Source: an uncultured Clostridia bacterium (GTDB taxonomy: Bacteria > Bacillota > Clostridia > Christensenellales > Borkfalkiaceae). Taken from it: a DNA stretch of 64,000 nt. The notes below the pieces were generated by a model. It was not told the DNA's origin and searched no databases. It saw nothing but the letters and a program-made list of their open reading frames with translations. The stretch is from assembly GCA_944368155.1 (NCBI GenBank), contig CALVWW010000001.1, positions 62,001 to 126,000 on the forward strand, in the 5' to 3' direction. The position numbers were made by a program, and so were the translations under genes. The first letter of the stretch is position 1; each line of letters begins with the position of its first letter. Positions 1-64,000 of this stretch are shown here, piece by piece.

Positions 1-836
1 TGCTCGGCGCAGCGTTAAATGTAGTAACTCCGCTCATAGAGATGATTACCAACGTTCTGTCGGGGCTGATAGACTTTATCACTAATATTTTTCAAGGTAA
101 TTGGTCGGGCGCATGGCAATCGATTGCAAATATTTTTTCAAATATTTGGAATGGGATTGTCGATTTTTTCAAGGGTCTTATCAACGGCCTCATCGGCATC
201 GTAGAGACCGGACTCAATGCCATCATAAAGCTCATAAACAGCATTACCGGTGGATTGAGCAAGGTTTGGACTTGGACGGGGCTCCCGGCCATACCAGAGA
301 TACCCACAGTAACACTCCCCCGGCTTGCCGCCGGCGGCTTCACCGACGGAGTGAGCATAGCAGGCGAGGAGGGTACAGAGGCAGTCATTTCGTTCGATCC
401 TGCTTATCACGCGCAGAATGTTGAGTTATGGCAGCAGGCAGGCAAACTGCTCGGCGTCATAGACACCGTAGAGATGAGCGATGAAGCTCGTTCAGGCGTC
501 ACGGCTGCTATAAATACGCTTGACATTGCGGCGGTTCAGACGCTTGAAGTAAGCGTGGAAGAAGGCCGGCAGAACACACAACTTGCCAAGGCCGGTCAAC
601 TTGCGGCGATGGATGAGTTTTCTCTCGGCAGTTTGACTGAGACTACAATAATTTATTACGACTTCAGCAACTTCACATGGGCGCCCAGAGTAGAGACGGA
701 CGGCAGCACCGGTACGCAAAACGCCGACGACATTGTCGAGCGTCTGCGAGAGCATGCTTCGGAGTTCTTTGACTGGCTGGAAGAGTGGTTGCGCATGAAA
801 GAGGAGGGACGGTATGACCGTGTTGCGGTATATTGA
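1..836 (+). CDS. Phage tail tape measure protein, C-terminal part (5'-truncated by window edge)
   Basis: The frame is open to the left edge, so this is the C-terminal part of a longer gene (first in-frame codon at 3). It contains hydrophobic, Trp-rich helices (IFQGNWSGAWQSIANIF, IWNGIVDFFKGLI) followed by a Gly-rich segment (LAAGGFTDGVSIAGEEGTEA) that is typical of the end of tape measure proteins in Firmicutes contractile-tail phages. The family sets tail length and helps DNA pass the membrane. The position immediately before LysM, gpD and baseplate genes supports the call. The stop overlaps the next gene by 23 bp, consistent with a translationally coupled tail operon. Confidence 0.8.
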   Translation, partial: LGAALNVVTPLIEMITNVLSGLIDFITNIFQGNWSGAWQSIANIFSNIWNGIVDFFKGLINGLIGIVETGLNAIIKLINSITGGLSKVWTWTGLPAIPEIPTVTLPRLAAGGFTDGVSIAGEEGTEAVISFDPAYHAQNVELWQQAGKLLGVIDTVEMSDEARSGVTAAINTLDIAAVQTLEVSVEEGRQNTQLAKAGQLAAMDEFSLGSLTETTIIYYDFSNFTWAPRVETDGSTGTQNADDIVERLREHASEFFDWLEEWLRMKEEGRYDRVAVY

Positions 837-1038
837 GTATGTCACGCGGCTGGGTGATACCTTCGACGAGCTTGCGCTGCAGGTTTACAATGACGAAAAG
901 ATGGCGTCATACATAATCGCGGAAAATCCTGATTATGCGGATGTGCTTATATTCGAAGATACCGTTACTCTGCGCATTCCGATTTATAATAACAGCAGCG
1001 AGCCGGCAACACTTGCCCCTTGGAGGCGAAGTTCATGA
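814..1038 (+). CDS. LysM-like phage tail protein (gpX/XkdP-type)
   Basis: A 74-residue protein. The core (RLGDTFDELALQVYND then AENPDYADVLIFEDTVTLRIP) has the LysM pattern: GDTxxxLA, a run ending in NP, and a final hydrophobic strand ending in IP. Small LysM proteins between the tape measure and gpD genes bind near the tail hub or baseplate of contractile tails. The start ATG at 814 follows the purine-rich site GAGGAGGG (about 801-808). The gene overlaps the tape measure upstream, and its end overlaps the next gene's start by 4 bp. The function is inferred from domain and synteny; no catalytic role is visible. Confidence 0.75.
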   Translation: MTVLRYIEYVTRLGDTFDELALQVYNDEKMASYIIAENPDYADVLIFEDTVTLRIPIYNNSSEPATLAPWRRSS

Positions 1039-1955
1039 ACGTGTTCTATGAAGGTACCGATATAACTAAAGATGTCTATATAAATCGTTGTGAGCATGAG
1101 ACCTTTGCGGAAAAGCGGGCCGACAGGCTCATGATACGGTTTGTCGACAGCAAAAAAATGTGGGACTCATGGGGGCCGCGCAGCGGTGACAGGTTGCGCT
1201 TTGTAAACGGCGCGGCAGACACCGGCACAATGTATGTAACGGACGTGAGGCCGTCAAACGGCGCAATGACATTTTTTGCAACTGCGCTGCCCCCTTCTTG
1301 TAATACTAAAAAAAGCCGCGTCTGGGAGAATTTCAGCCTGATTCAAATTGCCGAGGATATAGCCTCCCAGCATGGATTGCAATTTGCGAGTTACGATGTC
1401 ACCGACTACAAATATTCATACATACAGCAGGTATGTCAAACCGACTTTGATTTTTTGCAAAGTCGCTGTCTGCTTGAGGGCTGTGCAATGACGGTATACA
1501 ACGGCATACTCATTCTGTATGATGAGCAGGCAAGAGAGCAAGAGGCGGCCGTAACTACTTTCAAAATCGGAGATGACGGAGTGTATGAATATTCCGACAG
1601 GTCGTCGCAGGCGTACAGTTCCGCCGAAATAGTTTCCGGCAAGTATATCGGCACATACTATGCCCGGGATGTTGAGACGGGGCTTGTACTCAGACCTATG
1701 CGCGAGATTGCCTGTGCAAGCAATGCCGAGGCTATTCGCTTTGCACGGGGAATACTCCGTGACGCTAATAAAATGCAGTATTGCGGGGCATTCAGGCGCG
1801 GGATAACGTGCGATTATGCCGCAGCAAGCATTATTAATATCGAGACGTCAAAGGCGGCTTCGTGGAACGGCAAAGTTTTTATCACGCGGCTGCGCACAGA
1901 CCATGTCCGCGGAGAGACCAAAGTGTTTTTCCGTAAACCTTTGGAGGGTTACTGA
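1035..1955 (+). CDS. Phage late control gene D-like tail hub protein
   Basis: About 306 residues from the ATG at 1035, which sits 8 nt after GGAGG (1022-1026); the upstream TTG at 1020 would overlap that ribosome site and is less likely. The protein has the layout of gpD-like hub proteins: an N-terminal beta-rich half, the segment WENFSLIQIAEDIASQHGL, and a middle QVCQTDFDFLQSRCLLEGCAM, resembling the (Q)xxETDxxFLxRLxxExG motif of the gpD/VgrG hub fold. It should form the hub at the tail tip that carries the spike. It is in operon with flanking tail genes. Confidence 0.8.
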   Translation: MNVFYEGTDITKDVYINRCEHETFAEKRADRLMIRFVDSKKMWDSWGPRSGDRLRFVNGAADTGTMYVTDVRPSNGAMTFFATALPPSCNTKKSRVWENFSLIQIAEDIASQHGLQFASYDVTDYKYSYIQQVCQTDFDFLQSRCLLEGCAMTVYNGILILYDEQAREQEAAVTTFKIGDDGVYEYSDRSSQAYSSAEIVSGKYIGTYYARDVETGLVLRPMREIACASNAEAIRFARGILRDANKMQYCGAFRRGITCDYAAASIINIETSKAASWNGKVFITRLRTDHVRGETKVFFRKPLEGY

Positions 1956-2191
1956 TGAACGTGCAGAAGGGAGAGATAAGCACTATAGAAACAACGCGCG
2001 ACAAAAACGGCGATCCCAATTATGCGCGCGTTATTTCCGACACGGCCGATAGAACAATCTCAAAGCCGCTTGTTATACCTTCGGCGCTGAGAAAAGGTGC
2101 GTTGAAGAAGGGAACTGAAGTAATTTATGTTGAATTTGCCGACCATTCAGGCGCCATTTTGATGCGCGCGGACGGGGAGGTAAGCTCATAA
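1955..2191 (+). CDS. Small phage baseplate-region protein, unknown role
   Basis: A 78-residue protein whose ATG overlaps the gpD-like stop codon (TGATG), a coupled arrangement. It is mostly beta-strand in character (GDPNYARVISDTADRTISKPLVI, KGTEVIYVEFADHSGAILMRADGE; described piecewise), with no cysteines or membrane segment. Its place between the gpD-like hub and the baseplate W gene is where many contractile phages encode the spike or gpV. At 78 residues it would be an unusually short OB-fold spike protein, so this is only a suggestion. No confident family assignment. Confidence 0.6.
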   Translation: MNVQKGEISTIETTRDKNGDPNYARVISDTADRTISKPLVIPSALRKGALKKGTEVIYVEFADHSGAILMRADGEVSS

Positions 2192-2200
2192 GGAGGCGGC

Positions 2201-2737
2201 ATGTCTAAGATAGCAACGTTTACAACGGAGCTCGGAACAAAGACGTGGGAAGTTACTTCCAAAAAAATCAATGATTTTACCGACTTTTCAACCAGTTTTG
2301 AAGTTGAGGCAGAGGAAAATTCTTCCGTAGAGGGCTCACCGCTTACTAATGAACGCGGCTTAAAAAAGCAGCCGGTATCATTTTCTTCAACATTAATTGC
2401 CCAGCTTGGCGTAGACGTCAGGGCAGAGATTGACGGATGGAAGCCTTGGGTTGGACAGACAGGCGTTCTTAAAATCGGCGGCGAAGTATTCGGCCCCAAT
2501 TTCATGTTGAAGTCGGTTAAAGTCAGCAATATGGTAATCGATACGAAAGGCCGTTTTCATATGGCAAAACTCGCATTTTCATTTGAAGAGAATGATGAAG
2601 AGGTAGTCGGCAGTATTGTGGCGACTGTGAGCGATAATAACGAGGTACAGTCGTCGGCGGCCAATGTCACTTGCTCTACAGCTCAAAAAGCAAAACTTAA
2701 GGCTAAAAATTTTGCCATCCAGAGATTGATACATTGA
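2201..2737 (+). CDS. Phage structural protein of unknown function
   Basis: 178 residues; ATG 2201 follows AAGGAGG at about 2190-2196. The protein is soluble and beta-rich (TTELGTKTWEVTSKK, FSSTLIAQLGVDVRAEID). It resembles small structural proteins found between gpD and gpW genes in clostridial contractile-tail prophages. The sequence near the end (AQKAKLKAKNFAIQRLI) is basic. I do not recognise a named family. It is surely part of the tail operon: the spacing to the neighbours is 9 bp and 11 bp, and the strand is the same. Confidence 0.6.
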   Translation: MSKIATFTTELGTKTWEVTSKKINDFTDFSTSFEVEAEENSSVEGSPLTNERGLKKQPVSFSSTLIAQLGVDVRAEIDGWKPWVGQTGVLKIGGEVFGPNFMLKSVKVSNMVIDTKGRFHMAKLAFSFEENDEEVVGSIVATVSDNNEVQSSAANVTCSTAQKAKLKAKNFAIQRLIH

Positions 2738-2748
2738 GGAGAACAGCA

Positions 2749-3024
2749 GTGAAGAGTTTCGGGAACGGAAAACCCGCAGTTTGTGCGGATAATTTAACAA
2801 AGATATCGCGCGGCGAAGTTCCGTACGACCGTATCCGAGGGGTAAAGTTTTCTGAGTTGATTGGCGACGGAATAATGAAGAGTTCTGACCTCGCCGATGA
2901 TATAAGCTGGATGGTCGGAACATATGAGCCGCGCGTTTCGGTTGAGAGCGTGGAAGTGACTGCAGAAGATGCCGCAAACGGCAGACTCAACGTTGCTTTA
3001 AGGCTTAAAGGAGAAGGTGAATGA
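2749..3024 (+). CDS. Baseplate W (gp25/LysW-like) phage protein
   Basis: About 91 residues if the GTG at 2749 is used. That start lies 8-9 nt after GAGGAG (2735-2740), whereas the ATG at 2734 would overlap both the ribosome site and the stop codon of the preceding gene. The segment DLADDISWMVGTYEPRVSVE resembles the conserved end of gp25-like proteins, where a wedge helix is followed by EPRV. The family builds the baseplate wedge and sits directly before gpJ, as here: the stop overlaps the gpJ-like ATG by 4 bp. Family call from motif plus synteny. Confidence 0.75.
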   Translation: MKSFGNGKPAVCADNLTKISRGEVPYDRIRGVKFSELIGDGIMKSSDLADDISWMVGTYEPRVSVESVEVTAEDAANGRLNVALRLKGEGE

Positions 3025-4364
3025 ACGATTTTATTGTGACCGATGCGTCTGAAATATACAATCAGATAATTACTTCGCTGGAGAAGTCAACGGGTGAAGC
3101 GCTCTATCCGGGCGACGAGCGCCGAATTTTTGGCGAGGCGCTGGTTGCGGTATTTGTCGCTATGTTCAATCAGATGAACGATGCAGCAAAGCAGAAAATG
3201 CTGCAGTACGCGCGCGGTGAAGTATTGGACGCACTGGGCGAGCGCGCCGGTATTGAAAGAAAGCAGGCTCAGCCGGCGGTAACGGTTTTGCGTTTTTCCG
3301 TCTCCGAGCCGTTCGACGAAAATATCGTTATACCTCAGGGAACGCGCGCAACATGCGACAGCGTCAGGTATTTTGAAACGATGGCTGCGGTAGTAATAGC
3401 GGCCGGAGAGCTGAGCGTAGACGTTCAGGCGCGGAGCATAGGCGAGGGCACCGGATATAACGATATTTCGGCCGGACAAATCAATATGATAGTTGACCCG
3501 ATACCTTATGTGGATGCCGTTACAAATTGTGTTGCCTCATCAGGCGGCACAGATACAGAGGTTGACGATGATTTGCGCGAACGAATTCGTCTGGCGCCTT
3601 CCGCACTTTCAACCGCAGGGCCGATTAAATCATATGAGTATTGGGCAAAGACGGCAGATCCGTCCATAATGGACGTGATTGTGGCAAGCGAACAGGAGAC
3701 TTTAACTCGAACGCTTTCAGTATCGGGCGGTAAAGCCTTTAAAGGCGGCGCGGCTCTGATTGCCGAAACGCTCATAGTGTATTTGTCCGACGGAATAACA
3801 GCGGCAAAAAACGGGACAGACTATACGGCTACCTATGCAGACGACCTGCTGACAATCTCGCTGCTTCAGGGCGGCGCGCTGGCAAGTGCGTCAACTGTAA
3901 AAATAAGTATAGATACCACAAACGCAGGCGTAGTGAAAATTGTCCCCATACTGGACGGAGGGGCAATTCCCGACGATGATATGCTTAAAAAGATTTATGA
4001 CGTAGTAAGTGCCGACAATGTGCGCCCCATGACCGACGTCGTCAAGGTGGAAGCGCCCGATGTGGAGGAGTACGATATTGAAATTAAATATTACACTACG
4101 GCTGCGGACGAGAGTGCCTGCACCGAGACCATTGAGGGTGCCGGCGGAGCCATAGACAGATATATCGAATGGCAGAGCGGTGCTATCGGCCGCGATATCA
4201 ATCCCGACAAGTTGCGCTCATTTGTGCTTGCTCCGAACTGGGAAAATGCAGTCGGCGCCTATCGTATCGACGTCATAAAGCCTGCTTTTAAAGTGCTGAA
4301 CGCAACGACGATAGCGCAATTTTCCGGGAATCGCACGATAAGTCACGAGGTGGTTGAAGAATGA
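3021..4364 (+). CDS. Baseplate J-like protein (gpJ/gp47 family)
   Basis: 447 residues. Visible family features include RGEVLDALGERAGIER near residue 70, the VIPQGTRATCDS beta-turn, the region GEGTGYNDISAGQIN and the conserved DDDLRERIRLAP around residue 180. The family forms the outer baseplate wedge of contractile tails. The length is in the usual range. The start overlaps the W-like stop and the stop overlaps the gpI-like ATG, so W, J and I are translationally coupled. No truncation or frameshift is seen. Confidence 0.9.
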   Translation: MNDFIVTDASEIYNQIITSLEKSTGEALYPGDERRIFGEALVAVFVAMFNQMNDAAKQKMLQYARGEVLDALGERAGIERKQAQPAVTVLRFSVSEPFDENIVIPQGTRATCDSVRYFETMAAVVIAAGELSVDVQARSIGEGTGYNDISAGQINMIVDPIPYVDAVTNCVASSGGTDTEVDDDLRERIRLAPSALSTAGPIKSYEYWAKTADPSIMDVIVASEQETLTRTLSVSGGKAFKGGAALIAETLIVYLSDGITAAKNGTDYTATYADDLLTISLLQGGALASASTVKISIDTTNAGVVKIVPILDGGAIPDDDMLKKIYDVVSADNVRPMTDVVKVEAPDVEEYDIEIKYYTTAADESACTETIEGAGGAIDRYIEWQSGAIGRDINPDKLRSFVLAPNWENAVGAYRIDVIKPAFKVLNATTIAQFSGNRTISHEVVEE

Positions 4365-4930
4365 AACTCAGTTCTTTAGATTTCTTAAAATTACTTCCCG
4401 GGTTTATGCGTGACGACCCCGCGGTTCAGGGGCTTGCCAAAGCGGTAGAGGATATATTAAAGGCGCCGGCGGAAAAGATTCCGGACGCCCGTGTGTGGGA
4501 TCGCATAGAAGAAATGGGTGAAGAGCAGCTTGATGCTCTTGCGCAAGAACTTGATATAGACTGGTATGATACCGGCTGGGACTTGGAAACCAAGCGGGCG
4601 ACGGTAAAATCATCAGATAATATATACTCCAAACGCGGGACAAAATGGGCAGTCGAGCAGGTTATACAGGACGTGTTCGGAGGCGGCTATGTAACAGAAT
4701 GGCAGGAATACGGGGGCAAGCCCTTTCATTTCAAGGTAACGACCAGCTATTTTTTGCAGGATGAGGAGACGATAGCCCGGTTCCGCGCTTTAGTTAATAA
4801 GGCGAAGCGCTGCAGCGCGAAAATGGATACGGTGGAATTTGCGCACGACGGGCAGGCGATAGCGTATTCCGGAGTGAAGGCCGCCGGGTCGACCACAATA
4901 AATAGCGGATTCGCCGCAAATATAGGTTAA
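4361..4930 (+). CDS. Phage tail protein I (gpI-like)
   Basis: 189 residues. The N-terminus (SLDFLKLLPGFMRDDPAVQGLA) and the segment LDALAQELDIDWYDTGWDLETKR match the gpI family, which links baseplate to fibres; also typical are SDNIYSKRGTKWAVEQVIQDVFGG and the later RFRALVNKAKRCSAKMD. The gene lies between gpJ-like and fibre genes, as in P2-type order J-I-H. It overlaps gpJ by 4 bp and is followed after 12 bp by the fibre gene with an AAGGAGG site. Confidence 0.85.
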   Translation: MKLSSLDFLKLLPGFMRDDPAVQGLAKAVEDILKAPAEKIPDARVWDRIEEMGEEQLDALAQELDIDWYDTGWDLETKRATVKSSDNIYSKRGTKWAVEQVIQDVFGGGYVTEWQEYGGKPFHFKVTTSYFLQDEETIARFRALVNKAKRCSAKMDTVEFAHDGQAIAYSGVKAAGSTTINSGFAANIG

Positions 4931-4942
4931 AGGAGGTTATTT

Positions 4943-7198
4943 ATGTGGGAATCTGCAGTAATCACAAATTCGGGTAAAGAATTGCTCGAGCAGTGGGCGA
5001 ACGGCGGAAGCTTGGTTATAGATGCGGCGGCCGCCGGTCAGGGAACTGTAAACGAGGCCTACCTGATGGGGCAGACTGCTCTTGTTTCGCAGCGGCAAAC
5101 ATTGAGCATTATTCGCAAGGATAATGTGGAGAACGGCGTGCGCATTCAGCTGCAATGTACCAATCAGGGAATATCTGAAGAGTACACAGTTAACCAGATC
5201 GGTATATGGGCGCATTTAGATAACGGCGCAAACGTGCTGCTTGCTCTGTTTCAGGATACTACCGGCGTGCTCGTGCCCACAAATGCCTCCATGCCCGATT
5301 TTGTATTCACGTTTTATGCTGTCCTTCAAATTTCTAATGAGGCAGAAATCGAAGTTACAGTCGATACAAGTGCCTTTGTTACTACGGGAACTTTACAGCA
5401 AAAGGCGGAAGAGCTTAGTGCTGAAATAGAAGCGGAGAAGGAGTCCCGGCAGACTGAGGATGGTAAGTTAAGCGAGCGCATAGACGATATTGTCGAAGGA
5501 ACAACACAGGTTGGAAATGCGGCTAATTCTGATGCTGCGGATAAGCTCAACACCGACGCCGGCTCGGCTACAAAACCTGTATATGTTGCTGACGGCGTTC
5601 CTGTGCAGTGTGGCAATACTCTCGATATGAATATCAGCGGCACGGCGGCACGGGCAACAAATGATGCGAAAGGTAATCAAATTACTGCCTATTATGGGCA
5701 CAGCATCAAATTTACTGTTGACCCGCAGACCTATGTTCTCACTGCGCAGTTGCTCAACGCAACGGGTGAAGTCTTAGCCACTCAGTCAGTTGACCTGCCG
5801 CTTGAATCGGTCGTGGTGAGTGGTTCGTATGACGACGAGACAAGAGAGGTTGTACTAACTCTTCAGAACGGCTCTGAAGTCAAATTTTCCGTTGCCGACC
5901 TTGTGGACGGTTTGGCTACGCAGGCGGCTTTAGACGCGGAAATCTCGGCAAGAAAATCAGCTGATTCTGCACTCAATGATAAAATAGAGAATATTGTTGC
6001 CGGCACAACACAGGTTGGAAATGCGGCTAATTCTGATGCCGCAGATAAGCTCAATACAGACGCCGGCTCGGCTACAAAACCTGTATATGTTGCTAATGGC
6101 ATCCCTGTGCAGTGTGGCAATACCCTCGATGCGAATATCACGGGCAATGCGGCAAGCGCCACCAATGCGAAAAGTGCGTCTAAGGCAACAAACGATGGCA
6201 GCGGCAACGAAATCACTTCCTTCTATGCGCATAATCTTACGTTCTCAATGAACAACTCAAATTATGTGCTCACAGCAAAATTGTTAAATGCTGCTGGCGA
6301 GACATTAGCCACTCAGTCGGTTGACCTGCCGCTTGAATCAGTAGTGGTGAGCGGTTCATATGACGACGAGACAAGAGAGGTTGTATTAACTCTTCAGAAC
6401 GGCTCGGAAGTCAAATTTTCCGTTGCTGACCTTGTGGACGGTTTGGCAACGCAGGCGGCTTTAGACGAGGAAATATCAAATCGCACCGCCGCAGATACAA
6501 ATCTGCGAAATCAGATTAACGACATAAAGAACGGTGTGACGGCCGTAGGTAAGTCAACTGCCGTTCTACGCACGGTGTATACGGCGCGCAGCAACGGCGT
6601 AACTACTTTAGAGGACACATACTCTCCTTCGGTATACCGTTTGGCGGCTTCATCGCATTTATATTGGCCCGATTACCAGTATTCGTTAGTGGACACAAGT
6701 ACGCTGGCATTTTGGACGGGCGCTTATACGCAGAATAATAATTCAAATCTCAGATATTGCGCTTATGGCACAATAGTAGGAACTGAAACTGACCAGACGA
6801 TAGGCGGCACAAAGACGTTTTCCAAAGCACCTAAAATTTCGGCGCCCTTATCGCAAGACCTGAATGATACTACAGCCGTAACTGCTAACTGGGTAAGAAC
6901 ATTGCTTGGCGGTAGTTCCGGTTTATCTCCCCATATCTATACGCTTAATGTTACAAGCAGCGGTGAGGGCGGTACGCTTCTGGGCATTTCATTTACTAAC
7001 GATTTAGACACATTCATTATAATCGGTGGAGCATTTTCAGAAGATGGCGGCAATGTCTATGGTGTTATAGCGGGCTGTCTTTATAAAAATGGAAATAGTT
7101 ACAGTGGTTCGATAACGGGATATGAAATTGCAAATATGTATAACCTCTCGACATCATCGTACAATATTACCGCTGAAACTATAGAGGAATTAGGATAA
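4943..7198 (+). CDS. Phage tail fibre protein with an internal duplication
   Basis: 751 residues. Residues 1-150 form the conserved tail-attachment domain of clostridial contractile phages (ITNSGKELLEQWANGG near the start, then GIWAHLDNGANVLLALFQD). Residues 165-510 hold two copies of a module of about 168 residues (504-bp period), each containing GTTQVGNAANSDAADKLNTD and VVVSGSYDDETREVVLTLQN. The C-terminal 240 residues are unrelated and probably carry receptor specificity. ATG 4943 follows AAAGGAGG (4930-4937). It is the expected last gene of the W-J-I-H baseplate/fibre module and should contact the host surface. Confidence 0.85.
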   Translation: MWESAVITNSGKELLEQWANGGSLVIDAAAAGQGTVNEAYLMGQTALVSQRQTLSIIRKDNVENGVRIQLQCTNQGISEEYTVNQIGIWAHLDNGANVLLALFQDTTGVLVPTNASMPDFVFTFYAVLQISNEAEIEVTVDTSAFVTTGTLQQKAEELSAEIEAEKESRQTEDGKLSERIDDIVEGTTQVGNAANSDAADKLNTDAGSATKPVYVADGVPVQCGNTLDMNISGTAARATNDAKGNQITAYYGHSIKFTVDPQTYVLTAQLLNATGEVLATQSVDLPLESVVVSGSYDDETREVVLTLQNGSEVKFSVADLVDGLATQAALDAEISARKSADSALNDKIENIVAGTTQVGNAANSDAADKLNTDAGSATKPVYVANGIPVQCGNTLDANITGNAASATNAKSASKATNDGSGNEITSFYAHNLTFSMNNSNYVLTAKLLNAAGETLATQSVDLPLESVVVSGSYDDETREVVLTLQNGSEVKFSVADLVDGLATQAALDEEISNRTAADTNLRNQINDIKNGVTAVGKSTAVLRTVYTARSNGVTTLEDTYSPSVYRLAASSHLYWPDYQYSLVDTSTLAFWTGAYTQNNNSNLRYCAYGTIVGTETDQTIGGTKTFSKAPKISAPLSQDLNDTTAVTANWVRTLLGGSSGLSPHIYTLNVTSSGEGGTLLGISFTNDLDTFIIIGGAFSEDGGNVYGVIAGCLYKNGNSYSGSITGYEIANMYNLSTSSYNITAETIEELG

Positions 7199-7200
7199 CA

Positions 7201-7269
7201 TATGCCAGCAATATCAGTTCAGACCACGCAGCGTGCTCCGACTACGCAAGATTTTGCCAATATTTTATA
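7201..7269 (+). CDS. Possible 22-residue phage peptide
   Basis: A short open frame begins at the ATG at 7201, three bases after the tail fibre stop. It encodes a Thr/Gln-rich peptide (starting MPAISVQTTQRAP) and ends in TAG at 7267-7269, just before the AGGAGG site of the next gene. An AGGA lies about 7 nt upstream. It could be a real micro-protein or only the spacer between two operon genes; I see no family match. Confidence 0.25.
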
Positions 7270-7282
7270 GGAGGACAGTTCA

Positions 7283-7627
7283 ATGACATTATGGGAAATT
7301 TTGCTTATATTCGGAGTTCCCACTACGCTTTTTTCAGCTTTATTTACATATCTCTTCAAAAGGCAGGAAAAACGAGAGAAAGAACAGCATGAGCGTGAAG
7401 AGAAGCGAGAAAAGCTCGAAAAGGAACGTGAAGAGCGAAGGCACAAACTTGAACTTTTGCAAATTGAAAGCACTTTAGCTTCAATGGCGCTGGGTGAAGC
7501 CACGGCGACGGCGCTCAAAAACGGGCACGCCAATGGCGAAACGGAAGCCGCTCTCGCCTATGCAAAAGCGAAAAAACATGAAATAAATGACTTCCTGCGC
7601 GAGCAGGGTGTCAACAGCATTGAGTAG
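7283..7627 (+). CDS. Membrane-anchored coiled-coil phage protein (lysis region)
   Basis: 114 residues. One N-terminal membrane segment (residues about 3-25, LWEILLIFGVPTTLFSALFTYLF) is followed by a highly charged helical stretch (about 26-65, rich in KREKEQHERE-type repeats) that should form a coiled coil on the cytoplasmic side. ATG 7283 follows AGGAGGACAG. Its position between fibre and holin-like genes suggests a role in lysis or in anchoring phage complexes at the membrane, but no family was recognised. Charge pattern and context are the only evidence. Confidence 0.65.
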   Translation: MTLWEILLIFGVPTTLFSALFTYLFKRQEKREKEQHEREEKREKLEKEREERRHKLELLQIESTLASMALGEATATALKNGHANGETEAALAYAKAKKHEINDFLREQGVNSIE

Positions 7628-7655
7628 TAAAAAATAATGGAGGTATATTACTCAT

Positions 7656-8990
7656 ATGAATTGGAGTGAAATTATCATCAGCGTTTTGGGGGCGGCACTT
7701 ACCGCGCTCGCTTCTTGGGGTGTAAAAAAGCTTGTTGACTTCATCAACAGCAAAATAAGCGATACACAGGCAAAGAGCTTTTTGACCGAGGCGGTAACTA
7801 CAGTAACCGACGTAGTAAAACAGACCTATCAGACATACGTTGAGTCTTTGAAGGGCACGAATGCGTTTACCGAAGAAGCGCAAAAAACTGCGCTTGCAAA
7901 CGCACTCAGCACAATTAAAACCCTGCTCCCTGAAAAGACAAAGACGTACTTAAGCGAAAATTTCGGCGATATCGAGACGTGGCTCACCACTCAGATTGAA
8001 GCCGCTATCTATACGCTTAAAAACCAAGGCGGCTCTTCCGGCTCGTCAAGTTCCTCGGGGAATCAGAACGCGCCGGCAACGCCCGAAATAACTGCACCCA
8101 CAGAAGAAGCAGTTGAGCCCACAGCGATACCTGTGCCGGTCGCGGCGGCGGGGCTTATATACAACGGCAAAGAGCAGGTCGGCGTTGCGCCTTCGGAACT
8201 CTATACCGTAACCAACGGGAGCGCAACAAATGCGGGCGACTACACGGCAACGGTAACGCTCAACGACCCTGCGAAATTTAAATGGGCTGAAGATTTCAAC
8301 GGCAAGGTAACGTTCAAAATCGCCAAAGCCGACTATGATATGAGCGGCGTCGCTTTTGAAGATTCAACCGTTACTTACGACGGGAAAATGCACTCGATTG
8401 CAATTAATGGTAACTTGCCGGCCGGCGTTGCTGTTTCCTACAATGGAAATAAAAAAACTGCTGTTGGTACATATAGCATAACGGCGTCGTTCACGGGGGA
8501 TAGCACAAATTATAACGCCATTGCGGACATGGTAGCGACGCTTACGATAACAGCGGCAGCGTTCGCCGAGCAGGATATTACAAATACAATTTCATTTGAA
8601 GAGGGTGCTCCCGCAGAACTGCACGTTCATCTCCCGGCGCTCGGCAAGGCGACATTTGAGGTCGTTGGAGCTGATTCCTATGACATAGGCATTTCATCTT
8701 CCTATGGAGTAGATGAAAGCGGCGTTATTGAATTTATCTATAAAATAGGCGGCGAAGCCTATCTTCCGATGGTAGACGATTACACGGCAGATTTTGTTAT
8801 AGACAAGCAGTCTGGTCGTTTTGTAATCGATTGCACGCCCGGCCTGTATGACTACAGCCAGCTCCTTTCCCGCAAGTGGGGCTCGGACGAAATAGCCTTC
8901 TCCGGCGAATTGAATAAAGAATACACATATAAAATGCAAGTAACTTCGCCGGCGGGCAAGGTTGTGACTGTATATCTCGAACAGGACTGA
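7656..8990 (+). CDS. Holin-like protein (LL-H type) fused to MBG-like repeats
   Basis: 444 residues. Residues 1-115 resemble LL-H family phage holins: one membrane segment (about 4-23), the segment VKKLVDFINSKISDTQAKSF, then SFLTEAVTTVTDVVKQTYQ and a helical end. Residues about 125-155 are a Ser/Gly- then Pro/Thr-rich linker. The rest looks like two MBG-type beta modules (LIYNGKEQVG and VTYDGKMHSIAINGNLPAGV, each ending in an AGDYTATV or VGTYSITASF pattern), then an unassigned C-terminal domain. Such repeats usually occur in secreted adhesins. Holins permeabilise the membrane for lysis; the surface-type tail is unusual. Start ATG follows GGAGG. Confidence 0.65.
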   Translation: MNWSEIIISVLGAALTALASWGVKKLVDFINSKISDTQAKSFLTEAVTTVTDVVKQTYQTYVESLKGTNAFTEEAQKTALANALSTIKTLLPEKTKTYLSENFGDIETWLTTQIEAAIYTLKNQGGSSGSSSSSGNQNAPATPEITAPTEEAVEPTAIPVPVAAAGLIYNGKEQVGVAPSELYTVTNGSATNAGDYTATVTLNDPAKFKWAEDFNGKVTFKIAKADYDMSGVAFEDSTVTYDGKMHSIAINGNLPAGVAVSYNGNKKTAVGTYSITASFTGDSTNYNAIADMVATLTITAAAFAEQDITNTISFEEGAPAELHVHLPALGKATFEVVGADSYDIGISSSYGVDESGVIEFIYKIGGEAYLPMVDDYTADFVIDKQSGRFVIDCTPGLYDYSQLLSRKWGSDEIAFSGELNKEYTYKMQVTSPAGKVVTVYLEQD

Positions 8991-9033
8991 TTACGGCAAG
9001 CCGTAAGAAAATATTATGGAGGATAATCGACAA

Positions 9034-9465
9034 ATGGAAAACTCAAAATTCAAGCAGATTTTATTCTGGGTGCTCTCTTGCACATGGGGTATCATAATGA
9101 GCCTCATAGGCGGAATCGCTGCGCTGGCGCTCATTGCGGCGGGTTATAAGCCTAAGCGCTTCCACTGCCTTATATACTTCGAAGTGGGGACTGACTGGGG
9201 CGGAGTTAACCTCGGGTGCTTCTTTATAGTAAGCAAAAATTCTTCATTACATACAAAGCAGCACGAAGCAGGGCACGGCTTGCAGAACGCAATGCTCGGC
9301 GTATTTATGCCGTTTGTTATCTGCATTCCCTCGCTTGTCAGATACTGGTACCGCAAATACCTTATAAAGAGCGATAAAAAGTTATACAGCGAGCTGCCCG
9401 CCTATGACAGCATCTGGTTCGAGGGCTGGGCAACTTCGCTTGGTGAAAAGCATTTTTACGAGTAA
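9034..9465 (+). CDS. Predicted membrane metallopeptidase-like phage protein (HExxH)
   Basis: 143 residues from the ATG at 9034, downstream of GGAGG (9018-9022); an upstream ATG at 9016 overlaps the ribosome site. One or two hydrophobic segments lie near residues 8-35, and another near 90-105 (FMPFVICIPSLVRYWY). Between them sits KQHEAGHGLQN, an HExxH zinc-binding motif. Downstream, IWFEGWATSLGE offers a possible third ligand (Glu). This pattern suggests a membrane-bound zinc peptidase, perhaps acting on host envelope proteins or in lysis; the activity is inference. Last gene of the late operon, followed by a terminator. Confidence 0.55.
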   Translation: MENSKFKQILFWVLSCTWGIIMSLIGGIAALALIAAGYKPKRFHCLIYFEVGTDWGGVNLGCFFIVSKNSSLHTKQHEAGHGLQNAMLGVFMPFVICIPSLVRYWYRKYLIKSDKKLYSELPAYDSIWFEGWATSLGEKHFYE

Positions 9466-9486
9466 TCAAAAAATATTCTGCATAAT

Positions 9487-9524
9487 AGACTTTGCGGAGA
9501 GTAGGAGCTTCCGCAAAGTCTTTA
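9487..9524 (+). terminator. Terminator-like hairpin after the phage late operon
   Basis: The arms GACTTTGCGGA and TCCGCAAAGTC form an 11-bp perfect stem with an 11-nt loop, followed by TTTA. It lies just after the stop codon at 9465, where transcription of the tail/lysis operon would end. Confidence 0.6.
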
Positions 9525-9661
9525 TCGCGGGAACGGTAAATGGAGTTCAACTCTCCGCCCGCGGCCACTGCGGCAAGTGCCGCACTTCATTCTCCTTATA
9601 TTTTTATAAATTTTGGCAAAGCGGAAAGACGTTTGACGGCTCGGATAGACGAGCGGAAAGG

Positions 9662-9693
9662 GGGAGCGACTGCTGTCGCTCCCTCCTTTTTTA
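9662..9693 (+). terminator. Strong intrinsic terminator before hicA
   Basis: GGGAGCGAC, loop TGCT and GTCGCTCCC form a 9-bp GC-rich stem followed by TCC and a T-rich tract. It separates the phage late region from the hicAB promoter. The stretch 9525-9661 holds no gene I can support. Confidence 0.85.
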
Positions 9694-9722
9694 TTTTAAC
9701 CCAAAAAACAACTAAAAAAGCG

Positions 9723-9751
9723 TTGACAAATAGGCAACTATATGTTATAAT
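9723..9751 (+). promoter_or_regulatory. Sigma-A promoter of hicAB
   Basis: TTGACA (9723-9728), 17 bp and TATAAT (9746-9751): a perfect consensus promoter about 30 bp before the hicA ATG. HicB-type antitoxins with an HTH domain usually repress their own promoter, so an operator here is likely but not resolved. Confidence 0.85.
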
Positions 9752-9780
9752 ATACTTGTAAATCAAAGGAGGACAAATCA

Positions 9781-9972
9781 ATGCCGATAACGCCTGAACA
9801 AATGGTAAAGCTACTAAAAAAGAATGGGTTCGAAAAAGTTAGTCAAAACGGCTCGCATTTAAAAATGCAAAACCCAAAGACAAAGGCGATTGCGATTATT
9901 CCAATGCATGCGAAAGATATCCCGATAGGGACGGAAAAATCGATACTTAGGCAGGCGGGGCTGAAAAAGTAA
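9781..9972 (+). CDS. hicA: HicA family mRNA interferase toxin
   Basis: 63 residues, the normal size of HicA. It is a small dsRBD-like toxin that cleaves mRNA. The catalytic His is seen in SQNGSHLKM (residues about 20-28), in the family context of KxNGSHHxxF. The ATG follows AAAGGAGG at a good distance. It sits 44 bp before the cognate antitoxin gene and behind its own consensus promoter. The pair lies at the right end of the prophage next to the attachment site, a common place for moron genes that stabilise the element. Confidence 0.9.
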   Translation: MPITPEQMVKLLKKNGFEKVSQNGSHLKMQNPKTKAIAIIPMHAKDIPIGTEKSILRQAGLKK

Positions 9973-10016
9973 GCCCCCCGCCTGCATAAAATAAAAAAGA
10001 ATGAAGGAGACGAAAA

Positions 10017-10493
10017 ATGAACAATAGAATTTATCCCGCAGTATTTCATAGAGAAGATGACGGAAGCATTTCGGTGGAATTTCCAGACCTCCCCGGATGT
10101 GTTACCTGTGGAGCTTCTTTGGAAGAAGCTTTCAGAATGGCGAAGGACGCACTCACATTATGGCTTGATGGTGCTGAAGCTCCAGAAGCAACCAAACTTG
10201 AAAATGTGAAGGTTGGAAATGGCGATAGGGCAATGTTGGTAGAAGCGGGCGACGGTGAAGATATAGTCTATTTTAAAAACAACGAGGTGCTGAGAATGAT
10301 CGAGGACGGGCTGGTAAAGAAAGGCTATACAAAGTATCAAGTCGCTCAAATCCTTGGCGTAGACCGCGCCTATATTTCGCGCATTGCAAAGGGGGAGAGG
10401 GTTCCCTCCGTAGATATGGCAAAGAGAATCGGTGTACTCCTTGATTTTGACTGGCGCATATTTTATGAGAACAGTGCAGGTGGTGTTCTGTAA
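10017..10493 (+). CDS. hicB: HicB family antitoxin with C-terminal HTH
   Basis: 158 residues. Residues 1-55 form the HicB fold that blocks HicA (YPAVFHREDDGSISVEFPDLPG, then CGASLEEAFRMAKDAL). Residues about 100-155 form an XRE-like helix-turn-helix (KKGYTKYQVAQILGVDRAYISRIAKGE; quoted in parts) for DNA binding, so this is a long HicB that should bind the hicAB promoter. The ATG follows GGAGACG. Start and length agree with the family. Confidence 0.9.
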   Translation: MNNRIYPAVFHREDDGSISVEFPDLPGCVTCGASLEEAFRMAKDALTLWLDGAEAPEATKLENVKVGNGDRAMLVEAGDGEDIVYFKNNEVLRMIEDGLVKKGYTKYQVAQILGVDRAYISRIAKGERVPSVDMAKRIGVLLDFDWRIFYENSAGGVL

Positions 10494-10565
10494 CCATCTT
10501 AAACTCAGTACCAGCGTAAGAGCGTAGGTGGTTTACAAGGTGAATTTACTAAAAATAAGGAAAAG

Positions 10566-10585
10566 GCGGCCGCTTGTGCGGCCGC
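10566..10585. other. Perfect GC-rich palindromic hairpin
   Basis: GCGGCCGC, loop TTGT and GCGGCCGC make an 8-bp all-GC stem. No T-run follows, so it is a poor intrinsic terminator; it lies between hicB and the attachment site. Confidence 0.6.
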
Positions 10586-10613
10586 TGAGAGCGTTATCGA
10601 CTAAAGATTATTT

Positions 10614-10635
10614 TTGGGGAGTAATTGGGGAGTAA
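10614..10635 (+). repeat. Tandem 11-bp direct repeat near the attachment site
   Basis: Two adjacent exact copies of TTGGGGAGTAA (10614-10624 and 10625-10635), about 100 bp inside the probable prophage end. Tandem short repeats at this position are typical arm-type binding sites for a tyrosine integrase. The integrase itself is not in this window and would lie at the other prophage end. Confidence 0.6.
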
Positions 10636-10731
10636 AAATTTTTCACCCAAAATTGAGTTAATTTTGATATATTTTTGGCCAAAATCGCGCAAAATATCTC
10701 GCTTTTTAGCTGTCAAAATTCTCTCATTCTC

Positions 10732-10756
10732 GGTTCAAATCCTCTTCTCCGCGCCA
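10732..10756 (+). other. Prophage attachment site: 3' end of a tRNA gene (probably tRNA-Ser)
   Basis: The 25 bases contain a T-loop (GGTTCAAATCC), the 3' T-stem strand CCTCT, an acceptor strand TCTCCGC, a discriminator G and CCA. The upstream side (TTCTCGG) cannot complete the T stem, so this is not a whole tRNA; it is a duplicated 3' end as left by phage integration into a tRNA gene. The acceptor would pair with GCGGAGA, and the G discriminator fits serine tRNAs. The complete gene should lie at the other prophage end. Confidence 0.65.
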
Positions 10757-10757
10757 G

Positions 10758-10796
10758 AAGATGTCAGACAATTTATATTGTCTGACATCTTTTTTA
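10758..10796 (+). terminator. Terminator directly after the tRNA fragment
   Basis: A perfect stem of 14-15 bp (arm AGATGTCAGACAAT, loop TTAT) is followed by a T-run. It begins two bases after CCA, so it is probably the original terminator of the tRNA gene into which the phage inserted. Confidence 0.9.
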
Positions 10797-10891
10797 AAAT
10801 TGTGTTGTAATGTAGGAGGATTGGAGGGGACTCGAATGGGAGTGAGCGGTTTGTGCGTGTATTATGAATAGCGATTTAACTTACGCAAATC

Positions 10892-10917
10892 AAACAGCGG
10901 ACGACATCCGCTGTTTT
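10892..10917. other. Hairpin between the two attachment-like sites
   Basis: AACAGCGGA, loop CGACA and TCCGCTGTT form a 9-bp perfect stem followed only by TT. It may be a weak terminator. The surrounding stretch 10800-10940 has no gene I can support. Confidence 0.5.
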
Positions 10918-10943
10918 CCATGGCGCTCCTCCAAATGAAGAAA

Positions 10944-10957
10944 TCTTCTCCGCGCCA
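10944..10957 (+). repeat. Second copy of the tRNA acceptor end (degenerate att remnant)
   Basis: TCTTCTCCGCGCCA repeats exactly the last 14 bases of the 10732-10756 fragment, but the T-loop upstream is lost (CCAAATGAAGAAA). Like the first copy it is followed by a terminator hairpin. It may mark an older or second integration at the same tRNA end. Confidence 0.55.
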
Positions 10958-10966
10958 AACGAGTAT

Positions 10967-11016
10967 AATCCGAACCTCAAACCGATTTTAGTCGGCGGAG
11001 CGTTCGGATTTTTTTA
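10967..11016 (+). terminator. Terminator after the second tRNA-end copy
   Basis: AATCCGAAC (10967-10975) pairs with GTTCGGATT (11002-11010) and is followed by a T-run; a smaller CCGA/TCGG hairpin lies inside the loop. The region 11017-11200 is AT-rich with no other feature seen. Confidence 0.75.
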
Positions 11017-11200
11017 TATTTGGGAGCGTAAAGCAATTCTTCGTTAGTTATATTGTTCGCTGCTGCATTTTACTACAAGATTCTTTTCTATAAAATTGTC
11101 GTATTGATTTTTGTCTTATCGGGTGATATACTTAATCTGATTAAACTCACTAAAAAACGTCATCAGGTGAAGAAATTTTAAAATTATTTGGGGTAATACT

Positions 11201-11947
11201 TTGATGAATATTGAGAAATTAATTAATACCTTTGAAACGCTTGCTTATAATGTCTTTGCTGAAGATGATTTTAACAAAAAAAATGAAATTGAAGAAAAAA
11301 TAGAGTTATTGGTCGATAAGGTTTATGCGCAAGGGCTTGAACAATCTTTTTACAATAAACTTTTTAATAGCCCTAAATTGTTTGCTCGTATTGAGATTGC
11401 GCTTATAAGCAGTTGCCGCAATTATGATTTGTATAGCTCGTTAGAGATTTTAGAAAAGACAAAAAAAGAAGCCCACAGCCTGAAGTTTTTCGACGATGAT
11501 AGAAAGAACAAGAAATGGCAAAACTATTTTTCAAAATTTACCGATGTAAAGTTAAAAGAGAAAATAGCTTTTTTTGAAGAACTGAATGACGAGTTTCTGT
11601 TCAAAAAATATTATGAGTGTATATCTCTTTATGGGCAATATTACAATGGATATCTATTATCAAAAAAACTGGTTATGCAGGAGACAAAAGGAAAGATTGT
11701 ACTGTTGTTGAATTGCGTTAACGATGCGGAAAAACTAAACCTATTTTTTGTTCTTTTATTTAAAAAGGCTGAGCAGAATAAAAGCTTAATTAATTATATC
11801 TTAACAAATTATTTTTCTTGGGTAATGAAACTTAATCCGGAAGTAGCAATCAATAATTTGCGTAATATAGTGCAAGAACACTCAAGCAAACTCAATCCTA
11901 AAATTCTAATGTTTGTAAAGGACAAACTCAACGAAATGGTTACATAG
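11201..11947 (+). CDS. Hypothetical soluble protein next to the prophage att site
   Basis: 248 residues, Lys/Phe/Asn-rich and strongly AT-rich compared with its neighbours, which suggests horizontal acquisition. It is predicted to be mainly alpha-helical (KKNEIEEKIELLVDKVYAQG, NYFSKFTDVKLKEKIAFFEE), with no signal peptide, membrane segment or recognisable catalytic motif. It stands alone, between the att-like sites and a gene of the host type. A GGGG site precedes the ATG only weakly (TTGGGGTAATACTTTG). It could be a cargo gene left by a mobile element; no function can be given. Confidence 0.6.
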   Translation: MMNIEKLINTFETLAYNVFAEDDFNKKNEIEEKIELLVDKVYAQGLEQSFYNKLFNSPKLFARIEIALISSCRNYDLYSSLEILEKTKKEAHSLKFFDDDRKNKKWQNYFSKFTDVKLKEKIAFFEELNDEFLFKKYYECISLYGQYYNGYLLSKKLVMQETKGKIVLLLNCVNDAEKLNLFFVLLFKKAEQNKSLINYILTNYFSWVMKLNPEVAINNLRNIVQEHSSKLNPKILMFVKDKLNEMVT

Positions 11948-12265
11948 TTTTACTATGGATTGAGGCAGGCTGTATATCACTTAAAATACATGAGTTGCGG
12001 CGGTGGAGTGTAGGAGATAATTGTACATAAATTTATATAGAGCTAAATTGACTTATGAAACATAATCGTTAACCGTAAATATTAAATTTTAGTCTTGTTT
12101 TTATTGTTATTATGTGATATAATGCAATAAAGAATAAAGGTATATTAAAAGTGTGGCAAAATTTGCCGCCGTTGTGCAGACTAAAGGCGTCGATCAATTA
12201 ATCAATGTGCCTTTTGTGTTTTAACTATCAAGAATTTCGCAATATTAAGCTTATATCGCGGTTTT
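11948..12265. other. Intergenic stretch without a supported gene
   Basis: This 318-bp AT-rich region holds no convincing ORF or RNA gene. A TATAAT-like element occurs near 12117-12122 (GTGATATAATGC). It ends at the first copy of the 24-bp palindromic element. Confidence 0.4.
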
Positions 12266-12289
12266 ACATAGTACTATGTATGACATAAT
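12266..12289 (+). repeat. 24-bp interspersed palindromic element, copy A
   Basis: ACATAGTACTATGT (a perfect 14-bp palindrome), three bases, then ACATAAT. The same architecture and orientation recur at 15694, 23274, 41411 and 53543. Here it overlaps the first possible ATG of the following membrane protein gene. Confidence 0.7.
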
Positions 12290-12992
12290 ATTTAAATCTA
12301 TAGGTTATCGCATGAGAAGGTTGGTTGCGCCAAAACTTTATACGCCGAAAGCGGTCGCTTTGCGGCAGATAGTTACAGATATTCTGTTCTATGGCCTGCT
12401 TGCCGCGCATTGCATTATTGCCGTGCATAATGCGGTGCGCGGAAATGCGGTCAATGCTTCGCAGATTGTGCTTCTGAGTTTAATAGCCGTTATTTTTGTT
12501 TCCGACGCATTCATATTCAATATAGTTGACAAATCGGGAGCAAGAGTTTGCTACGGGCGCGGCATGGGGCTGTTTTTTGCTAAACCTATAGCTTTTTGGG
12601 GGTATATGGCAGTAAGTGCTTACTTCATACACTCCGGTAGTTTTGCCGTATTTGTTGCATGCATAAGTGCCTTTTCTGCCATTGCTGTAGTTATCAGCGC
12701 GCTTTGTTTGTCTTTTTACTTTAAGGGTGTACGAAAAGTTTATGTTGATTATCTAGGGGAAAGACTTGTCGATTTGCATGACCCTGTTTATATTCTCGAG
12801 CGTTTGATTGTAAGCGCCGTATGCGTTGCCTGTTTTTCAGCTTTGGGCTTGGCTACGGCCATGCTCTTTGAAAGTGCAACGACAAGCATAATTGTTTTTA
12901 CCTTTGCCGCATTGGCAATACTTGCACTCGCTGTCGAACTTACTGAATTTATATTTGAGCTGAAGAGGCGCGGTGCGCGTGAAGATGATTAA
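12276..12992 (+). CDS. Multi-pass membrane protein, unknown function
   Basis: 238 residues with about six hydrophobic segments (for example ILFYGLLAAHCIIAVHNAV, IVLLSLIAVIFVSDAFIFNIV, FFAKPIAFWGYMAVSAYFI and IIVFTFAALAILALAVELTEFIF, in part). No family recognised. Neither the ATG at 12276, which lies inside a palindromic repeat, nor the ATG at 12312 (MRRLVAP) has a strong ribosome site; 12312 avoids the repeat and may be the real start. The end overlaps the next membrane protein gene by 8 bp, so the two probably form an operon and may work together. Confidence 0.65.
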   Translation: MYDIIFKSIGYRMRRLVAPKLYTPKAVALRQIVTDILFYGLLAAHCIIAVHNAVRGNAVNASQIVLLSLIAVIFVSDAFIFNIVDKSGARVCYGRGMGLFFAKPIAFWGYMAVSAYFIHSGSFAVFVACISAFSAIAVVISALCLSFYFKGVRKVYVDYLGERLVDLHDPVYILERLIVSAVCVACFSALGLATAMLFESATTSIIVFTFAALAILALAVELTEFIFELKRRGAREDD

Positions 12993-13410
12993 ATTTGATA
13001 CGTCGGAAAAACGGCGCGCATTCCGCGCATTCATATGGTTTGCGCTCTATTACGGGTTGGAAATTTTTATAGCCGCCTATCTTGCGCAGTTTGAAGAGAT
13101 TACGGGCGTAAACGCCGTACTTGTGTTCGTGCCGCTCATCATTCTTGCCATCTCCACCGAGAGTATGTCGAAGAAAATGGATGGCGAGCGCATTAATCTT
13201 CGACCGTGGGCAAATGTTGATTTCTGCGCAAAGGCGCTTGCGTTTATCTTTGCTCAGATGATATTCCGCTTCCCGCAGAACGGAGCACTCGTAATTGTCA
13301 TGTGGGTACTTGTAGCTCTGTGCGTTGTGTGTTCGCTTACAACGGAGATTGTCGCTATAATAAAGGCCAACAAACACAAAGATTCTGTTGCTCCTATGTT
13401 GAAAGATTGA
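12985..13410 (+). CDS. Small membrane protein, unknown function
   Basis: About 141 residues from the ATG at 12985 (MIKFDTSEKRRAFRAF), which overlaps the preceding stop; a GTG at 12973 is an alternative. Four hydrophobic segments are visible: IWFALYYGLEIFIAAYL, AVLVFVPLIILAIST, ALAFIFAQMIFRF and LVIVMWVLVALCVVCSL. No signature motif is recognised. It is coupled to the upstream membrane protein. Confidence 0.6.
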   Translation: MIKFDTSEKRRAFRAFIWFALYYGLEIFIAAYLAQFEEITGVNAVLVFVPLIILAISTESMSKKMDGERINLRPWANVDFCAKALAFIFAQMIFRFPQNGALVIVMWVLVALCVVCSLTTEIVAIIKANKHKDSVAPMLKD

Positions 13411-13572
13411 TATTTGTAAATTTTATTCTGCCGTCCGCGTATTTGACTTGTAGCTGCGGACGGTGTTATAATTTTGTGCGGCGGGCAAATTATTTAACAG
13501 ATATATTGATTGAAATAATGGGGAGAATATGTCATCAGCACAAACCGGCTCACGCCCGAACAGCGCAAGATT

Positions 13573-14433
13573 TTGTTGCGTTTTTGCATTACGGTGGGCA
13601 CGCGCGTCGTGCTGCACACCATGTGGCAAAAAGAGAAACTTGAAAATCTTGCCCTTTCCGCGAAGCTCAGGGCCTTCCGCGACGGCCTTTCTCCGCAGCT
13701 GCAATACCCCGATAAAGACGACTTCAAAGATCCGCGAATAATACGCTTTACATACGAGACGTGTGACTTTGAGCCCGACGATAAAACGCGGGAATTTATT
13801 CTATCTCACGCCGACTTCAACGACTATGCAAACGTGTTCGGCGGTATAGATTTCGGCGAACTCTACTACCAGGACCCCGAAATCTGGTACAGCAAGACAA
13901 AGATTTTAGACAGCGTAACCCACGAATACTATATGGCCGTTTACTTCACCGACGAGCTCAAGGAAAAGTTTATTGCGTTCGAAGGGGAAACCCTGCGCAA
14001 CCGTGAAATTCTTAATACGCTTGAGCGCAGCTATGCGCCCGAGCTTGCGGGGCTTACGGCGGTAGTGGAGCTTAAGGACAATGTTCTCACTGTCACCACC
14101 TCCGATGCGCAGATAAAATTTACGGCGACGAAGGATAACTATGACATTTTATTCAACACAGAGGACCTTGGCGGGAAGCTCGCTATTGTTACGGAGAACG
14201 GCGTGACGTTCGGCAAATATGTGGACCAAAATGCCATGGACTTTGTGAGCGGGAAGAGATATCATATTCTCTCGTCCACTTATCTTTGCGACGTGCAGGG
14301 TGAGACGCGTATAAAGAGCAATGACGGCTTCTCGGAATTTTTTATCAGTCTTAAATCTTCCGACGGCAGGTTCTGCGACATAACGATAGAGTCGGACAAA
14401 ATATTTGTAGATAAAAAATCTTTAAAGAGGTGA
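13573..14433 (+). CDS. Hypothetical protein with a disturbed 5' end
   Basis: At least 286 residues from the TTG at 13573, but the frame reads protein-like further upstream (ISTNRLTPEQRKILLRFCI) to a stop at 13516-13518, with no ATG, GTG or TTG in that part. A well-placed GGGAGA plus ATG at 13529 is one frame off. This fits a single-base deletion or a sequence error just after the start codon. The protein is soluble, rich in acidic residues and beta strands in its C-terminal half (KFTATKDNYDILFNTEDLGG in part); no family recognised. It ends 12 bp before the aminopeptidase gene, and both may be in one operon. Confidence 0.6.
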   Translation: MLRFCITVGTRVVLHTMWQKEKLENLALSAKLRAFRDGLSPQLQYPDKDDFKDPRIIRFTYETCDFEPDDKTREFILSHADFNDYANVFGGIDFGELYYQDPEIWYSKTKILDSVTHEYYMAVYFTDELKEKFIAFEGETLRNREILNTLERSYAPELAGLTAVVELKDNVLTVTTSDAQIKFTATKDNYDILFNTEDLGGKLAIVTENGVTFGKYVDQNAMDFVSGKRYHILSSTYLCDVQGETRIKSNDGFSEFFISLKSSDGRFCDITIESDKIFVDKKSLKR

Positions 14434-14445
14434 AAAACAATTTTT

Positions 14446-15672
14446 ATGGACAAGAAAAGACTTGAAAAATATGCCGAACTTATTGTGAAAAGCGGCATGA
14501 ATGTACAGAATGGGCAGGAGGTGCTTGTGCAGTGCGGGCTTGACCAGCCGGAGTTTGTGGAGATGGTGGTGGAGAAATGTTATCAGGCCGGCGCCGAGCG
14601 CGTGACGGTAGAGTGGAGCCATATGCCGGTAACTAAGCTTCATTACATTTACCGCAGTGAAGAATCTCTATCTGATTTCAATGCGGCTGACGAGGCTAAA
14701 ATTAAGCGCAGAGCCGAAGTATTGCCCTGCCTTATATGGCTTGATTCAGACGACCCTGACGGACTCAACGGCACAGACCATGAAAAGATAGCTAAGGCGC
14801 GCATGGCTAAGTATCCCAAACAGAAGCCATATATTGACGCCATGGAAAATAAGTATCAGTGGTGTATTGCCGCCGTCCCCGGCAAAGAATGGGCAAAAAA
14901 AGTTTTTCCCGACCTTTCTGTAGATGAGGCTGTTGAAAAGCTTTGGGAAAGCATACTCGACGCTTCGCGCGTTGACGAAGACCCTGTGTCTTCATGGGAT
15001 AAGCATAACAGGACGCTTAAGGAGAGATGTGCTTTCCTTAATTCGTGCAGATTCGATTATCTCGAATATAAGAGTTCAAATGGCACCGACTTCAAAGTTG
15101 GGCTCAATGAGAAGGGGCTATTCCTCGGGGGAGCCGAGCAGAATCTTAACAACAGTATATGGTATAATCCCAATATTCCAAGCGAAGAGGTGTTTACTTC
15201 GCCTTTGCGCGGCAAAGCAGAAGGCAAAGTTGTTGCGACAAAACCGCTTTCCTATCAGGGCAAGCTTATTGAGAACTTCTGGGTGGAATTTAAAGACGGC
15301 AAAGTTATAAATACCGGCGCTGAAAAGAACGGTGACCTTTTAGAGCAGATGGTGAAAATGGACGAGGGGGCGAGCTACCTCGGCGAGTGCGCGCTCATAG
15401 CCTATGATTCGCCGATAAACAATACTGGTATTTTATTCTACAATACGCTTTTTGATGAAAATGCTTCCTGTCACCTCGCATTGGGCAGAGGCTTTACAAA
15501 CTGCCTCGAAGGATATGAAAATTATACTTTTGAGCAGTGCAAAGAGATGGGGGTAAACGATTCCATGATACACGTTGACTTTATGATAGGCAGCAAGGAC
15601 ATGTCTATAGTTGGCGTGATGAAGGATGGTAAACGCGTGCAGATATTCAAAAACGGTAATTGGGTAATTTGA
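14446..15672 (+). CDS. M29 family aminopeptidase (AmpS/PepS-like)
   Basis: 408 residues, the normal length for thermophilic-type M29 aminopeptidases, which remove N-terminal amino acids in the cytoplasm with two metal ions. Typical parts are the N-terminal LEKYAELIVKSGMNVQNGQ, the metal/active-site region around residues 246-252 (SEEVFTSP), LGECALIA near 313, CHLALGRGF near 343 and IHVDFMIGS near 375, which together supply the Glu, His and Asp ligands. A GAGGTG site lies upstream at a long distance (about 13 nt). No truncation. Confidence 0.9.
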   Translation: MDKKRLEKYAELIVKSGMNVQNGQEVLVQCGLDQPEFVEMVVEKCYQAGAERVTVEWSHMPVTKLHYIYRSEESLSDFNAADEAKIKRRAEVLPCLIWLDSDDPDGLNGTDHEKIAKARMAKYPKQKPYIDAMENKYQWCIAAVPGKEWAKKVFPDLSVDEAVEKLWESILDASRVDEDPVSSWDKHNRTLKERCAFLNSCRFDYLEYKSSNGTDFKVGLNEKGLFLGGAEQNLNNSIWYNPNIPSEEVFTSPLRGKAEGKVVATKPLSYQGKLIENFWVEFKDGKVINTGAEKNGDLLEQMVKMDEGASYLGECALIAYDSPINNTGILFYNTLFDENASCHLALGRGFTNCLEGYENYTFEQCKEMGVNDSMIHVDFMIGSKDMSIVGVMKDGKRVQIFKNGNWVI

Positions 15673-15693
15673 ATTTACGTTTTTTGCCATTTT

Positions 15694-15717
15694 ACGTAGT
15701 ATTATGTCATACATAAT
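15694..15717 (+). repeat. 24-bp interspersed palindromic element, copy B
   Basis: ACGTAGTATTATGT, CAT, then ACATAAT; the inner ATTATGT and ACATAAT also form a 7-bp inverted repeat. It lies between the convergent aminopeptidase and methyltransferase genes, before a GC-rich hairpin (GCCGCCGCGAAATTTTCGCGGCGGC, 15743-15767) that probably terminates both. Confidence 0.7.
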
Positions 15718-15742
15718 GCTGTATTTTATTTCAGAAAGGCTC

Positions 15743-15767
15743 GCCGCCGCGAAATTTTCGCGGCGGC
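15743..15767. terminator. Hairpin between convergent genes
   Basis: GCCGCCGCGAA and TTCGCGGCGGC form an 11-bp stem with a 3-nt centre between the two convergent stop codons. The T-run is weak, but position and strength suggest a bidirectional stop. Confidence 0.55.
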
Positions 15768-15786
15768 GGGCTGAATTTATAGCGAA

Positions 15787-16953
15787 TCAAATAATGTGCA
15801 GAACATAAAATTTCAAATAGTGGGTTTCGTCGGCGCATAGAAGCGACGGGTGGTCGGGAGCCTGTGTTTTTATTTCTACGCTGTGTACCGTTCTGCCGCT
15901 CTCTTTTGCGGCCTCCGTAAGCATACGCTCAAAAAGCACAGATGTCATATAATGCGAACACGAACATGTTATTAAAAAACCGCCGCTGTTCACAAGCTTC
16001 ATTCCCTGTATGTTTATATCTTTATATCCGCGGTAGGCATCCTTGACCTCGGCTGCGCTTTTGCAGAATGCCGGGGGGTCCAGAATTACCAGGTCAAACT
16101 TTTTGCCGCTTTTTTTTAAGTCACGCAAGACGGTGAATGCATCGCCGCAAACAGTGTAGATATTGGTAAGTCCGTTCAGATTGGCGTTCTGAACAACGCT
16201 GTTCAATGCCGACTGGGAAATATCGCACGCGGTGACCTTATTTGCGACTGTTGCACAGTTCAGCGAAAAACCGCCGCTGTTGCAAAAACAGTCCAATACG
16301 TCGCCGCCGGCGGCATACCGTCTTGCCGCGAATCTATTCTCCTTCTGGTCCAAAAAATAGCCTGTTTTTTGTCCGTTTTTTATATCGACGAGCAGTTTTA
16401 ACCCGTTTTCTTCAATTTCAACAAGGTCGGGCACATCGCCGTACAACACGCCTTTAACTTCAGCCAGCCCTTCTTTTTTGCGCAGAGTCACATCGCTGCG
16501 CTCAAATATGCCTTTGGGATTGAATACCTCTGCAAGGCATTCCGTTATCATATGCTTACGCTGGTCAATTCCGAGAGAGAGGCACTGCACGGATAGATAG
16601 TCGCCGTATTTATCTACAATAAGAGCGGGCAGGCCGTCGGCTTCTGCAAATACTGCTCGGCAACAGTTGCTGTAACCGAGTTTTTGTCTGTATTTCCATG
16701 CATCGTTTATTCTGCTGAGATAAAGTTGCCTTTCATCCGTTTCGTTGCCCCGAATAAAGATGCGTACAAGTATTTTTGACGCGTGGTTAATATAGCCCTT
16801 GCCGATAAACCTTCCGTCGGCGGCAAAGACTGACGCGAGAGAGCCGTTCTTGTCTTTACCTTCAATTTTTGCAACTTCGTTGGCATAAACCCAGCTGTGC
16901 CCTGCGAGTATGCGTTTCTCTTCATTCTTTTTTAAATAAACTTCGTATGACAT
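15787..16953 (-). CDS. Class I rRNA methyltransferase, RlmI family (PUA + Rossmann)
   Basis: 388 residues, the standard length of the RlmI/YwbD group that makes 5-methylcytosine in 23S rRNA. Residues 1-75 form a PUA-like RNA-binding domain (RILAGHSWVYANEV). The methyltransferase domain shows DYLSVQ, GQKTGYFLDQKENR, the SAM motif VLDCFCNSGGFSLN, and LDPPAFCKS; CSCSHYM carries the second conserved Cys. The start ATG is only 6 nt from its -10 element, so the mRNA is probably leaderless. It is transcribed divergently from the ABC exporter genes. Confidence 0.88.
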   Translation of the reverse strand: MSYEVYLKKNEEKRILAGHSWVYANEVAKIEGKDKNGSLASVFAADGRFIGKGYINHASKILVRIFIRGNETDERQLYLSRINDAWKYRQKLGYSNCCRAVFAEADGLPALIVDKYGDYLSVQCLSLGIDQRKHMITECLAEVFNPKGIFERSDVTLRKKEGLAEVKGVLYGDVPDLVEIEENGLKLLVDIKNGQKTGYFLDQKENRFAARRYAAGGDVLDCFCNSGGFSLNCATVANKVTACDISQSALNSVVQNANLNGLTNIYTVCGDAFTVLRDLKKSGKKFDLVILDPPAFCKSAAEVKDAYRGYKDINIQGMKLVNSGGFLITCSCSHYMTSVLFERMLTEAAKESGRTVHSVEIKTQAPDHPSLLCADETHYLKFYVLHII

Positions 16954-16959
16954 ACCTAA

Positions 16960-16988
16960 ATTTTAGCAAAATATGGCGTTAAATGCAA
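16960..16988 (-). promoter_or_regulatory. Promoter of the rlmI-like gene, leaderless architecture
   Basis: On the minus strand TTGCAT (16988-16983), 17 bp and TAAAAT (16965-16960), with only 6 bp (TTAGGT) to the ATG at 16953. Transcription would start at or next to the start codon. Confidence 0.7.
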
Positions 16989-17005
16989 ATATAAAACAAA
17001 TATAA

Positions 17006-17034
17006 TTGCTTTTTATTTGTTCAAATGTTATAAT
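17006..17034 (+). promoter_or_regulatory. Promoter of the ABC exporter operon, leaderless architecture
   Basis: TTGCTT (17006-17011), 17 bp and TATAAT (17029-17034), 8 bp before the ATG at 17043. No Shine-Dalgarno sequence fits in the remaining space. Confidence 0.75.
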
Positions 17035-17042
17035 CACTTCAC

Positions 17043-18764
17043 ATGAAAAAGTTACTGAAATACCTTTCGGGATATAAAATCGAGAGCGTGCTTGCGCCGC
17101 TCTTTAAATTTTTAGAGGCCTGTTTCGAGCTTATAGTTCCGTTCGTTGTCTCTGCGATAATAGATAACGGTGTACCTGACCGTGACCCCGGCTATGTCGG
17201 CTGGATGTGTGCTCTTCTTGTAGCTCTGGGTGCGGTTGGTCTGATTAGCGCTGTGTTTGCACAGTATTTTGCTGCAAAGGCCGCTGCGGGATTCGCCGAG
17301 CACCTCAGGCATGACCTTTTCAATAAACTTCAGTCGCTTTCTTACGCTGAAATCGACAGTTTAGGTACGTCGCGCATGATAACGCGTATGACGAGCGACG
17401 TAAATCAGGTGCAGAACGGTGTAAATATGGTTTTGCGCCTGTTTATGCGTTCGCCTGTGATAGTTTTTGGCGCTATGATTTGCGCCTTTCTTATTGACGC
17501 GCTGGCTGGCGGAATTTTTGCGGCGGCGATTGTGATTTTGTGTGTGATTATATTCGGGATATTGCTTGTCACGATTCCGCTCTACAGAAAAGTGCAGGGC
17601 AATCTTGACGGTATAACAACTTACACGCGCGAGGCGCTTACCGGCGCCAGGGTTATACGGGCGTTCTGTAACGAGGATAAGGAGATTGAGTCGTTTAATG
17701 CAAAAAATGCTGCGCTGAAACGTTCGCAGACGTTTGCCGGCAGGGTTTCGGCTCTTATGAACCCGCTTACGTATGCAGTGATTAATGTCGCAATAATTCT
17801 TCTTTTATATAGCGGAGCTATCGAGGTCAATGGCGGCAATCTCACCTCCGGTGAGGTAATCGCGCTGTATAACTATATGTCACAGATTCTTGTGGAACTG
17901 ATTAAGCTTGCAAATCTAATCATAACAGTTACCAAGTCATTTGCCTGCGCGGGCAGGCTCGGCGAAGTGCTGGCAATTGAACCGTCTCTTATCAGGGGAC
18001 CTTTTGTCCGCAACGAGGGTATGCCGTTCATTAAGTTTGATAATGTAAGTATGAAGTATTCCGCAGAGGCGGGGAAGGCGCTCTCTGATGTAAGCTTTAC
18101 CGCGGAACGCGGGGATACGATAGGGGTTATAGGCGGTACGGGTTCCGGTAAAACTACGCTTGTCAATCTCATTCCTCATTTTTATGATGCGAGTGAGGGC
18201 GCCGTATATATAGACGGCGTCAATGTCAACGGCTATCCCGACGAAGATATCCGCGGCAAGTGCGGCATAGTGCCCCAGCGTGCGGTTCTGTTTTCCGGAA
18301 CAATTGCTCAGAATTTGCGCTGGGGTAAGCCTGATGCAACCGAGGATGAACTTGCCGAGGCGTTAGAGGCTGCTCAGGCCTCCGACGTTATCAAATCAAA
18401 GCGGCGCGGGCTTGAAGAAAGAGTTGAGCAGGGCGGAGTAAATTTTTCAGGCGGTCAGCGCCAGAGGCTGACTATCGCCCGCGCTCTTGTGCGTAAGCCT
18501 CAGATACTTATTCTCGACGACAGTGCCTCCGCGCTCGACTATGCAACAGACGCAAAACTGAGGCAGTCGCTCAAAAATCTCGACTACAAGCCTACGGTTT
18601 TTATTGTGTCGCAGCGTACTTCGTCGATAAGACATGCAGACAAAATAATAGTGCTCGACCACGGAGCCGTTGCAGGAATCGGCACTCACGAGCAGCTCCT
18701 TGAAGAATGTCCTCTGTATCGTGAAATCCATTATTCTCAATACGAGAAGAAGGAGGCGAGATGA
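17043..18764 (+). CDS. ABC exporter half-transporter (degenerate-site subunit)
   Basis: 573 residues: six membrane helices (about 1-310) then an ATPase domain. Seen: Walker A GGTGSGKTTL, Q loop GIVPQRAVLFSG, signature FSGGQRQR and Walker B LILDDSASALD. The catalytic Glu after Walker B is Asp here and the switch His is Gln (IVSQRTSSI), so this subunit carries the non-catalytic site of a heterodimeric exporter like TM287/288 or BmrCD. Its partner follows with a 4-bp overlap. The substrate (drug, lipid or peptide) cannot be told. The start follows a promoter with leaderless spacing. Confidence 0.92.
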   Translation: MKKLLKYLSGYKIESVLAPLFKFLEACFELIVPFVVSAIIDNGVPDRDPGYVGWMCALLVALGAVGLISAVFAQYFAAKAAAGFAEHLRHDLFNKLQSLSYAEIDSLGTSRMITRMTSDVNQVQNGVNMVLRLFMRSPVIVFGAMICAFLIDALAGGIFAAAIVILCVIIFGILLVTIPLYRKVQGNLDGITTYTREALTGARVIRAFCNEDKEIESFNAKNAALKRSQTFAGRVSALMNPLTYAVINVAIILLLYSGAIEVNGGNLTSGEVIALYNYMSQILVELIKLANLIITVTKSFACAGRLGEVLAIEPSLIRGPFVRNEGMPFIKFDNVSMKYSAEAGKALSDVSFTAERGDTIGVIGGTGSGKTTLVNLIPHFYDASEGAVYIDGVNVNGYPDEDIRGKCGIVPQRAVLFSGTIAQNLRWGKPDATEDELAEALEAAQASDVIKSKRRGLEERVEQGGVNFSGGQRQRLTIARALVRKPQILILDDSASALDYATDAKLRQSLKNLDYKPTVFIVSQRTSSIRHADKIIVLDHGAVAGIGTHEQLLEECPLYREIHYSQYEKKEAR

Positions 18765-20521
18765 TGCGTTCTCCTAATCAGAAACAGACGGTAAAGAGGA
18801 TATTCAGGCAGCTTAAAAGTTATTGGTTTCTAATAGCGCTCTCAGTACTCATGGCCGTAATAACCGTGGCGGGAAACCTTATCGCCCCTATTTTGTTCGG
18901 CGATGCGATAAACTGCATGGTGCGGAATGATACAGACTTTGAAAAAATTTATTTCTATTTCGCTCTGATAGGAGCGTCAATCATTCTCACTTGCCTTGCT
19001 CAATGGCTGTTGAATATAATCAATAACAAAATTGCCTATTCGGTAACGGAGGATATAAGGCGGGAGATATTCGGGCATATTCAGCGCCTTACTCTTAAAT
19101 ATCTCGATGAGCATCCCTACGGCGATATAGTAAGCCGCAACATTGCCGATGTCGACCAGTTTGCCGACGGCTTGTTGATGGGTTTCACTCAATTTTTTAC
19201 GGGCATCCTTACAATCGTGGGAGCGCTTGTCATGATGTTTGTATACAATTGGATAATTGCCATAGCAGTGTTTGTGCTCACGCCTCTGTCGCTTTTCATT
19301 GCGCGGTTTATCTCAACAAAGACGTACAGACTCTTCCGCAAAAACTCGCAGATACGCGGGGAGCAGACGGCTTTCATTGATGAAATGGTGGGCAATTTAA
19401 AGGTTGTTAAGGCATTTTCGCACGAGGGTGAAAATATTGAAAAGTTTGACGAAATAAACGGACGGCTGGCTAAGTCATCTCTCGACGCAACATTCTATTC
19501 CTCTCTGCCCAATCCTACCACAAGGTTTGTTAATGCTCTCGTTTATGCGGCGGTTGCGCTTGCGGGTGCGCTTACTATAATATTTAATCTGCCTTTGCCG
19601 TTTGTGTTTGACGTTGGCCGGCTTTCAACGCTTTTAAGTTATGCAAACCAGTACACAAAGCCTTTCAATGAAATCACCGGCGTTATAACAGAGTTGCAGA
19701 ACGCTATTGCGTGTGCCGGCAGAATATACGAACTTCTCGACGAGCCCGAGCAGATTCCCGACAATGAAGGCGCAAAGGAGCTCGGGTGTGCAGAAGGAGA
19801 GGTTTTGTTCAAAAATGTAAGTTTTTCATATACAGAAGATAAGAAGCTTATTGAAAATCTCAACATATCCGCTCTGGCTGGGCAGAGAATTGCCATTGTC
19901 GGGCCTACGGGCTGTGGGAAGACTACGCTGATAAATCTGCTCATGCGTTTTTATGATGTCGATGACGGGGCCATTTTTGTCGACGGTAATGACATAAGGG
20001 AAGTTACGAGGCATTCGTTGCGCAAAAATTACGGTATGGTGTTGCAGGATACGTGGCTCAAGAGCGGGACGATAAGGCAGAATATTGCGATGGGCAAGCC
20101 CGATGCTACCGACGAAGAGATTATAGAGGCGGCCCAAAATGCTCATTCGCATAAATTTATTATGCAGCTTGAAAACGGTTATGATACGATGATTTCCGAG
20201 GACGGCGGCAATCTTTCTCAGGGGCAGAAACAGCTTTTGTGTATCACTCGTATAATGCTATCTTTGCCGCCCATGCTCATCCTTGATGAAGCTACATCCT
20301 CTATTGATACCCGAACGGAAATGCAGATTCAGAGCGCCTTTACCGAAATGATGAAGGGAAGAACATGTTTTATTGTTGCTCACAGGCTCTCTACGGTAAA
20401 AAATGCCGACCTGATTTTGGTTATGAAAGACGGAAAGATAATCGAACAGGGAAAACATGACGAGTTGATTGCGCTCGGAGGATTTTACAATAAACTTTAC
20501 AACAGCCAGTTTGCAATTTGA
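18761..20521 (+). CDS. ABC exporter half-transporter (catalytic-site subunit)
   Basis: 586 residues with six membrane helices (about 1-325) and an ATPase domain. Walker A is GPTGCGKTTL, signature LSQGQKQLL, Walker B MLILDEATSSID with the catalytic Glu, and the switch His is in IVAHRLSTVKNAD. It therefore provides the hydrolysing residues for the dimer. ATG overlaps the stop of the upstream subunit (ATGATG), giving translational coupling and equal amounts. Localised to the cytoplasmic membrane; exports an unknown compound. Confidence 0.92.
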   Translation: MMRSPNQKQTVKRIFRQLKSYWFLIALSVLMAVITVAGNLIAPILFGDAINCMVRNDTDFEKIYFYFALIGASIILTCLAQWLLNIINNKIAYSVTEDIRREIFGHIQRLTLKYLDEHPYGDIVSRNIADVDQFADGLLMGFTQFFTGILTIVGALVMMFVYNWIIAIAVFVLTPLSLFIARFISTKTYRLFRKNSQIRGEQTAFIDEMVGNLKVVKAFSHEGENIEKFDEINGRLAKSSLDATFYSSLPNPTTRFVNALVYAAVALAGALTIIFNLPLPFVFDVGRLSTLLSYANQYTKPFNEITGVITELQNAIACAGRIYELLDEPEQIPDNEGAKELGCAEGEVLFKNVSFSYTEDKKLIENLNISALAGQRIAIVGPTGCGKTTLINLLMRFYDVDDGAIFVDGNDIREVTRHSLRKNYGMVLQDTWLKSGTIRQNIAMGKPDATDEEIIEAAQNAHSHKFIMQLENGYDTMISEDGGNLSQGQKQLLCITRIMLSLPPMLILDEATSSIDTRTEMQIQSAFTEMMKGRTCFIVAHRLSTVKNADLILVMKDGKIIEQGKHDELIALGGFYNKLYNSQFAI

Positions 20522-20595
20522 CTGTTGTGCCTAAAATATGTATAATAAATTGAAAGGCGCGTACAGCGCCAGAGCATATTAAAGCGGAGAAATGA

Positions 20596-22173
20596 ATGCT
20601 TCAGGTAAATAATGTATCGCTGCAATACGGCAGCAAAAAACTTTTCGAAGATGTAAATTTAAAATTTACAAAAGGCAACTGTTATGGGATAATAGGAGCC
20701 AATGGTGCCGGTAAATCCACTTTTTTAAAGATTTTGAGCGGCGAAGTCGAACCCAATAAAGGAGAGGTTACTCTCGATAAAACGGAGCGTATGTCCGTTC
20801 TGCAGCAGAACCAGAACGCTTTCGATAACGTCACCGTACTTAGAGCGGTAATGCTCGGGCATCAGAAGCTTGTCCGCATTATGGATGAAAAAGAGGCGCT
20901 GTATGCCAAGAGTGACTTTTCCGAGGAGGACGGCGTACGCGCAAGCGAACTTGAGGCTGAGTTTGCGGAGCTGGGAGGCTGGGAAGCCGAATACGAAGCG
21001 CAGACGCTTTTAAACGAGCTTGACATACCTGACGAATTTCACCAGGTTCTCATGGCCGACCTTGACGCCAAGAGGAAGGTGAAAGTGCTGCTCGCACAGG
21101 CGCTTTTCGGCAATCCTGATGTTTTGCTTTTGGACGAGCCCACAAATAACCTCGATATTAAAACGGTGCGCTGGCTGGAAAATTATCTCCTTGATTTTGA
21201 GAATACTATAATAATAGTATCGCATAACAGGCACTTTTTGAATAAGGTTTGTACCCACATCTGCGACGTGGATTACGGTAAGATAAATATGATGCTCGGC
21301 AACTATGACTTCTGGTATCAGACAAGTCAGTTGCTTGCCCGCCAGCAGCGTGACCAGAACAAGAAGAACGAGCAGAGAGCCAAGGAGTTGCAGGAGTTTA
21401 TAGCGCGCTTTGCGGCCAATGCTTCAAAGTCTAGGCAGGCAACTTCCAGAAAGAAAGAGTTGGAAAAGTTAACTATTTCCGACTTCAAGCCCTCTTTAAG
21501 AAAATATCCCTATATCGATTTCAAGTATGAAAAGGAGCTGGGGAATGATATTCTAATGGTTGAGAATCTCACCAAAAAGGGATATTTCGAAAATGTTTCG
21601 TTTACGGTACAGCGAAGCGATAAGATAGGCATAGTATCTGACAAGAGCACGACTATATCGATGCTGTATGATATACTTATGGGTAAGGTTCAGCCGGACA
21701 GCGGCACAGTAAAGTGGGGAAAGACGGTAACGGCGTCATATTTTCCTGAAAACAACAATGAATACTTTCAGAATTGTGAACTTACCCTCGTTCAGTGGCT
21801 CAGCCAGTTTTCTAAAGACCACTACGAAGAATATCTGCGCGGCTGGCTCGGCCGAATGCTGTTCTCCGGTGAAGAGGCGTTAAAGCAGGCCAAAGTTCTC
21901 TCAGGCGGCGAGAAGGTAAGATGCATGCTTGCCAAGATGATGCTTGAGGGCGGTAATTTCCTGATATTCGACGAACCGACAAACCATCTTGACCTCGAGA
22001 GTATTACTGCGCTCAACAACGGAATGAGTAATTTTAAAGGATGTATGCTATTTACGTCTCACGACCAGGAACTTATGAACACTGTCGGCAACCGTATAAT
22101 AGAAATAAACGGGACGAAGACGTTTGATAAGAATATAACCTACGATGAATATATCGATTTGGTTACAGAGTAA
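20596..22173 (+). CDS. ABC-F family ATPase (YbiT/YkpA-like) with one degenerate ATP site
   Basis: 525 residues, two ATPase domains joined by a charged linker (about 235-300, rich in QRDQNKKNEQRAKEL), no membrane part. ABC-F proteins act on the ribosome. Domain 1: Walker A GANGAGKST, but the signature is LDAKRKVKV instead of LSGGQ-like; Walker B LLLDEPTNNLD. Domain 2: Walker A is lost (IVSDKSTTIS), while the signature LSGGEKVR and FDEPTNHLD are intact. Because each composite site joins Walker A of one half with the signature of the other, site I is intact and site II is degenerate on both sides. Start follows GCGGAGA. Confidence 0.9.
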   Translation: MLQVNNVSLQYGSKKLFEDVNLKFTKGNCYGIIGANGAGKSTFLKILSGEVEPNKGEVTLDKTERMSVLQQNQNAFDNVTVLRAVMLGHQKLVRIMDEKEALYAKSDFSEEDGVRASELEAEFAELGGWEAEYEAQTLLNELDIPDEFHQVLMADLDAKRKVKVLLAQALFGNPDVLLLDEPTNNLDIKTVRWLENYLLDFENTIIIVSHNRHFLNKVCTHICDVDYGKINMMLGNYDFWYQTSQLLARQQRDQNKKNEQRAKELQEFIARFAANASKSRQATSRKKELEKLTISDFKPSLRKYPYIDFKYEKELGNDILMVENLTKKGYFENVSFTVQRSDKIGIVSDKSTTISMLYDILMGKVQPDSGTVKWGKTVTASYFPENNNEYFQNCELTLVQWLSQFSKDHYEEYLRGWLGRMLFSGEEALKQAKVLSGGEKVRCMLAKMMLEGGNFLIFDEPTNHLDLESITALNNGMSNFKGCMLFTSHDQELMNTVGNRIIEINGTKTFDKNITYDEYIDLVTE

Positions 22174-22209
22174 TAAGGTGTATTGAAGAATATTGTACAA
22201 AAATATTTA

Positions 22210-22241
22210 TGGCGACGGCGTAGCAGGCTGTCGCCATTTTT
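22210..22241 (+). terminator. Terminator after the ABC-F gene
   Basis: TGGCGACGGC, loop GTAGCAG and GCTGTCGCCA form a 10-bp stem with one G-U pair, followed by TTTTTAG. Confidence 0.85.
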
Positions 22242-22346
22242 AGTCGCAAAATGTCGTGGAAACAGAGGCTTTATGCGGCGCAAATTGCCGATTTTCAGCT
22301 AAAACTTTGTGTTCCTGAGGTTTAAGATTTTGCATATATAACATAT

Positions 22347-22353
22347 TTCGACA
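22347..22353 (-). promoter_or_regulatory. 0A-box-like site upstream of spo0A
   Basis: TTCGACA here is the complement of the consensus Spo0A binding site TGTCGAA. It lies 61 bp before the -35 element of spo0A, so autoregulation is possible. A 7-mer is expected several times by chance in a window of this size, so the site alone is weak evidence. Confidence 0.35.
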
Positions 22354-22413
22354 TATTAATTTAAAATAATATAAAATTTGTAAATTAAAATAATGAATAT
22401 TTTACAAAAATAC

Positions 22414-22442
22414 TTTACAAACAGCAAGCGCCGTAGTATAAT
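22414..22442 (+). promoter_or_regulatory. Promoter of spo0A
   Basis: TTTACA (22414-22419), 17 bp and TATAAT (22437-22442): near-consensus sigma-A promoter. Transcription should begin near 22449, inside the 5' arm of the hairpin listed next. Confidence 0.75.
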
Positions 22443-22446
22443 CGTT

Positions 22447-22474
22447 ACTGTCAAACAAATTATGACAGTTTTTT
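22447..22474 (+). promoter_or_regulatory. 5' leader hairpin with T-run before the spo0A ribosome site
   Basis: ACTGTCA and TGACAGT (7 bp, 9-nt loop) followed by TTTTT, ending immediately before CGGAGG (22475-22480). It looks like a small intrinsic terminator or an operator palindrome at the transcription start, and could regulate spo0A expression. Confidence 0.5.
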
Positions 22475-22486
22475 CGGAGGGTTATC

Positions 22487-23257
22487 ATGAATACGGCAAA
22501 TATTGTTATACTTGAAAGCAGCAAAGAGTTCTTGGAAGAACTCAAAGACTACTTCGACGGTAAGGAGCAGTTCAATGTATGCGCGGTAACAGGCAGCGGG
22601 ACTAAGGGGATTGAGTACATAAATCATTATAAACCTAACATAGTTATTCTCAATCTTGTTTTGTCGGGGTGCGACGGAGTGAGCGTTCTTGACCATATTA
22701 AAAACAATTGTCCCGATTGCAAGGCTATTGTTGTGTCGAATTTCTCTGACGAGAGCGTTATTAACTCTGCGATAGAGCACGGAGCAAAGTATTATTTTGT
22801 GAAGCCGGTGGAACCTCACAGCGTTGCCGACAGGATTTCAGATATTCTTAATGACCATGCGGTTGAATACAGGGTATCTGATGTCGAACGCACAAGGCGA
22901 AGAGCGGCCTCGCTTGACGAAAAGATAAGCAAAATCTTTATTTCTATAGGCATACCTCCGCATATAAAGGGCTATGCATACCTGCGTGAGGGCGTAAAAA
23001 TGACTGTTGAAAACAACAGTGTCATAAACGAAGTGACTAAAGAACTTTACCCCAGCATAGGCAAAAAGTTCAATACGACGGCAAGCAAGGTGGAGCGCGC
23101 CATTCGTCATGCAATAGAAGTGGCTTGGAACAGGGGCAGAATAGAGGCTATAAACTCAATTTTTGGTGCAAGGGTTTATATAGGTAGTGAGCGTCCCACA
23201 AACAGTGAATTCATCGCTCTTGTAGCTGACAAACTGATACTTGAGGAGTTATTGTAG
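22487..23257 (+). CDS. spo0A: Spo0A-like sporulation master regulator with a degenerate receiver
   Basis: 256 residues. The DNA-binding half (about 140-256) is very close to Spo0A: IGIPPHIKGYAYLREGV, YPSIGKKFNTTASKVERAIR and GRIEAINSIFG. In the receiver (1-125) the residues aligning with the B. subtilis acid pair Asp10/Asp11 are Glu10 and Ser11, and the phosphoryl-accepting Asp56 is Asn (codon AAT, 22652-22654). The switch Ser (SNFS) and Lys (FVKPVEP) remain. So it is unlikely to be activated by the usual phosphorelay. It has its own promoter and leader hairpin and stands alone, not beside spoIVB as usual. Start follows CGGAGG at a normal distance. Confidence 0.93.
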   Translation: MNTANIVILESSKEFLEELKDYFDGKEQFNVCAVTGSGTKGIEYINHYKPNIVILNLVLSGCDGVSVLDHIKNNCPDCKAIVVSNFSDESVINSAIEHGAKYYFVKPVEPHSVADRISDILNDHAVEYRVSDVERTRRRAASLDEKISKIFISIGIPPHIKGYAYLREGVKMTVENNSVINEVTKELYPSIGKKFNTTASKVERAIRHAIEVAWNRGRIEAINSIFGARVYIGSERPTNSEFIALVADKLILEELL

Positions 23258-23273
23258 CCTTTTGCGTAGTACT

Positions 23274-23297
23274 ATGTGTGAAATGGTAATGTTATGA
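23274..23297 (+). repeat. 24-bp interspersed palindromic element, copy C
   Basis: GCGTAGTACTATGT, GTG, then AAATGGT (degenerate form of ACATAAT). It begins 17 bases after the spo0A stop codon. Confidence 0.6.
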
Positions 23298-23424
23298 AGG
23301 TGCGATTATCGGCGGCGGCAGATGTGAATTTGCCGCCGCCGTAATCGGCTTGCGAAATAAAAGGCAGTGTATACAAATAAATCACTTGATTTTTTTTAAA
23401 AGGTATTATATAATTTAAAAGCTC

Positions 23425-23511
23425 GCCGCTGTGGTGGAATTGGCAGACGCGATGGACTCAAAATCCATTGGTAGCGATACCGTATCGGTTCGACCCCGAT
23501 CAGCGGCACCA
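23425..23511 (+). tRNA. tRNA-Leu (anticodon CAA)
   Basis: An 87-nt class II tRNA. The acceptor GCCGCTG pairs with CAGCGGC, with discriminator A and encoded CCA. The D arm GTGGAATTGGCAGAC has the leucine-type pattern. The anticodon stem ATGGA/TCCAT holds the loop CTCAAAA (anticodon CAA). It has a long variable arm (GGTAGCGATACC) and T arm CGGTTCGACCCCG. Confidence 0.97.
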
Positions 23512-23516
23512 TAGTT

Positions 23517-23541
23517 AGCGCCCTTTTAGGGCGCTTTTTTT
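23517..23541 (+). terminator. Terminator of tRNA-Leu(CAA)
   Basis: AGCGCCC, a TTTTA loop, GGGCGCT and a T7 run, 6 bases after CCA. The following stretch to the polA promoter (23542-23731) shows no gene. Confidence 0.9.
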
Positions 23542-23731
23542 ATGCGTCGAAGAAGAGGTTGAAGTCCTCGTGCAAAGCGGCAGTAGCAGTCGAAACTTCG
23601 CAGAGAATTAACTTTTTGAAAAACTGCGGATGAGTAGCACCATGAATTCTGTATTTTAAATAGTTTCAGGCTATTGACTTTTAAGCGCGCACGGGCGTCC
23701 TTTCTCTTTTTAATCATGCTGTAAAATTTAT

Positions 23732-23760
23732 TTGCTTTTAGTTGACTTAAATGTTAAAAT
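23732..23760 (+). promoter_or_regulatory. Promoter of polA, leaderless architecture
   Basis: TTGCTT (23732-23737), 17 bp and TAAAAT (23755-23760), six bases before the polA ATG (23767). There is no ribosome site between them, so the mRNA should start at or beside the ATG. Confidence 0.7.
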
Positions 23761-23766
23761 CTTCGT

Positions 23767-26313
23767 ATGGATAAACTTGTTCTCATAGACGGAAACAGCC
23801 TTTTGAATCGCGCATTCTATGCAACCCCCGTTTTCAGCACAAAGAACGGCCAGCCTACGAATGCAATTTTCGGCTTTACCAAATTGTTGCTTAAAATTCT
23901 TTCAGACCTTCGGCCTGAGTATATCATTGTCGCTTTTGACCTTAAGGCGCCTACATTCAGGCATAATATGTATGACGGCTACAAGGCTACGCGTAAACCG
24001 ATGCCTGAGGAGCTTGCTGCACAGGTTGAGCCGCTCAAAGGTCTGCTTGCCGAAATGGGTGTGGCAATGTGTTCCCAAGAAGGGCTTGAAGCGGACGACA
24101 TTATCGGGACCCTCTCTAAAAAATTTAACGTTCATTCCTATATCTATACGGGCGACCGCGACAGTTATCAGCTGGTAGACGAAAAAACGGACGTTTACTT
24201 TACAAAACGCGGGGTTTCAGATTTGTTGAAGCTAAGCATCGAAAATTTCAGACAGGAGACAGGTTTAAGCCCTGAGCAAATAATAGATTTAAAGGCTCTG
24301 ATGGGCGATAAGTCCGATAATATTCCCGGTGTGGCCGGTATAGGCGAAAAGACGGCTCTCGGACTCATAGAAAAATATGGTTCCATCGACGGTGTGTATG
24401 CCAACATTAATGAGATTAAAGGCAGTTTGAACAAAAAACTGACTGAAGGCAAAGAGAGCGCATATCTTTCATACGAGCTTGCGAAGATAAACAGAGACTG
24501 CCGGTTAAATATAGACATAGCAGCGTGCCGCGCCCCGCAAAAGTTTTCTTCCGGGGTAAAGAGAATGTTTGCCGATTTTGAATTTAAAAGTCTTATAAAA
24601 GATGATTTGTTTGAAGAGGGCGCTTTCGCTGTTGAGGATAACGTGGAATATCCCGAATTTGTCATCATTAAGTCATATGCTGATTTTATGTCTGCGGCTG
24701 AAGGTGTAAACAGTTTTTCGGTTTCAGTAAACGGAAGTATTGTAAGCCTGTATTTTAACGGTAAGGAATATATTCTCGAATGTACTCAAACGCTGTTAGG
24801 TGACGGCATGGGACAGGAAGAGTTTATTTCCGCTCTTAAATCAGTTTTTTCCGTCAGCCGGAATAAAATCATAATTTTTGATTATAAATCGGCCATGCAT
24901 GAGCTTGCTGCATGGGGGGTTGAATGTAACTGTGAATTCGACGACCTTTCCGTTGCGGTATATCTCTGCGGAGAGTCAGGGGGTGAAACGTTTGACGAGC
25001 TGTGTGAAGCTCATTCCTTTGATATAAAGCACGGCGCTTTTGCTGTGTCCGAATTGTTTCAGGAATATTCGAGTCGGCTGTCGGAGACCGGCTGTACAAG
25101 GTTGTACGAAGAAATTGAAAAGCCGCTTGTAGGTGTGCTGTATGATATGGAGACGGAGGGGGTTAAGGTAAGTCTCAGTGAACTTTCAGCTCTCAGTTCT
25201 GCATATTCCGGCAAAATAAGAGAACTTTCAGATGAAATTTATTCCGACTGCGGATGCACATTCAATATTAATTCCCCCTCGCAGCTCGGTGAAGTATTGT
25301 TTGAAAAGCTCGGACTTAAGTCCGGCAAACGCGGAAAAAACGGGAAGTATTCCACAAACGCCGATATATTGGAAAAACTGGCGGAAGAGCACCCTGTTGC
25401 AGGCAAAGTGCTTAAGTATCGTTTTTTTCAGAAGTTGTTATCAACCTATATCGATGGACTGCGACCTTATATCGATAAAAACAGCCTCGTTCATACCACG
25501 TATAATCAGACGATTACCGCTACCGGCAGGTTATCAAGCGCCAATCCCAATCTTCAGAATATACCCATCCGTGAAGAGGAGGGCAGAGAACTCAGAAAAA
25601 TGTTTGTGCCTCGGGAAGGCCATATTTTTATCGACGCCGATTATTCGCAGATTGAACTGCGGTTGCTGGCTCATTTTTCAGGTTGTAAAGAGCTTGTGGA
25701 AGCTTATAACGAGGGGAAGGATATACATTCAATTACGGCGTCGCAGGTATTCGGTGTTCCCTTGAATGAAGTTACTTCCAAAATGCGGCGCGAAGCTAAA
25801 GCTGTAAACTTCGGCATAATCTACGGAATAAGCGAATTCGGGCTTTCACGCAATTTGGGAATATCGTTTTCCACAGCAAAAGAGTATATTGCGAAGTACT
25901 TCGCCACGTATAGTGCCGTAAAAGATTATATGAACTCGAATGTTGAGTTTGCCCGTGAACACGGATATGTTTCAACATTGACTGGCAGACGGCGTTTTAT
26001 TCCCGAAATTAAATCAGCAAACGTTAATTTAAGACAGTTCGGCGAGCGTGCCGCTATGAACATGCCACTTCAGGGGTCGAGCGCAGACATAATCAAAATT
26101 GCCATGATAAACGTATATAACAGACTTAAAAAAGAGGGGTTGAAGTCAAAACTTATTTTGCAGGTTCATGATGAACTTGTGCTTGACTGCCCGGAGTGCG
26201 AAGCTGAAAAGGCCGCAGATATATTAAAGTTTGAGATGGAAAATGCCGTTAAACTTGCCGTTCCTCTTACGGTAGAGGTTCATAGCGGAAAAAACTGGTA
26301 TGACGCTAAATAA
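23767..26313 (+). CDS. polA: DNA polymerase I
   Basis: 848 residues. Residues 1-280 form the 5'-3' flap nuclease (VLIDGNSLLNRAFYA at the start, GLEADDIIGTLSKK, and DLKALMGDKSDNIPGVAGIGEKTA in parts). The middle region (about 290-460) is the vestigial 3'-5' exonuclease fold; the DEDD acidic residues are not visible, so proofreading is probably absent. The polymerase domain (about 480-848) has TGRLSSANPNLQNIPIR, DYSQIELRLLAH, the O helix RREAKAVNFGIIYGIS and QVHDELVLD. It acts in repair and Okazaki fragment maturation. Overlaps coaE by 14 bp. Confidence 0.97.
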   Translation: MDKLVLIDGNSLLNRAFYATPVFSTKNGQPTNAIFGFTKLLLKILSDLRPEYIIVAFDLKAPTFRHNMYDGYKATRKPMPEELAAQVEPLKGLLAEMGVAMCSQEGLEADDIIGTLSKKFNVHSYIYTGDRDSYQLVDEKTDVYFTKRGVSDLLKLSIENFRQETGLSPEQIIDLKALMGDKSDNIPGVAGIGEKTALGLIEKYGSIDGVYANINEIKGSLNKKLTEGKESAYLSYELAKINRDCRLNIDIAACRAPQKFSSGVKRMFADFEFKSLIKDDLFEEGAFAVEDNVEYPEFVIIKSYADFMSAAEGVNSFSVSVNGSIVSLYFNGKEYILECTQTLLGDGMGQEEFISALKSVFSVSRNKIIIFDYKSAMHELAAWGVECNCEFDDLSVAVYLCGESGGETFDELCEAHSFDIKHGAFAVSELFQEYSSRLSETGCTRLYEEIEKPLVGVLYDMETEGVKVSLSELSALSSAYSGKIRELSDEIYSDCGCTFNINSPSQLGEVLFEKLGLKSGKRGKNGKYSTNADILEKLAEEHPVAGKVLKYRFFQKLLSTYIDGLRPYIDKNSLVHTTYNQTITATGRLSSANPNLQNIPIREEEGRELRKMFVPREGHIFIDADYSQIELRLLAHFSGCKELVEAYNEGKDIHSITASQVFGVPLNEVTSKMRREAKAVNFGIIYGISEFGLSRNLGISFSTAKEYIAKYFATYSAVKDYMNSNVEFAREHGYVSTLTGRRRFIPEIKSANVNLRQFGERAAMNMPLQGSSADIIKIAMINVYNRLKKEGLKSKLILQVHDELVLDCPECEAEKAADILKFEMENAVKLAVPLTVEVHSGKNWYDAK

Positions 26314-26902
26314 TAAAAAAATATTTGCCGTTACGGGCGGCATTGGTTGCGGAAAGTCATTGGTATCGCAAATGTTGCGGGAGGAAGGGTATCCCGTGTT
26401 TTCGTGCGACGATATTTATGCCGAGCTTACGTCGTGCGGCGGGAGGCTAGTCGCTGTTTTAGAAAAGGAATTTAAAGGAATTACGGCTGCAGACGGTTCG
26501 CTCGACCGCAGAGCTATGTCCGGTATGGTTTTCAGGGATGAAAATGCAAGGATGCGCCTCAACAGGCTGACTCACCCTGTTATTATGGACGAGCTGCTGT
26601 GGCGGGCTCGCGGTGCGGAAAACGATATAGTATTTTGTGAAGTGCCTTTGTTGTTTGAAAACGGGTATCAAACGCTTTTTGATGGGGTGATTGTTGTTAT
26701 GCGCTCCCTGCAGGCAAGAATCAGTGCCGTAGCGGCGCGCAGCGGACTCTGCGAGGAGGAAATACTTTCGCGCATAAAATCACAGTGTGACTATTCGAAG
26801 CTTGACCTTGGTAGCTGTTATGTTATTGAAAATAATGGCGGAATGAATGAATTGCGCGAAAAAGTTAAAAAAATTCTGCAAAACATAACAAAATTGACTT
26901 GA
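26300..26902 (+). CDS. coaE: Dephospho-CoA kinase
   Basis: 200 residues. The P-loop is VTGGIGCGKSLVS (residues about 10-22). It catalyses the last step of coenzyme A synthesis, phosphorylating the ribose 3'-hydroxyl of dephospho-CoA. Further family parts are FSCDDIYAEL, DRRAMSGMVF, RLTHPVIMDEL and EVPLLFENGYQTLFD. It starts inside the 3' end of polA; polA-coaE is a common Firmicutes pair. No separate promoter is seen. Confidence 0.95.
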   Translation: MTLNNKKIFAVTGGIGCGKSLVSQMLREEGYPVFSCDDIYAELTSCGGRLVAVLEKEFKGITAADGSLDRRAMSGMVFRDENARMRLNRLTHPVIMDELLWRARGAENDIVFCEVPLLFENGYQTLFDGVIVVMRSLQARISAVAARSGLCEEEILSRIKSQCDYSKLDLGSCYVIENNGGMNELREKVKKILQNITKLT

Positions 26903-26950
26903 CATAATCGTTTGTTTATTATAGAATAAGTTTCGCTTGTGAGCAAATAT

Positions 26951-27035
26951 GCACTCATGGCGGAATTGGCAGACGCGCAAGACTAAGGATCTTGTGGAGC
27001 GATCCATGCAGGTTCAACTCCTGTTGAGTGCACCA
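26951..27035 (+). tRNA. tRNA-Leu (anticodon AAG)
   Basis: An 85-nt class II tRNA. The acceptor GCACTCA pairs with TGAGTGC, with discriminator A and encoded CCA. Anticodon stem CAAGA/TCTTG holds the loop CTAAGGA (anticodon AAG). The variable arm is TGGAGCGATCCA and the T arm CAGGTTCAACTCCTG. The mobile element begins directly behind it. A promoter-like TTGACT (26897) and TAGAAT (26923) lie upstream. Confidence 0.97.
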
Positions 27036-27127
27036 AGTCATAATAGCTTGAACTTCTTTACCGTAAAAAGAATGTTCGGGCTATTTTGCTATATTGAGGA
27101 ATTTAAAGAATTCCGAACATAAAAATA

Positions 27128-27169
27128 GCGGGCAGAGCGAAATTCGCTCTGCCCGCCTCGCCGTTTTTA
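27128..27169. terminator. Perfect hairpin at the left end of the mobile element
   Basis: GCGGGCAGAGCGAA and TTCGCTCTGCCCGC form a 14-bp inverted repeat with a one-base centre, followed on the plus strand by CTCGCCGTTTTTA. It can stop transcripts from the tRNA gene. Upstream, ATGTTCGG (27070) can pair with CCGAACAT (27113), enclosing a small GGAATT/AATTCC hairpin. Confidence 0.7.
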
Positions 27170-27219
27170 TCATCTTAATCTTTTTCTTTTACGGCGTAAC
27201 TCAATCATTTTGATTTTTA

Positions 27220-27275
27220 CCAACTTATATACCGCAACTTTCAGCGGTTTCCTTTCGCCGCAACTTATGGCGGCG
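27220..27275. repeat. Two tandem related hairpins
   Basis: ACCGCAACTTTCAGCGGT and GCCGCAACTTATGGCGGC are neighbouring hairpins that share the CCGCAACTT arm and loop but differ by compensating changes. They lie just beyond the end of the minus-strand small gene and may act as its terminator. Confidence 0.45.
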
Positions 27276-27288
27276 TTCCCTTTACTTT

Positions 27289-27474
27289 TTAAAGGGATAA
27301 ATTATTATTAAGTTTTGTATTCAGTTGTCGACTTGCCGACCATTCGGCATAGTCTTTTTGCCCTTGTTCGGACAGAAGATATGCCCTGATTTGCGGTAAC
27401 AGAACTCTTGCAAGAGATTCTATTTGGTAATCAGGAATATCAAAGTCAGTTTGAATTAGTTTCTTTCTCGCCAT
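27289..27474 (-). CDS. Small conserved-type protein of the mobilizable element
   Basis: 61 residues, MARKKLIQTDFDIPDYQIE then SLARVLLPQIRAYLLSEQGQ: short, helical, with a basic start. Proteins of this kind often follow MobV relaxases in clostridial mobilizable elements. It is transcribed in the same direction and begins about 60 bp after the relaxase gene, with GGAGG upstream. No function can be assigned. Confidence 0.6.
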   Translation of the reverse strand: MARKKLIQTDFDIPDYQIESLARVLLPQIRAYLLSEQGQKDYAEWSASRQLNTKLNNNLSL

Positions 27475-27533
27475 TCCCCGTAGTTATGTATTCTGTTCGA
27501 TACGTTTTCCTCCTTTTTAACGGTTATTCAGTT

Positions 27534-28562
27534 TTATTTGCTCCAACCGTTTCCAGACGATTTGAAAGGTGAAGAGCGCTTTACTGCCTTACGTTGCTCG
27601 GCAGTTGCCAATGCTTCCCTAAGTTTGTCCGGCGCTTGCTTTCGCAGCTCTCTCAAGGTGTTGGCGTCCTCTTGGAGCGACAGCCTCTCTCGCTCGGTCT
27701 TTTGATAGAGCTGAAATACGTCGTGCTGGTCTTTAATGCTGTATTCAAGCTCTTTTCTGAGCCGTGCGTTGTCAGCGGCAAGTGCAGGTACGTCTTTCTT
27801 GTTCGGCTTACGTTTTCCTGCGTTGTATTCCTGTGCAACGTCCGCTGCGGCTTGGAGAGGAGCAACTTCGCGTTGTAATTGCTCACGCTTTTCTTCAAGC
27901 TCAAGCATGGCCTGTTCCACGTGGGCTTGGCTTTGCTCTGCGGCTTCTTTTCGTCTTTCTGCCTCGGATGCCTGCAATACGGCGGCGACCGCATCTTCTT
28001 TCATCTTTTTGACTTTGTACGACATAGTGTCGAGGTGCTTGGCACTGCTGCCTTCCTTGCCGCGTTGCAAGTTCCATTTCTTACCTACCACAGAATGAAA
28101 GTCTGTCTGTAATTCTTGCAATGCCTTGCGGTCAAACAGTTGCTTGGCGCAGAGTCTGCCGTCTGCAATCGGGATTAAATTCAGGTGCAGGTGCGGCGTG
28201 GTTTCGTCCATGTGGACTACGGCGGAAATAATATTCTCTTCACCGTATCTGTCCGCAAAGAAGCGGGTGCAGTCTGCAAAGAATTTTTCCTGTTCTCGTT
28301 CTGAAAGACTTTTGAAAAACTCTCTGTCCGAACCCACGACAAAGGAACACATAAGAACTGCGTCCTTGCGTACTTTCGTAGGTAAGTCAAGTTCCGCTAT
28401 TCTTTTGTTGATGTGCTGAGTGTAAGAGCATTGCCGCTTAATGACATTGTAGTTGTTCAGAGTGCGAGTGCAGTCTATCTGCGGATTGTTGGCAGGATAG
28501 CTCTCATCTCGCTCGTTCTCCTGTTCGACGGGCGCAATGTCCGTCTTGTGATATTTTTCCAT
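27534..28562 (-). CDS. MobV family relaxase (Pre/Mob)
   Basis: 342 residues from the first ATG (28562). The N-terminal catalytic domain has the MobV order: NERDESYPANNPQIDCTRT, the region EENIISAVVHMDETTPHLHL with its HxDExTPHxH metal/active-site motif, NLIPIADGR and then a long coiled coil (about 180-320). It nicks oriT and pilots the strand into a recipient using a helper conjugation system. In the same frame the conserved start ISYLVCHMEKYHKTD extends seven codons upstream to an ATA (28583-28581), which lies exactly 8 nt after AAGGAGG (28598-28592); the real start is probably that AUA codon. Confidence 0.88.
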   Translation of the reverse strand: MEKYHKTDIAPVEQENERDESYPANNPQIDCTRTLNNYNVIKRQCSYTQHINKRIAELDLPTKVRKDAVLMCSFVVGSDREFFKSLSEREQEKFFADCTRFFADRYGEENIISAVVHMDETTPHLHLNLIPIADGRLCAKQLFDRKALQELQTDFHSVVGKKWNLQRGKEGSSAKHLDTMSYKVKKMKEDAVAAVLQASEAERRKEAAEQSQAHVEQAMLELEEKREQLQREVAPLQAAADVAQEYNAGKRKPNKKDVPALAADNARLRKELEYSIKDQHDVFQLYQKTERERLSLQEDANTLRELRKQAPDKLREALATAEQRKAVKRSSPFKSSGNGWSK

Positions 28563-28646
28563 GTGACAAACTAAGTAGCTTATTTAATTGTCCTCCTTGT
28601 TTTTTCTGATTAAAAGCCCTCGGCAGAGCGAACGGTACTTCGCTTG

Positions 28647-28670
28647 CGAAGTATAGTGAGCTATACTTCG
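28647..28670. other. oriT, pMV158/MobV type
   Basis: CGAAGTATAG, loop TGAG and CTATACTTCG form a 10-bp perfect stem. The core AAGTATAGTGAGCTATACTT differs at only two positions from the MobM nick region of plasmid pMV158 as I remember it (AAGTATAGTGTGTTATACTT). By analogy the nick would fall after TAGTGAG, between 28660 and 28661. A second hairpin (ACTTCGCTTGCGAAGT) overlaps it. The site lies about 65 bp upstream of the relaxase ribosome site. Confidence 0.75.
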
Positions 28671-28705
28671 AGCCGACGAAGTGGAAGAAGTATCTATAAA
28701 ACACT

Positions 28706-28909
28706 TCAAGTTTGCTTGTCAAAATCAGACTTTGGGTTGCCATATAATTTCCGTTTGCTTGCCTGTTTTATGGCGGTCTGATTGTCGTTTGCTTGTTCAT
28801 TTTTTATCTCCTGATTTGTTGATTTTTTATCTTTACCCACAAGCAAAATTGTGGGTGCGATAGCTAAAAAAGAACACAAAAAAGCCGCTGATGCTTGTAA
28901 CGCGATCAC
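28706..28909 (-). CDS. Possible small protein upstream of oriT
   Basis: 67 residues from a GTG: a hydrophobic N-terminal segment (ALQASAAFLCSFLAIAPTIL) followed by a hydrophilic, Lys/Asn/Gln-rich tail. It could be a small membrane protein, but no ribosome site is seen and its 5' part lies in the hairpin-rich region, so it may be spurious. Confidence 0.25.
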   Translation of the reverse strand: MIALQASAAFLCSFLAIAPTILLVGKDKKSTNQEIKNEQANDNQTAIKQASKRKLYGNPKSDFDKQT

Positions 28910-28988
28910 CGACTTAAAACCTTGTTTAGCTGTAAGCTCTATGGTGGTTAGCCATTCTATGTAATTTTCGGTTTATTTACTTTTGTTT

Positions 28989-29246
28989 TGCCTCGGTTAT
29001 CTAAAAATTTGTACACTAAAAAAGCCCATCAAGGCACGTCCAAAAATGCGAGATGTTTTAGGCTTAGTTGCTAAAAAATTGTTCAACAATAAAAGCCTAT
29101 CATCGCACATCTTTTCCGAACGAAGGCGATAACGACTTATTTTGAAAAACTGTAACACAAAATAAGCCTGTCTTCACTCGAAGAAAGTCAGCCACTTAAC
29201 GGGGTTTAAGTAAAAAAAATGTACGCTTACAAAACCCCATTATGGC
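28989..29246. repeat. Array of four covarying two-stem hairpins (68-72 bp period)
   Basis: Each unit has an outer short stem, an inner stem and an A-rich loop of the type TAAAAAATTGTNCA. Unit 2: TGCGA/TCGCA outside, AGGCTT/AAGCCT inside. Unit 3: GAAG/CTTC and CTTATTTTG/CAAAATAAG. Unit 4: GCCA/TGGC and GGGGTTT/AAACCCC. Unit 1 has TGCCT/AGGCA with a weak inner stem. A weaker, related unit starts near 28861. The stems differ in sequence but keep pairing, while the loops are conserved, which is the mark of selected secondary structure. Confidence 0.7.
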
Positions 29247-29247
29247 G

Positions 29248-29411
29248 CGTCTTTCAGACGGCTCGGGCGCAGCGCGTTTCGCGCTGAAAACCTTGCAGAG
29301 CAGTGCGCTCTGCGGCGCAGTCATATCTGCGCTAAACTCTCTCGTGAAAGAGGAGTACCTGTACTTGAATGTACAGCAAAAGAGCACAGGCAACATATCC
29401 GCCTGTACTCT
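29248..29411. repeat. Run of six consecutive perfect hairpins
   Basis: In order: CGTC/GACG; AGCGCG/CGCGCT; GCAGAGC/GCTCTGC; GCGCAG/CTGCGC; CTGTAC/GTACAG; and AGAG-ACAGGC/GCCTGT-CTCT (29381-29411, one mismatch). They follow the covarying array without gaps and contain no credible gene. 29412-29560 holds no gene either, but includes AAACATATGTTT at 29452-29463. Confidence 0.65.
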
Positions 29412-29451
29412 CGCATTATATCATAATCATTTCGTTTTGTCAAGAGAATAT

Positions 29452-29463
29452 AAACATATGTTT
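29452..29463. promoter_or_regulatory. LexA-box-like palindrome in the mobile element
   Basis: AAACATATGTTT is a perfect palindrome and close to the Bacillus-type SOS box (GAACATATGTTC core). It lies in the non-coding region between the hairpins and the cargo operon. It might be a LexA site; no gene start is close to it on either strand. Confidence 0.35.
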
Positions 29464-29562
29464 GTATTATTCCATAACATAATCTATTATGCAAATATTT
29501 TTTGCTTTGAATAGTGACGATTATTCAAGTAAGCGTAATTACACTATACTGCAATACAGACT

Positions 29563-30450
29563 TTACTTCTTTTTTGCAGACTGCTTTATCTGAGAGTGGT
29601 AGAAGTAATTAATAATAATTGGCTTGCCAGTTGGATTACGAAGAAATGGCTCTTCGTCGATAACATACATAAAACCATTCGTCTCGGCGTATTCCGTCAC
29701 TTTTCTGTCTAAAATCCGCCAATATGTCATGTCGTTTTTATTATAAATCTGCTGATAGAGCGGCAGTAAGTCGGTATATTTTTTGTCTATATATTCCATT
29801 ATCTGAGTTTTGAAGTTGCCGCGCAGATTAAGGTTTTCCAGCCAGATATAGTCGCAGAAGTCCTTTATTTGCTCGATTATTTCAAACACTTGCGTTATTC
29901 CCGGAAAGATGGGAGATATAAAGCAGGTTGTGCGTATACCCTCTTCGTGGCACTTTTTCATAGCCGCAATTCTGCGCTCAATCGAAACGGCTCTATCCAT
30001 ATCGTTTTTGAAGTTTTCGTCGAGCGTGTTTATTGACCAGCTTATGAGTGGAGAAGGGAAGGTCTTTATGAGGTCGAGGTCACGCAATACAAGGTCTGAC
30101 TTTGTCGTGATTATAAGGTTTATTCCGCTGCCCTGCATTTCTTCCAGAAAGGCGCGCGTCCGGCAGAATATTTCCTCCTGAGGGTTGTATCCGTCCGTTA
30201 CAGAACCTACGATCATCGTTTGTCCAGTATATTTTTGAGGATTTTTTATCCTGTCCCACTGTTTTACGTCGAGAAATGTTCCCCACGGTTCGTCGTGTCC
30301 CGTGAACCTTTTCATAAAGCAGGCATAGCAATATTTGCAGGCGTGTGTACAGCCGACATAGGGATTAACCGAATACCCCGCGATGGGGAGGTTGGATTTT
30401 GTAAGCACTGTTTTTACTTTTATATACGTAATTTTAATGTCGTCCATCAT
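29563..30450 (-). CDS. Radical SAM protein, SPL/Rv2578c-like
   Basis: 295 residues. The radical SAM cluster motif is CTHACKYCYA (CxxxCxxC, residues about 33-42), followed by the family segments FLDVKQWDRIKNP, IVGSVTDGYNPQE, ITTKSDLVLRDLDLI, SWSINTLDE and RRIAAMKKCHEEGI. Together these match the group annotated as spore photoproduct lyase-like. The substrate is unknown. Last gene of a four-gene overlapping operon with MarR, a second radical SAM protein and a flavin protein; it overlaps marR by 4 bp. Cargo of the mobilizable element. Confidence 0.85.
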   Translation of the reverse strand: MMDDIKITYIKVKTVLTKSNLPIAGYSVNPYVGCTHACKYCYACFMKRFTGHDEPWGTFLDVKQWDRIKNPQKYTGQTMIVGSVTDGYNPQEEIFCRTRAFLEEMQGSGINLIITTKSDLVLRDLDLIKTFPSPLISWSINTLDENFKNDMDRAVSIERRIAAMKKCHEEGIRTTCFISPIFPGITQVFEIIEQIKDFCDYIWLENLNLRGNFKTQIMEYIDKKYTDLLPLYQQIYNKNDMTYWRILDRKVTEYAETNGFMYVIDEEPFLRNPTGKPIIINYFYHSQIKQSAKKK

Positions 30451-30878
30451 TTGTCTCCCAGATTTGCAAGTATTCTCTTTAAGTAATTTTCAAACTGCTC
30501 AACTTCGCTGTCGGTAAAGCCTTTATAATAAATGTCCTCTATCTCGCGCGTGACTGCATCGTATTCCTCTTTGAGCGCGGCGGCCTTCTCTGTAAGCGAT
30601 ATGCAAACACTGCGCTTATCCGTTAAGCTTTCCTCCATGGCAATCAGTCCCTGCTCGTCCATTCGCGTCAGCATGGCGGAGAGGGTAGTCTTGGCAAGCC
30701 CGCTCTTTTTAGAAATTTCGGTCGCAGTCATTTTGCCGTTCTGCCATAAAACATAGAGTATTTTGCCCTGCGCGCCGTTGAATGCGTCGATATTCTTCTC
30801 TTGAAGTATCTTATCAAACTTACGTCCGCCTATATTTTTTATTTTGGAAATTAAAAATCCGCCTTGCCTTGCGTTCAT
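30447..30878 (-). CDS. MarR family transcriptional regulator
   Basis: 143 residues with a winged helix: ILYVLWQNGKMTATEISKKSGLAKTTLSAMLTRMDEQGLI (described in parts, residues about 30-75), the wing region EESLTDKRSVCISLTEKA, then a dimer helix. The family senses small ligands or oxidants and represses its own operon. Start and end overlap the flanking genes by 4 bp. The likely operator is the repeated ATAGTAYTAT in the operon promoter (32084-32115). Confidence 0.88.
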   Translation of the reverse strand: MNARQGGFLISKIKNIGGRKFDKILQEKNIDAFNGAQGKILYVLWQNGKMTATEISKKSGLAKTTLSAMLTRMDEQGLIAMEESLTDKRSVCISLTEKAAALKEEYDAVTREIEDIYYKGFTDSEVEQFENYLKRILANLGDK

Positions 30879-31540
30879 AGATTAAACTCCTTGGGAAATT
30901 TCTGTATCATCTGACTTTCGGGAATAATTCCAGCGAAAAATAAATCCTCCTTCATAAAAACGGGTATATTGTTTGCCAGCGCTTGCGAAACAAGTCCATT
31001 AATCCACGACTTTTGAGAAGGTGTCTTGCCCTTGCAGTTGCCCGTTTCGGTGCCCAGTACCACCCACTCAATTCCCGTAAAATCCACTTCGCCAACTTCA
31101 TCGGAGAGCGGCTCGAACGTGGCGTGATAGTGCTTTGCCCTGACATTGCTCTTTAAAATTTCTATGCGATTTTTTTCCGCAGCGCAGGTGACAGTCACGC
31201 CGAACCACAGGTTATCAAGGTCGGTCTGAATGTGCAATCGTTCGGGACGTTTTGTCAGAAACAGATAGGTATTTTTAGGCGTGGCCGCAGCCTTTTCAAA
31301 AACTTTTTCCGTCCAGTCGGGTTGCCAGTAGGCAAGGTCGCTCATGCCTGTAAGCAGAAAGATCTTCGGCTCTTTGCTGTCAAAGAGCCGAAGTTTGCTT
31401 TCAAAAAACTCGGGCTTATTAAAGTCGTCTGTGATATGAAATCTGCGGCAATTATTTCTTGCGTAGCAGTATCTGCACCCTATCGGGCATCCGATGACGA
31501 TGTTTAAATTTTTTATTTTGTCCTTTATGCAGGTTATCAT
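30875..31540 (-). CDS. Radical SAM protein, DUF5131 (phage Gp37/Gp68) family
   Basis: About 222 residues from the ATG at 31540 (MITCIKDKIKNLNIVIGCP), which overlaps the stop of the upstream gene (TGATATG). The cluster motif is CPIGCRYCYA. Other family parts: FLLTGMSDLAYWQPDW, FLTKRPERLHI, NLWFGVTV, TFEPLSDEV and WVVLGTETGNCKGKTP. The group is known from phages and mobile elements; its reaction is unknown to me. It overlaps marR by 4 bp. Confidence 0.82.
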   Translation of the reverse strand: MITCIKDKIKNLNIVIGCPIGCRYCYARNNCRRFHITDDFNKPEFFESKLRLFDSKEPKIFLLTGMSDLAYWQPDWTEKVFEKAAATPKNTYLFLTKRPERLHIQTDLDNLWFGVTVTCAAEKNRIEILKSNVRAKHYHATFEPLSDEVGEVDFTGIEWVVLGTETGNCKGKTPSQKSWINGLVSQALANNIPVFMKEDLFFAGIIPESQMIQKFPKEFNL

Positions 31541-31541
31541 A

Positions 31542-32045
31542 TCACTTTTTCTGCGCGGGAGCAAGCTCTGCGTATCCATTCCAACCGAAAACCGCCTCGA
31601 CGCTATCGTCTGCATATACTGTTGTTACGTCGCATATGTGCAGGATATGGTCGTCGGCGTCAACGGTCGAGTTGACCTTTGCAACTATGGCAAGGCGCGT
31701 TAATTCGGGGACACAAATTTCTGTTCCGTCAAGCTTCTGCATTGCAATATTGAATTTCTCAACCTTGTCGGTGTCTCTTCCGGAAGAGGTGCCGCAGGCA
31801 ATCAGTGCTCCTGCAAGTTCCGCGCCGGGAACGGCGATAACGACTTCATTGTTCTTTGCAAGCAGTTCAAGAGTGTACGCGCCCTTATTTAACGAGAATA
31901 CAACCTTTCCGGGGTTGGTTGAGGCATATGTCCAAAATGAAAGCGTTGCCATATTTGTCTTTCCGTCTGCCTTTTTGGAGCAGATAAAAGTCATGGGATT
32001 TGGCGAGGTATAAACGGGGGTCTGTGCAATTTTAATTTGGTTCAT
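31542..32045 (-). CDS. Flavin reductase-like (FMN split-barrel) protein
   Basis: 167 residues. The pattern TPNPMTFICSKKADGKTN (in the form SPNPMTFICSK), TLSFWTYASTNPGKVVFSL, EVVIAVPGAELAGALIACG and GRDTDKVEKFNIAM is the layout of the flavoredoxin/flavin reductase split barrel that binds FMN. It is first in the operon and would supply or use electrons for the two radical SAM enzymes, which is inference. ATG follows AAGGAG at a good distance; a consensus promoter with MarR-type repeats lies upstream. Confidence 0.82.
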   Translation of the reverse strand: MNQIKIAQTPVYTSPNPMTFICSKKADGKTNMATLSFWTYASTNPGKVVFSLNKGAYTLELLAKNNEVVIAVPGAELAGALIACGTSSGRDTDKVEKFNIAMQKLDGTEICVPELTRLAIVAKVNSTVDADDHILHICDVTTVYADDSVEAVFGWNGYAELAPAQKK

Positions 32046-32083
32046 AATAATCTCCTTAAATTAATTAAGTTCCATATGGTACT

Positions 32084-32115
32084 AATATAATACTATATAG
32101 TACTATTTATGTCAA
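32084..32115 (-). promoter_or_regulatory. Promoter and probable MarR operator of the cargo operon
   Basis: On the minus strand TTGACA (32115-32110), 17 bp and TATTAT (32092-32087). The spacer and -10 contain two direct copies of ATAGTAYTAT (ATAGTACTAT and ATAGTATTAT), followed by TTAGTACCA. Such overlap with the core promoter is how MarR repressors work; the operon encodes a MarR protein. Confidence 0.75.
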
Positions 32116-32189
32116 GCAAAATTTTCATTCTTAAAGGCTATAAGATAGAGGCATGGTGAAAATTGTGGGAATATACTGTAAAATTCAAA

Positions 32190-32218
32190 TTGACAATAAT
32201 GCATTTTTTATGTAAAAT
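32190..32218 (+). promoter_or_regulatory. Promoter of the XRE regulator/recombinase pair
   Basis: TTGACA (32190-32195), 17 bp and TAAAAT (32213-32218), 29 bp before the ATG of the regulator gene. Confidence 0.75.
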
Positions 32219-32246
32219 ATAAGCATAACACAAAAGGGAACTACCG

Positions 32247-32609
32247 ATGAAAGAATCTGGCATTGTGGCTGAAAGATTAAAGGCTCTGCGTGAAAGCGTT
32301 AAATTATCTCAGGCAAAATTAGCGGTAAAACTTGAACTAGAACAGACGGCGATCTTTCGTTATGAAAGTAAGACCTCATTTCCTCCTTATTCCGCATTGA
32401 TTCGATACGCCGATTATTTTGATGTGTCGCTCGACTACATTTTCGGACGTACGGACAAGCCGCAGGGCAAGCTGTACGACTATAACCCCAAAGCTTTCGA
32501 TGACGAGAAGATGCAGCAGTTTGTGGAGATGTGTTTTGACCCCAAATCTCCTGCCAATGCCAAACTTAAAGAAGCTGTGCTTAAACTCTTACGGGAGGAA
32601 CAGAAATAA
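32247..32609 (+). CDS. XRE family HTH regulator
   Basis: 120 residues. Residues about 8-65 form the helix-turn-helix: RLKALRESVKLSQAKLAVKL, EQTAIFRYESKTSFPP and ALIRYADYFDVSLDYIFGR. The remaining part (KPQGKLYDYNPKAF to the end) is soluble and helical. Phage- and element-borne regulators of this type control excision genes. Its stop codon overlaps the first base of the recombinase ATG (TAATG), so the two are coupled. It probably controls the recombinase and its own promoter. Confidence 0.85.
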   Translation: MKESGIVAERLKALRESVKLSQAKLAVKLELEQTAIFRYESKTSFPPYSALIRYADYFDVSLDYIFGRTDKPQGKLYDYNPKAFDDEKMQQFVEMCFDPKSPANAKLKEAVLKLLREEQK

Positions 32610-34108
32610 TGAGAGCCGTAATTTATGCCCGCTATTCGAGCGACAATCAGACCGAAGCGTCGATAGAAGGTCAGATACGAGAATGTATGGAGTATGCGAC
32701 CTATAACGATATTCAGGTTATCGGCAACTACATCGACCGTGCGTTCTCGGCAAAGACAGACCACCGCCCCGAATTTCAACGAATGATAAAGGACAGCTAT
32801 AAGCATGCCTTTGATTGTATTATCGTCTGGAAGCTGGACAGGTTTTCCCGTAACCGCTACGATAGCGCGCACTATAAAGCGTTGTTGCGCAAAAATGGAG
32901 TAAAGGTCATCTCTGCAAAGGAGACAATTGCCGAAGGCTCCGAGGGTATACTGCTGGAAAGCGTTCTGGAAGGCATGGCAGAATACTATTCAGCCGAACT
33001 TGCTGAAAAGGTAACGCGCGGTATGAAGGAAAACGCCTTAAAAGGTTTGTGGAATGGCGGCAACGTTCCGTTCGGCTATGTTATAAATAATGAGCGCAAG
33101 CTCGATATTGATCCGCAAGCCGCGCCCGTCATTCAGGAAATTTTTAAGTTGTGCAATGACGGAAAGACGGTGAAAGAGATCTATCGCATAATGAACGAGC
33201 GCAAAGTAACTCGCTCGAACGGCAAGGCATTGAGATACAATGCAATCCGATATATGCTTTCTAACAGAGTATATATCGGAGAGTATCACCACATGGGAGT
33301 AGTTATAGAGAACAGTGTGCCGCAGCTCATTTCGGAAGAGCTGTTCGATGCCGTGCAGTTGGAACTTGCCAAGAATTCAAAGGCACCGGCAAGACATACA
33401 GCAGATGAGGATTATCTGCTTACCACAAAACTTTTCTGTGGGAGATGCGGCGCAATGATGGTTGCGCAGGCAGGAACAAGCGGTACAAAAGGCGTTGTCT
33501 ATCGCTATTATGCCTGTGTGCGGCAGAAGAAGCACCAATGCGAAAAGAAGCCTGTCAGCAAGACCAAGCTGGAAGATTTCATTGTCTATAAGACTATGGA
33601 ATTCCTAAAAGACGACGACATTATTGAAAGGCTTTCGGCAAAGCTGTACGAGTTGCAGTACACAGAGAGTACTATTCTCCCGAAGTTGCAGGAGCAGTTG
33701 AAACAAAAGGAAAAAGAGATAGAAAATATCGTCAATGCCGTGCAGAAGGGCTACGCAACGGAAACGCTATTGAAACGACTTGACGGGCTGGAGAAGCAGA
33801 AGCGTGAGATAAGCGATGTGATTGCCAAAGAACAGCTTAAATCTCCGATTTTCTCGCAAGACCATTTCAAAATGGCACTATCCAACTTCCGCAAGATAGA
33901 CATAACCACGCAGGAAGGCAAGCGCAAGATAATAGATACTTTTATCAATGCAATTTACCTTTATGACGACCACTTAAAAATTATATACAACGCCAACGGT
34001 AAGGAAGAAACAATAAGCCTTGCGGAACTCGAAAGTTCAACTTTGTTTTCACGCGGGGCACCAAAACGGCGGCGGAAACATTGTTTCCGCCGCCGTTTTG
34101 TTATATAA
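32609..34108 (+). CDS. Large serine recombinase (site-specific integrase)
   Basis: 499 residues. The N-terminal resolvase domain has YARYSSDNQTEASIEGQIREC with the nucleophilic Ser in RYSS (residues about 8-11) and WKLDRFSRNRYD. Next come the recombinase domain (NGGNVPFGYVINNERKLDID, RVYIGEYHHMGV) and the zinc ribbon (FCGRCGAMM ... YYACVRQKKHQCEKK), then a coiled coil (about 350-410). It should integrate and excise the element. The last 15 or so codons lie in an 18-bp perfect hairpin that begins right after the proposed border, so the C-terminus may be encoded by flanking DNA. Confidence 0.92.
   Translation: MRAVIYARYSSDNQTEASIEGQIRECMEYATYNDIQVIGNYIDRAFSAKTDHRPEFQRMIKDSYKHAFDCIIVWKLDRFSRNRYDSAHYKALLRKNGVKVISAKETIAEGSEGILLESVLEGMAEYYSAELAEKVTRGMKENALKGLWNGGNVPFGYVINNERKLDIDPQAAPVIQEIFKLCNDGKTVKEIYRIMNERKVTRSNGKALRYNAIRYMLSNRVYIGEYHHMGVVIENSVPQLISEELFDAVQLELAKNSKAPARHTADEDYLLTTKLFCGRCGAMMVAQAGTSGTKGVVYRYYACVRQKKHQCEKKPVSKTKLEDFIVYKTMEFLKDDDIIERLSAKLYELQYTESTILPKLQEQLKQKEKEIENIVNAVQKGYATETLLKRLDGLEKQKREISDVIAKEQLKSPIFSQDHFKMALSNFRKIDITTQEGKRKIIDTFINAIYLYDDHLKIIYNANGKEETISLAELESSTLFSRGAPKRRRKHCFRRRFVI
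34062..34103 (+). terminator. 18-bp perfect hairpin overlapping the recombinase end
   Basis: The arm CAAAACGGCGGCGGAAAC (34062-34079), loop ATT and its complement (34083-34100) form a very stable stem followed by TTAT. It starts directly after GGCACCA, the proposed element border. It could be the former terminator of the tRNA-Leu(AAG) gene displaced by the insertion. Confidence 0.75.
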
Positions 34109-34147
34109 GAAGCATAAGTTTTAATTTATTAATCTTGGTTAATTTAA

Positions 34148-34176
34148 TTGATTATCATTTTAAGCAATGCTATAAT
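34148..34176 (+). promoter_or_regulatory. Promoter of the HMA protein gene
   Basis: TTGATT (34148-34153), 17 bp and TATAAT (34171-34176), about 50 bp before the ATG at 34229. Confidence 0.7.
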
Positions 34177-34228
34177 ATTATAAAAGGGCGTAAAGGCGGC
34201 AGCCTTCGGCGAAAGGAGCTGAATCATT

Positions 34229-34486
34229 ATGGTTAAAATAACTTTGGAAGTTGAGGGAATGCATTGCGGGATGTGCGAATCGCACGTAAACGATGCCGTG
34301 CGCAGGGCATGCAACGTTAAAAAAGTAAATTCTTCGCATGTAAAAAGGATTACTGAAATTGTTGCAGAGGACGGTACGGATGTCGAGAAAATCAAGTCTG
34401 CGATTGCTGCGCAGGGCTACGGCGTTGGCAATGTTAAAACTGAGCCGTATGAAAAACGTGGACGACTTTTCCGTTTCAGAAAGTAA
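34229..34486 (+). CDS. HMA-domain metal-binding protein (CopZ-like)
   Basis: 85 residues. The heavy-metal-associated fold shows the metal site GMHCGMCESHV (CxxC at residues about 14-17), with the usual beta-alpha-beta order and a final AAQGYGVGNVKTE. A short basic tail (EKRGRLFRFRK) is added. Such proteins carry Cu(I) or similar ions in the cytoplasm. No cop ATPase or repressor gene is adjacent, so its partner is not visible. ATG follows AAAGGAG. Confidence 0.85.
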   Translation: MVKITLEVEGMHCGMCESHVNDAVRRACNVKKVNSSHVKRITEIVAEDGTDVEKIKSAIAAQGYGVGNVKTEPYEKRGRLFRFRK

Positions 34487-34506
34487 TAAAAGTGCCGGCT
34501 AATTTT

Positions 34507-34545
34507 GCTCAGTCCGCTTGTTCGGACTGGGCAGTTTGCTTATTT
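34507..34545 (+). terminator. Terminator-like hairpin after the HMA gene
   Basis: GCTCAGTCCG and CGGACTGGGC form a 10-bp stem (one G-U pair) followed by a T-rich stretch. The rest of the 34487-34829 intergenic region holds the glgC promoter and its leader. Confidence 0.65.
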
Positions 34546-34663
34546 TGGTATTTTTATCGGGATGTTTTCAGCTTTTGCAACAAAAACTTTTCATTTTTAA
34601 CATTAGGTGGCTTATCAACAAGTATTTTTTTAGCAATTTGTGTTAAAAAAATCAAATTCGGTC

Positions 34664-34692
34664 TTGAAAAATGAATATTTATATGATACAAT
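34664..34692 (+). promoter_or_regulatory. Promoter of the glgCDA operon
   Basis: TTGAAA (34664-34669), 17 bp and TACAAT (34687-34692). The predicted mRNA has a leader of about 130 nt before glgC; I recognise no riboswitch in it. Confidence 0.7.
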
Positions 34693-34829
34693 AAATAAGG
34701 TGTTATATGCATTATCTTGCTTTATAAGCCTCATGGGCGGAATTGTACTCATTCACTGTTGTAAAACTGTGACTGTTGCAGTTCTGTTTAACATAAAAGC
34801 AAAAAATATTTATTGGGGGACTAAAAGTT

Positions 34830-36032
34830 ATGCTAAGAAAAAAAGAGTGCGTAGCTATGCTGCTTGCAGGCGGACAAGGCAGTCGTCTGTATGCCCTTAC
34901 AAGTAACATAGCTAAACCTGCCGTATCTTTCGGTGCGAAATACAGGATTATAGACTTCCCGCTGTCTAACTGTATAAATTCGGGCATTGATACGGTGGGC
35001 GTTCTCACACAGTACCAGCCGCTCGTGTTAAACGAGTATGTAGGCAACGGCCAGCCTTGGGATCTCGACAGAACTTTCGGCGGCGTGCACATTCTTTCGC
35101 CTTATGAGGCGAAGAAGTCGACTTCATGGTATAAAGGCACGGCAAACGCCATTTACCAGAATATCCGCTTCATGAAGATGTACGACCCCGATTATGTTCT
35201 CATTCTTTCGGGCGACCATATTTATAAGATGGATTATGATAAGATGCTCAAAGCGCACAAAGACGCCGGCGCGGCATGCACCATCGCCTGTATGGAAGTT
35301 CCTATGAAGGAGGCTTCCCGTTTCGGCATTTTAAACACTAATCCCGACGGCTCAATATATGAATTTGAAGAGAAACCTAAGCAGCCGAAGAGTAATTTAG
35401 CTTCAATGGGTATATACATCTTCAGTGCAGACAAGCTCTTTAAATATCTTGAGCTTGACGAAGAAGACCCTAATTCGGAAAATGACTTCGGTAAAAATGT
35501 GTTGCCTGCAATGCTTAATGCCGGCGAGAAAATGTTCTCTTACCGCTTTGAAGGATATTGGAAGGATGTTGGCACTATAAGCTCGCTCCTTGAGGCCAAT
35601 ATGGACCTTCTGGGCGTTGCCCCCAATTTTGACCTCGATGACCAGGACCACGTAATACATTCAAGAAGTCCTCTTTCGCCTCCGGCGTATGTTGAGGGTG
35701 AAGTAGTTAACAGCATAGTTGCCAACGGCTGCGAAATAGAAGGAAAGATAGTCAATTCTGTAATAGGCACCAATTGTGTTGTTGAAGAGGGGGCTGTTGT
35801 ATGCGACAGCGTACTGATGGGCAACATTACCGTCAAAAAGGGTGCATCTATAAGTTACTCTATTATCGACGAAGAAGTAACGATATGCGAAAATGCTGTT
35901 ATCGGTGCGGTAAAAGAAGAGGCCGCCAAAGTCGAGAGTAAAACGGCCGGCATCACCGTACTTGGCAGGGGTATTACCGTAAAAGAAGGCGGGAAAGTTG
36001 CTGCCGGTGAAATTGTCGATAAGGACGTATAA
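34830..36032 (+). CDS. glgC: Glucose-1-phosphate adenylyltransferase, catalytic subunit
   Basis: 400 residues. It makes ADP-glucose from ATP and glucose 1-phosphate, the committed step of glycogen synthesis. The catalytic signature is [14 protein letters not shown] (residues about 12-25), followed by [33 protein letters not shown] and [11 protein letters not shown]; the C-terminal third is a left-handed beta helix ([21 protein letters not shown] in part) for allosteric control. In Firmicutes GlgC works with GlgD, whose gene follows after 15 bp. ATG follows GGGGGAC. Confidence 0.96.
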
Positions 36033-36047
36033 GGGAGGAAATGCAAA

Positions 36048-37154
36048 ATGGCTTCTACTGTAGGTGTTATTTTTTCAAGCATAAATGACGAAAATGTACC
36101 CGAACTTACCAGAGTAAGGTCAATGGGTTCTGTGCCTTACGGCGGCAGATACCGTCTTATTGACTTTGCACTCTCCAATATGGTTAACTCAGGAATAACC
36201 ACCGTGGGAGTGATAACCAAGCAGAACTATCAGTCGCTTATGGACCACCTCGGCACGGGAAAAGACTGGGATCTTGCGAGAAAGGAGGGTGGTTTAATTC
36301 TGCTCCCTCCTTACAGCGATGAATCTGAAACACTGTATAAGGGCAGGCTTGAGGCTTTGAAGGGCGCCACTTCATTTTTAAAGAAGTGCAAGCAAGATTA
36401 TGTCGTTCTCTCTGACAGCGATTCAGTTTATAAACTCGATTACAGCAAGGTTATAAAGTATCACGAAGAGAAGAATGCCGACCTTACGCTTGTATATCAT
36501 GAGCATGAAGTTTCGAAGTCGCATTATTATGTTACATTTGAAACTGATGAGAGCGGGAGAATCAATGACCTTTGTATTAATCCCGTAACAAGCGGCGTTA
36601 AGAAGAATTATATAAATGTAATGGTAGCGCGCACATCGTTCCTTCTTAATCTTATTCAGGACGCGATTCAGCACGGTTACACAAGTTTCGGCAGAGATAT
36701 TCTCGTTCCCGGCGTAAAAAATATGAAGCTCTATGGCTATAAACTTGAAGGATATTATGCAAACATAGATTCGCTTGAAGCATATTTTAACGCCAATCTT
36801 GACCTGCTCAGCAAGGATATCAGGCAGGAAATATTTGGTGACAGAGATGTTTATACCAAGGTAAACGACAGTGCGCCTGCTAAATTTACCGACACTGCTG
36901 CCGTTAAAAATTCACTCATATCCGATGGTTGCCTCATTGAAGGCACCGTTGAAAACTGCATACTTTTCCGCGGCGTAAAGATAGGTAAGGGCGCGGTTGT
37001 TAAAAACTGCATACTTATGACCGATAACTATGTCGGACACGACTGCAACCTTGCGTATGTTGTGAGTGATAAGAACACAATAATACGCGACAACAGAGTG
37101 CTTGCCGGGTGTGAGATAAAGCCCTATTTCATAGGAAAGGGTGCGCTCATATAA
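36048..37154 (+). CDS. glgD: GlgD, regulatory subunit of ADP-glucose pyrophosphorylase
   Basis: 368 residues, homologous to GlgC, but the Gly-rich ATP loop is missing: the protein starts TVGVIFSSINDENVPELTRVRS instead of GGxGxRL. YRLIDFALSNMVNSGITTVG and LSDSDSVYKLDYSK are kept in modified form. GlgD is a non-catalytic partner that raises the activity of GlgC. The beta-helix end (KNSLISDGCLIEGTVENCIL in part) is present. It lies between glgC and glgA, the standard clostridial order. AGGGAGG precedes the ATG. Confidence 0.95.
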   Translation: MASTVGVIFSSINDENVPELTRVRSMGSVPYGGRYRLIDFALSNMVNSGITTVGVITKQNYQSLMDHLGTGKDWDLARKEGGLILLPPYSDESETLYKGRLEALKGATSFLKKCKQDYVVLSDSDSVYKLDYSKVIKYHEEKNADLTLVYHEHEVSKSHYYVTFETDESGRINDLCINPVTSGVKKNYINVMVARTSFLLNLIQDAIQHGYTSFGRDILVPGVKNMKLYGYKLEGYYANIDSLEAYFNANLDLLSKDIRQEIFGDRDVYTKVNDSAPAKFTDTAAVKNSLISDGCLIEGTVENCILFRGVKIGKGAVVKNCILMTDNYVGHDCNLAYVVSDKNTIIRDNRVLAGCEIKPYFIGKGALI

Positions 37155-37180
37155 ACTGGTTTTTACTAAGGTAAAAAGTT

Positions 37181-38755
37181 ATGTCAACAGAAAATTTAAG
37201 TGGAAATAAAACAAATGCGGCTAAGAGGAGCGGAGTGCGTATTGCCTCCGCGACTCATACCCGCCGCAAAACATCGACAGTTAAAACAGTAAAGGAGGCT
37301 GAAGTGCCTGTACAGGCAGAATCTGCTACCATGGATGATAAGAAAAAAATATTATTTGTAGCTTCGGAGTGTACGCCGTTCATTCAGACGGGCGGCCTCG
37401 CTGAAGTTATCGGTTCGCTCTCCAAGGCGCTTGCCGCAACAGGCAGATTTGATGTGAGAGTTGTAGTGCCTATGTATTCCGATATCAAATGGGAATATAA
37501 ACAGCAGTTCAACTATATCGGCAATATTTATGTTCCCCTTGCATGGAGAAATCAATATTGCGGTATATTCACATATGAAAAAGACGGAGTTATTTTCTAT
37601 TTCCTTGATAATGAGTTCTATTTCAAGCGTCCCGGATGCTACGGTTACTTTGACGATGGCGAGAGATTTGCTTTCTTCTCGCGCAGCGTGCTTGAAATAA
37701 TGCCGTTTATCAATTTCTATCCCGATATAATGCATTGCCACGACTGGCAGGCGGCGCTTGCGGCAATCTACCTTAAAACTAACTATTGCTTCAGAGAGGA
37801 GTATCAGTTCATAAGGGCGCTCTTTACTATCCATAATATAGAATATCAGGGTATTTACTCAATGGATATTTTGAGCGACTTGTTTGATATTTATGGTACC
37901 TATGCCGGACTTGTCGAGTATAACAATTGCATTAACCTCATGAAAGGAGCAATCGAGTGCTGTGAAAGATTCTCTACCGTAAGTCCTACCTATGCTGAGG
38001 AGATTAAGAATCCTTATTTTGCTCACGGACTCGACCCCATTATCCGCAGAAATGAATTTAAGCTTTGCGGTATTCTCAACGGTATCGACGACATCGGCTA
38101 TAATCCCAAGTACGACAGTCACCTGTTTGCGCCCTATTCGCCGGAAGATTTTGCGGGTAAAAAGGTGTGCAAATCAGAGTTGCAGCGAATGCTCGGACTG
38201 TACGACAGTGCCGATACCCCCATAGTTGCCATGATTTCACGTCTGGCCGCTCATAAGGGACTTGACCTTGTAACCACAGTAATTGACGAAATACTTCAGG
38301 ATGATGTTCAGTTTGTATTGCTTGGTACCGGCGAGTCGCATTTTGAAGGTTGGTTCTCCGACCTTGCCAGACGTTATCCGGGTAAAGTGAGCGCGAACAT
38401 AATGTTCAACGGTGATTTATCGCGTAAGATTTACTCCGGTGCCGATATTTTCCTTATGCCCTCGAAGTCAGAGCCCTGCGGCCTTTCGCAGATGATTGCC
38501 TGCCGTTACGGCACTGTTCCCGTTGTAAGGGAAACCGGAGGGCTTAAAGACAGCATTAAGCCTCTCGAAAACGGCTATACTTTTGCCAATTATAACGCGC
38601 ATGATATGATGTATGTAGTGCGTGAAGCTATAGCGGACTACAGAAACAAAGAAGAGTGGGCGAAGCTCATGTACAGGGCCGCTACTACCGATTTCAGCTG
38701 GAATCAGTCGGCCAAGCAGTATGAAGCGCTCTATTACGATATGCTTAAATATTGA
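37181..38755 (+). CDS. glgA: Glycogen synthase (GT5) with an N-terminal extension
   Basis: 524 residues. The first 55 or so are a Lys/Arg/Thr-rich extension not found in most GlgA proteins, although a second ATG at 37331 lies just before the catalytic domain (MDDKKKILFVASECTPFIQ). Family motifs: QTGGLAEVIGSL (Gln in place of the common Lys), HCHDWQAAL, FTIHNIEYQGIY, SRLAAHKGLDLV, MPSKSEPCGLSQMIA and ETGGLKDS. It extends glycogen from ADP-glucose. It follows glgD by 26 bp. No glgB lies in the window. Confidence 0.95.
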   Translation: MSTENLSGNKTNAAKRSGVRIASATHTRRKTSTVKTVKEAEVPVQAESATMDDKKKILFVASECTPFIQTGGLAEVIGSLSKALAATGRFDVRVVVPMYSDIKWEYKQQFNYIGNIYVPLAWRNQYCGIFTYEKDGVIFYFLDNEFYFKRPGCYGYFDDGERFAFFSRSVLEIMPFINFYPDIMHCHDWQAALAAIYLKTNYCFREEYQFIRALFTIHNIEYQGIYSMDILSDLFDIYGTYAGLVEYNNCINLMKGAIECCERFSTVSPTYAEEIKNPYFAHGLDPIIRRNEFKLCGILNGIDDIGYNPKYDSHLFAPYSPEDFAGKKVCKSELQRMLGLYDSADTPIVAMISRLAAHKGLDLVTTVIDEILQDDVQFVLLGTGESHFEGWFSDLARRYPGKVSANIMFNGDLSRKIYSGADIFLMPSKSEPCGLSQMIACRYGTVPVVRETGGLKDSIKPLENGYTFANYNAHDMMYVVREAIADYRNKEEWAKLMYRAATTDFSWNQSAKQYEALYYDMLKY

Positions 38756-38773
38756 TTTTGGGTGCGTTGTCGG

Positions 38774-38802
38774 TTGCATTTGCTTAAAAAAAAGTGTATA
38801 AT
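38774..38802 (+). promoter_or_regulatory. Promoter of glgP
   Basis: TTGCAT (38774-38779), 17 bp and TATAAT (38797-38802). Transcription should start near 38809, directly before the hairpin at 38811. Confidence 0.75.
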
Positions 38803-38810
38803 AGTTTTGC

Positions 38811-38841
38811 AAAGACCTTTCTTATAATTAGAAAGGTCTTT
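38811..38841 (+). promoter_or_regulatory. 5'-terminal hairpin of the glgP transcript
   Basis: AAAGACCTTTC, loop TTATAATTA and GAAAGGTCTTT form an 11-bp perfect stem. It may be the terminator of the glgCDA operon, or a 5' stabilising/attenuating structure of the glgP mRNA, since the promoter lies just upstream. Confidence 0.6.
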
Positions 38842-38907
38842 ACAAGGTAAACAGCTTTTCAATTATTACCCAGATTTACACAGCATAAAAAGGAGAATAA
38901 GGTTCTA

Positions 38908-41349
38908 ATGAGCAATACAGCTATAACCGAAAAGGAAGTAAAGGAAGCCATTAAAGGTAAACTTTCACGCTATTTCGGCGTGAGCCCTACCGAAGCTACG
39001 GAAGAACAAATGTATAAAGCCGTGGTTATGAGTGTGAGGGACATTTTACTTGAGAAGAGGCAGCAGTTTCACAAGAAGGTAAAGGCAAAGCGTGCAAAGA
39101 GAGTGTATTATCTTTGCATGGAATTCCTTCTCGGCAGATCGCTTAAAAACAGCATTTATAACCTGAGTGCAACCGAAGTTTATAAAAAAGTTGTTTCATC
39201 ATATGGTTTCGACATGGAAAATTTATATGAGCTTGAACCTGACGCAGGCTTAGGCAACGGCGGTCTCGGCAGGCTTGCCGCATGCTTTATGGATGCGCTT
39301 GCAACCGGTAACTATCCTGCTATGGGATATTCACTGCGCTATGAATACGGTTTGTTCAAGCAGAAGATTGTTGACGGATGGCAGATTGAGCTTCCTGATG
39401 TATGGCTTCCCGGCGGAGAAGTTTGGCTTACAAACAGAAGCGATAAATCTTTTATAGTAAAATTTGACGGTCAGGTTCAGGAAAAGTGGACCAAGTACGG
39501 CATGCAGACTGAATACGTCAATTGTACAGAAATAGAAGCTACGGCTTACGACATGATGGTTTCGGGTAAAGACAGCGAGGCGGTTTCGGTGCTCAGGCTC
39601 TGGAAAGCCAAGCCTGTGCAGGACTTCAATATGAAGCTTTTCTCGCAGGGCGAATATTACCAGGCAATGAGCGAAGATAATGATGCCGATCTCATCACTA
39701 AAGTTTTGTACCCTGCCGATAACCATGAGGGCGGGAAATCTCTTCGTTTAAAACAGCAGTATTTCCTTTGCTCTGCTTCGATTCAAAATATAATTGCCGA
39801 CCATAAGCACAGATACGGCGATTTGCATGATTTACCTAAACTTGCAGCTATTCACCTCAACGATACTCATCCTGCTATGGCAATTCCCGAGTTGATGAGA
39901 GTGCTCATAGATGAAAATTATTTCAGCTGGGAAGACGCATGGGCCGTGACGACTGCGACATGCGCCTATACGAACCATACCGTGCTTGCGGAAGCGCTTG
40001 AAACATGGTCGGAAGACCTTGTCCGCAGGAAAGTTCCCCGTATTTATTCTATAATACAGGAAATCAACAGGCGTATGTGCGAAGACCTGTGGCAGAAATA
40101 TCCCGGCGAATGGAACAAGATTTCGCGCATGGCTATAATCGAATACGATAAAGTAAAAATGGCTAACCTTTCCGTCTATGGCGGACATAAGGTGAACGGC
40201 GTTTCTGCTTTGCACAGCGATATTATTAAAGAATCTATATTCAAAGATTTCTATGATTACACGCCCGATAAATTTACGAACGTAACCAACGGTATAGCTC
40301 ACAGGCGTTGGCTGTGCCAGTCTAACCCTGAACTGTGCGATTTGCTCAATCAGTGTATTGGCGACGGATATGTTCATAATGCGGCGGTACTTGCAGACTT
40401 TAAGAAATTCCAGAATGATGCGAGTGTTTTAAAGCGTCTTGGTGAAATAAAGGCTATAAAGAAACAGCAGTTTGCTGAGTTTGCATTTAAAAAACAGGGA
40501 GTGCTCATCGACCCTGAGTCGCTTTTCGATGTTCAGGCAAAGCGCCTGCATGAGTATAAGCGTCAGCTTTTAAATGTGCTGAACATAATCGACACATACC
40601 TCGATTTGAAAGATAACCCTGAACTCAATGTTCAGCCCAAGACATATATATTCGGTGCAAAGGCGGCGCAGGGATATCAGATGGCTAAAAATATTATTAA
40701 GCTCATCAATTTCCTTGCGGAGGATATAAGGAAAAATAAGAAGGTAAACGAAAAGCTCAACGTTGTTTATATGGAAGATTACAATGTTACCATGTCGGAA
40801 AAGCTGATGCCCGCATCTGAAATTTCTGAACAAATTTCTCTTGCCGGCAAGGAAGCCAGCGGCACGGGTAACATGAAGTTCATGATAAACGGTGCCCTCA
40901 CGGTAGGCACTCTCGATGGTGCCAATGTTGAAATGGCCGAAGCTGTTGGGGATGAAAATATCTTTATATTCGGTCTCAAGGCAAATGAAGTTGACGATAT
41001 CTGGAAGTCTGGATATAGCTCAAATAAGTATTACAACGATTCGCCTAAATTAAGAAGAATAATTGAAGCTCTTATAATTGGTTTCAACGGTCAGTCATTC
41101 TCCGACATTGCGGCATATCTGACGACAGGTACAATGGGTGCGCCGATTGCCGACCCTTATATGTGCATGGCCGATTTTGAGTCGTACAGACAGACGCAAC
41201 AGAATGTTTCAAAGCTCTATGCAACCGATAAGAGTAAGTGGAATAAAATGTCGCTCATAAACATAGCATCTTCAGGAAGCTTCTCTGCCGACAGAAGCAT
41301 CAGAGATTACGCAGAAAATATCTGGAATCTGAAATCAATAAAAGGCTGA
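38908..41349 (+). CDS. glgP: Glycogen phosphorylase
   Basis: 813 residues, normal for the GT35 family. It releases glucose 1-phosphate from glycogen ends with pyridoxal phosphate. Seen: RVYYLCMEFLLGRSLKNSI, EPDAGLGNGGLGRLAACFMD, HLNDTHPAMAIPELMR, VTNGIAHRRWL, AKRLHEYKRQLLN and the PLP site EASGTGNMKFMINGAL with the Schiff-base Lys, then GTLDGANVEMAE. It has its own promoter after glgA. The start follows AAGGAG. The product feeds glycolysis, so synthesis and breakdown genes are together here. Confidence 0.97.
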   Translation: MSNTAITEKEVKEAIKGKLSRYFGVSPTEATEEQMYKAVVMSVRDILLEKRQQFHKKVKAKRAKRVYYLCMEFLLGRSLKNSIYNLSATEVYKKVVSSYGFDMENLYELEPDAGLGNGGLGRLAACFMDALATGNYPAMGYSLRYEYGLFKQKIVDGWQIELPDVWLPGGEVWLTNRSDKSFIVKFDGQVQEKWTKYGMQTEYVNCTEIEATAYDMMVSGKDSEAVSVLRLWKAKPVQDFNMKLFSQGEYYQAMSEDNDADLITKVLYPADNHEGGKSLRLKQQYFLCSASIQNIIADHKHRYGDLHDLPKLAAIHLNDTHPAMAIPELMRVLIDENYFSWEDAWAVTTATCAYTNHTVLAEALETWSEDLVRRKVPRIYSIIQEINRRMCEDLWQKYPGEWNKISRMAIIEYDKVKMANLSVYGGHKVNGVSALHSDIIKESIFKDFYDYTPDKFTNVTNGIAHRRWLCQSNPELCDLLNQCIGDGYVHNAAVLADFKKFQNDASVLKRLGEIKAIKKQQFAEFAFKKQGVLIDPESLFDVQAKRLHEYKRQLLNVLNIIDTYLDLKDNPELNVQPKTYIFGAKAAQGYQMAKNIIKLINFLAEDIRKNKKVNEKLNVVYMEDYNVTMSEKLMPASEISEQISLAGKEASGTGNMKFMINGALTVGTLDGANVEMAEAVGDENIFIFGLKANEVDDIWKSGYSSNKYYNDSPKLRRIIEALIIGFNGQSFSDIAAYLTTGTMGAPIADPYMCMADFESYRQTQQNVSKLYATDKSKWNKMSLINIASSGSFSADRSIRDYAENIWNLKSIKG

Positions 41350-41363
41350 GTAAGCAATAATTT

Positions 41364-41402
41364 AAAATAGTGCGAGACAGTTTGTTTGTCTCGCACTATT
41401 TT
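41364..41402 (+). terminator. Terminator of glgP
   Basis: A 16-bp perfect stem (AAAATAGTGCGAGACA, loop GTTTGTT) ends in TTTT; it starts 15 bp after the stop codon. Confidence 0.92.
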
Positions 41403-41410
41403 AATATAAT

Positions 41411-41434
41411 TCATAGTACTATGTCAGACATAAT
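41411..41434 (+). repeat. 24-bp interspersed palindromic element, copy D
   Basis: TCATAGTACTATGT, CAG, then ACATAAT. It lies 9 bp after the glgP terminator. Confidence 0.7.
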
Positions 41435-41475
41435 TATCTGTTTTATTACAAAAAAATCGTTTTATTGCCTATTTT

Positions 41476-41491
41476 TTAAACATTTGTTTAA
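41476..41491. promoter_or_regulatory. LexA-box-like inverted repeat, orphan copy
   Basis: TTAAACATTTGTTTAA has 7-bp arms around TT. The same core AAACATTTGTTT overlaps the -35 element of lexA at 44702-44713. No gene starts nearby on either strand. Confidence 0.4.
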
Positions 41492-41941
41492 TTTTTGCGT
41501 CTATTTATTTGATTAAAGCTTCAAAAAGGGAATTTAGCGGCAACGGTAAACTTTACTTTAAACATTTATGCTTATTATTTCGGCAGGTTTGTTGTATGAT
41601 TCAGCTTGATTTTCAGGCTAAAGGCTGAGCATGGCCGGGCATAATTATGTTTGTGTTCAGGCAGAGCATTGCAAATTATCAAAGACAAAAAGTTGCATGC
41701 TCTCTTTAGTAAATTTTATATTCTGTCTCAGAGGCTTTAAATGCCTTTTTAGTGTCATGGCCGTATCAATCTTTATCAGGTAAATTATTGCGCAAGTCTA
41801 AGCTTAACTATAGCATTTTTAAATTTCGGGCTTTTATGAATTTATGTCTGTCCAGGGTTAATTATTTTTGTTTCAACGTAAACTGAGGTTTAACAAGAAC
41901 ATTATGGAAATTAATGCTTTATTAGATTTTTTCATCATAAA

Positions 41942-41969
41942 ACTTCGTAAAAGCTGTGTTTTACGAATA
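41942..41969. other. dif-like site for chromosome dimer resolution
   Basis: TTCGTAAAA and TTTTACGAA are perfect 9-bp inverted arms separated by exactly 6 bp (GCTGTG), the geometry of Xer recombination sites. The left arm ACTTCGTAAAA shares its ACTTC start with the Firmicutes dif consensus. It is 130 bp upstream of a Xer recombinase gene and near the switch in gene orientation expected at the terminus. Confidence 0.65.
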
Positions 41970-42062
41970 ATTACTGATAATTTTTTCGCTTATTTAACAA
42001 TGGCGCGCCCTCCCCATTAGTGATTATTTTTAATTTTTCAAGTAAAACTCTTCGTAAAATCA

Positions 42063-42092
42063 TTGACACGTACACCTGTTCGGGCGTATAAT
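42063..42092 (+). promoter_or_regulatory. Promoter of the xer gene, leaderless architecture
   Basis: TTGACA (42063-42068), 18 bp and TATAAT (42087-42092), with 7 bp to the ATG at 42100. A dif-arm repeat (CTTCGTAAAA) lies directly upstream, so the recombinase may bind its own promoter. Confidence 0.75.
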
Positions 42093-42099
42093 TTTGAAT

Positions 42100-43158
42100 A
42101 TGAAGAATTCAGATTACTACATTCAGAGAAACAATAAAAATATTGAAACCATTGAAAGGTTGCTTAATAATGAGTTGCCTGCATTTTGCTTTGATTATTT
42201 TGTCGCAATCGAAAATCAGACGAGCTCACTCACTCGCTTGAATTATGCTCACGACCTTAAAATATTCTTTTACTATATGCAGGAACGCATTTTTCGTGGC
42301 AGCAAAAATATCCGTGATTTTACTTTAAGTGACCTTGAGTCTGTAACCAATACAGATATCGAGTATTTTCTCGGTTTTTTAACTCATTATAAGTATGGCG
42401 GACGCGACCACTACTGTAACGAGCGTGCAAAGGCGCGAAAGCTATCCTCCGTTCGCGCCATGTTTAAACACTTTTTCAATAAAGGTCTTATCTCAGTTGA
42501 CAACTCGGCCAAAGTCGCCACTCCCAAGTTGCATGAAAAGCCTATCATCCGTCTTGAACAAAATGAGGTTTATAATATTATTGATACGGTTGAAAGCGGA
42601 AACGGACTTTCCCCCCATCAACTTGCCTATCATGAAAAAAACAAGGTGCGTGACAGCGCTATTCTGATGTTATTTCTCGGCACGGGAATTCGTATAAGCG
42701 AGCTTGTAGGATTGAATAACGATGACTTGAATTTTGATAACAACTCATTCATTGTTACACGCAAAGGCGGCAGTAAATCAATACTATATTTTGATAACGA
42801 CGTAGCTCATGCACTGATGCGTTATATCGACCAAAAAGACGAGCGCCAGACGGATAGTCTTGAGGACGTGAACGCACTCTTCCTTTCAAATAAGAACAGA
42901 CGGATAACTGTGCGCGCAGTCGAAAATCTGGTGCAGAAATATGCTAAAATAGTTTCTCCGCTCAAAAAAATTTCGCCGCATAAACTGCGCAGCACTTATG
43001 GTACGCAGTTGTATAAGGCCACCGGCGACATATATATAGTCGCCGATATTCTCGGGCATAAAGATGTAAATACTACGCGCAAACACTATGCCGCAATAAG
43101 CGATGATAACCGTCGCGCCGTCGTGGGTAAAGTAAAACTCACGAAACACGATGATTAA
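42100..43158 (+). CDS. Xer family tyrosine recombinase (XerS-like length)
   Basis: About 352 residues. It has an N-terminal SAM-like core-binding domain (TRLNYAHDLKIFFYYMQE, residues about 50-70) and a catalytic domain with Arg198 (GTGIRISELVG), Lys (TRKGGSKSI), His294 and Arg297 (SPHKLRS), His320 (DILGHKDV) and the Tyr330 nucleophile (RKHYAAIS). Its length is nearer to streptococcal XerS (about 356) than to XerC/XerD (about 300). It should resolve chromosome dimers at dif; a dif-like site lies 130 bp upstream. ATG 42100 is at the predicted transcript start. A second Xer gene is not seen in the window. Confidence 0.88.
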   Translation: MKNSDYYIQRNNKNIETIERLLNNELPAFCFDYFVAIENQTSSLTRLNYAHDLKIFFYYMQERIFRGSKNIRDFTLSDLESVTNTDIEYFLGFLTHYKYGGRDHYCNERAKARKLSSVRAMFKHFFNKGLISVDNSAKVATPKLHEKPIIRLEQNEVYNIIDTVESGNGLSPHQLAYHEKNKVRDSAILMLFLGTGIRISELVGLNNDDLNFDNNSFIVTRKGGSKSILYFDNDVAHALMRYIDQKDERQTDSLEDVNALFLSNKNRRITVRAVENLVQKYAKIVSPLKKISPHKLRSTYGTQLYKATGDIYIVADILGHKDVNTTRKHYAAISDDNRRAVVGKVKLTKHDD

Positions 43159-43163
43159 TTTTT

Positions 43164-44390
43164 ATGGAAAATATTGAAAAAGTTTATATAATTCAGCCTC
43201 GTATGGGCGAAAATTGCAAAGAATTGCACGATGAAGCGGTATCTCTTATCGAAAGCGCCGGTGCAGCGTATTGCGGTACCACATATCAGACGATTAAACA
43301 GATAAACCCCGCCACTTACTTCGGTTCAGGTAAACTTGCACATATCAGGGAGCTTTTAAGGGGACTTGACGATGTTACCGTTCTCTTTAACGGCTCCCTA
43401 TCCCCTTCTCAGACACTCAATATTTCAGCTGCCCTTGACGGCAGAAAGGTTATTGACAGAACGACCCTCATACTTGATATTTTTGCCAGCCGCGCAACTT
43501 CCGGCGAGGGTAAGATTCAGGTGGAACTTGCCCAGCTCAAGTATATCTATCCCAGACTGAAGGGCAAGGGCGCCGCACTTTCGCGCCTTGGCGGCGGCAT
43601 CGGCTCGCGCGGGCCAGGCGAAACCCAGCTCGAAACAGACAGAAGGCATATAAGGAACAGAATAAAATATCTTGAAGCCAGACTTGATGAAACTGAGCAA
43701 CGCAGAAAGCTCACTGTGGAACGAAGAGCTAAAAATAATATAAAAACTATAGCTCTTGTCGGATATACGAATACCGGAAAGTCCACCCTTATGAACAGGC
43801 TTTCGGGAGCGGGCGTACTTGAAAAGGACGCTCTTTTTGCCACACTCGACCCTACTGCCCGTAAGATTACTGTAGACGGAATGGACTATATATTAGTTGA
43901 TACTGTAGGTTTTTTGCAGGACTTGCCGCATGACCTTGTCGAGGCATTCAAATCCACGCTTGAAAGTGCGTTAAACTGTGAGCTTGCACTAATTGTATGC
44001 GATGCCACAGGCAATTATGATATGCAGTTTAAGACAACAATGGATACGTTAGGCGAGCTGGGCTTTGACAGACCTTACATCAAGGTGCTGAACAAATGTG
44101 AAAATATCGAAGACATTACCCCGTTTACTGATTTTGTTTGTATTTCAGCTAAGTTCAATCTCGGTATAGGCGCACTTGAAAGACAAATAAGCGACAAATT
44201 CAAAGGAATTTACAGTCATTGCCTGTTGGTTGTCCCGTATTCCGAAATCTCTGCATTTTCGGCTCAAACGTCCCGCTTCACAGAGCGTTCGCGTTGGTTC
44301 GATGAAAATGGTCTTAATGTGGAATGTACGGTCGAGAAAATTTATTTACCCTTTTTAAAACAATACATTAAAAGTATTTATAATCTGTAA
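43164..44390 (+). CDS. hflX: GTPase HflX
   Basis: 408 residues. The N-terminal HflX domain (PRMGENCKELHDEAVSLIE, FNGSLSPSQTLNISAAL, ILDIFASRATSGEGKIQVEL in parts) is followed by the Gly-rich GGGIGSRGPGETQLE and a GTPase domain: G1 GYTNTGKSTL, G3 DTVGF, G4 NKCE. It binds the large ribosomal subunit and rescues stalled or heat-damaged ribosomes. Begins 5 bp after xer, likely the same transcript. Confidence 0.95.
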   Translation: MENIEKVYIIQPRMGENCKELHDEAVSLIESAGAAYCGTTYQTIKQINPATYFGSGKLAHIRELLRGLDDVTVLFNGSLSPSQTLNISAALDGRKVIDRTTLILDIFASRATSGEGKIQVELAQLKYIYPRLKGKGAALSRLGGGIGSRGPGETQLETDRRHIRNRIKYLEARLDETEQRRKLTVERRAKNNIKTIALVGYTNTGKSTLMNRLSGAGVLEKDALFATLDPTARKITVDGMDYILVDTVGFLQDLPHDLVEAFKSTLESALNCELALIVCDATGNYDMQFKTTMDTLGELGFDRPYIKVLNKCENIEDITPFTDFVCISAKFNLGIGALERQISDKFKGIYSHCLLVVPYSEISAFSAQTSRFTERSRWFDENGLNVECTVEKIYLPFLKQYIKSIYNL

Positions 44391-44426
44391 AAAATAAGAG
44401 CCGCGGAAAAATTCCCGGGCATTTAC

Positions 44427-44624
44427 TTATTTATCTTTATTATATTTATCTAATCCTATTATGCCGTCGATTTTTATTGCGGCATAATCTCGTATATCGA
44501 GGCATTTGCCGCAGTTATCACAAATTTTATTGGGGTCGAGGTCGCATGTTTCACATTCCATGCATCCTATACACTCCCTGTCATACAGCACACATTGCTG
44601 TTTGTGAGGCTGTTTGTTTTGCAT
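44427..44624 (-). CDS. Small Cys-rich (CxxCxxC) protein
   Basis: 65 residues with nine cysteines: YDRECIGCMECETCDLD and KICDNCGKCLDIRDYA. The pattern CxxCxxCxxC with a second CxxCxxC resembles a short ferredoxin or zinc-cluster protein. Similar small proteins occur in many Clostridia, with unknown role. ATG follows GGAGACG. It lies at the point where gene direction changes. Confidence 0.75.
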   Translation of the reverse strand: MQNKQPHKQQCVLYDRECIGCMECETCDLDPNKICDNCGKCLDIRDYAAIKIDGIIGLDKYNKDK

Positions 44625-44700
44625 AATCTGCGTCTCCTATGCGGTTTATTTTATCATTCTTATTATACACAAAATTTTTTTAATTTCAAGCAAAATATTT

Positions 44701-44740
44701 TAAACATTTGTTTGCAATTTATTTTAACTTGTGTTACAAT
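44701..44740 (+). promoter_or_regulatory. lexA promoter with overlapping LexA box
   Basis: TTGCAA (44712-44717), 17 bp and TACAAT (44735-44740). The inverted repeat TAAACATTTGTTTG (44701-44714) overlaps the -35 element, as expected for LexA autorepression, and is close to the Bacillus SOS box with AAAC/GTTT in place of GAAC/GTTC. Confidence 0.75.
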
Positions 44741-44761
44741 ATTTACAGGAGAATTTTTATT

Positions 44762-45352
44762 ATGAAATCAAACGAAAAATATAATGCTGTTTATGAATTT
44801 CTAAAATCATACATACAAGAAAACGGTTATGCGCCTACGGTCCGTGAAATATGCGCCAGCTGCGGGATTAAATCTACGGCGACTGCCTATCAGTACATCA
44901 ACCGTCTGAATGAACAGGGGCTTATCAATAAAGCAGGCAACAAAAAACGTGCGGTTTCGCTGAAGAATAACGGAAGTCCAAGTGTGAATGTGCCTCTTGT
45001 CGGCACCGTCGCTGCAGGTCAGCCGATATTTGCAGATGAGAATTATGAAGCGTTCTATTCACTCCCTTCAGATTTTTTTGGCTCCGACGACATGTTTATG
45101 CTTACAGTAAAGGGCGATTCCATGATAAAGATTGGCATGCTCGACGGAGACAAAATAGTTGTAAAAAAGCAAAATACTGCCGATAACGGCGACATTGTTG
45201 TTGCTTTGGTCGATGACAGTGCAACTGTCAAGCGTTTTTTCAGACGCGACGGCAAATTTATTCTGCACCCTGAAAATGACGATATGAGTGATTTTGTATT
45301 CGATGATGTGTCAGTTTTAGGTAAAGTCGTTGGGCTTATGCGTAACATATAA
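44762..45352 (+). CDS. lexA: LexA repressor
   Basis: 196 residues from the ATG at 44762, after AGGAG (44747-44751); an upstream in-frame start at 44708 would lie in the promoter and is rejected. Winged helix: YNAVYEFLKSYIQENGYAPTVREI (in parts) and STATAYQYINRLNEQGLI. The self-cleavage site is Ala-Gly in GTVAAGQPIF, the catalytic Ser is in KGDSMIKIGM and the Lys in ATVKRFFRR. It represses SOS genes until RecA triggers autocleavage. It is the only plus-strand gene in the right third. Confidence 0.96.
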   Translation: MKSNEKYNAVYEFLKSYIQENGYAPTVREICASCGIKSTATAYQYINRLNEQGLINKAGNKKRAVSLKNNGSPSVNVPLVGTVAAGQPIFADENYEAFYSLPSDFFGSDDMFMLTVKGDSMIKIGMLDGDKIVVKKQNTADNGDIVVALVDDSATVKRFFRRDGKFILHPENDDMSDFVFDDVSVLGKVVGLMRNI

Positions 45353-45400
45353 CTATGCAAAAAGGCTATTTCTTATTTTTGATGATAAAATATTATTTTT

Positions 45401-45437
45401 AAAAAATGCGGCGCAAAATTTCTGCGCCGCATTTTTT
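45401..45437. terminator. Bidirectional terminator between lexA and rluB
   Basis: AAAAAATGCGGCGCA and TGCGCCGCATTTTTT form a 15-bp perfect stem (loop AAATTTC), with A/T runs on both sides, so it serves both convergent genes. Confidence 0.92.
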
Positions 45438-46137
45438 ATATGGATTTAAGATATTCTACTTCTGCGGGAGTAAGCTTTCTGAAGCTGCCCCTGTCTATAC
45501 CGCGCAGAGTGAGCTCGCCTACTTTTGTCCTTTTCAGAAGGGTAACTTCCCTCCCTATTGCGGCAAACATCTTTCTGATTTCTCGGTTTTTTCCTTCACG
45601 GAGGGTGAGTTCCACTCTTGTATAGTCTTTGTTTGTTTCAATAATGTGGGCGCGGCACTTTTTAGTAACATAGCCGCCCTCTATCTCTATACCGCTTCTT
45701 ATGGGGTTCAGGTCATTCTCGGTCAACCTGCCCTCCACTTTCACTACATAAGTTTTTGGCACTTCGTTTGAAGGATGAGTAAGGTGCTGGGCAAGTTCGC
45801 CGTCAGTCGTAAGTATGAGCAGCCCCTCGCTTTCATAGTCGAGCCTGCCGACAGGATAGACGCGTCCGACGCCGTTGCCGAGAATATCCATAACAGTCTT
45901 TCTGCCCTGGTCGTCGGAAACGGTGCAAAGATAACCTTTGGGTTTGTGAAGGATATAATATTCGTTTTTTTTGATTGAAACGGCTTTGCCGTCAAATTTA
46001 ACAACGTCTCCTTCAACGACGTCGTCGCCAAGCTCCGCTTTTCTGCCGTTTATCGTTATGCGCCCCTCTGATACGAATTTGTCGCAATCTCTTCTGCTGG
46101 CAATTCCGCATTGGGCAAGATACTTGTTTATTCTCAT
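45436..46137 (-). CDS. Pseudouridine synthase, RluB/RsuA family
   Basis: About 233 residues from the ATG at 46137 (MRINKYLAQCGIASRRDCDK), after AAAAGG; a GTG two codons earlier is possible. The S4 domain is followed by the catalytic domain: YPVGRLDYESEGLLILTTDG with the nucleophilic Asp, HLTHPSNEVPKTYVV and LREGKNREIRKMFAAIG. It makes pseudouridine in 23S or 16S rRNA. It ends the minus-strand gene block scpA-scpB-ytfI-gerW-dacB-rluB. Confidence 0.92.
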   Translation of the reverse strand: MRINKYLAQCGIASRRDCDKFVSEGRITINGRKAELGDDVVEGDVVKFDGKAVSIKKNEYYILHKPKGYLCTVSDDQGRKTVMDILGNGVGRVYPVGRLDYESEGLLILTTDGELAQHLTHPSNEVPKTYVVKVEGRLTENDLNPIRSGIEIEGGYVTKKCRAHIIETNKDYTRVELTLREGKNREIRKMFAAIGREVTLLKRTKVGELTLRGIDRGSFRKLTPAEVEYLKSI

Positions 46138-46161
46138 AAGCACAGCCTTTTTATTAGTGTT

Positions 46162-47172
46162 TTAAACTATACTATATAAATTTGCGCTAAAAATCAAGTT
46201 ATTTTCCGAATAAATTTGTAATTGCCCTATTATATTGTCTCTATTACTCATAGGTAAGCACCTGTAAGTTATTGTTTTGCCGCGCATTACCACAATTTTT
46301 ATTTCATCGGTGCGGCATGGTTGACCTGAACATATAAAACGCTTATCTTCCGGAATCTTTACAATCTCAAACTTTATAAAGCTGTCATCGAGCAGCGAAA
46401 AACTCTTTTCATACATATCGGGCTGATTCAGCACGACGCATACAACTTCCATATCGCCCCTTTTTGCTGCCGAAACCAGACAGCGCCCGGCTTTAATCGT
46501 ATACCCCGTCTTTACGCCGGTTGCGCCGTCATAATCATAAAGAGTTTTATTTTTATTAGTAAAGCTTCTGAATTTTCCCTTCCAACTTTTGCAACCGACA
46601 ATTTCGCGGAATAAATTATTGCCCATCGCCGTACATGTAATCATGCCCAAATCGCGTGCCGTTGTATAATGTTCATTATCGGGCAACCCGCTCGGATTTT
46701 TAAAGTTGGTATTTACCGCGCCCATTTCTCGGGCGCGCTCATTCATCTTATTTGCAAATTGCTCGATACTTCCGCTGTGTAATATTGCAAGCGCGGCGGC
46801 CGCATCGTTGCCGGAACGGAGCATCAGGCCATAAAGCAGGTCACGGATATCTATTTGTTCGTCTTTTTTAAGGTAGATGCTTGAACCTTCAGCTCCCACT
46901 GCTTTATCAGGTACGGTCACGACCGTGTCAGGGTCGCAGTCTTCACAGATTATAAGAGCAGTAATTATCTTTGTAGTGCTTGCCATCGGCAGCTTTTCAT
47001 CGGCATTGAACTCATACAGCACGGTGCCGGTTTCACGTTCCATTACAATTTGTGCCGATTTGCCGGCGGCGGCAAACGCCCCGGCTTCCGGTTGCGGAAC
47101 GGCCGTAAAAGAAATAATAAAAATGCACGCCAGCATCACAGCAGAAAACAAAGAAATTTTGCGTTTAAACAT
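46162..47172 (-). CDS. D-alanyl-D-alanine carboxypeptidase (DacB/DacF family)
   Basis: 336 residues. The signal peptide (KRKISLFSAVMLACIFIISF) is followed by the S11 catalytic domain: SxxK in MASTTKIITAL, SxN in MLRSGNDAAAAL and KTG in GVKTGYTIKAGR. The enzyme trims peptidoglycan side chains outside the membrane. The C-terminus is short and lacks a clear amphipathic anchor. Its ATG overlaps the end of gerW by 8 bp. In Clostridia this gene sits in a sporulation-linked cluster, which suggests a role in spore cortex or forespore walls. Confidence 0.92.
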   Translation of the reverse strand: MFKRKISLFSAVMLACIFIISFTAVPQPEAGAFAAAGKSAQIVMERETGTVLYEFNADEKLPMASTTKIITALIICEDCDPDTVVTVPDKAVGAEGSSIYLKKDEQIDIRDLLYGLMLRSGNDAAAALAILHSGSIEQFANKMNERAREMGAVNTNFKNPSGLPDNEHYTTARDLGMITCTAMGNNLFREIVGCKSWKGKFRSFTNKNKTLYDYDGATGVKTGYTIKAGRCLVSAAKRGDMEVVCVVLNQPDMYEKSFSLLDDSFIKFEIVKIPEDKRFICSGQPCRTDEIKIVVMRGKTITYRCLPMSNRDNIIGQLQIYSENNLIFSANLYSIV

Positions 47173-47536
47173 TGTCGGTTATAGTATGCACGAGGTCGCC
47201 GGTCTTTTCAATGAGCGTATCTATCGCACCGTCCTCCATTCTCATAAGTCGGCAACCCTTACCGTCGTCTATCAGAAATCCCTTGGGCTTAACCGATATG
47301 ACAGTGCCGTTTCCTCCTGCGATTTTAAAGCCGTCGGCCTGCTTGTATGTTTTGATATCGCCGTATTCGCCTCCGCCGTTTAAATTTACTACAGTGACAG
47401 AGGTGAGCGGTATCACCTGAGTGCCGCTTACTGTTATAATTGATTCACCTATAACGGTATTAGCGTCTGCAACCTTTTCGATTGACTTGGGAGGCTGGTC
47501 AAAATTGTTTTCTCTTGATTTTTCCTTAATTCTCAT
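47165..47536 (-). CDS. GerW/YtfJ family spore protein
   Basis: 123 residues. The family core is visible: IEKVADANTVIGESI, VIPLTSVTVVNLNGGGEYGD, GGNGTVISVKPKGFLIDDG and LIEKTGDLVHTITD. In Bacillus YtfJ/GerW is made in the forespore and is needed for normal germination. The variant here is shorter in the Gly-rich middle. The preceding gene is a ytfI-like gene, as in Bacillus (ytfI-ytfJ), and it overlaps that gene by 11 bp. Probably expressed late in the forespore. Confidence 0.8.
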   Translation of the reverse strand: MRIKEKSRENNFDQPPKSIEKVADANTVIGESIITVSGTQVIPLTSVTVVNLNGGGEYGDIKTYKQADGFKIAGGNGTVISVKPKGFLIDDGKGCRLMRMEDGAIDTLIEKTGDLVHTITDNV

Positions 47537-48083
47537 TGATTCTCTCCAAAAATAGTATAAAAAGAATTTTAAAAGCCACGAGCAGATTTATAACGCTCAC
47601 AATCTTTGCGCTGTAAATAATTCCGTCGTGTTCGGCGTTGAGTACAATGTAATTTTTAAGTTTACATTTACTGCCTTTGTTCTTAATGTAGCTGTACAGC
47701 GGAAAAGTTAAGGCACTCTGAATCAGCGCTGCGTAGGCGCCTCTTTCGCCGGCAAGCCCGAAATCTGATAGCTGTATAATTTTGAATATGCACAGATTAT
47801 CAAACGCTATCTTGCCGTCGCGAACGGCAATTACAGGATTCACAGAGGCGTTTTTACCGTTAATCATAATACGCCCGTCCTCTTCGGTGTTCATATCAAG
47901 GAATTTGAATACTCGGTACAGCCTGAAATTTGCCGAGGCAAACTTATTATGCGTGTCGGCGTATGCATAAACACTTACATACACAGGCAGCACACATACA
48001 AAAAACAGAGCGGCACTGCCGTAAACTATAAAATTTTCCACATAATTATTATCTGTAACAGGCGCACTGATTATACTATACAA
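47526..48083 (-). CDS. DUF2953 protein (YtfI-like)
   Basis: 185 residues. An N-terminal membrane segment (IVYGSAALFFVCVLPVYVSV, about 18-40) is followed by YAYADTHNKFASANFRLYR, the pattern of DUF2953 proteins (long beta-rich part after one membrane anchor). Another hydrophobic stretch ends the protein (VINLLVAFKILFILFL). Bacillus ytfI is next to ytfJ and is sporulation-linked; the same pairing is kept here. The function is unknown. Confidence 0.7.
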   Translation of the reverse strand: MYSIISAPVTDNNYVENFIVYGSAALFFVCVLPVYVSVYAYADTHNKFASANFRLYRVFKFLDMNTEEDGRIMINGKNASVNPVIAVRDGKIAFDNLCIFKIIQLSDFGLAGERGAYAALIQSALTFPLYSYIKNKGSKCKLKNYIVLNAEHDGIIYSAKIVSVINLLVAFKILFILFLERINEN

Positions 48084-48101
48084 TCTATATAAATAATAGA
48101 C

Positions 48102-48138
48102 AAACAGAGCGGCAGCCCGACGGGCTGCCGCTCTGTTT
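48102..48138 (-). terminator. Terminator after scpB
   Basis: A 17-bp perfect stem (arm GGGCTGCCGCTCTGTTT, loop GAC) begins next to the scpB stop codon. The minus-strand transcript ends with GUUUGUCUAUU. It separates scpAB from the ytfI-gerW-dacB genes. Confidence 0.88.
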
Positions 48139-48874
48139 ATTCATCATCTTTAATTTTTATTATATCGTCATCGTCGCCGAGGAAATCAGGGATTTCAAAG
48201 CCGTCTTCAATTACAAGCTGTTTATTTTCCTGCTTATCTTCCTTTAGGCGCTTGTTCTTGCCTTCAGCAGCTTCTTCGTCGGGATTATATTCATCCTTTC
48301 TGTAGAGATAATTTGCATCTTCGTCATCATCATCGCCGAAAGCTTTATTGTTTAGTTCCGCAATCTGCGCCATAAGCTCATCATAGTCGGGAAGTTCATC
48401 GATGGAATTCAATTTGAACCTCTTTAAAAAGTTATCGGTGGTGGCATATAAAATAGGTTTGCCGACAGTGTCTTTTCTGCCGCATGGATAAATCATCCCG
48501 AGGTCCAAAAGCGTCTGAATAGCATAATCGCCGCTCACCTGTCTTATGTCTTCAAGCTCAGATTTGGTTATGGGCTGCTTATATGCGATAATTGCCGCGC
48601 ATTCCAATATTGTGCGCGTAAATTCCTTTTCCTTTATCGGAGTTATGACTGACTGGACCTGCTCTTTATACTGCGGGTTAGAAGCAAACTGCAGTTTGCC
48701 GTTGAAAGCAAGAATATGTATGCCGCAATCGCCCGAATATTTTTCCTTGAGCTCGTCTACGCAGGCATTCACTTCCTTTAAAGAGCATCCGAGCTTTTCA
48801 ACAATGAACTTCACGGGCACCGGTTCGCCGGAGGCAAAAACTATTGCCTCAATTATATTCGTCAAAGGTTTCAC
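48137..48874 (-). CDS. scpB: Segregation and condensation protein B
   Basis: 245 residues, longer than usual (about 190). The winged-helix core is seen in IIEAIVFASGEPVPVKFI, LEDIRQVSGDYAIQTLLDLG and GRKDTVGKPILYATTDNFL. The last 60 residues are a Lys/Glu/Asp-rich tail without structure (DDDDEDANYL and similar), which is an extension. ScpB with ScpA and SMC condenses chromosomes. Overlaps scpA by 26 bp. Confidence 0.93.
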   Translation of the reverse strand: MKPLTNIIEAIVFASGEPVPVKFIVEKLGCSLKEVNACVDELKEKYSGDCGIHILAFNGKLQFASNPQYKEQVQSVITPIKEKEFTRTILECAAIIAYKQPITKSELEDIRQVSGDYAIQTLLDLGMIYPCGRKDTVGKPILYATTDNFLKRFKLNSIDELPDYDELMAQIAELNNKAFGDDDDEDANYLYRKDEYNPDEEAAEGKNKRLKEDKQENKQLVIEDGFEIPDFLGDDDDIIKIKDDE

Positions 48875-49739
48875 TTGAGTCGTCCTTTAAGTCCCAGTCG
48901 GGATTGAGTCTGATATCTATTTCACCGAAAACGCCCGTCTGCTCAACCATTATGTACTGGTGTTTGAGCATCTCGAGCATAGCCTGAAACGTAGTTATTA
49001 TTTCGCTCTTCGAATAGTTTGAAAAGAGTTCCTCAAACTTAACTGTGCCGCGGCTTATAAGCGTATCTTTTATGTAAGTCACTTTCTCTTCCACCGTGAA
49101 AGTATCCTTCGGGATTTCACGGACGTTGGTTTTTTCCCTTGCAATGCTTTCGTTTTTAAGCATAAGCTTTGCAAAAGCCTCTAAGAGAGCACTTACGGTA
49201 AAGTCTTTATAAACCACCTTTACTTTGCCGAACTCTTTATCCATTTCCTTGTAATAATAGCCTACGGTTTCCATCTCCTTCAGCTTGGGGGTTTCTTCTT
49301 TTATAAGCTCATATTCGCGCTGCTTGAGTTGCTCGATGAGCGCCTGTTGTTCTGCCAGAAGCTCGTTGTCTTCCTCAGGCATATCGACGGGAGGCAACAT
49401 GCTCTTTGATTTGATATAGATAATCTGCGCAGCTATCTGGAGATACTCACTCTCTTTATCAACGTCGCGCGTCGGTTGGGTTTTCATGTATTCAATATAA
49501 TCGAGAAATTGCTCGGTTACCTGTGAAACAAACACATCTTCTATATTTATCTTGGCTGTATTTATGAGATGAAGAAGCAGGTCGAGCGGGCCTTCAAAGT
49601 CGTCGAGAACTGTGGTATAGTCGACATCGGACTCAAAGTCCTCATATTTTAGCGCTTTATTGTCGCGTTCTCCGGCTTCGCTTTTACCTGTTTCCGCAAG
49701 AGAGGCCCTTTCTGTTTTTATTTCTGTTTCATTGCTCAT
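48849..49739 (-). CDS. scpA: Segregation and condensation protein A
   Basis: About 296 residues from the ATG at 49739 (MSNETEIKTERASLAE), after GGGGA; a start at 49772 would overlap the upstream gene by 37 bp and lacks a site. The kleisin N-terminus is seen in DFEGPLDLLLHLINTAKINI and EYLQIAAQIIYIKSKSMLPP, and the C-terminal winged helix in RGTVKFEELFSNYSKSEIITTF. It bridges the two heads of SMC. An acidic N-terminal extension of about 45 residues precedes the kleisin core. Overlaps the M50 gene by 4 bp. Confidence 0.94.
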   Translation of the reverse strand: MSNETEIKTERASLAETGKSEAGERDNKALKYEDFESDVDYTTVLDDFEGPLDLLLHLINTAKINIEDVFVSQVTEQFLDYIEYMKTQPTRDVDKESEYLQIAAQIIYIKSKSMLPPVDMPEEDNELLAEQQALIEQLKQREYELIKEETPKLKEMETVGYYYKEMDKEFGKVKVVYKDFTVSALLEAFAKLMLKNESIAREKTNVREIPKDTFTVEEKVTYIKDTLISRGTVKFEELFSNYSKSEIITTFQAMLEMLKHQYIMVEQTGVFGEIDIRLNPDWDLKDDSSETFDEYN

Positions 49740-50413
49740 AATATCAGTCCCCAGAATGCACTTATAGGCCACCCAATGTAGCTCACGGCAAATTGCAATA
49801 CATATCCCAAAATATCAAAGCGGGCGAATACCGGTAAGAAGTTTGCGGCAATATCACAGATGAAACTTTCAGCGATAAGTACGAGCAATATAATCTGACC
49901 GTATTTGCCGAGAAATTGTCTTACTTTATTCCACGGCTTGGTGAGAGATTCAAGTATTCTGAATCCGTCAAGGGGGAAAAGCGGCAAAAGATTGAATACT
50001 GCTATGCTAAGGTTATAGCTGTATACCAGCCTTAAAAAAGTAGTGAGAAACTCTGTGCCTACGTTGTTATCGAGATATATTACACACAGTCTGTAGAGCG
50101 GATAGACAAGGAATGCGATAATGTAATTTGTTACAACTCCGGCTATTGCTGTGGTGAACAGACCGAGTTTATAGTGCTTAAAGTTTGCCGAGTTTATAGG
50201 AACCGGCCGTGCCCAGCCGAAGCCCACCAGCGCACACATGACAAAACCTATCGGGTCAAAGTGTTTAATCGGATTTAGGGTAATCCGTCCGTTTAGTTTC
50301 GGCGTCGGGTCGCCGTTCGCGTATGCGACGGCTGCGTGCGCAAATTCGTGCGGCACAAGCACAAAAAGCATTGCCAGAATAGACGCGGCATAGAAAATAA
50401 TGATTTCAAGCAT
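49736..50413 (-). CDS. Site-2 protease family membrane peptidase (M50)
   Basis: 225 residues, about five membrane helices. The zinc site is HEFAHAAVAYANGDPTPKLNG (HExxH) near residue 23, with the second ligand in LLPLFPLDGFRILESL (Asp of the NxxPxPxLDG-like motif). These small M50 proteins lie next to scpA and lysA in many Firmicutes (YpuG region); their substrate is unknown. Stop overlaps the scpA ATG. Confidence 0.9.
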   Translation of the reverse strand: MLEIIIFYAASILAMLFVLVPHEFAHAAVAYANGDPTPKLNGRITLNPIKHFDPIGFVMCALVGFGWARPVPINSANFKHYKLGLFTTAIAGVVTNYIIAFLVYPLYRLCVIYLDNNVGTEFLTTFLRLVYSYNLSIAVFNLLPLFPLDGFRILESLTKPWNKVRQFLGKYGQIILLVLIAESFICDIAANFLPVFARFDILGYVLQFAVSYIGWPISAFWGLIL

Positions 50414-50432
50414 CTTTCAATTTATTCAATAT

Positions 50433-51758
50433 TTATTTAAGATAATCGGGTAAGACATCGTTTCTTATAAGGTCGTCGTAGGTTTGCGGCTTAACTATGT
50501 ACTCCGCCTTTCCGTTATTTACAAGTACAGCCGCAGGGATAAAGTTGCGGTTATAGTTGCTCGCCATGGAATAGTTGTATGCGCCTGTGGAAAGCACAGC
50601 GGCAATATCTCCCCGCTCGGCCTTAGGCAAAGGCACGTCCACGGCAATTAGGTCGCCGCTTTCACAGCACTTGCCGGCAATGGTCACCTTTTCCGTACAT
50701 TTTTCATTAGCGCGGTTTGCGAGCAGCACCGTGTATTTCGACTGATAGAGTGCATATCTGGGATTATCGAACATACCGCCGTCGATGGCTACATATTTCT
50801 TTACGCCCGGAATATCCTTGATTGCGCCGACAGTATACAGGGTGACGCCTGCTTCCCCTACTATCGAACGCCCGGGCTCGATAATCAGATAGGGCAGCTT
50901 GAGCGAAAGTTCCGCCGCTCTTTGTTTTACGGCGCCTATAAGAGCTTTGAGATATTCGGCATAGCCGTCAACGCTAATTTTCGCGTCCTCGTCGGTGTAC
51001 CATATTCCGAATCCGCCGCCGATGTTTAAGGTATCTGCTTCAAAACCAAGGTCGGCCTTTATCTTTGCCATAAAGTCCATAGCCTTTTGCGCGGCCAGAA
51101 CGAACGACTGTTTTTCGAAAATCTGAGACCCGATGTGGCAATGATAGCCTTTCAGGTTGAGGTGTTCTTTTTTTAGTATGTAACCGGTCATTCTTTCGGC
51201 GGTGCCGTCAGATATTGAAAAGCCGAACTTTGAATCTGTGCGCGCCGTCTGCACGAACGCATGAGTATGCGCCTCTACGCCGGGATTTATCCTTATCAGT
51301 ACATTTTGGCGAATGCCTGCCTTTCCTGCAAGCATGTCGAGTATATCGGCCTCGTCATAGGAATCAACGACGATTGTACCGACTTTCGCATCAACAGCAA
51401 ATTCAAGCTCGCGCAAGAGCTTATTGTTGCCGTGCATATATATCTTTTCTGTAGGGAAACCGGCCTTTACTGCAGTATACAATTCACCGCCTGAAACGAC
51501 GTCTACACCTATGTTTTCCTGCGAGGCTATTCTGTAAATAGCCATGCATGAAAATGCCTTCGAGGCATATAGAACAAGTCCGTTCCCATTGTATTCTTCG
51601 GCAATGGTATCACGGTAAACACGCATCATGTCGCGGATATACTTTTCATCAAACACGTAAAGAGGCGTCCCGAAATCTTTTGCAAGGTCTACAGCGTCGC
51701 AGCCACCTATTTCGAGATGCCCCTTTCCGTTAATTTTAAGTGTTTCTCTTGAGTTCAT
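50433..51758 (-). CDS. lysA: Diaminopimelate decarboxylase
   Basis: 441 residues. It converts meso-diaminopimelate to lysine with pyridoxal phosphate. The Schiff-base Lys is in LVLYASKAFSCMA, followed by EIAV-type barrel segments (YMHGNNKLLRELEFAV), HCHIGSQIFEKQSF, NIGGGFGIWY, IIEPGRSIVGEAG and CCESGDLI with the Cys used at the dimer interface. TYDDLIRNDVLPDYL ends the protein. AAGG lies before the ATG. It is in the conserved lysA-M50-scpA order. Confidence 0.96.
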   Translation of the reverse strand: MNSRETLKINGKGHLEIGGCDAVDLAKDFGTPLYVFDEKYIRDMMRVYRDTIAEEYNGNGLVLYASKAFSCMAIYRIASQENIGVDVVSGGELYTAVKAGFPTEKIYMHGNNKLLRELEFAVDAKVGTIVVDSYDEADILDMLAGKAGIRQNVLIRINPGVEAHTHAFVQTARTDSKFGFSISDGTAERMTGYILKKEHLNLKGYHCHIGSQIFEKQSFVLAAQKAMDFMAKIKADLGFEADTLNIGGGFGIWYTDEDAKISVDGYAEYLKALIGAVKQRAAELSLKLPYLIIEPGRSIVGEAGVTLYTVGAIKDIPGVKKYVAIDGGMFDNPRYALYQSKYTVLLANRANEKCTEKVTIAGKCCESGDLIAVDVPLPKAERGDIAAVLSTGAYNYSMASNYNRNFIPAAVLVNNGKAEYIVKPQTYDDLIRNDVLPDYLK

Positions 51759-51890
51759 TTAACTGTACCTTGATAAAAATTTTATATATTTTATTTTATC
51801 AAAATGCATATTATAAGTCAATTAAATGAAAACTTTAGTTTTTTCCGTATGAAATAATAGAACGGTATATATCACGATAAGGATTTCGGC

Positions 51891-53048
51891 TTATATAGTC
51901 CAACCGTCGGAAACGTTCTTTAATCTGTCGAGATATGTCGCTTTCCTTACGCTCTCGGCAGCGACTACGTTCACGGTTTTATATAGTATACCGTCTTTAT
52001 ATACTTCTATCGTTCCGACAACCTGACCTTTATCTACAGGTGCTTTTACGCAAAAGTCAGTCACAACAAAGCTTGTTTCGGCGTCTTCGCTGCGTTTACA
52101 GAACATATAGCAGTTTTCTTCAGGCATTACCCGGTAAGCAGACTTTTTGCCGCCGCGGAGAGAGAATTCGTCATTAAGCGTCACAGTTTTATCCAGTATA
52201 ATTTTGTTTTTGTAGTTTGCAAAGCCGTAGTCCAGAATCTTTGCCGCACTGCCGAAACGGTGTTCGCTGGTGTCCGCGCCGAGAACTACCGAAACAAGAC
52301 GCATATTTTCCCGTTTTGCCGTAACGGCAAGGCAGAAACCCGCCTCATTTGTAAATCCGGTTTTACCGCCGTCACAGCCGTTGTAGCTGCGTATTAATTT
52401 GTTTGTGTTGGTCATGGAAGTTGTTCTTCCGCCTTCGTGTGTGAAATCTTCCAGCCATATTTTGCTGTATTCAAAATATTCATTATGGTGAAGAAGATTG
52501 CAGAACATAGCGGCAACATCAGCTGCACATGAATACTGAGTGTCTTTGGGAAGTCCGGTACAGTTTGCAAACAGTGTATCTGAGAGACCGAGTTCGGTCG
52601 CCTTTTTGTTCATATCGGCGACAAATGCCTCTTCGCTGCCTGAAATCTTTTCGGCTATAGCAACGCAACTGTCGTTTGCGGAACATACGACAATACTTTT
52701 AACAAGTTCACTCATCTGGTAGGAATGCCCGCTCTCCAAAAAAATCTGTGAGCCGCCCATACCCGAAGCATTCTGACTCACATACACTTCATCGTCAAGC
52801 GAGACTGCGCCGTTTTCGACTGCGTCCAGACAAAGAGTGAGCGTCATTACTTTGCATACGCTTGCAATCGGCGTACGGAAATGCTCATTCTCACTGTACA
52901 CGCATTCGCCGGAATCGTAATCTACAAGGCAGGCCGATTTGCAACCCGTTGTAAGTTGGACATTATCCTCCGCCTTTGCAAAACCAAATGATGAGAGTGT
53001 GCCCGCAGCCGCGATAACCGCACAGCATAAATACAGTAACCTTTTCAT
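51891..53048 (-). CDS. D-alanyl-D-alanine carboxypeptidase DacF-like
   Basis: 385 residues. Signal peptide (LLYLCCAVIAAAGTLSSFGF), then S11 motifs: SxxK in PIASVCKVMTL, SxN in VVCSANDSCVAIAE and KTG in GGKTGFTNEAG. After the catalytic domain there is a beta domain (PBP5_C-like) with no clear membrane anchor. In Bacillus dacF is forespore-specific and tunes spore cortex cross-linking; the present position between a SpoIIM-like gene and lysA matches the dacF locus of Clostridia. The conserved Ser, Lys and Asn are all present. Confidence 0.9.
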   Translation of the reverse strand: MKRLLYLCCAVIAAAGTLSSFGFAKAEDNVQLTTGCKSACLVDYDSGECVYSENEHFRTPIASVCKVMTLTLCLDAVENGAVSLDDEVYVSQNASGMGGSQIFLESGHSYQMSELVKSIVVCSANDSCVAIAEKISGSEEAFVADMNKKATELGLSDTLFANCTGLPKDTQYSCAADVAAMFCNLLHHNEYFEYSKIWLEDFTHEGGRTTSMTNTNKLIRSYNGCDGGKTGFTNEAGFCLAVTAKRENMRLVSVVLGADTSEHRFGSAAKILDYGFANYKNKIILDKTVTLNDEFSLRGGKKSAYRVMPEENCYMFCKRSEDAETSFVVTDFCVKAPVDKGQVVGTIEVYKDGILYKTVNVVAAESVRKATYLDRLKNVSDGWTI

Positions 53049-53101
53049 ACAAACAGTATCTGAAAAACTGTATAAATTATGCAGAGTCCCTGCTAAAATT
53101 A

Positions 53102-53644
53102 CTATACAACCGCGATAACCAGCCTGAAAAGTACATTAAGAAGCAAAAACGCCGCAATCAGGGAAACAAGGGCAAAGACTAAAGGTATAAAGAACGCATA
53201 TCTCTTATTGAAACTGCGGCAACTCTCAATCAGAATAACGTTGAGTAAGCAAGATATAAGTCCTGAAGGTATGTAAACAAATATTGCGGCAAGCACTCCC
53301 CCGAATGACGAAACGGAGATTATGAGTACGCAATACACGGAAGAAAGCATGCACTTGAAGAACAACAATGGCAGCACGGCAAATTTGAAGCGCGTGCAGT
53401 ATACAATAAGAAAAAATGCGTAGATATATACCAGCTCGTAAAACAGCCGTCTGAAAAGCAGGAGTCCGTTTCTGAAATTGAATACGTAGTATACATATTC
53501 GGAGGCATAGTTTTGCATATAAGCACTTGTTTGGGTGGTTTTGCATAGTATTATGCCTGTGATAATTGCTAAAACTATTGTGCAAATATAGGCGATAATA
53601 TACTTTTTTTCAATTTTGCAGCGAAAAATATCAAAAGTCCTCAT
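53102..53644 (-). CDS. Multi-pass membrane protein, probable SpoIIM-like
   Basis: 180 residues with about five hydrophobic segments (IIAYICTIVLAIITGIILC, LVYIYAFFLIVYC, AVLPLLFFKCMLSSVYCVLI in part, AAIFVYIPSGLISCLLNVIL, and a final FFIPLVFALVSLIAAFLLL). The middle PSGLIS and surrounding pattern, plus the place between spoIVB and dacF, agree with SpoIIM (forespore engulfment complex DMP), but it is shorter than the usual 200-215 residues and the match is weak by eye. The 24-bp palindromic element (copy E) lies inside its coding region. Confidence 0.55.
   Translation of the reverse strand: MRTFDIFRCKIEKKYIIAYICTIVLAIITGIILCKTTQTSAYMQNYASEYVYYVFNFRNGLLLFRRLFYELVYIYAFFLIVYCTRFKFAVLPLLFFKCMLSSVYCVLIISVSSFGGVLAAIFVYIPSGLISCLLNVILIESCRSFNKRYAFFIPLVFALVSLIAAFLLLNVLFRLVIAVV
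53543..53566 (+). repeat. 24-bp interspersed palindromic element, copy E (inside a gene)
   Basis: GCATAGTATTATGC, CTG, then TGATAAT (degenerate ACATAAT). It has the same spacing and the same strand as the four intergenic copies, although it lies within the SpoIIM-like coding region, which is on the opposite strand. Confidence 0.6.
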
Positions 53645-53684
53645 ATAAGATTATATGAGGACTGCTGTTGTTAAAAGAACATTG

Positions 53685-54698
53685 TTATTTAGCCGCGAGC
53701 ATATTTTCAATAGAAATTCCAAACCCGCGCGTCGGGTCGTTTATAAACACATGAGTTACCGCGCCTATCAGTTTACCGTTCTGCACTATCGGGCTGCCGC
53801 TCATTCCCTGTACTATACCGCCGGTTTTGTTTATGAGGTCTTTGTCGTCAATCCTTATAACAAAATTGCGGTTATCTTTGTTATCCTTTTCTATTTTTAT
53901 TATTGAAATTTCGTAGCATTCCCTTTTATTTGAAGCAACTGTAGAATAAATCTCCGCTTTACCTGGCGTCACATTGTCAATATCTCCCGCTTCGATTTTA
54001 GTAAGGCCGGCGCAATCATAATTTTTATCTAAGTTGCCGTATATCCCGCATGCGGAATTCAAAGTTGCCGAACCAATAGTTTTACTGTTCTGAAATGCAC
54101 CCTTTAGTTCTCCCGGTGTACCGCGCACGCCGCGTTTTACATCGTAGATTATGCATCCGTATAGCGTTCCGCCGTTAATTTTTGTTACATTACCCGAAGT
54201 ATCTGTGACAGGATGACCGAGAGACGCAAATGAATTATCTGTTTTGTTGATATATGTCACTGTCCCTACTCCGCTCAGACTGTCGCGTACCAGCACGCCG
54301 ACTTTCATTGCGCCGCTTGACATGTCCTTAGCCGGCGTTATTGTAAGCTCCAACTCTTCCCCGTCGCGAATTATTGTCATTTTTGCGCTTTTTGAATTTT
54401 CCAGCAGCTGGGTAACATTTTCACTTGAAGTTACCTCTCTGCCGTTGATACTCTTTATAACATCACCTGTTTTCAGTCCTGCGTTCCTCGCCGGGGATAC
54501 AAGGCCGTCCTCCGTCAAAACATCGCACATGCCTACTACTTCTACAGTAGTTGTATCCAGCACAAAACCAGCGGGAAAACCTCCTAAATATAACTCATCG
54601 GGTTTAACGGGTGCGGCACCGGTAAGCGCAAATATGCAGCACACTGCGGCAATTATTATAATTAACAGCTTTTTTAATGAAGTTCTTTTGCTCGCCAT
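53685..54698 (-). CDS. spoIVB: SpoIVB peptidase (sporulation signal protease)
   Basis: About 337 residues from the ATG at 54698 (MASKRTSLKKLLIIIIAAV); a TTG at 54734 is less likely. Order: N-terminal membrane anchor, PDZ domain (GLVSPARNAGLKTGDVIKSING, residues about 75-115), then the S55 serine protease with SLGHPVTD (His) and GGIVQGMSGSPIVQNGK (Ser). In the intermembrane space of the forespore it cleaves SpoIVFA and so triggers sigma-K. The gene follows recN as in most spore formers, but spo0A is not the next gene; here spo0A is 30 kb away. Confidence 0.94.
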   Translation of the reverse strand: MASKRTSLKKLLIIIIAAVCCIFALTGAAPVKPDELYLGGFPAGFVLDTTTVEVVGMCDVLTEDGLVSPARNAGLKTGDVIKSINGREVTSSENVTQLLENSKSAKMTIIRDGEELELTITPAKDMSSGAMKVGVLVRDSLSGVGTVTYINKTDNSFASLGHPVTDTSGNVTKINGGTLYGCIIYDVKRGVRGTPGELKGAFQNSKTIGSATLNSACGIYGNLDKNYDCAGLTKIEAGDIDNVTPGKAEIYSTVASNKRECYEISIIKIEKDNKDNRNFVIRIDDKDLINKTGGIVQGMSGSPIVQNGKLIGAVTHVFINDPTRGFGISIENMLAAK

Positions 54699-54815
54699 AA
54701 AAATATTTTGCGCCGCTTTTGCGGATATATACAAAAAACTTTAAACATTGTCCGGTGGTTTTGCCGGCAAAATTTAAAGCGTCGCAAAATTGCGGCGCCC
54801 GTTTAAACAGGTGAT

Positions 54816-56492
54816 TTAATTATACTGAGCAATAAGCTCTGAGGCGTGTTTCCTGGCTGCTTCGGTACTCCCTCCTCCTGTCAGCCGTATTATTTCGTCA
54901 ACTTTTGCTTCGCCCCGGATTTCGCTTACAGTTGTTGTAGTGGTTCCTGCGTGCTCGACTTTTTTTATTAGGAAATTTTTGGCGCCCGCCGCACAAATCT
55001 GCGGCAGGTGCGAAACAGCTATAATCTGAGTGTGTTTTGAAATAGCGACAAATTTTTCTGCTACGCTTTTTGCAGTTACACCGCTTATGCCGGCATCGAT
55101 TTCGTCAAATATATAGGTCGAAATGCCGTTGAGGTCTTTAAGACATGCCTTGACTGAAAGCATAAAACGGCTGAGTTCACCGCCGCTTATAACTTTGTTA
55201 AGCGGCTTAAGGGGTTCGCCTGCATTAGCAGAAAACATGAAATGTACCTTGTCGCAACCGTTTGCACTGTTTAGTCCTGCTGTTCCGCGGTTATATTCTT
55301 CGAAATATACTTCAAATTTAGCGGCAGGCATATTCAAATCTGTAAGTTCGCTTTCCACTGCTTTGCAGAATTTCCCTGCGCCTGCTTTCCTGATTGCGGA
55401 AAGTGCGACACATCCTTCAAAAATTTTATCGTCGAGTTCAAAGAGGCGACTTGTCAGTTTTTCTGCTGCTTCCTCGCTGTCGGAGAGCAATTCAAATTCG
55501 TTCCCCGCCCTGTTTCTGAACTCTATAATTTCCTCTATGGTAGAGCCGTATTTCTTTTTTAGGCTTCTGATAAGGTCTAACCGCTCTTCTACTCTGCGTG
55601 CCTCGGCTTCGTCGAAATCCAATTCGTCAGCCATATCAGCAAGAGTGTCTGAAAGGTCCTGTATTTCAGCTAAAGCAGCCTCAAGGCGTTCTTCAACGGC
55701 AGAATAAGCATCGTTTAAGTCGGATATTCCCGCCATAAGCCGTCTCGCGGCTGAAATGCTGTCGCCGCTGCCGCCGTCACCATTTAACGCAGACATCGAA
55801 CCTGCTATTGCTTCGGCAATTTTCTCGGTATTATCTATTATTTTTCGTTTTGCAAGCAGTTCTTCTTCCTCGCCCGCAACTAGTCCGGCCGCATCAATTT
55901 CCTTTATCTGATATGCAAGAAGGTCAATCCTCCTTGCTCTTTCGGCGCCGTCGCCTCCAAGCTGTTGAAGCTTTCTATTGCAATCACGCTTTTCGGCAAG
56001 CAGCGAGGTCAGAGCCGATTTTATTTCAGCAAGCTTATCCCCGCACAGACTGTCGATGACGGCAAGCTGGTTGCTTTCGTTAAGAAGGGCAAAATGCTCG
56101 CTTTGTCCGTAAACATCCACAAGGTGCTGTGAAACGCTTTTCAGCATAGCAGCCGTCACCGTATTGCCGTTAATTTTTATATTTCCTTTGCCGTCCGCGG
56201 TGTATTTTCTGGTAATTATTATTTCTCCGTCGCTGTCTATATCAAGTTCCGCAAGCGCCTTTGCGGCAGCGGAATCAGGCGCAACAGCAAATTCGCCACG
56301 GACAAAAGCTTCGCTTTCACCGTAGCGTATCATATTTTTATCGGCTTTGCTTCCGAGAACAAAGTTGAGCGAATCTAAAATAACCGATTTGCCTGCGCCC
56401 GTTTCGCCCGACAGAATATTCAAAGCGGGGCCGAATTCTATATTTGCGTTTTCAATCAGCGCAATGTTTTTTATGGCCAATCTTTCAAGCAT
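54816..56492 (-). CDS. recN: DNA repair protein RecN
   Basis: 558 residues, SMC-like. Walker A is LSGETGAGKSVILDSL (residues about 27-42), followed by a long coiled coil with the family segments IKEIDAAGLVAGEEEELLA and KKKYGSTIEEIIEF, and then the signature VISGGELSRFMLSVK with Walker B IYIFDEIDAGISG and the HLPQICAAG switch. It acts early at double-strand breaks. It begins 6 bp after argR; argR-recN-spoIVB is a typical Firmicutes order. Confidence 0.96.
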   Translation of the reverse strand: MLERLAIKNIALIENANIEFGPALNILSGETGAGKSVILDSLNFVLGSKADKNMIRYGESEAFVRGEFAVAPDSAAAKALAELDIDSDGEIIITRKYTADGKGNIKINGNTVTAAMLKSVSQHLVDVYGQSEHFALLNESNQLAVIDSLCGDKLAEIKSALTSLLAEKRDCNRKLQQLGGDGAERARRIDLLAYQIKEIDAAGLVAGEEEELLAKRKIIDNTEKIAEAIAGSMSALNGDGGSGDSISAARRLMAGISDLNDAYSAVEERLEAALAEIQDLSDTLADMADELDFDEAEARRVEERLDLIRSLKKKYGSTIEEIIEFRNRAGNEFELLSDSEEAAEKLTSRLFELDDKIFEGCVALSAIRKAGAGKFCKAVESELTDLNMPAAKFEVYFEEYNRGTAGLNSANGCDKVHFMFSANAGEPLKPLNKVISGGELSRFMLSVKACLKDLNGISTYIFDEIDAGISGVTAKSVAEKFVAISKHTQIIAVSHLPQICAAGAKNFLIKKVEHAGTTTTTVSEIRGEAKVDEIIRLTGGGSTEAARKHASELIAQYN

Positions 56493-56498
56493 AATTAT

Positions 56499-56951
56499 TC
56501 AAAGCAGATATTCCCTGAGCTTGTCGGCAACAGCGGCCGTATGTTCGGTACTGTCGACAACTACCAGCACAGTGTCGTCGCCCGCAACGCTGCCGATTAT
56601 TTCATCGAGTTGCAGCGAATCGACGAAAGAGCCTCCCCCCTGTCCGTTACCGCGCATTGTTTTGATTACAATAAGATTATTTGCATGGTTTATGCTTATT
56701 ACCGATTCCCTGAAGAGGTTTATCATGCGCGGGCTGAGTTCTTCCTGCGCACCCTCAAGGCTGGCATATTTATACTTTTTTACCGAGCCTGAAACTTTGA
56801 AAAGTTTAAGGTCCTTGATATCGCGGGAGATGGTAGCCTGCGTAACATTGAAGTTGAGCTTATTGAGCTCACTGCAAAGCTCTTCCTGTGTTTCTATTTC
56901 GTTTTTAGATATGATTTCAAGAATTTTTGCCTGTCTTGCGTTTCTGTACAC
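56499..56951 (-). CDS. argR: Arginine repressor
   Basis: 150 residues, the standard length. The N-terminal winged helix is ILEIISKNEIETQEELCSEL and VTQATISRDIKDLKLFKV; the C-terminal hexamer/arginine domain has VGGDDTVLVVVDSTEHTAAV (in the form SVAGDDTVLVV). It represses arginine biosynthesis and activates catabolism in response to arginine; the gene is placed between nadK and recN, as in Bacillus (ahrC-recN). One base separates it from nadK. Confidence 0.95.
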   Translation of the reverse strand: MYRNARQAKILEIISKNEIETQEELCSELNKLNFNVTQATISRDIKDLKLFKVSGSVKKYKYASLEGAQEELSPRMINLFRESVISINHANNLIVIKTMRGNGQGGGSFVDSLQLDEIIGSVAGDDTVLVVVDSTEHTAAVADKLREYLL

Positions 56952-56952
56952 T

Positions 56953-57765
56953 TTATCTGCTCCATTTGCTCAGTTTTGACAACAGTTTATCGAAGAAGTT
57001 AACTCTATCAGAAACTATAAATTCTGTATAACAGTCTGATTTTTTAACATTCAATTCCAGATGTGATTCATATTCGCCGATTACAATACCGTCGACCGAT
57101 ACATTTACCGATGTATTTTCTTTATGATAAAGAACCTTAAGTTCCGACTCATCTGAGTATACAATCGGCCGCGAGTGCAGAGAATGTGCGCACAGCGGCG
57201 TGAGTATAAATGCGCTGATATCGGGGGTAAGTACCGAGCCGCCGGCTGCAAGCGAATATGCTGTAGAACCCGTGGGGGTGCTGACGATAATACCGTCGGA
57301 AAGATAGTTATCGACAAGCGAGCCGTCGATTGTCGCCGACAGGTTTATGGTGTTGCTGTATTTATTGCCATAGGTGCTTCTCTGGATTACAAGGTCGTTC
57401 AGAGCGAGAAAATTCTTCCCTTCAATATTGACCGAAAGCATACTGCGTCTTTCTGTAGAATATTCTCCTCTGCACAAAAGTTCAACGGCTTCGTCGAGCT
57501 TCTCCTGCTCAAACTCAGCAAGAAAACCTATATGGCCGTAATTTATTCCCATTATCTTTATACCGCGGCGCGCACACTCGGCAGCCATTGTAAGAATAGT
57601 TCCGTCGCCGCCGAGCACCATTAAAATTTCTATTCCCGTTAGTTCAGCAGGGGAACAGACGGCGCGGCAACCAATGCCGAACTCTGCAAGTTTCTGCCTA
57701 ATTCTGCCGACAAGCTTAAGGTTGTCGGGCAGGTAATTTTTATTAAAAGATATCCCCACTTCCAT
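56953..57765 (-). CDS. nadK: NAD kinase
   Basis: About 270 residues from the ATG at 57765 (MEVGISFNKNYLPDN); an upstream in-frame start at 57816 would include a hydrophobic leader that is really the promoter region. The GGDGT motif is in MVLGGDGTILT and the second signature in LNDLVIQRS, then IIVSTPTGSTAYSLAAGG. It makes NADP from NAD and ATP. The -10 element is only 10 bp from the ATG, so the leader is very short. Confidence 0.94.
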   Translation of the reverse strand: MEVGISFNKNYLPDNLKLVGRIRQKLAEFGIGCRAVCSPAELTGIEILMVLGGDGTILTMAAECARRGIKIMGINYGHIGFLAEFEQEKLDEAVELLCRGEYSTERRSMLSVNIEGKNFLALNDLVIQRSTYGNKYSNTINLSATIDGSLVDNYLSDGIIVSTPTGSTAYSLAAGGSVLTPDISAFILTPLCAHSLHSRPIVYSDESELKVLYHKENTSVNVSVDGIVIGEYESHLELNVKKSDCYTEFIVSDRVNFFDKLLSKLSKWSR

Positions 57766-57775
57766 ATCGATGAAT

Positions 57776-57804
57776 ATTATACAGCAAAATATGCAAATAT
57801 GCAA
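57776..57804 (-). promoter_or_regulatory. Promoter of nadK with a very short leader
   Basis: TTGCAT (57804-57799), 17 bp and TATAAT (57781-57776); the ATG follows after 10 bp. Expected leader: about 3 nt, with no ribosome site. Confidence 0.7.
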
Positions 57805-57851
57805 TAAAGTCTGCAAAATTTTTTGGTATTTTGCAGACTTTTTCTTTTAAA

Positions 57852-58607
57852 TCAAAGTTTAACGTTTTTAATCAGGTTTTCAAAATGCACGGCAGTTCCG
57901 TTTTTTTGCAACAATATGACATATTCCATATTTTTATCTCTGATTATCGGCGCATTTGTAAGTGCAATCGGGGCTAGGCCGCATTCGATGCTGAAATCAT
58001 AAATTTTTTTTATTATGTCTCTGTGCTTATCTGCACCGCGCACTATACCGTTTTTTCCGACTGTGCGGCTCTCGCACTCAAACTGCGGTTTAATTAGTGC
58101 GAGTACGTATTTTGCGTGGCATAGTACTTCGCAAACAGGCTTTATAAGATATGTAAGAGATATGAAGCTGACATCAATAACTATCCCGTCAAGCTCTTCT
58201 TCAAATAAACCGGGAGATAGATTTCTGGCATTGAAGTTATCTATCACCACCACATTTTTATCGAGAAGAGACTTATCGAGCTGGCTTTCTCCTACGTCAA
58301 TACAGTATACTTTTTTAGCTCCCGATTTTAAAAGGCAATCGGTAAACCCTCCCGTACTCGCCCCTAAATCGGCAAAAACTTTGCCTTCAACGGAAAAATC
58401 AAAGTCGCATAGGGCCTTATGCAATTTGTATCCACCGGCAGAGACAAAAGAAATTTTCTCGTCGTCTGTAGTTACGTCATCCCCTTCTTTAACGTCATAA
58501 GAAGCTGGACGGACGACGCCGTTCACGCGCACTATTCCGCGTCCGATTGCTGCGGCAGCCTTGCTGCGCGAACCGAATTTTTCAGCAAGATATTTATCCA
58601 ATCTCAT
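57852..58607 (-). CDS. TlyA family rRNA methyltransferase/hemolysin-like protein
   Basis: 251 residues. S4 RNA-binding domain (MRLDKYLAEKFGSRSKAAAA) then an FtsJ-like methyltransferase with the K-D-K-E-type residues in VFADLGASTGGFTDCLLKSG, YCIDVG and DGIVIDVSFISLTYLI plus ALIKPQFEC. TlyA methylates ribosomal RNA 2'-O positions. Its ATG overlaps the dxs stop by 4 bp; dxs-tlyA-nadK-argR-recN is the normal order. Confidence 0.94.
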   Translation of the reverse strand: MRLDKYLAEKFGSRSKAAAAIGRGIVRVNGVVRPASYDVKEGDDVTTDDEKISFVSAGGYKLHKALCDFDFSVEGKVFADLGASTGGFTDCLLKSGAKKVYCIDVGESQLDKSLLDKNVVVIDNFNARNLSPGLFEEELDGIVIDVSFISLTYLIKPVCEVLCHAKYVLALIKPQFECESRTVGKNGIVRGADKHRDIIKKIYDFSIECGLAPIALTNAPIIRDKNMEYVILLQKNGTAVHFENLIKNVKL

Positions 58608-60334
58608 ATAAGTGTTTTAATATATGCCACAATTTCATTTACATCCAGCCCGTAACTGTCCATCAGTTCTTCAACGTTTCCGTGTTCGATAAATTTATCT
58701 TTATATGCGAATATTTTTACGGTGCGTTTACTATCCGAGTAATACGAGGCTATCATTGAACCAAAGCCTCCGATTAGCATATTGTCTTCAATGGTAACAA
58801 TATTGCTCTCCTTAAGTCCTTCAAGCATACGATAATCAAGAGGTTTTACAAATCTTGCATTGATTACGGCAGGCGCTTTTCCGCAAGACTCCTGTATGCA
58901 GCCGCTTGATTTCAGAGCGCGCGTTAAAGCTCTTTCCCCGCATGCAAGTATTGCAACAGAACAATCGCCCTTCTGCGAAATTTCCCACTTCCCAATTTCA
59001 ATATCGTTATTTCCGCCAAATTCATGCGAGCATGCGCGCGGATATCTAATTGCAAGAGGTCCTTGATATGTGGCGCTGAATTCAAGCATTGCGGCAAATT
59101 CGGATATGTCCTTCGGCACAGCTATTGTCAGATTGGGAATGAACGTCAAAAACGAGAGGTCAAATACTCCCTGATGCGTTTCACCGTCTGCTCCGCTTAC
59201 TCCTGCCCTGTCTATGCAGATGGTTACAGGCAGATTCTGACTGCAGATATCCAGTACTATGCCGTCAAACGAACGCTGTAAAAATGTTGAATAAACTGCG
59301 TAATAAGGCTTGTAGCCCTGGGTAGCCATAGCTGCACACAAAACGGCTGCGTGCTCTTCGCAAATTCCGACGTCTATCGACCTGTCGGGATATTTTTCGA
59401 AAAATTGACTTAGTCCCAGGCTTCCCGTCATAGCGGCAGTCACCGCTACAATTTTATCGTTGCTTGCGGCAAGTTCAGTAAGTTTCTCGCCCAAAACTTC
59501 CGAGTATTCCGTCGTGCCGATAGAGCAGGAATCGGCAATACCGTGGGTCGCTTCGGGGTCGTCCTCGCACAGCGGATATCCCTTCCCCTTTTTTGTCATA
59601 ACATGCAGTATGACGCTTCCATCTTTAAGCTTTTCCTTCACTTTTTTAAGCTCGCTTATCATAGCGGCAACATCATTGCCGTTATAAACGCCGTCATACT
59701 CCAATCCAAAGCGTTCAAAAATGCCGGCTCTGCGGTTTTTATGATACCTTTCTTCCACATCGTTTTTCAACGCTTCAAGATATTCATGCATACTGCCTAC
59801 CGTGGGGGAGATAGACATTCCGTTGTCATTTAAAATTATCAGTATATTAGTTTTCAGTTGCTTCAGGCTGTTAAAAGCCTCGTATACAAGTCCGTTGTTG
59901 AATGAACCGTCTCCTATCAACGCTATCACATTAAAATTTTCGCCGGAAAGGTCGCGAGCCTTTGCAATGCCCAATGCGGCAGAAATCGAGGTGCCGGCAT
60001 GCCCTGTGTTATAGCAGTCAAATTCACTCTCACTGCGTTTAGGAAAACCGGAAAGGCCGCCGCGCCTTCTCAGCGAAGAAAATTTATCGGCTCTGACCGA
60101 AAGTATTTTGTGCGCATAACACTGATGCCCTACATCAAAAATTATTTTATCTTTCGGAAAGTCGAATACATAATGCAGAGCAACCGTGAGTTCCACAACA
60201 CCGAGATTTGACGAAAGATGCCCTCCGTTTTCCATAACCGAGCCTATTATCTGCGTCCGTAACCGCCCGCAAAGATTTTCAAGCTCTTCCATGCTCATAG
60301 CCTTGAGCTCTTTGCCGGAAATATTATCCATCAA
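58604..60334 (-). CDS. dxs: 1-deoxy-D-xylulose-5-phosphate synthase
   Basis: 576 residues, shorter than the usual 620-640. It condenses pyruvate and glyceraldehyde 3-phosphate with thiamine diphosphate, the first step of the MEP isoprenoid pathway. Seen: SSNLGVVELTVALHYVFD, DVGHQCYAHKILS, ALIGDGSFNNGLVYEAF (ThDP/Mg site), the catalytic Glu in GICEEHAAVLCAAMA and TICIDRAGVSGADGETHQG. It is part of the block with ispA and the OLE RNA. AAGGGG precedes ATG 60334. Confidence 0.96.
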   Translation of the reverse strand: MMDNISGKELKAMSMEELENLCGRLRTQIIGSVMENGGHLSSNLGVVELTVALHYVFDFPKDKIIFDVGHQCYAHKILSVRADKFSSLRRRGGLSGFPKRSESEFDCYNTGHAGTSISAALGIAKARDLSGENFNVIALIGDGSFNNGLVYEAFNSLKQLKTNILIILNDNGMSISPTVGSMHEYLEALKNDVEERYHKNRRAGIFERFGLEYDGVYNGNDVAAMISELKKVKEKLKDGSVILHVMTKKGKGYPLCEDDPEATHGIADSCSIGTTEYSEVLGEKLTELAASNDKIVAVTAAMTGSLGLSQFFEKYPDRSIDVGICEEHAAVLCAAMATQGYKPYYAVYSTFLQRSFDGIVLDICSQNLPVTICIDRAGVSGADGETHQGVFDLSFLTFIPNLTIAVPKDISEFAAMLEFSATYQGPLAIRYPRACSHEFGGNNDIEIGKWEISQKGDCSVAILACGERALTRALKSSGCIQESCGKAPAVINARFVKPLDYRMLEGLKESNIVTIEDNMLIGGFGSMIASYYSDSKRTVKIFAYKDKFIEHGNVEELMDSYGLDVNEIVAYIKTLI

Positions 60335-60357
60335 TTAAAAAACTACCCCTTTGAAAC

Positions 60358-61062
60358 TCACTTTTCTTTTACAAAGAATGTGGTGAACTTTGCAAACGCA
60401 AATGCAATCTTGCTGTTGTACTTTATCGAAATAGGTTTGCCGAAGGCCTTGCCTCCGACAGTCAGCGCACCAATAACAGCACTTACGAGAATGGATGCCG
60501 CGATGCCCTCGATCGAGCCTTCGGCAAAGCCGAAATACGCAGCAAGCACGGCGCCCGCTGAACCGCTTACAATACCGCAGATATCGCCGATTACATCCGA
60601 GAAAATGCTGGCTATCTTTTCAGCATGTTTGCAGAAAGTTACGGCACGTCTTGCTCCTCTAATCTTGCGCGAGGCCATTGCGTTGAAACCGTCTACATCA
60701 CATGACACAACAGCGTTTGCAATTATGTCGCAGCCGATATTCAGAATCAGCAATACAGCCAACACCGTTATGCAGATGTAAACCGGACTGTCGTTTACGG
60801 CTATTTCAGTCAAAAAACTGAAGAGAACGCTTAAGAAAAAGGAAAGGACGAGTATCGTAAGCCCCCAGCTTAGCCACACGGGCACCCTTTTCTTCTTCTT
60901 TCCTCTCCGCTTTTTATTATTGCTTTTTCCCTTTACAGCGTTTACTGAGCTTTCCCCTTGCCGGATTTCATAGTCCTTATTATCGCGGCCGGAAGCGCAA
61001 CTTTCTTCTGTATTTTCAGAAGCTGCAGAAGTATTAAATTGATGCTGTTCGCTTTCATTCAT
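60358..61062 (-). CDS. oapA: OLE-associated membrane protein OapA
   Basis: 234 residues. A hydrophilic start (about 1-60, ending in a basic NNKKRRGKKKKR stretch) is followed by four predicted membrane helices: VWLSWGLTILVLSFFLSVLF, VYICITVLAVLLILNIGCD, the region GDICGIVSGSAGAVLAAYFG and IAASILVSAVIGALTVGG. The loop FNAMASRKIRGARRAVTFCKHAEKIASIF (quoted in parts) is basic, and SDVIGD has the DxxxD spacing that I recall as typical of OapA. OapA binds OLE RNA and brings it to the membrane. Its place directly behind the OLE RNA and before dxs is the diagnostic synteny. Confidence 0.85.
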   Translation of the reverse strand: MNESEQHQFNTSAASENTEESCASGRDNKDYEIRQGESSVNAVKGKSNNKKRRGKKKKRVPVWLSWGLTILVLSFFLSVLFSFLTEIAVNDSPVYICITVLAVLLILNIGCDIIANAVVSCDVDGFNAMASRKIRGARRAVTFCKHAEKIASIFSDVIGDICGIVSGSAGAVLAAYFGFAEGSIEGIAASILVSAVIGALTVGGKAFGKPISIKYNSKIAFAFAKFTTFFVKEK

Positions 61063-61076
61063 AAAACTTTCCGATA

Positions 61077-61107
61077 AATTAAAATACGCACAATCTGATT
61101 GTGCGTA
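61077..61107 (-). terminator. Terminator at the OLE RNA 3' end
   Basis: On the minus strand TACGCACAAT, loop CAG and ATTGTGCGTA form a 10-bp perfect stem followed by TTTTAATTT. oapA begins 15 bp further, so oapA expression would need read-through or another promoter. Confidence 0.85.
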
Positions 61108-61672
61108 AAAAAGTCAATATAAAGTGGCTTATATTAAATAAACTTTGCGGCTTTAGGTTCGGTAGGATTTCCCCCGTGCTCACTTCCCGTCGCCGAAGAA
61201 GCAGTTTCCTTTTAAGAGCCCGGTCGCACAGTTGCCTTGTGCGAAACCGAATCGCCACTGAGTCCACACCGTAATCTCTAATACGTTGACAGTCTAGAAG
61301 CTTTCCTTGACAGCTATTGCAGGGTTTATCCTCTTTTGCAGCACCAATTTCAAACAGCGATAGCTCATACGGCATGGCCGCGCCGGACGTGCTTTGTTCT
61401 GTTATCCGCTGGCACCACTCAAGGCAGGCTACTCTGTGCCGAGCTTGCGCCTGGCAGCAGGTTTATCCGCAAAATGCGGCCTCCGCGGTAAATGGGTTGA
61501 CTGTCATATGCCATTATGCAGTTCCCATAGACCTTTACTCCCAGCATTCACCCGCTTTTGGGCAAAGCAAGCAAATACCAGAAACTTCATAGTTATGCCC
61601 TTCGACGGTCTTTTAACCCCGCCTTCACGTCTGCAATATCTGACTAGAATACTGCGCCACTGAATATTACTA
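61080..61672 (-). ncRNA. ole: OLE RNA (ornate, large, extremophilic RNA)
   Basis: About 590 nt of GC-balanced, structured sequence with no credible gene, on the minus strand between ispA and oapA. This is exactly the position of OLE RNA in other Firmicutes (folD-ispA-ole-oapA-dxs-tlyA), and the size fits the usual 600 nt. It has its own promoter and an intrinsic terminator. Hairpins such as TCGCACA/TGTGCGA (61224-61244) are visible. OLE RNA forms a membrane ribonucleoprotein with OapA that helps growth under stress (cold, alcohol, Mg). Identified from synteny, size and partner, not by covariance search. Confidence 0.85.
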
Positions 61673-61677
61673 TTAAT

Positions 61678-61706
61678 ATATTATCACATGCAGTAAAAAA
61701 TGTCAA
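61678..61706 (-). promoter_or_regulatory. Promoter of OLE RNA
   Basis: TTGACA (61706-61701), 17 bp and TAATAT (61683-61678), just after the ispA stop codon. It gives a start near 61671. Confidence 0.75.
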
Positions 61707-61715
61707 ATAAATTTT

Positions 61716-62594
61716 TCAATTCTCACGGTAGCGCACAAATGCCACAATGTCGCGCATGAAGGAAGTATCCCCCTCTATTCCGTCGAGCATCCTGAGGCAT
61801 CGGTCAAACATGATATCGGCGTAAACACGGCATTGGTCTGTACCGTAGAACGTTACATAGGTGAGTTTATTTTCCTGCTTGTCCTTGCCTGAGGTTTTTC
61901 CAAGGTTTTTGAACGAACCCTCTTCGTCGAGAATATCGTCGACAAGCTGGAAAAGTCTGCCCAAATCTTCGCCGAATTGCCGAAGCTCCAAAAAATATCT
62001 GCCACCCGCAAGAATGGCGGGCACTGCAACCGCAGCAGATATGAGCTTGCCCGTCTTATTTTTCACTATATAGTCGAGCATGTCGCCGTCTTTGATATTT
62101 TTTTCTGAGCAATACAAATCTGCCGACTGGCCTGCAATCATGCCTTTTACGCCTGCACAATCGCACATAAATTTTGCAGCGTCGGCATAGAGCTTACCGT
62201 CTGCACAACGCTCAAAAAGAGTATAATATGCAGTATTCAGCAATCCGTCGCCGGCGAGCACTGCATTCCCGGCCCCATATACTTTGTGATTCGAAGGCCT
62301 GCCGCGGCGGAAGTCGTCGTTATCCATTTCAGGAAGGTCGTCATGAATGAGCGAATATGTGTGTATGAGCTCCAAAGCAAGTGCATAATCCTCTATTCCG
62401 CAGTTTTTTGCACCGACAAGCTCGGCAGAAGCAAGCATGAGCACAGGGCGAACTCGCTTACCGCCGCTTTTTAAGCTGTATTTCAGACTTTCGTCGAGTA
62501 TTGCCGGCTTGCACTCGAGCTCATCATAAAATTTTTTCAGTCGCGCTTCAAACGAGGCGAGATATTCCCCGTATTTTTCTTTGAATGAATACAA
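61716..62594 (-). CDS. ispA: Polyprenyl (farnesyl) diphosphate synthase
   Basis: 292 residues. First Asp-rich motif SLIHDDLPEMDNDDFRRG (DDxxxxD type of bacterial FPP synthases, residues about 85-100) and second FQLVDDILDEEG; also GGKRVRPVLMLASAEL, and KTGKLISAAVAVPAILAGG. The residue pattern before the first motif (ELIHTYSLIHDD) is of the short-chain type, so the product is probably farnesyl or geranylgeranyl diphosphate. It lies with dxs in the same block and precedes the OLE RNA. It follows folD by 6 bp; xseA and xseB, often between them, are missing. Confidence 0.94.
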   Translation of the reverse strand: MYSFKEKYGEYLASFEARLKKFYDELECKPAILDESLKYSLKSGGKRVRPVLMLASAELVGAKNCGIEDYALALELIHTYSLIHDDLPEMDNDDFRRGRPSNHKVYGAGNAVLAGDGLLNTAYYTLFERCADGKLYADAAKFMCDCAGVKGMIAGQSADLYCSEKNIKDGDMLDYIVKNKTGKLISAAVAVPAILAGGRYFLELRQFGEDLGRLFQLVDDILDEEGSFKNLGKTSGKDKQENKLTYVTFYGTDQCRVYADIMFDRCLRMLDGIEGDTSFMRDIVAFVRYREN

Positions 62595-62600
62595 AGCAGG

Positions 62601-63446
62601 TCAGCTCCTTGTTGCGGAAAGATATGTGTTGTACATCAGCATTGTTATGGTCATAGGGCCAACGCCGCCCGGAACGGGGGTTATGTAGGAGCACTTAGCT
62701 TTTACATTTTCAAAGTCGACGTCACCGCACAACTTTCCGTTTTCATCGCGGTCCATACCCACGTCGATAACTACCGCTCCCTCTTTTACCATGTCTTCCG
62801 TTACAAATTTAGCTTTGCCAAGGGCAGCGACGATTATGTCGGCTCCGGCGCATATTTCCTTTAGATTTTTAGTTTTGCTGTGGCAGAGCGTGACTGTTGC
62901 ATTTGCGTTTGTAAGCAACATTGCCATCGGCTTCCCGACTATATTAGAACGGCCGATAACAACTGCACTCTTGCCGGAGATGCCGATATTTTCGCTTTCA
63001 AGCATCTTCATGACTCCGTTTGGCGTACAAGCTACGAGGCAAGGCTCATTCATGGCAAGTTTACCAATGTTTTCGGCAGAAAAACCGTCGACATCCTTTG
63101 AAAACGGGATGAGTTCGAGTATTCTCTTCGCATCGAGCTGCGAAGGCAGAGGAAGCTGAACAAGTATTCCGTTTATCTTATTATCAACAGAAAGACTCCT
63201 GATGAGTTCTTCCACCCTCGACTGGGCTGTATCCTTGTCGAGGTAGTATGCAAAAGATTTTATTCCAACTTCTTCGCATGCCCTGATTTTGTTTCTCACA
63301 TATACCTGCGAAGCGGGGTCTTCACCCACAAGCACAACGGCAAGTCCTATCTCTTTGCCGCTTTCACTCTTATATTCTTCAATTTTTTTCTTTATATCCA
63401 TGCGCATTTCGTGCGCAAGTTTTTTGCCATCGATAATTTTAAACAT
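62601..63446 (-). CDS. folD: Methylenetetrahydrofolate dehydrogenase/cyclohydrolase
   Basis: About 281 residues from the ATG at 63446 (MFKIIDGKKLAHEMRMDIKK), which follows AAGGAGGGGG; a start at 63557 would add 37 residues unlike the family. Signature parts: VGEDPASQVYVRNKIRACEEVG with the catalytic Lys, GILVQLPLP, KDVDGFSAENIGKL, AVVIGRSNIVGKPMAMLL and TPVPGGVGPMTITML. It interconverts 5,10-methylene- and 10-formyl-tetrahydrofolate. Placed after nusB as in Bacillus. Confidence 0.96.
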   Translation of the reverse strand: MFKIIDGKKLAHEMRMDIKKKIEEYKSESGKEIGLAVVLVGEDPASQVYVRNKIRACEEVGIKSFAYYLDKDTAQSRVEELIRSLSVDNKINGILVQLPLPSQLDAKRILELIPFSKDVDGFSAENIGKLAMNEPCLVACTPNGVMKMLESENIGISGKSAVVIGRSNIVGKPMAMLLTNANATVTLCHSKTKNLKEICAGADIIVAALGKAKFVTEDMVKEGAVVIDVGMDRDENGKLCGDVDFENVKAKCSYITPVPGGVGPMTITMLMYNTYLSATRS

Positions 63447-63477
63447 CGGCGGCCCCCTCCTTACAAATAAAAATTTC

Positions 63478-63876
63478 TTACTGTTTGTCCGCGATGACCG
63501 ACGAAAGTATGCCGCTGATAAATGACGCGGACTTTCCGGAAGAGTAGCGCGAGGCAATGTTTGCCGCCTCGCTCACCGAGACTTTGTCGGGAATATCGTC
63601 ACAATACATGATTTCGGCAACGGCTATAAACAGTACACTCCTGTCAGCGGGAAACAGGCGTACTTCAGGGAAAGCGACCGATTTACTGTCTATTACCGAA
63701 GAAATCTCATCCTGGTGCTCTTCAATAAGCGTAAGCAGCCTGTCGCAGTACTTTACGTCGTCCTCGTTAAGTTCGCCGGCTTTGTATAAACCGAGCCTGA
63801 AGCTTTTATCCACAGGCTGAACAAATTGTGAAGAAAATAATATTTTAAATAAAGTTTCTCTTGCCTTAGCTCTCAT
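63478..63876 (-). CDS. nusB: Transcription antitermination factor NusB
   Basis: 132 residues, all helical, standard length. The start RAKARETLFKILFSSQFVQ and the C-terminal VSVSEAANIASRYSSGKSASFISGIL (in parts) are typical. It binds boxA with NusE in rRNA antitermination. It lies between an asp23-like gene and folD, the usual Firmicutes order. The end of the gene is 32 bp before the folD start. Confidence 0.93.
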   Translation of the reverse strand: MRAKARETLFKILFSSQFVQPVDKSFRLGLYKAGELNEDDVKYCDRLLTLIEEHQDEISSVIDSKSVAFPEVRLFPADRSVLFIAVAEIMYCDDIPDKVSVSEAANIASRYSSGKSASFISGILSSVIADKQ

Positions 63877-63901
63877 ATGCGTCCCGTAAAAGCAAAAACA
63901 T

Positions 63902-63935
63902 TCCCTTTGCCGTTAAAATACAAAGGGAACATTTA
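63902..63935 (-). terminator. Terminator between asp23-like gene and nusB
   Basis: TTCCCTTTG and CAAAGGGAA (9-bp stem) followed on the minus strand by TGTTTTTG. It lies between the stop codon of the asp23-like gene and the nusB start. Confidence 0.75.
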
Positions 63936-63939
63936 TGCT

Positions 63940-64000
63940 TATGCTAAATTATCAGGAAAATCGACGTCCTGAATATGCACGTTGATTTTATCCACTTTGA
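63940..64000 (-). CDS. Asp23/Gls24 family protein, C-terminal end (cut by window edge)
   Basis: The last 19 codons are visible: KVDKINVHIQDVDFPDNLA, then TAA (63942-63940). The pattern VxxVNVHVxDVxFP is typical of the end of Asp23/Gls24 (YqhY-like) envelope-stress proteins, which lie just upstream of nusB in Firmicutes. The rest of the gene is outside the window. Confidence 0.65.

Follow-up and report, generated by a model that had tools for sequence, protein, structure and literature searches.

Spo0A proteins without the phosphorylation site: predicted pseudo-receivers in several families of Clostridia

Introduction

Canonical Spo0A is activated by phosphorylation of Asp56, with Mg held by Asp10 and Asp11; residue 11 is a direct Mg ligand. 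In passages of two reports, this phosphorylation is regarded as the gating step of sporulation, and gut bacteria are called spore-formers when they carry spo0A (PMC8340488, PMC11536998). For clostridia, part of the text of PMC11210211 attributes phosphorylation of Spo0A to orphan histidine kinases.

Receivers that have lost these residues are known from other regulators. According to sections of a 2025 review (PMC12632262), pseudo-receivers account for about 6% of the receivers in bacteria, and their mode of switching is largely unknown; about 80% of them have a non-acidic residue at the second position of the acidic pair, and the routes described include regulated synthesis of a constitutively active protein, intrinsic dimerisation and binding of a ligand. 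One aspartate-less example is RitR of Streptococcus pneumoniae (Glu9/Lys10/Asn53), for which passages of PMC4395418 describe changes of Lys10 and Asn53 that were without effect on function. Unusual sporulation programmes have also been reported. In Epulopiscium sp. type B, early sporulation genes are kept, as in the genome studied here, and known clostridial Spo0A kinases were not found there either; unlike in the genome studied here, however, the phosphoacceptor residues of its Spo0A are conserved and SASPs are kept (passages of PMC3416734).

The accessible main text of the 2025 review does not mention Spo0A, and in the accessible part of PMC4395418 the name occurs twice, one passage being on the activity of an engineered Asp-to-Glu form. 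A full-text search of the open-licence literature returned no recognisable report of a natural Spo0A without the acceptor aspartate. Pseudo-receivers as such are already known; what is new is their presence on Spo0A across families. Here, we analyzed a 64,000-nucleotide stretch of DNA (hereafter the window) from an uncultured Clostridia bacterium, whose assembly contains 1.73 Mb in 31 contigs and is 94.9% complete, together with spo0A loci of its relatives.

Results and Discussion

Domain structure and switch residues of the window's Spo0A

The following features were assigned to the spo0A gene of the window:

22487..23257, forward strand: spo0A, 256 aa, comprising a predicted pseudo-receiver, a linker and the Spo0A_C DNA-binding domain (TIGR02875, Pfam)
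22499..22846, forward strand: receiver domain, residues 5-120, fold intact in the model, switch residues lost (AF2 model, 1qmp_B match)
22514..22519, forward strand: codons 10-11, GAA AGC, Glu-Ser replacing Asp-Asp (codons read, alignment to solved receivers)
22652..22654, forward strand: codon 56, AAT, Asn replacing the phosphoryl-accepting Asp (codons read, alignments)
22802..22810, forward strand: Lys106-Pro-Val108, with the conserved Lys kept and Val at K+2, where canonical Spo0A mostly has Phe
22907..23248, forward strand: Spo0A_C DNA-binding domain, residues 141-254, recognition helix SKVERAIRHAIEVAW intact (identity to 1fc3/1lq1, dN/dS)

The open reading frame matched the Spo0A profile TIGR02875 over its full length (244 bits, cut-off 200), and Pfam assigned Response_reg to residues 6-117 (62.9 bits) and Spo0A_C to residues 147-250 (134.8 bits). 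The Spo0A_C domain showed ~59% identity to 1fc3/1lq1 and its predicted fold matched the same structures, in agreement with a preliminary description of this DNA, in which the DNA-binding half was said to be intact. In an AlphaFold2 model (mean pLDDT 85, pTM 0.50), the receiver stretch had pLDDT values of ~90 or above, and the predicted receiver aligned with 1qmp_B, a structure of the phosphorylated Spo0A receiver, with TM 0.91 (by target length) and rmsd 1.3. The structure alignment included 59 of 85 sequences; the window stood for locus L001, and one of the rows (L126) is a canonical Spo0A of a different family.

Asn56 and the Glu10/Ser11 pair, both noted previously, were confirmed by a HMMER alignment to solved Spo0A receivers, in which Asn56 aligned with the acceptor Asp of 1dz3/1qmp, 9phz and 5wq0 and the pocket stretch LESS aligned with ADDN. 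Lys106, Tyr103 and Ser84 (at the Thr84 position) were present. A phosphorylatable receiver has Asp56 and an acidic pocket, and the window's Spo0A, with N56/E10/S11, has neither; a domain that is matched by Response_reg and has lost acidic residue 11 and Asp56 fits the definition of pseudo-receivers, or aspartate-less receivers, given in parts of PMC12632262 and PMC4395418. Judged from its residues, the domain is a pseudo-receiver that keeps the fold and is predicted to bind no Mg via residue 11 and to accept no phosphoryl group at position 56. The loss of pocket and acceptor thus argues for the previous suggestion that this Spo0A cannot be activated in the normal way.

Compared to canonical Spo0A of B. 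subtilis and C. difficile, the domain order, the DNA-binding domain, the 0A boxes, the company of sporulation genes and membership in the TIGR02875 equivalog are shared, whereas Asp56 and acidic residue 11 are missing and no orphan HisKA kinase was found in the genome. The protein is therefore Spo0A by descent and domain make-up, and apparently not by phosphorylation mechanism. With RitR, it shares the acceptor Asn, Glu at the first acidic position, loss of the second acidic residue and the fold; RitR has Asp at the Thr position, while Ser84, Tyr103 and Lys106 are kept in the window's Spo0A (PMC4395418, passages on the RitR pocket). The likeness is limited to the pocket: the output domain of RitR is absent and the output is Spo0A_C.

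Pocket loss and Asn56 within the genus

Among 61 genomes of the genus, 50 contained an orthologue of full or near-full length. Two incomplete sequences (L024, L073) were dropped, leaving 48 with at most nine gap columns. In this alignment of homologues, a check proposed in the preliminary description, Asn56 occurred in 19 sequences (codons AAC in 11 and AAT in 8) and Asp56 in 29, and position 11 was Ser, Asn, Arg, Gly or Thr and acidic in none of the 48; Lys106 and Tyr103 were present in all. A sequencing or single-strain error is ruled out as the origin of Asn56 by its presence in 19 genus members and by the use of both Asn codons. Since position 11 is never acidic and position 56 is mixed, loss of the acidic pocket appears to be older and wider than Asn56. 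On the tree, Asn56 and Asp56 alternate inside the genus and the pocket is broken throughout, so that the 29 Asp56 members keep the acceptor beside a broken pocket. The simplest history consistent with these residues would be that the Mg pocket was lost first and residue 56 was altered later. The emphasis previously placed on Asn56 is justified in that the residue is real, but the change to Asn56 occurred repeatedly, and in a pocket that was already broken throughout the genus.

Median dN/dS values, which are rough with dS near saturation, in the Asn56 set were 0.153 over 34 usable pairs in the receiver and 0.047 over 46 pairs in the DNA-binding domain; the Asp56 set gave 0.242 and 0.068, respectively. 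These estimates indicate that the receiver of the genus Spo0A is under purifying selection and that the DNA-binding half is nearly invariant. In addition, retention of Asp56 in 29 of the 48 sequences suggests that some constraint on this residue may remain.

It could be argued that Asn56 is deamidated to Asp and then phosphorylated, or that the Asp56 members are weakly phosphorylated. A passage of PMC4395418 mentions that an Asn in a receiver reverted to Asp, and Asp56 is indeed the more frequent residue in the genus; however, the non-acidic residue 11 in 48/48 sequences would still impair phosphotransfer chemistry, and the window genome yielded no orphan HisKA kinase, which makes this explanation highly improbable.

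We also observed that Asn85 was present in all 19 Asn56 sequences and in 5 of the 29 Asp56 sequences. A compensating contact or common ancestry are possible reasons for this association.

Histidine kinases and a second Spo0A_C protein

Four HisKA kinases were detected in the window genome (C1:230456, C4:40291, C5:39339 and C19:10337), each beside a regulator on the same strand (C1:231747, C4:41241, C5:40316 and C19:8906, respectively) at a distance of no more than ~1.1 kb from domain to domain. A fifth regulator (C13) is of LuxR type and adjoins a gene that was read by eye as a DesK-like kinase. The genome encodes seven receivers, including Spo0A and a second Spo0A_C protein, and all seven are located in frames of at least 223 aa, so that a Spo0F-like protein was not found. 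Spo0F and orphan kinases had been named in the preliminary description as candidates to look for; our search of HisKA-class kinases and receivers in the 94.9% complete genome revealed neither an orphan HisKA kinase nor a Spo0F-like receiver. HisKA matches were also absent from all four genomes of family f28 and from genome G027 of family f10, yet the receiver of f28 genus g69 is canonical, implying no tight link between loss of kinases and loss of the receiver.

A second, normal Spo0A elsewhere in the genome had been considered previously. A second Spo0A_C protein with an Asp-bearing receiver does exist (L002; G000, C1, ~330 kb), but it is not a normal Spo0A: its TIGR02875 score is 97.6 bits against the cut-off of 200 (Spo0A_C, 74.2 bits), its recognition helix is changed (SVERAMQNAINRAW) and 11 of 19 genus genomes lack the type. 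These 11 genomes have the pseudo-receiver Spo0A without a second match, and two others have only the second protein; the L002 type therefore cannot be a general replacement of Spo0A.

Nevertheless, the phosphorylation input might have moved to the L002-type protein, possibly in a heterodimer in which Spo0A provides DNA recognition and its partner the phosphate switch. In 18 aligned genus paralogues, the pocket is mostly EDD with the acceptor Asp (exceptions include L077 and L086), which together with the changed helix fits such a division of labor, as does the finding that the two genes are convergent neighbors in G036 and that in the window genome no HisKA kinase lies next to either regulator. 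However, this model leaves the 11 genomes with a pseudo-receiver Spo0A alone, and the two with the second protein alone, unexplained; moreover, the acceptor Asp is lost in the paralogues of G002 and G044, and an exact 0A box is missing from 17 of 18 upstream stretches, some of which are short or have unsure starts. We consider such a transfer quite unlikely, although the L002-type protein may add a phosphate input where it is present.

Promoter and 0A box of spo0A

Two elements were identified upstream of the gene:

22347..22353, forward strand: 0A box TTCGACA (reverse of TGTCGAA), 140 bp upstream of the start codon (exact match)
22414..22442, forward strand: sigma-A-type promoter TTTACA-17 bp-TATAAT (pattern count, alignment of 26 upstream regions)

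An exact 0A box in either orientation was found within 350 bp upstream of spo0A in 100 of 141 regions, compared to 5.2 expected from mononucleotide shuffles; most boxes had one orientation and were located ~75 to 145 bp upstream of the start. In a second count, restricted to 220 bp and with the expectation derived from dinucleotide shuffles, boxes were present in 32/49 regions of the genus (1.8 expected), 28/41 of canonical relatives (0.93 expected), 8/16 of other pseudo-receiver families (0.3 expected) and 19/26 of GTDB relatives (0.53 expected), a group (f1_gtdb) that contains all GTDB loci, without family codes, in both box and promoter counts. The high occurrence in canonical and non-canonical groups shows that the 0A box is kept irrespective of the state of the receiver. 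A near-consensus sigma-A promoter, in contrast, was present in 30/49 genus regions (0.83 expected) and in 5/5 regions of sister genus g15, and in only 2/41 canonical and 4/26 GTDB relatives. Sigma-H-type promoter patterns before spo0A were at approximately chance level in all groups.

Conservation of the sigma-A promoter, although correlational, is the main support for control of Spo0A by amount. This option, one of several raised in the preliminary description, is now the better-supported alternative given the conserved promoter and 0A box; the leader hairpin (CTGTCA/TGACAG) that had been proposed as its control element was absent as a conserved feature from the genus alignment.

Based on these data, we suggest that in the orthologous Spo0A the receiver would have turned into a pseudo-receiver with its fold kept, while the DNA-binding half would still read 0A boxes; the gene is still kept together with a sporulation gene set. 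Spo0A would then be constitutively competent or otherwise gated. Its gene would be transcribed from the near-consensus vegetative sigma-A promoter, and the protein may feed back on its own gene via the upstream 0A box and probably bind other boxes as well. Absence of phosphorylation, activity without phosphate and control by amount are what we infer from the sequences, and we find it fairly likely that the window's Spo0A works in this way, with an activity that depends on how much of it is made and/or on a partner or ligand of the pseudo-receiver and not on kinases. The uncultured gut bacteria with such a site-less Spo0A, a large group, probably control the sporulation programme some other way.

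A second conserved element, approximately ATTTTACAA, was observed just before the -35 box (window ~22397-22405) in the majority of the 26 genus members aligned.

Sporulation genes and the possibility of decay

A set of 52 selected genomes was searched for sporulation, kinase and SASP families. One of the sporulation genes lies in the window:

53685..54734, reverse strand: spoIVB, beside recN and 30 kb from spo0A (TIGR02860, 308.1 bits, cut-off 305.25)

Of the genes checked as marks of endospore formers, the window genome contains the sigF operon, spoIIE, spoIIID and spoIVB, has SpoIVA only as a C-terminal part and lacks SASP. The order spoIIAA-spoIIAB-sigF could be read by eye in this genome (L196) and in relatives, including members of f24, f28, f19, f10 and f11. 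In the window's family, SpoIVA was matched in 18/18 genomes (15 over the cut-off), SpoIIID in 18/18 (three by partial hits) and SpoIIE in 17/18 (none over the curated cut-off), and alpha/beta SASP in 0/18. Genomes G028 and G139, which have no Spo0A at the threshold, also lack SpoIVA and SpoIIID. SASP was found in 7 of the 52 genomes. One of these, G191, has a Spo0A with Glu56 and Gly11 and is likely a full sporulator with a non-canonical receiver. SASP was not found in the tested genomes of f3, f6, f16, f18 and f32, whose receivers are canonical except in f6 genus g6; thus, absence of SASP does not track the receiver.

An exact 0A box is located at -55 before spoIIE of the window genome. Such boxes preceded spoIIE in 6/40 genomes compared to 1.66 expected, a weak excess, and spoIIA had no exact box upstream in the window genome, nor in most relatives. 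Control of sporulation genes by Spo0A is therefore weakly supported outside the spo0A promoter.

Absence of alpha/beta SASP together with the shortened SpoIVA suggests that the sporulation programme of the window genome may be decaying. If selection were relaxed in a lineage that is losing both sporulation and Spo0A, the receiver would decay first and the DNA-binding half would linger. Such a process would account for the lack of alpha/beta SASP in the 18 family genomes, for SpoIVA without its N-terminal part in G000, G002 and G016, for the small genomes and for the 11 of 61 genus genomes without a full-length orthologue (two with a fragment), to which incomplete assemblies contribute. However, it is difficult to reconcile with dN/dS of ~0.15 in the receiver and 0.05 in the DNA-binding domain, with invariant Lys106 and Tyr103, with the conserved 0A box and promoter and with retention of the sigF operon, spoIIE, spoIIID and spoIVB, and the five families named above lack SASP beside mostly canonical receivers. 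Relaxed selection thus appears unlikely.

In SpoIVA of the window species (G000:C2:186337-187200), G002 and G016, the frames are 381-400 aa long and the match begins at profile position 203; in the other genus members tested, SpoIVA is whole. As to gene order, spo0A follows spoIVB in Bacillus. In the window, recN and spoIVB are adjacent (53685-56492), and spo0A (22487) is 30 kb away on the other strand.

Distribution of altered receivers in other genera and families

Altered receivers were not limited to the genus. In the window's family, sister genus g15 has Glu10/Ser11/Ser56 in 5/5 sequences, and the single sequence of genus g14 has Gln10/Asp11/Glu56. Named GTDB records contributed 33 relatives, almost all of them uncultured Clostridia; where residue 56 was read, it was Glu, Gly, Ser, Trp or Asp, with Gly56 in the record of Candidatus Borkfalkia avistercoris (L114). 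Most other families of the window's order have a canonical receiver, whereas Glu56 occurs in f10 g10, f19, f28 g30 and f11 g84. At the class level, the majority of sequences are canonical, with the exception of f40, which has Asn56 and has lost Lys106 in 2/3 sequences, and f48 g106, which has Glu56 in two.

A quick tree of 189 rows, in which 65 of 186 inner branches are unsupported, implied at least 15 changes between Asp and non-Asp at position 56. Its rows comprised 24 chosen genus sequences, two more (L131, L132) and, from other families, the class level and GTDB, every row in which at least 190 columns were filled. By a stricter definition (acidic residues 10 and 11, Asp56, Thr/Ser84 and Lys106), 98 of the 189 rows were non-canonical, with at least 18 changes on the tree, a proportion that reflects sampling and not prevalence since the choice of rows favored the window's family.

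These patterns raise the tentative idea, which we regard as somewhat doubtful, that entry into a sporulation-type programme was uncoupled from histidine-kinase signaling several times in Clostridia, giving families with a never-phosphorylated Spo0A that decide by its amount, a new ligand or a partner. On this equally tentative reading, their receivers would range from Asn/Ser/Gly/Glu56 pseudo-receivers to the hardly recognizable domains of f24, and one genome has extra receiver-less Spo0A DNA-binding proteins. If entire families have a Spo0A that takes no phosphate, calling spore-formers by spo0A would be unsafe for them, and they would be natural examples of how a developmental master regulator can be freed from kinase input. 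The predicted pseudo-receiver belongs here to a regulator whose DNA sites are known and which can be compared with many canonical relatives.

Residue K+2 was Ala, Ile, Leu or Val in 63/98 pseudo-receivers compared to 25/91 canonical receivers. Val at this position was considered as an activating change and rejected, as only 5 independent pairs were available on supported branches and the tree gave no significance.

In family f24, which belongs to the window's order, N-terminal halves align poorly and DNA-binding halves are intact; in L141, L143 and L145, the N-terminal half is barely alignable to a receiver. Genome G192 of the window's family has, besides a full-length Ser56 Spo0A, two 130-aa proteins (L139 and L140) that contain only a DNA-binding domain of Spo0A, with 59% identity to that of the window, and each is preceded by a 0A box at -101.

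Other features of the window

Phage-tail-like genes, including a baseplate hub (Phage_GPD) and Baseplate_J, are present at window positions 1020-4364. A mobile segment (27534-34108) that follows tRNA-Leu (26951-27035) contains a Mob_Pre relaxase, radical SAM genes and a large serine recombinase. In addition, a full-length match (413 bits) to OLE RNA (Ornate Large Extremophilic RNA, RF01071) was detected at 61108-61676 on the reverse strand, between a polyprenyl synthetase gene and an unassigned 234-aa open reading frame (60358-61062) that adjoins dxs.

Follow-up and report, generated by a model that had tools for sequence, protein, structure and literature searches.

The DNA analysed here, called the window throughout, is a stretch of 64,000 nucleotides from an uncultured Clostridia bacterium, and between ispA and oapA on its minus strand it carries the gene of an OLE RNA. 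Few bacterial RNAs of unknown biochemistry are as large as OLE; it binds the proteins OapA, OapB, OapC and bS21, and it guards Halalkalibacterium (H.) halodurans against Mg2+, cold and ethanol stress. A covariance scan of the whole window with all Rfam families matched the OLE family (RF01071) at 61108-61676 (minus strand) over 569 nt, with an E-value of 6.2e-118 and a score of 413.2 bits against a gathering score of 50; the published OLE score bands rest on another covariance model and are not directly applicable to this value. The match takes in the model from 1 to 616 of its 616 positions, and a genome-wide search returned a single OLE copy in the 1.73-Mb genome. A reading frame of 98 aa inside ole (61079-61375) has no support as a gene, since its changes follow the base pairs of the RNA. 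A search of phage records found none matching OLE RNA. That this locus is an OLE RNA gene is practically certain. The genes around it, in their order along the minus strand, are as follows.

63478..63876, minus strand: nusB (PF01029)
62601..63557, minus strand: folD, true start probably further downstream (PF02882, PF00763)
61716..62594, minus strand: ispA, polyprenyl synthetase (PF00348)
61108..61676, minus strand: OLE RNA, full length, model 1-616 (cmscan 413.2 bits, covariation, single copy in genome)
60358..61062, minus strand: oapA, 234 aa, with a basic tail at the N-terminus and four long helices (synteny, DxxxD, predicted fold)
58604..60334, minus strand: dxs (TIGR00204)
57852..58607, minus strand: tlyA (PF01728, PF01479)
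56953..57816, minus strand: nadK (PF20143, PF01513)
56499..56951, minus strand: argR (PF01316, PF02863)
54816..56492, minus strand: recN (PF02463)
53685..54734, minus strand: spoIVB (TIGR02860 above cut-off, PF05580)

An earlier, sequence-only reading of this DNA had suggested a structured non-coding region of about 590 nt, probably OLE. The region is real, at the 569 nt given by the Rfam model; the covariance match is decisive and falls to RF01071 and not to another RNA family, and the structure covaries among relatives. The same reading had claimed synteny with ispA, oapA, folD, dxs, tlyA, nadK, argR and recN, and Pfam and NCBIfam models name all of these neighbours apart from oapA, setting the ole-oapA pair in a cluster of isoprenoid, folate and tRNA-modification genes. 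It had also pointed to the lack of xseA and xseB; neither lies between folD and ispA, which directly adjoin each other. Its description of OLE as known was right, and as rare is a relative matter: OLE was found in 133 of the 297 genomes of the order in our census, each at least 90% complete, and it has been reported in 2,822 Bacillota genomes (PMC11332333). OLE RNA being already known, the locus adds a well-supported example from host-associated gut Clostridia, and one that is not from an extremophile; its partner proteins can be distinguished by where each is present or absent.

By its OapA, the closest named relative of the host is Candidatus Coproplasma stercoripullorum, a Clostridia MAG (94%), and most other OapA relatives are uncultured Clostridia MAGs. 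The host is a Clostridia species of the gut and a close relative of Candidatus Coproplasma, and its membership of the genus is suggested by these matches; by known habitat it is not an extremophile. Some genes of the cluster vary among relatives. In congeners that lack OLE (L097-L116), the folD-like gene before ispA is ~30-46% identical to the folD of the window, and the neighbouring genes are much more similar. The best dxs match in G006, G013, G014, G017, G024 and G034 is a distant copy with ~50% identity over its first part; these distant copies lie mostly on another contig than ole, and dxs seems to have been replaced in those genomes.

OapA and its occurrence with and without OLE

The flanking gene had been described as coding for a basic four-helix membrane protein, and the structure model agrees: the N-terminal tail is basic, and four long helices are predicted (residues 62-88, 93-119, 147-181 and 184-214). 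The model search that had been proposed for OapA gave it no name, no Pfam or NCBIfam model naming this 234-aa protein; its assignment as oapA is supported instead by order-wide synteny, relatives of the protein adjoining OLE throughout the order, by the DxxxD motif and by a CNNM-like fold. DxxxD has been called distinctive of OapA (PMC11332333), and all 19 of the relatives that were aligned have it without variation. The best fold match of the model, which is of moderate confidence (mean pLDDT 65.7, pTM 0.51), is the CNNM protein MtCorB (7m1u and 7m1t, Foldseek ranks 1-4), with a VIA Z of 9.3 over 136 aligned residues at 3.4 A. Chance arrangement of helical bundles gives Z up to ~8, and therefore the sequence evidence weighs most for the identity of oapA. 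A sequence-profile search found no relatives of OapA in the PDB, and the link to CNNM proteins is based on the fold, together with weak matches to Pfam CNNM models in some relatives in the order. Two stretches of the protein matter for what follows.

60643..60681, minus strand: loop AMASRKIRGARRA, residues 128-140, candidate OLE contact (comparison of OLE-linked and orphan OapA)
60583..60597, minus strand: DxxxD motif DVIGD, residues 156-160 (alignment of relatives)

The loop follows helix 2 and carries the motif AMASxKxxGAK, which is conserved in OLE-linked OapA: M129 in 24 of 25 sequences, a basic residue at 133 in 24 of 25, G136 in 22 of 25 and a basic residue at 138 in 23 of 25.

Within the genus the RNA and the protein come and go together. 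OapA was found in 21 of 37 genomes, and OLE, whole or partial, in every one of the 21. Where congeners without OLE were examined, ispA lies immediately next to dxs, which means that the ole-oapA unit is missing as a whole. In the tree, the OLE-bearing species make up one clade (support 0.99), and the one loss nested within it is that of G025. Of the 15 genomes of the genus lacking OapA, 10 have a CNNM reading frame of at least 400 aa, vs 0 of the 21 bearing it. This agrees with the published anticorrelation of OLE and MpfA; with one clade and one nested loss, however, it amounts to roughly one comparison and not 36, and is largely one split in the tree. Short CNNM forms of 335-388 aa occur in the OLE-bearing G006, G008, G014, G017, G019 and G036, and forms of 424-535 aa in OLE-lacking congeners. 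In G010, G025 and G028 (93-96% complete) no OLE, OapA or CNNM protein was found.

Metagenome contigs often end inside ole (L120-L127, L169 and further loci of OapA relatives), probably due to its conservation between co-occurring species, and such breaks mimic absence or truncation of the RNA. The partial OLE sequences of G009, G011, G016, G021, G022 and G032 were rejected as size variants for this reason, their contigs ending inside ole, and G015 and G281, also with contig breaks, were rejected as cases of OapA without OLE.

Across the order the pairing is looser in one direction. OapA accompanies OLE in 132 of the 133 OLE-bearing genomes, and about 40 further genomes have a strong OapA match and no OLE (family f6 accounts for 22 of them, f26 for 15, f24 for two and f8 for one); when the OLE search was relaxed in 39 of the OapA-only genomes, nothing scored above 11.7 bits. 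At 11 loci of f6, and in G043, G149 and G200, oapA keeps its usual position, flanked by ispA and by dxs or tlyA, which leaves no space for ole. Along loci L150-L160, L167, L168, L170 and L171 (f6, f8 and f24), oapA is in place, ole is absent and DxxxD is intact. In f26 the five unlinked OapA copies that were inspected are all away from ispA, and three of them adjoin a ribosomal L20 leader (matches of 46-51 bits, just under the gathering score); at L161, L164 and L166 it is the sole or the second OapA copy that does so. G083 has two copies, one of them OLE-linked. A published survey raised the possibility that OLE and OapA never occur apart and put apparent exceptions down to sequence that was incomplete or had been missed (PMC11332333), an account by which the contiguous oapA-only loci are hard to explain. 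A literature search, thin on subscription papers, found no prior paper on oapA without ole.

DxxxD is intact in all the orphan OapA proteins inspected. The loop motif is rewritten in the orphans of f6 and f26 and largely kept in those of G043, G149 and G200. Mean net charge of the loop is 0.0 in the f26 orphan copies vs 3.7, and simple charge loss was rejected as a general rule, since the f6 orphans stay fairly basic; the claim therefore concerns the motif and not the charge. These alignments make the loop a candidate for contact with OLE, and OapA may be able to work in the absence of the RNA. We would put at about even the chance that OapA has an OLE-independent function and that the convergent loss of AMASxKxxGAK marks its OLE-engaging surface.

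One view on which these orphans bear is that OapA is the working element, a CNNM-like metal transporter for which OLE is an optional regulator; OapA would then suffice by itself once OLE is lost, with MpfA covering the loss of both. Its CNNM-like fold speaks for this, as do the retention of oapA without ole in f6, part of f26, f8 and f24 and the keeping of DxxxD where f6 and f26 have lost the loop motif. Published genetics, however, put OLE and OapA in one pathway; the loop may have been lost by drift within families rather than with an RNA contact, as no more than two to four cases are independent; and the three most similar orphans, those of G043, G149 and G200, keep much of the loop. We regard this view as a serious contender that falls somewhat short of even odds. 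The persistence of OapA without OLE in about 40 genomes makes a strict one-machine view too simple. What the locus offers beyond the known OLE is this surrounding series of losses, in which the protein can outlive the RNA: its close relatives may have the full set, OapA by itself, or neither (often with MpfA instead), a natural series that makes testable both the role of OapA in the absence of the RNA and which part of it contacts OLE.

The RNA, its signals and its other partners

To examine the fold, 38 OLE RNAs, drawn from the genus and from further families in its order, were aligned and the Rfam structure was mapped onto them; the alignment is sequence-made and not structure-fitted, and the pairing was taken from a single member as matched to the Rfam model. 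Standard pairs occupy 86.4% of cells, vs 73.7% on shuffling and 37.5-45.2% with the partners slid, and of the 139 base pairs given by Rfam, 98 have double-sided compensatory changes, a number that was reached in 0 of 500 shuffles. The predicted secondary structure of OLE is upheld by this covariation among relatives. The elements discussed below are placed as follows.

61678..61706, minus strand: ole promoter TTGACA-17-TAATAT, extended TG (sequence and position common to 20 of 20 genus loci)
61592, minus strand: k-turn nucleotide equivalent to C85, the OapC site (numbering deduced from the Rfam model and PMC9723947)
61533, minus strand: k-turn nucleotide equivalent to G144 (mapped alongside C85)
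61467..61479, minus strand: reduced P7 arm CCGCA-UUU-UGCGG, a 13-nt hairpin (sequence)
61376..61379, minus strand: L9.3 GGCC, symmetric kissing loop, dimer bridge B3 (sequence; at least 90% conserved in 38 relatives; PMC12286853)
61085..61107, minus strand: intrinsic terminator hairpin between ole and oapA (sequence and conservation)

The published dimer nucleotides, AAAA of L4 and GGCC of L9.3, are conserved among the 38 relatives; the L9.3 kissing loop is one of the dimer bridges of the published structure (PMC12286853). The G-C pairs of P6, which are needed for bS21 (PMC12054373), are unchanged in 38 of 38 RNAs. The region of the P7 arm measures 19-33 nt in the genus vs 35-52 nt in other families.

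The promoter and the terminator that the sequence-only reading had noticed are both in place. The 3' end of the promoter is 2 nt upstream of the OLE RNA, and at all 20 genus loci examined the promoter stands 14-18 nt upstream of a conserved GUGG; promoter-like matches as such are expected by chance in a stretch of this kind (5 found vs 3.9 +/- 2.0 in shuffles). The terminator (61107-61085) reads TACGCACAAT-CAG-ATTGTGCGTA-TTTTAATTTA, a 10-bp hairpin with a T-rich tail, ~20 nt upstream of the oapA start codon. Most genus loci have the ACGCAC...GTGCGT hairpin 3' of ole, with compensated variation in the stem, and no terminator hairpin was seen in the ole-oapA gap of the other families examined; the predicted terminator is thus lineage-specific, as had been supposed. 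With promoter-like and terminator-like signals of its own, ole can, judging by these motifs, be a separate transcript.

A terminator at this place could also mean that ole is, in this lineage, a cis-acting leader that attenuates oapA through the RNA and the terminator and has little role in trans. Such a leader would fit the genus-specific hairpin ~20 nt before the start codon of oapA and the position of ole directly upstream of oapA in most relatives. What makes it quite unlikely is that compensation has kept the whole 570-nt fold, dimer and bS21 elements included, far beyond the needs of an attenuator, that other families do without a terminator in the gap, and that in H. halodurans OLE works in trans as an RNP (PMC10898510, PMC12054373).

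The partners of a membrane RNP are, with one exception, encoded in the genome. OapB lies outside the window at L134:7227-7550, between map and infA; its 107 aa match PDB 7k9b, "OLE-associated protein B" (phmmer E 2e-8). A search by KOW domain (PF00467) had given L24- and NusG-like matches only, and the absence of OapB that this implied was rejected on finding the gene between map and infA. The genome itself (G000) has bS21 (PF01165, E 1.2e-22). The exception is OapC, which is essential in H. halodurans: its family (L7Ae, PF01248) has no match in any of the 37 genus genomes, whereas 21 of the 24 other families in the order have matches. The idea that the k-turn was lost together with OapC was tested and rejected, the C85-G144 pair being present in 22 of 23 genus sequences; because the pair is retained although PF01248 is missing in the genus, use of the k-turn is probably independent of OapC. 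Cryo-EM has shown the k-turn to form without protein (PMC12286853), which is consistent with such use. That OLE is no more than a remnant in a genome undergoing reduction, its sequence still conserved but the gene being lost, would accommodate the missing OapC, the reduced P7 arm and the absence of ole-oapA from sister lineages, and is very improbable given that promoter, terminator and base pairs are constrained across the OLE-bearing clade, that C85-G144 persists and that OapA is intact.

The proposed OLE complex and its known counterparts

The explanation we favour is an OLE-OapA membrane complex that is free of OapC and whose RNA can come from a separate ole transcript; taken as a whole, we hold it to be very likely. 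By analogy with published OLE work, the 570-nt RNA would dimerise through its conserved loops and be held at the membrane by OapA dimers, OapB would help it fold, and it could meet bS21; that OLE assembles as a membrane RNP in this organism is, on this analysis, strongly favoured. OLE would form the large regulatory part of the complex and OapA, with the CNNM fold of Mg2+ transporters, the membrane part, so that in divalent-metal and stress homeostasis the complex might play the part that CBS and CorC domains play for MpfA. For this metal and stress role the case, as we read it, is evenly balanced. From the fold, the exchange with MpfA and the survival of OapA alone, we infer that OapA may be an OLE-regulated metal transporter or sensor. 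In this lineage the complex would work without OapC, and ole would be made as a separate short transcript and not only within the operon.

Three known systems invite comparison. OapA resembles the transmembrane domain of the MpfA and CNNM-CorC Mg2+ transporters (MtCorB, 7m1u and 7m1t); unlike them, it has DxxxD and an RNA partner and is without CBS or CorC domains. With the OLE of H. halodurans and Clostridium acetobutylicum the locus shares the full-length covariance match, the neighbours ispA, oapA, folD, dxs, tlyA, nadK, argR and recN, conserved dimer loops and bS21 G-C pairs, and the presence of OapA, OapB and bS21. It differs from them in the promoter and terminator of its own, the 13-nt P7 arm and the lack of OapC; the H. 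halodurans cluster is transcribed as one polycistronic RNA (PMC12265935). The published OLE variant 1 (PMC11332333) is similar in coming from gut bacteria with reduced genomes, in its short P7 arm and in missing OapC, whereas here neither P9 nor the 3' domain is shortened and the genome encodes OapB. The OLE of the window thus stands between the full-length form and variant 1.
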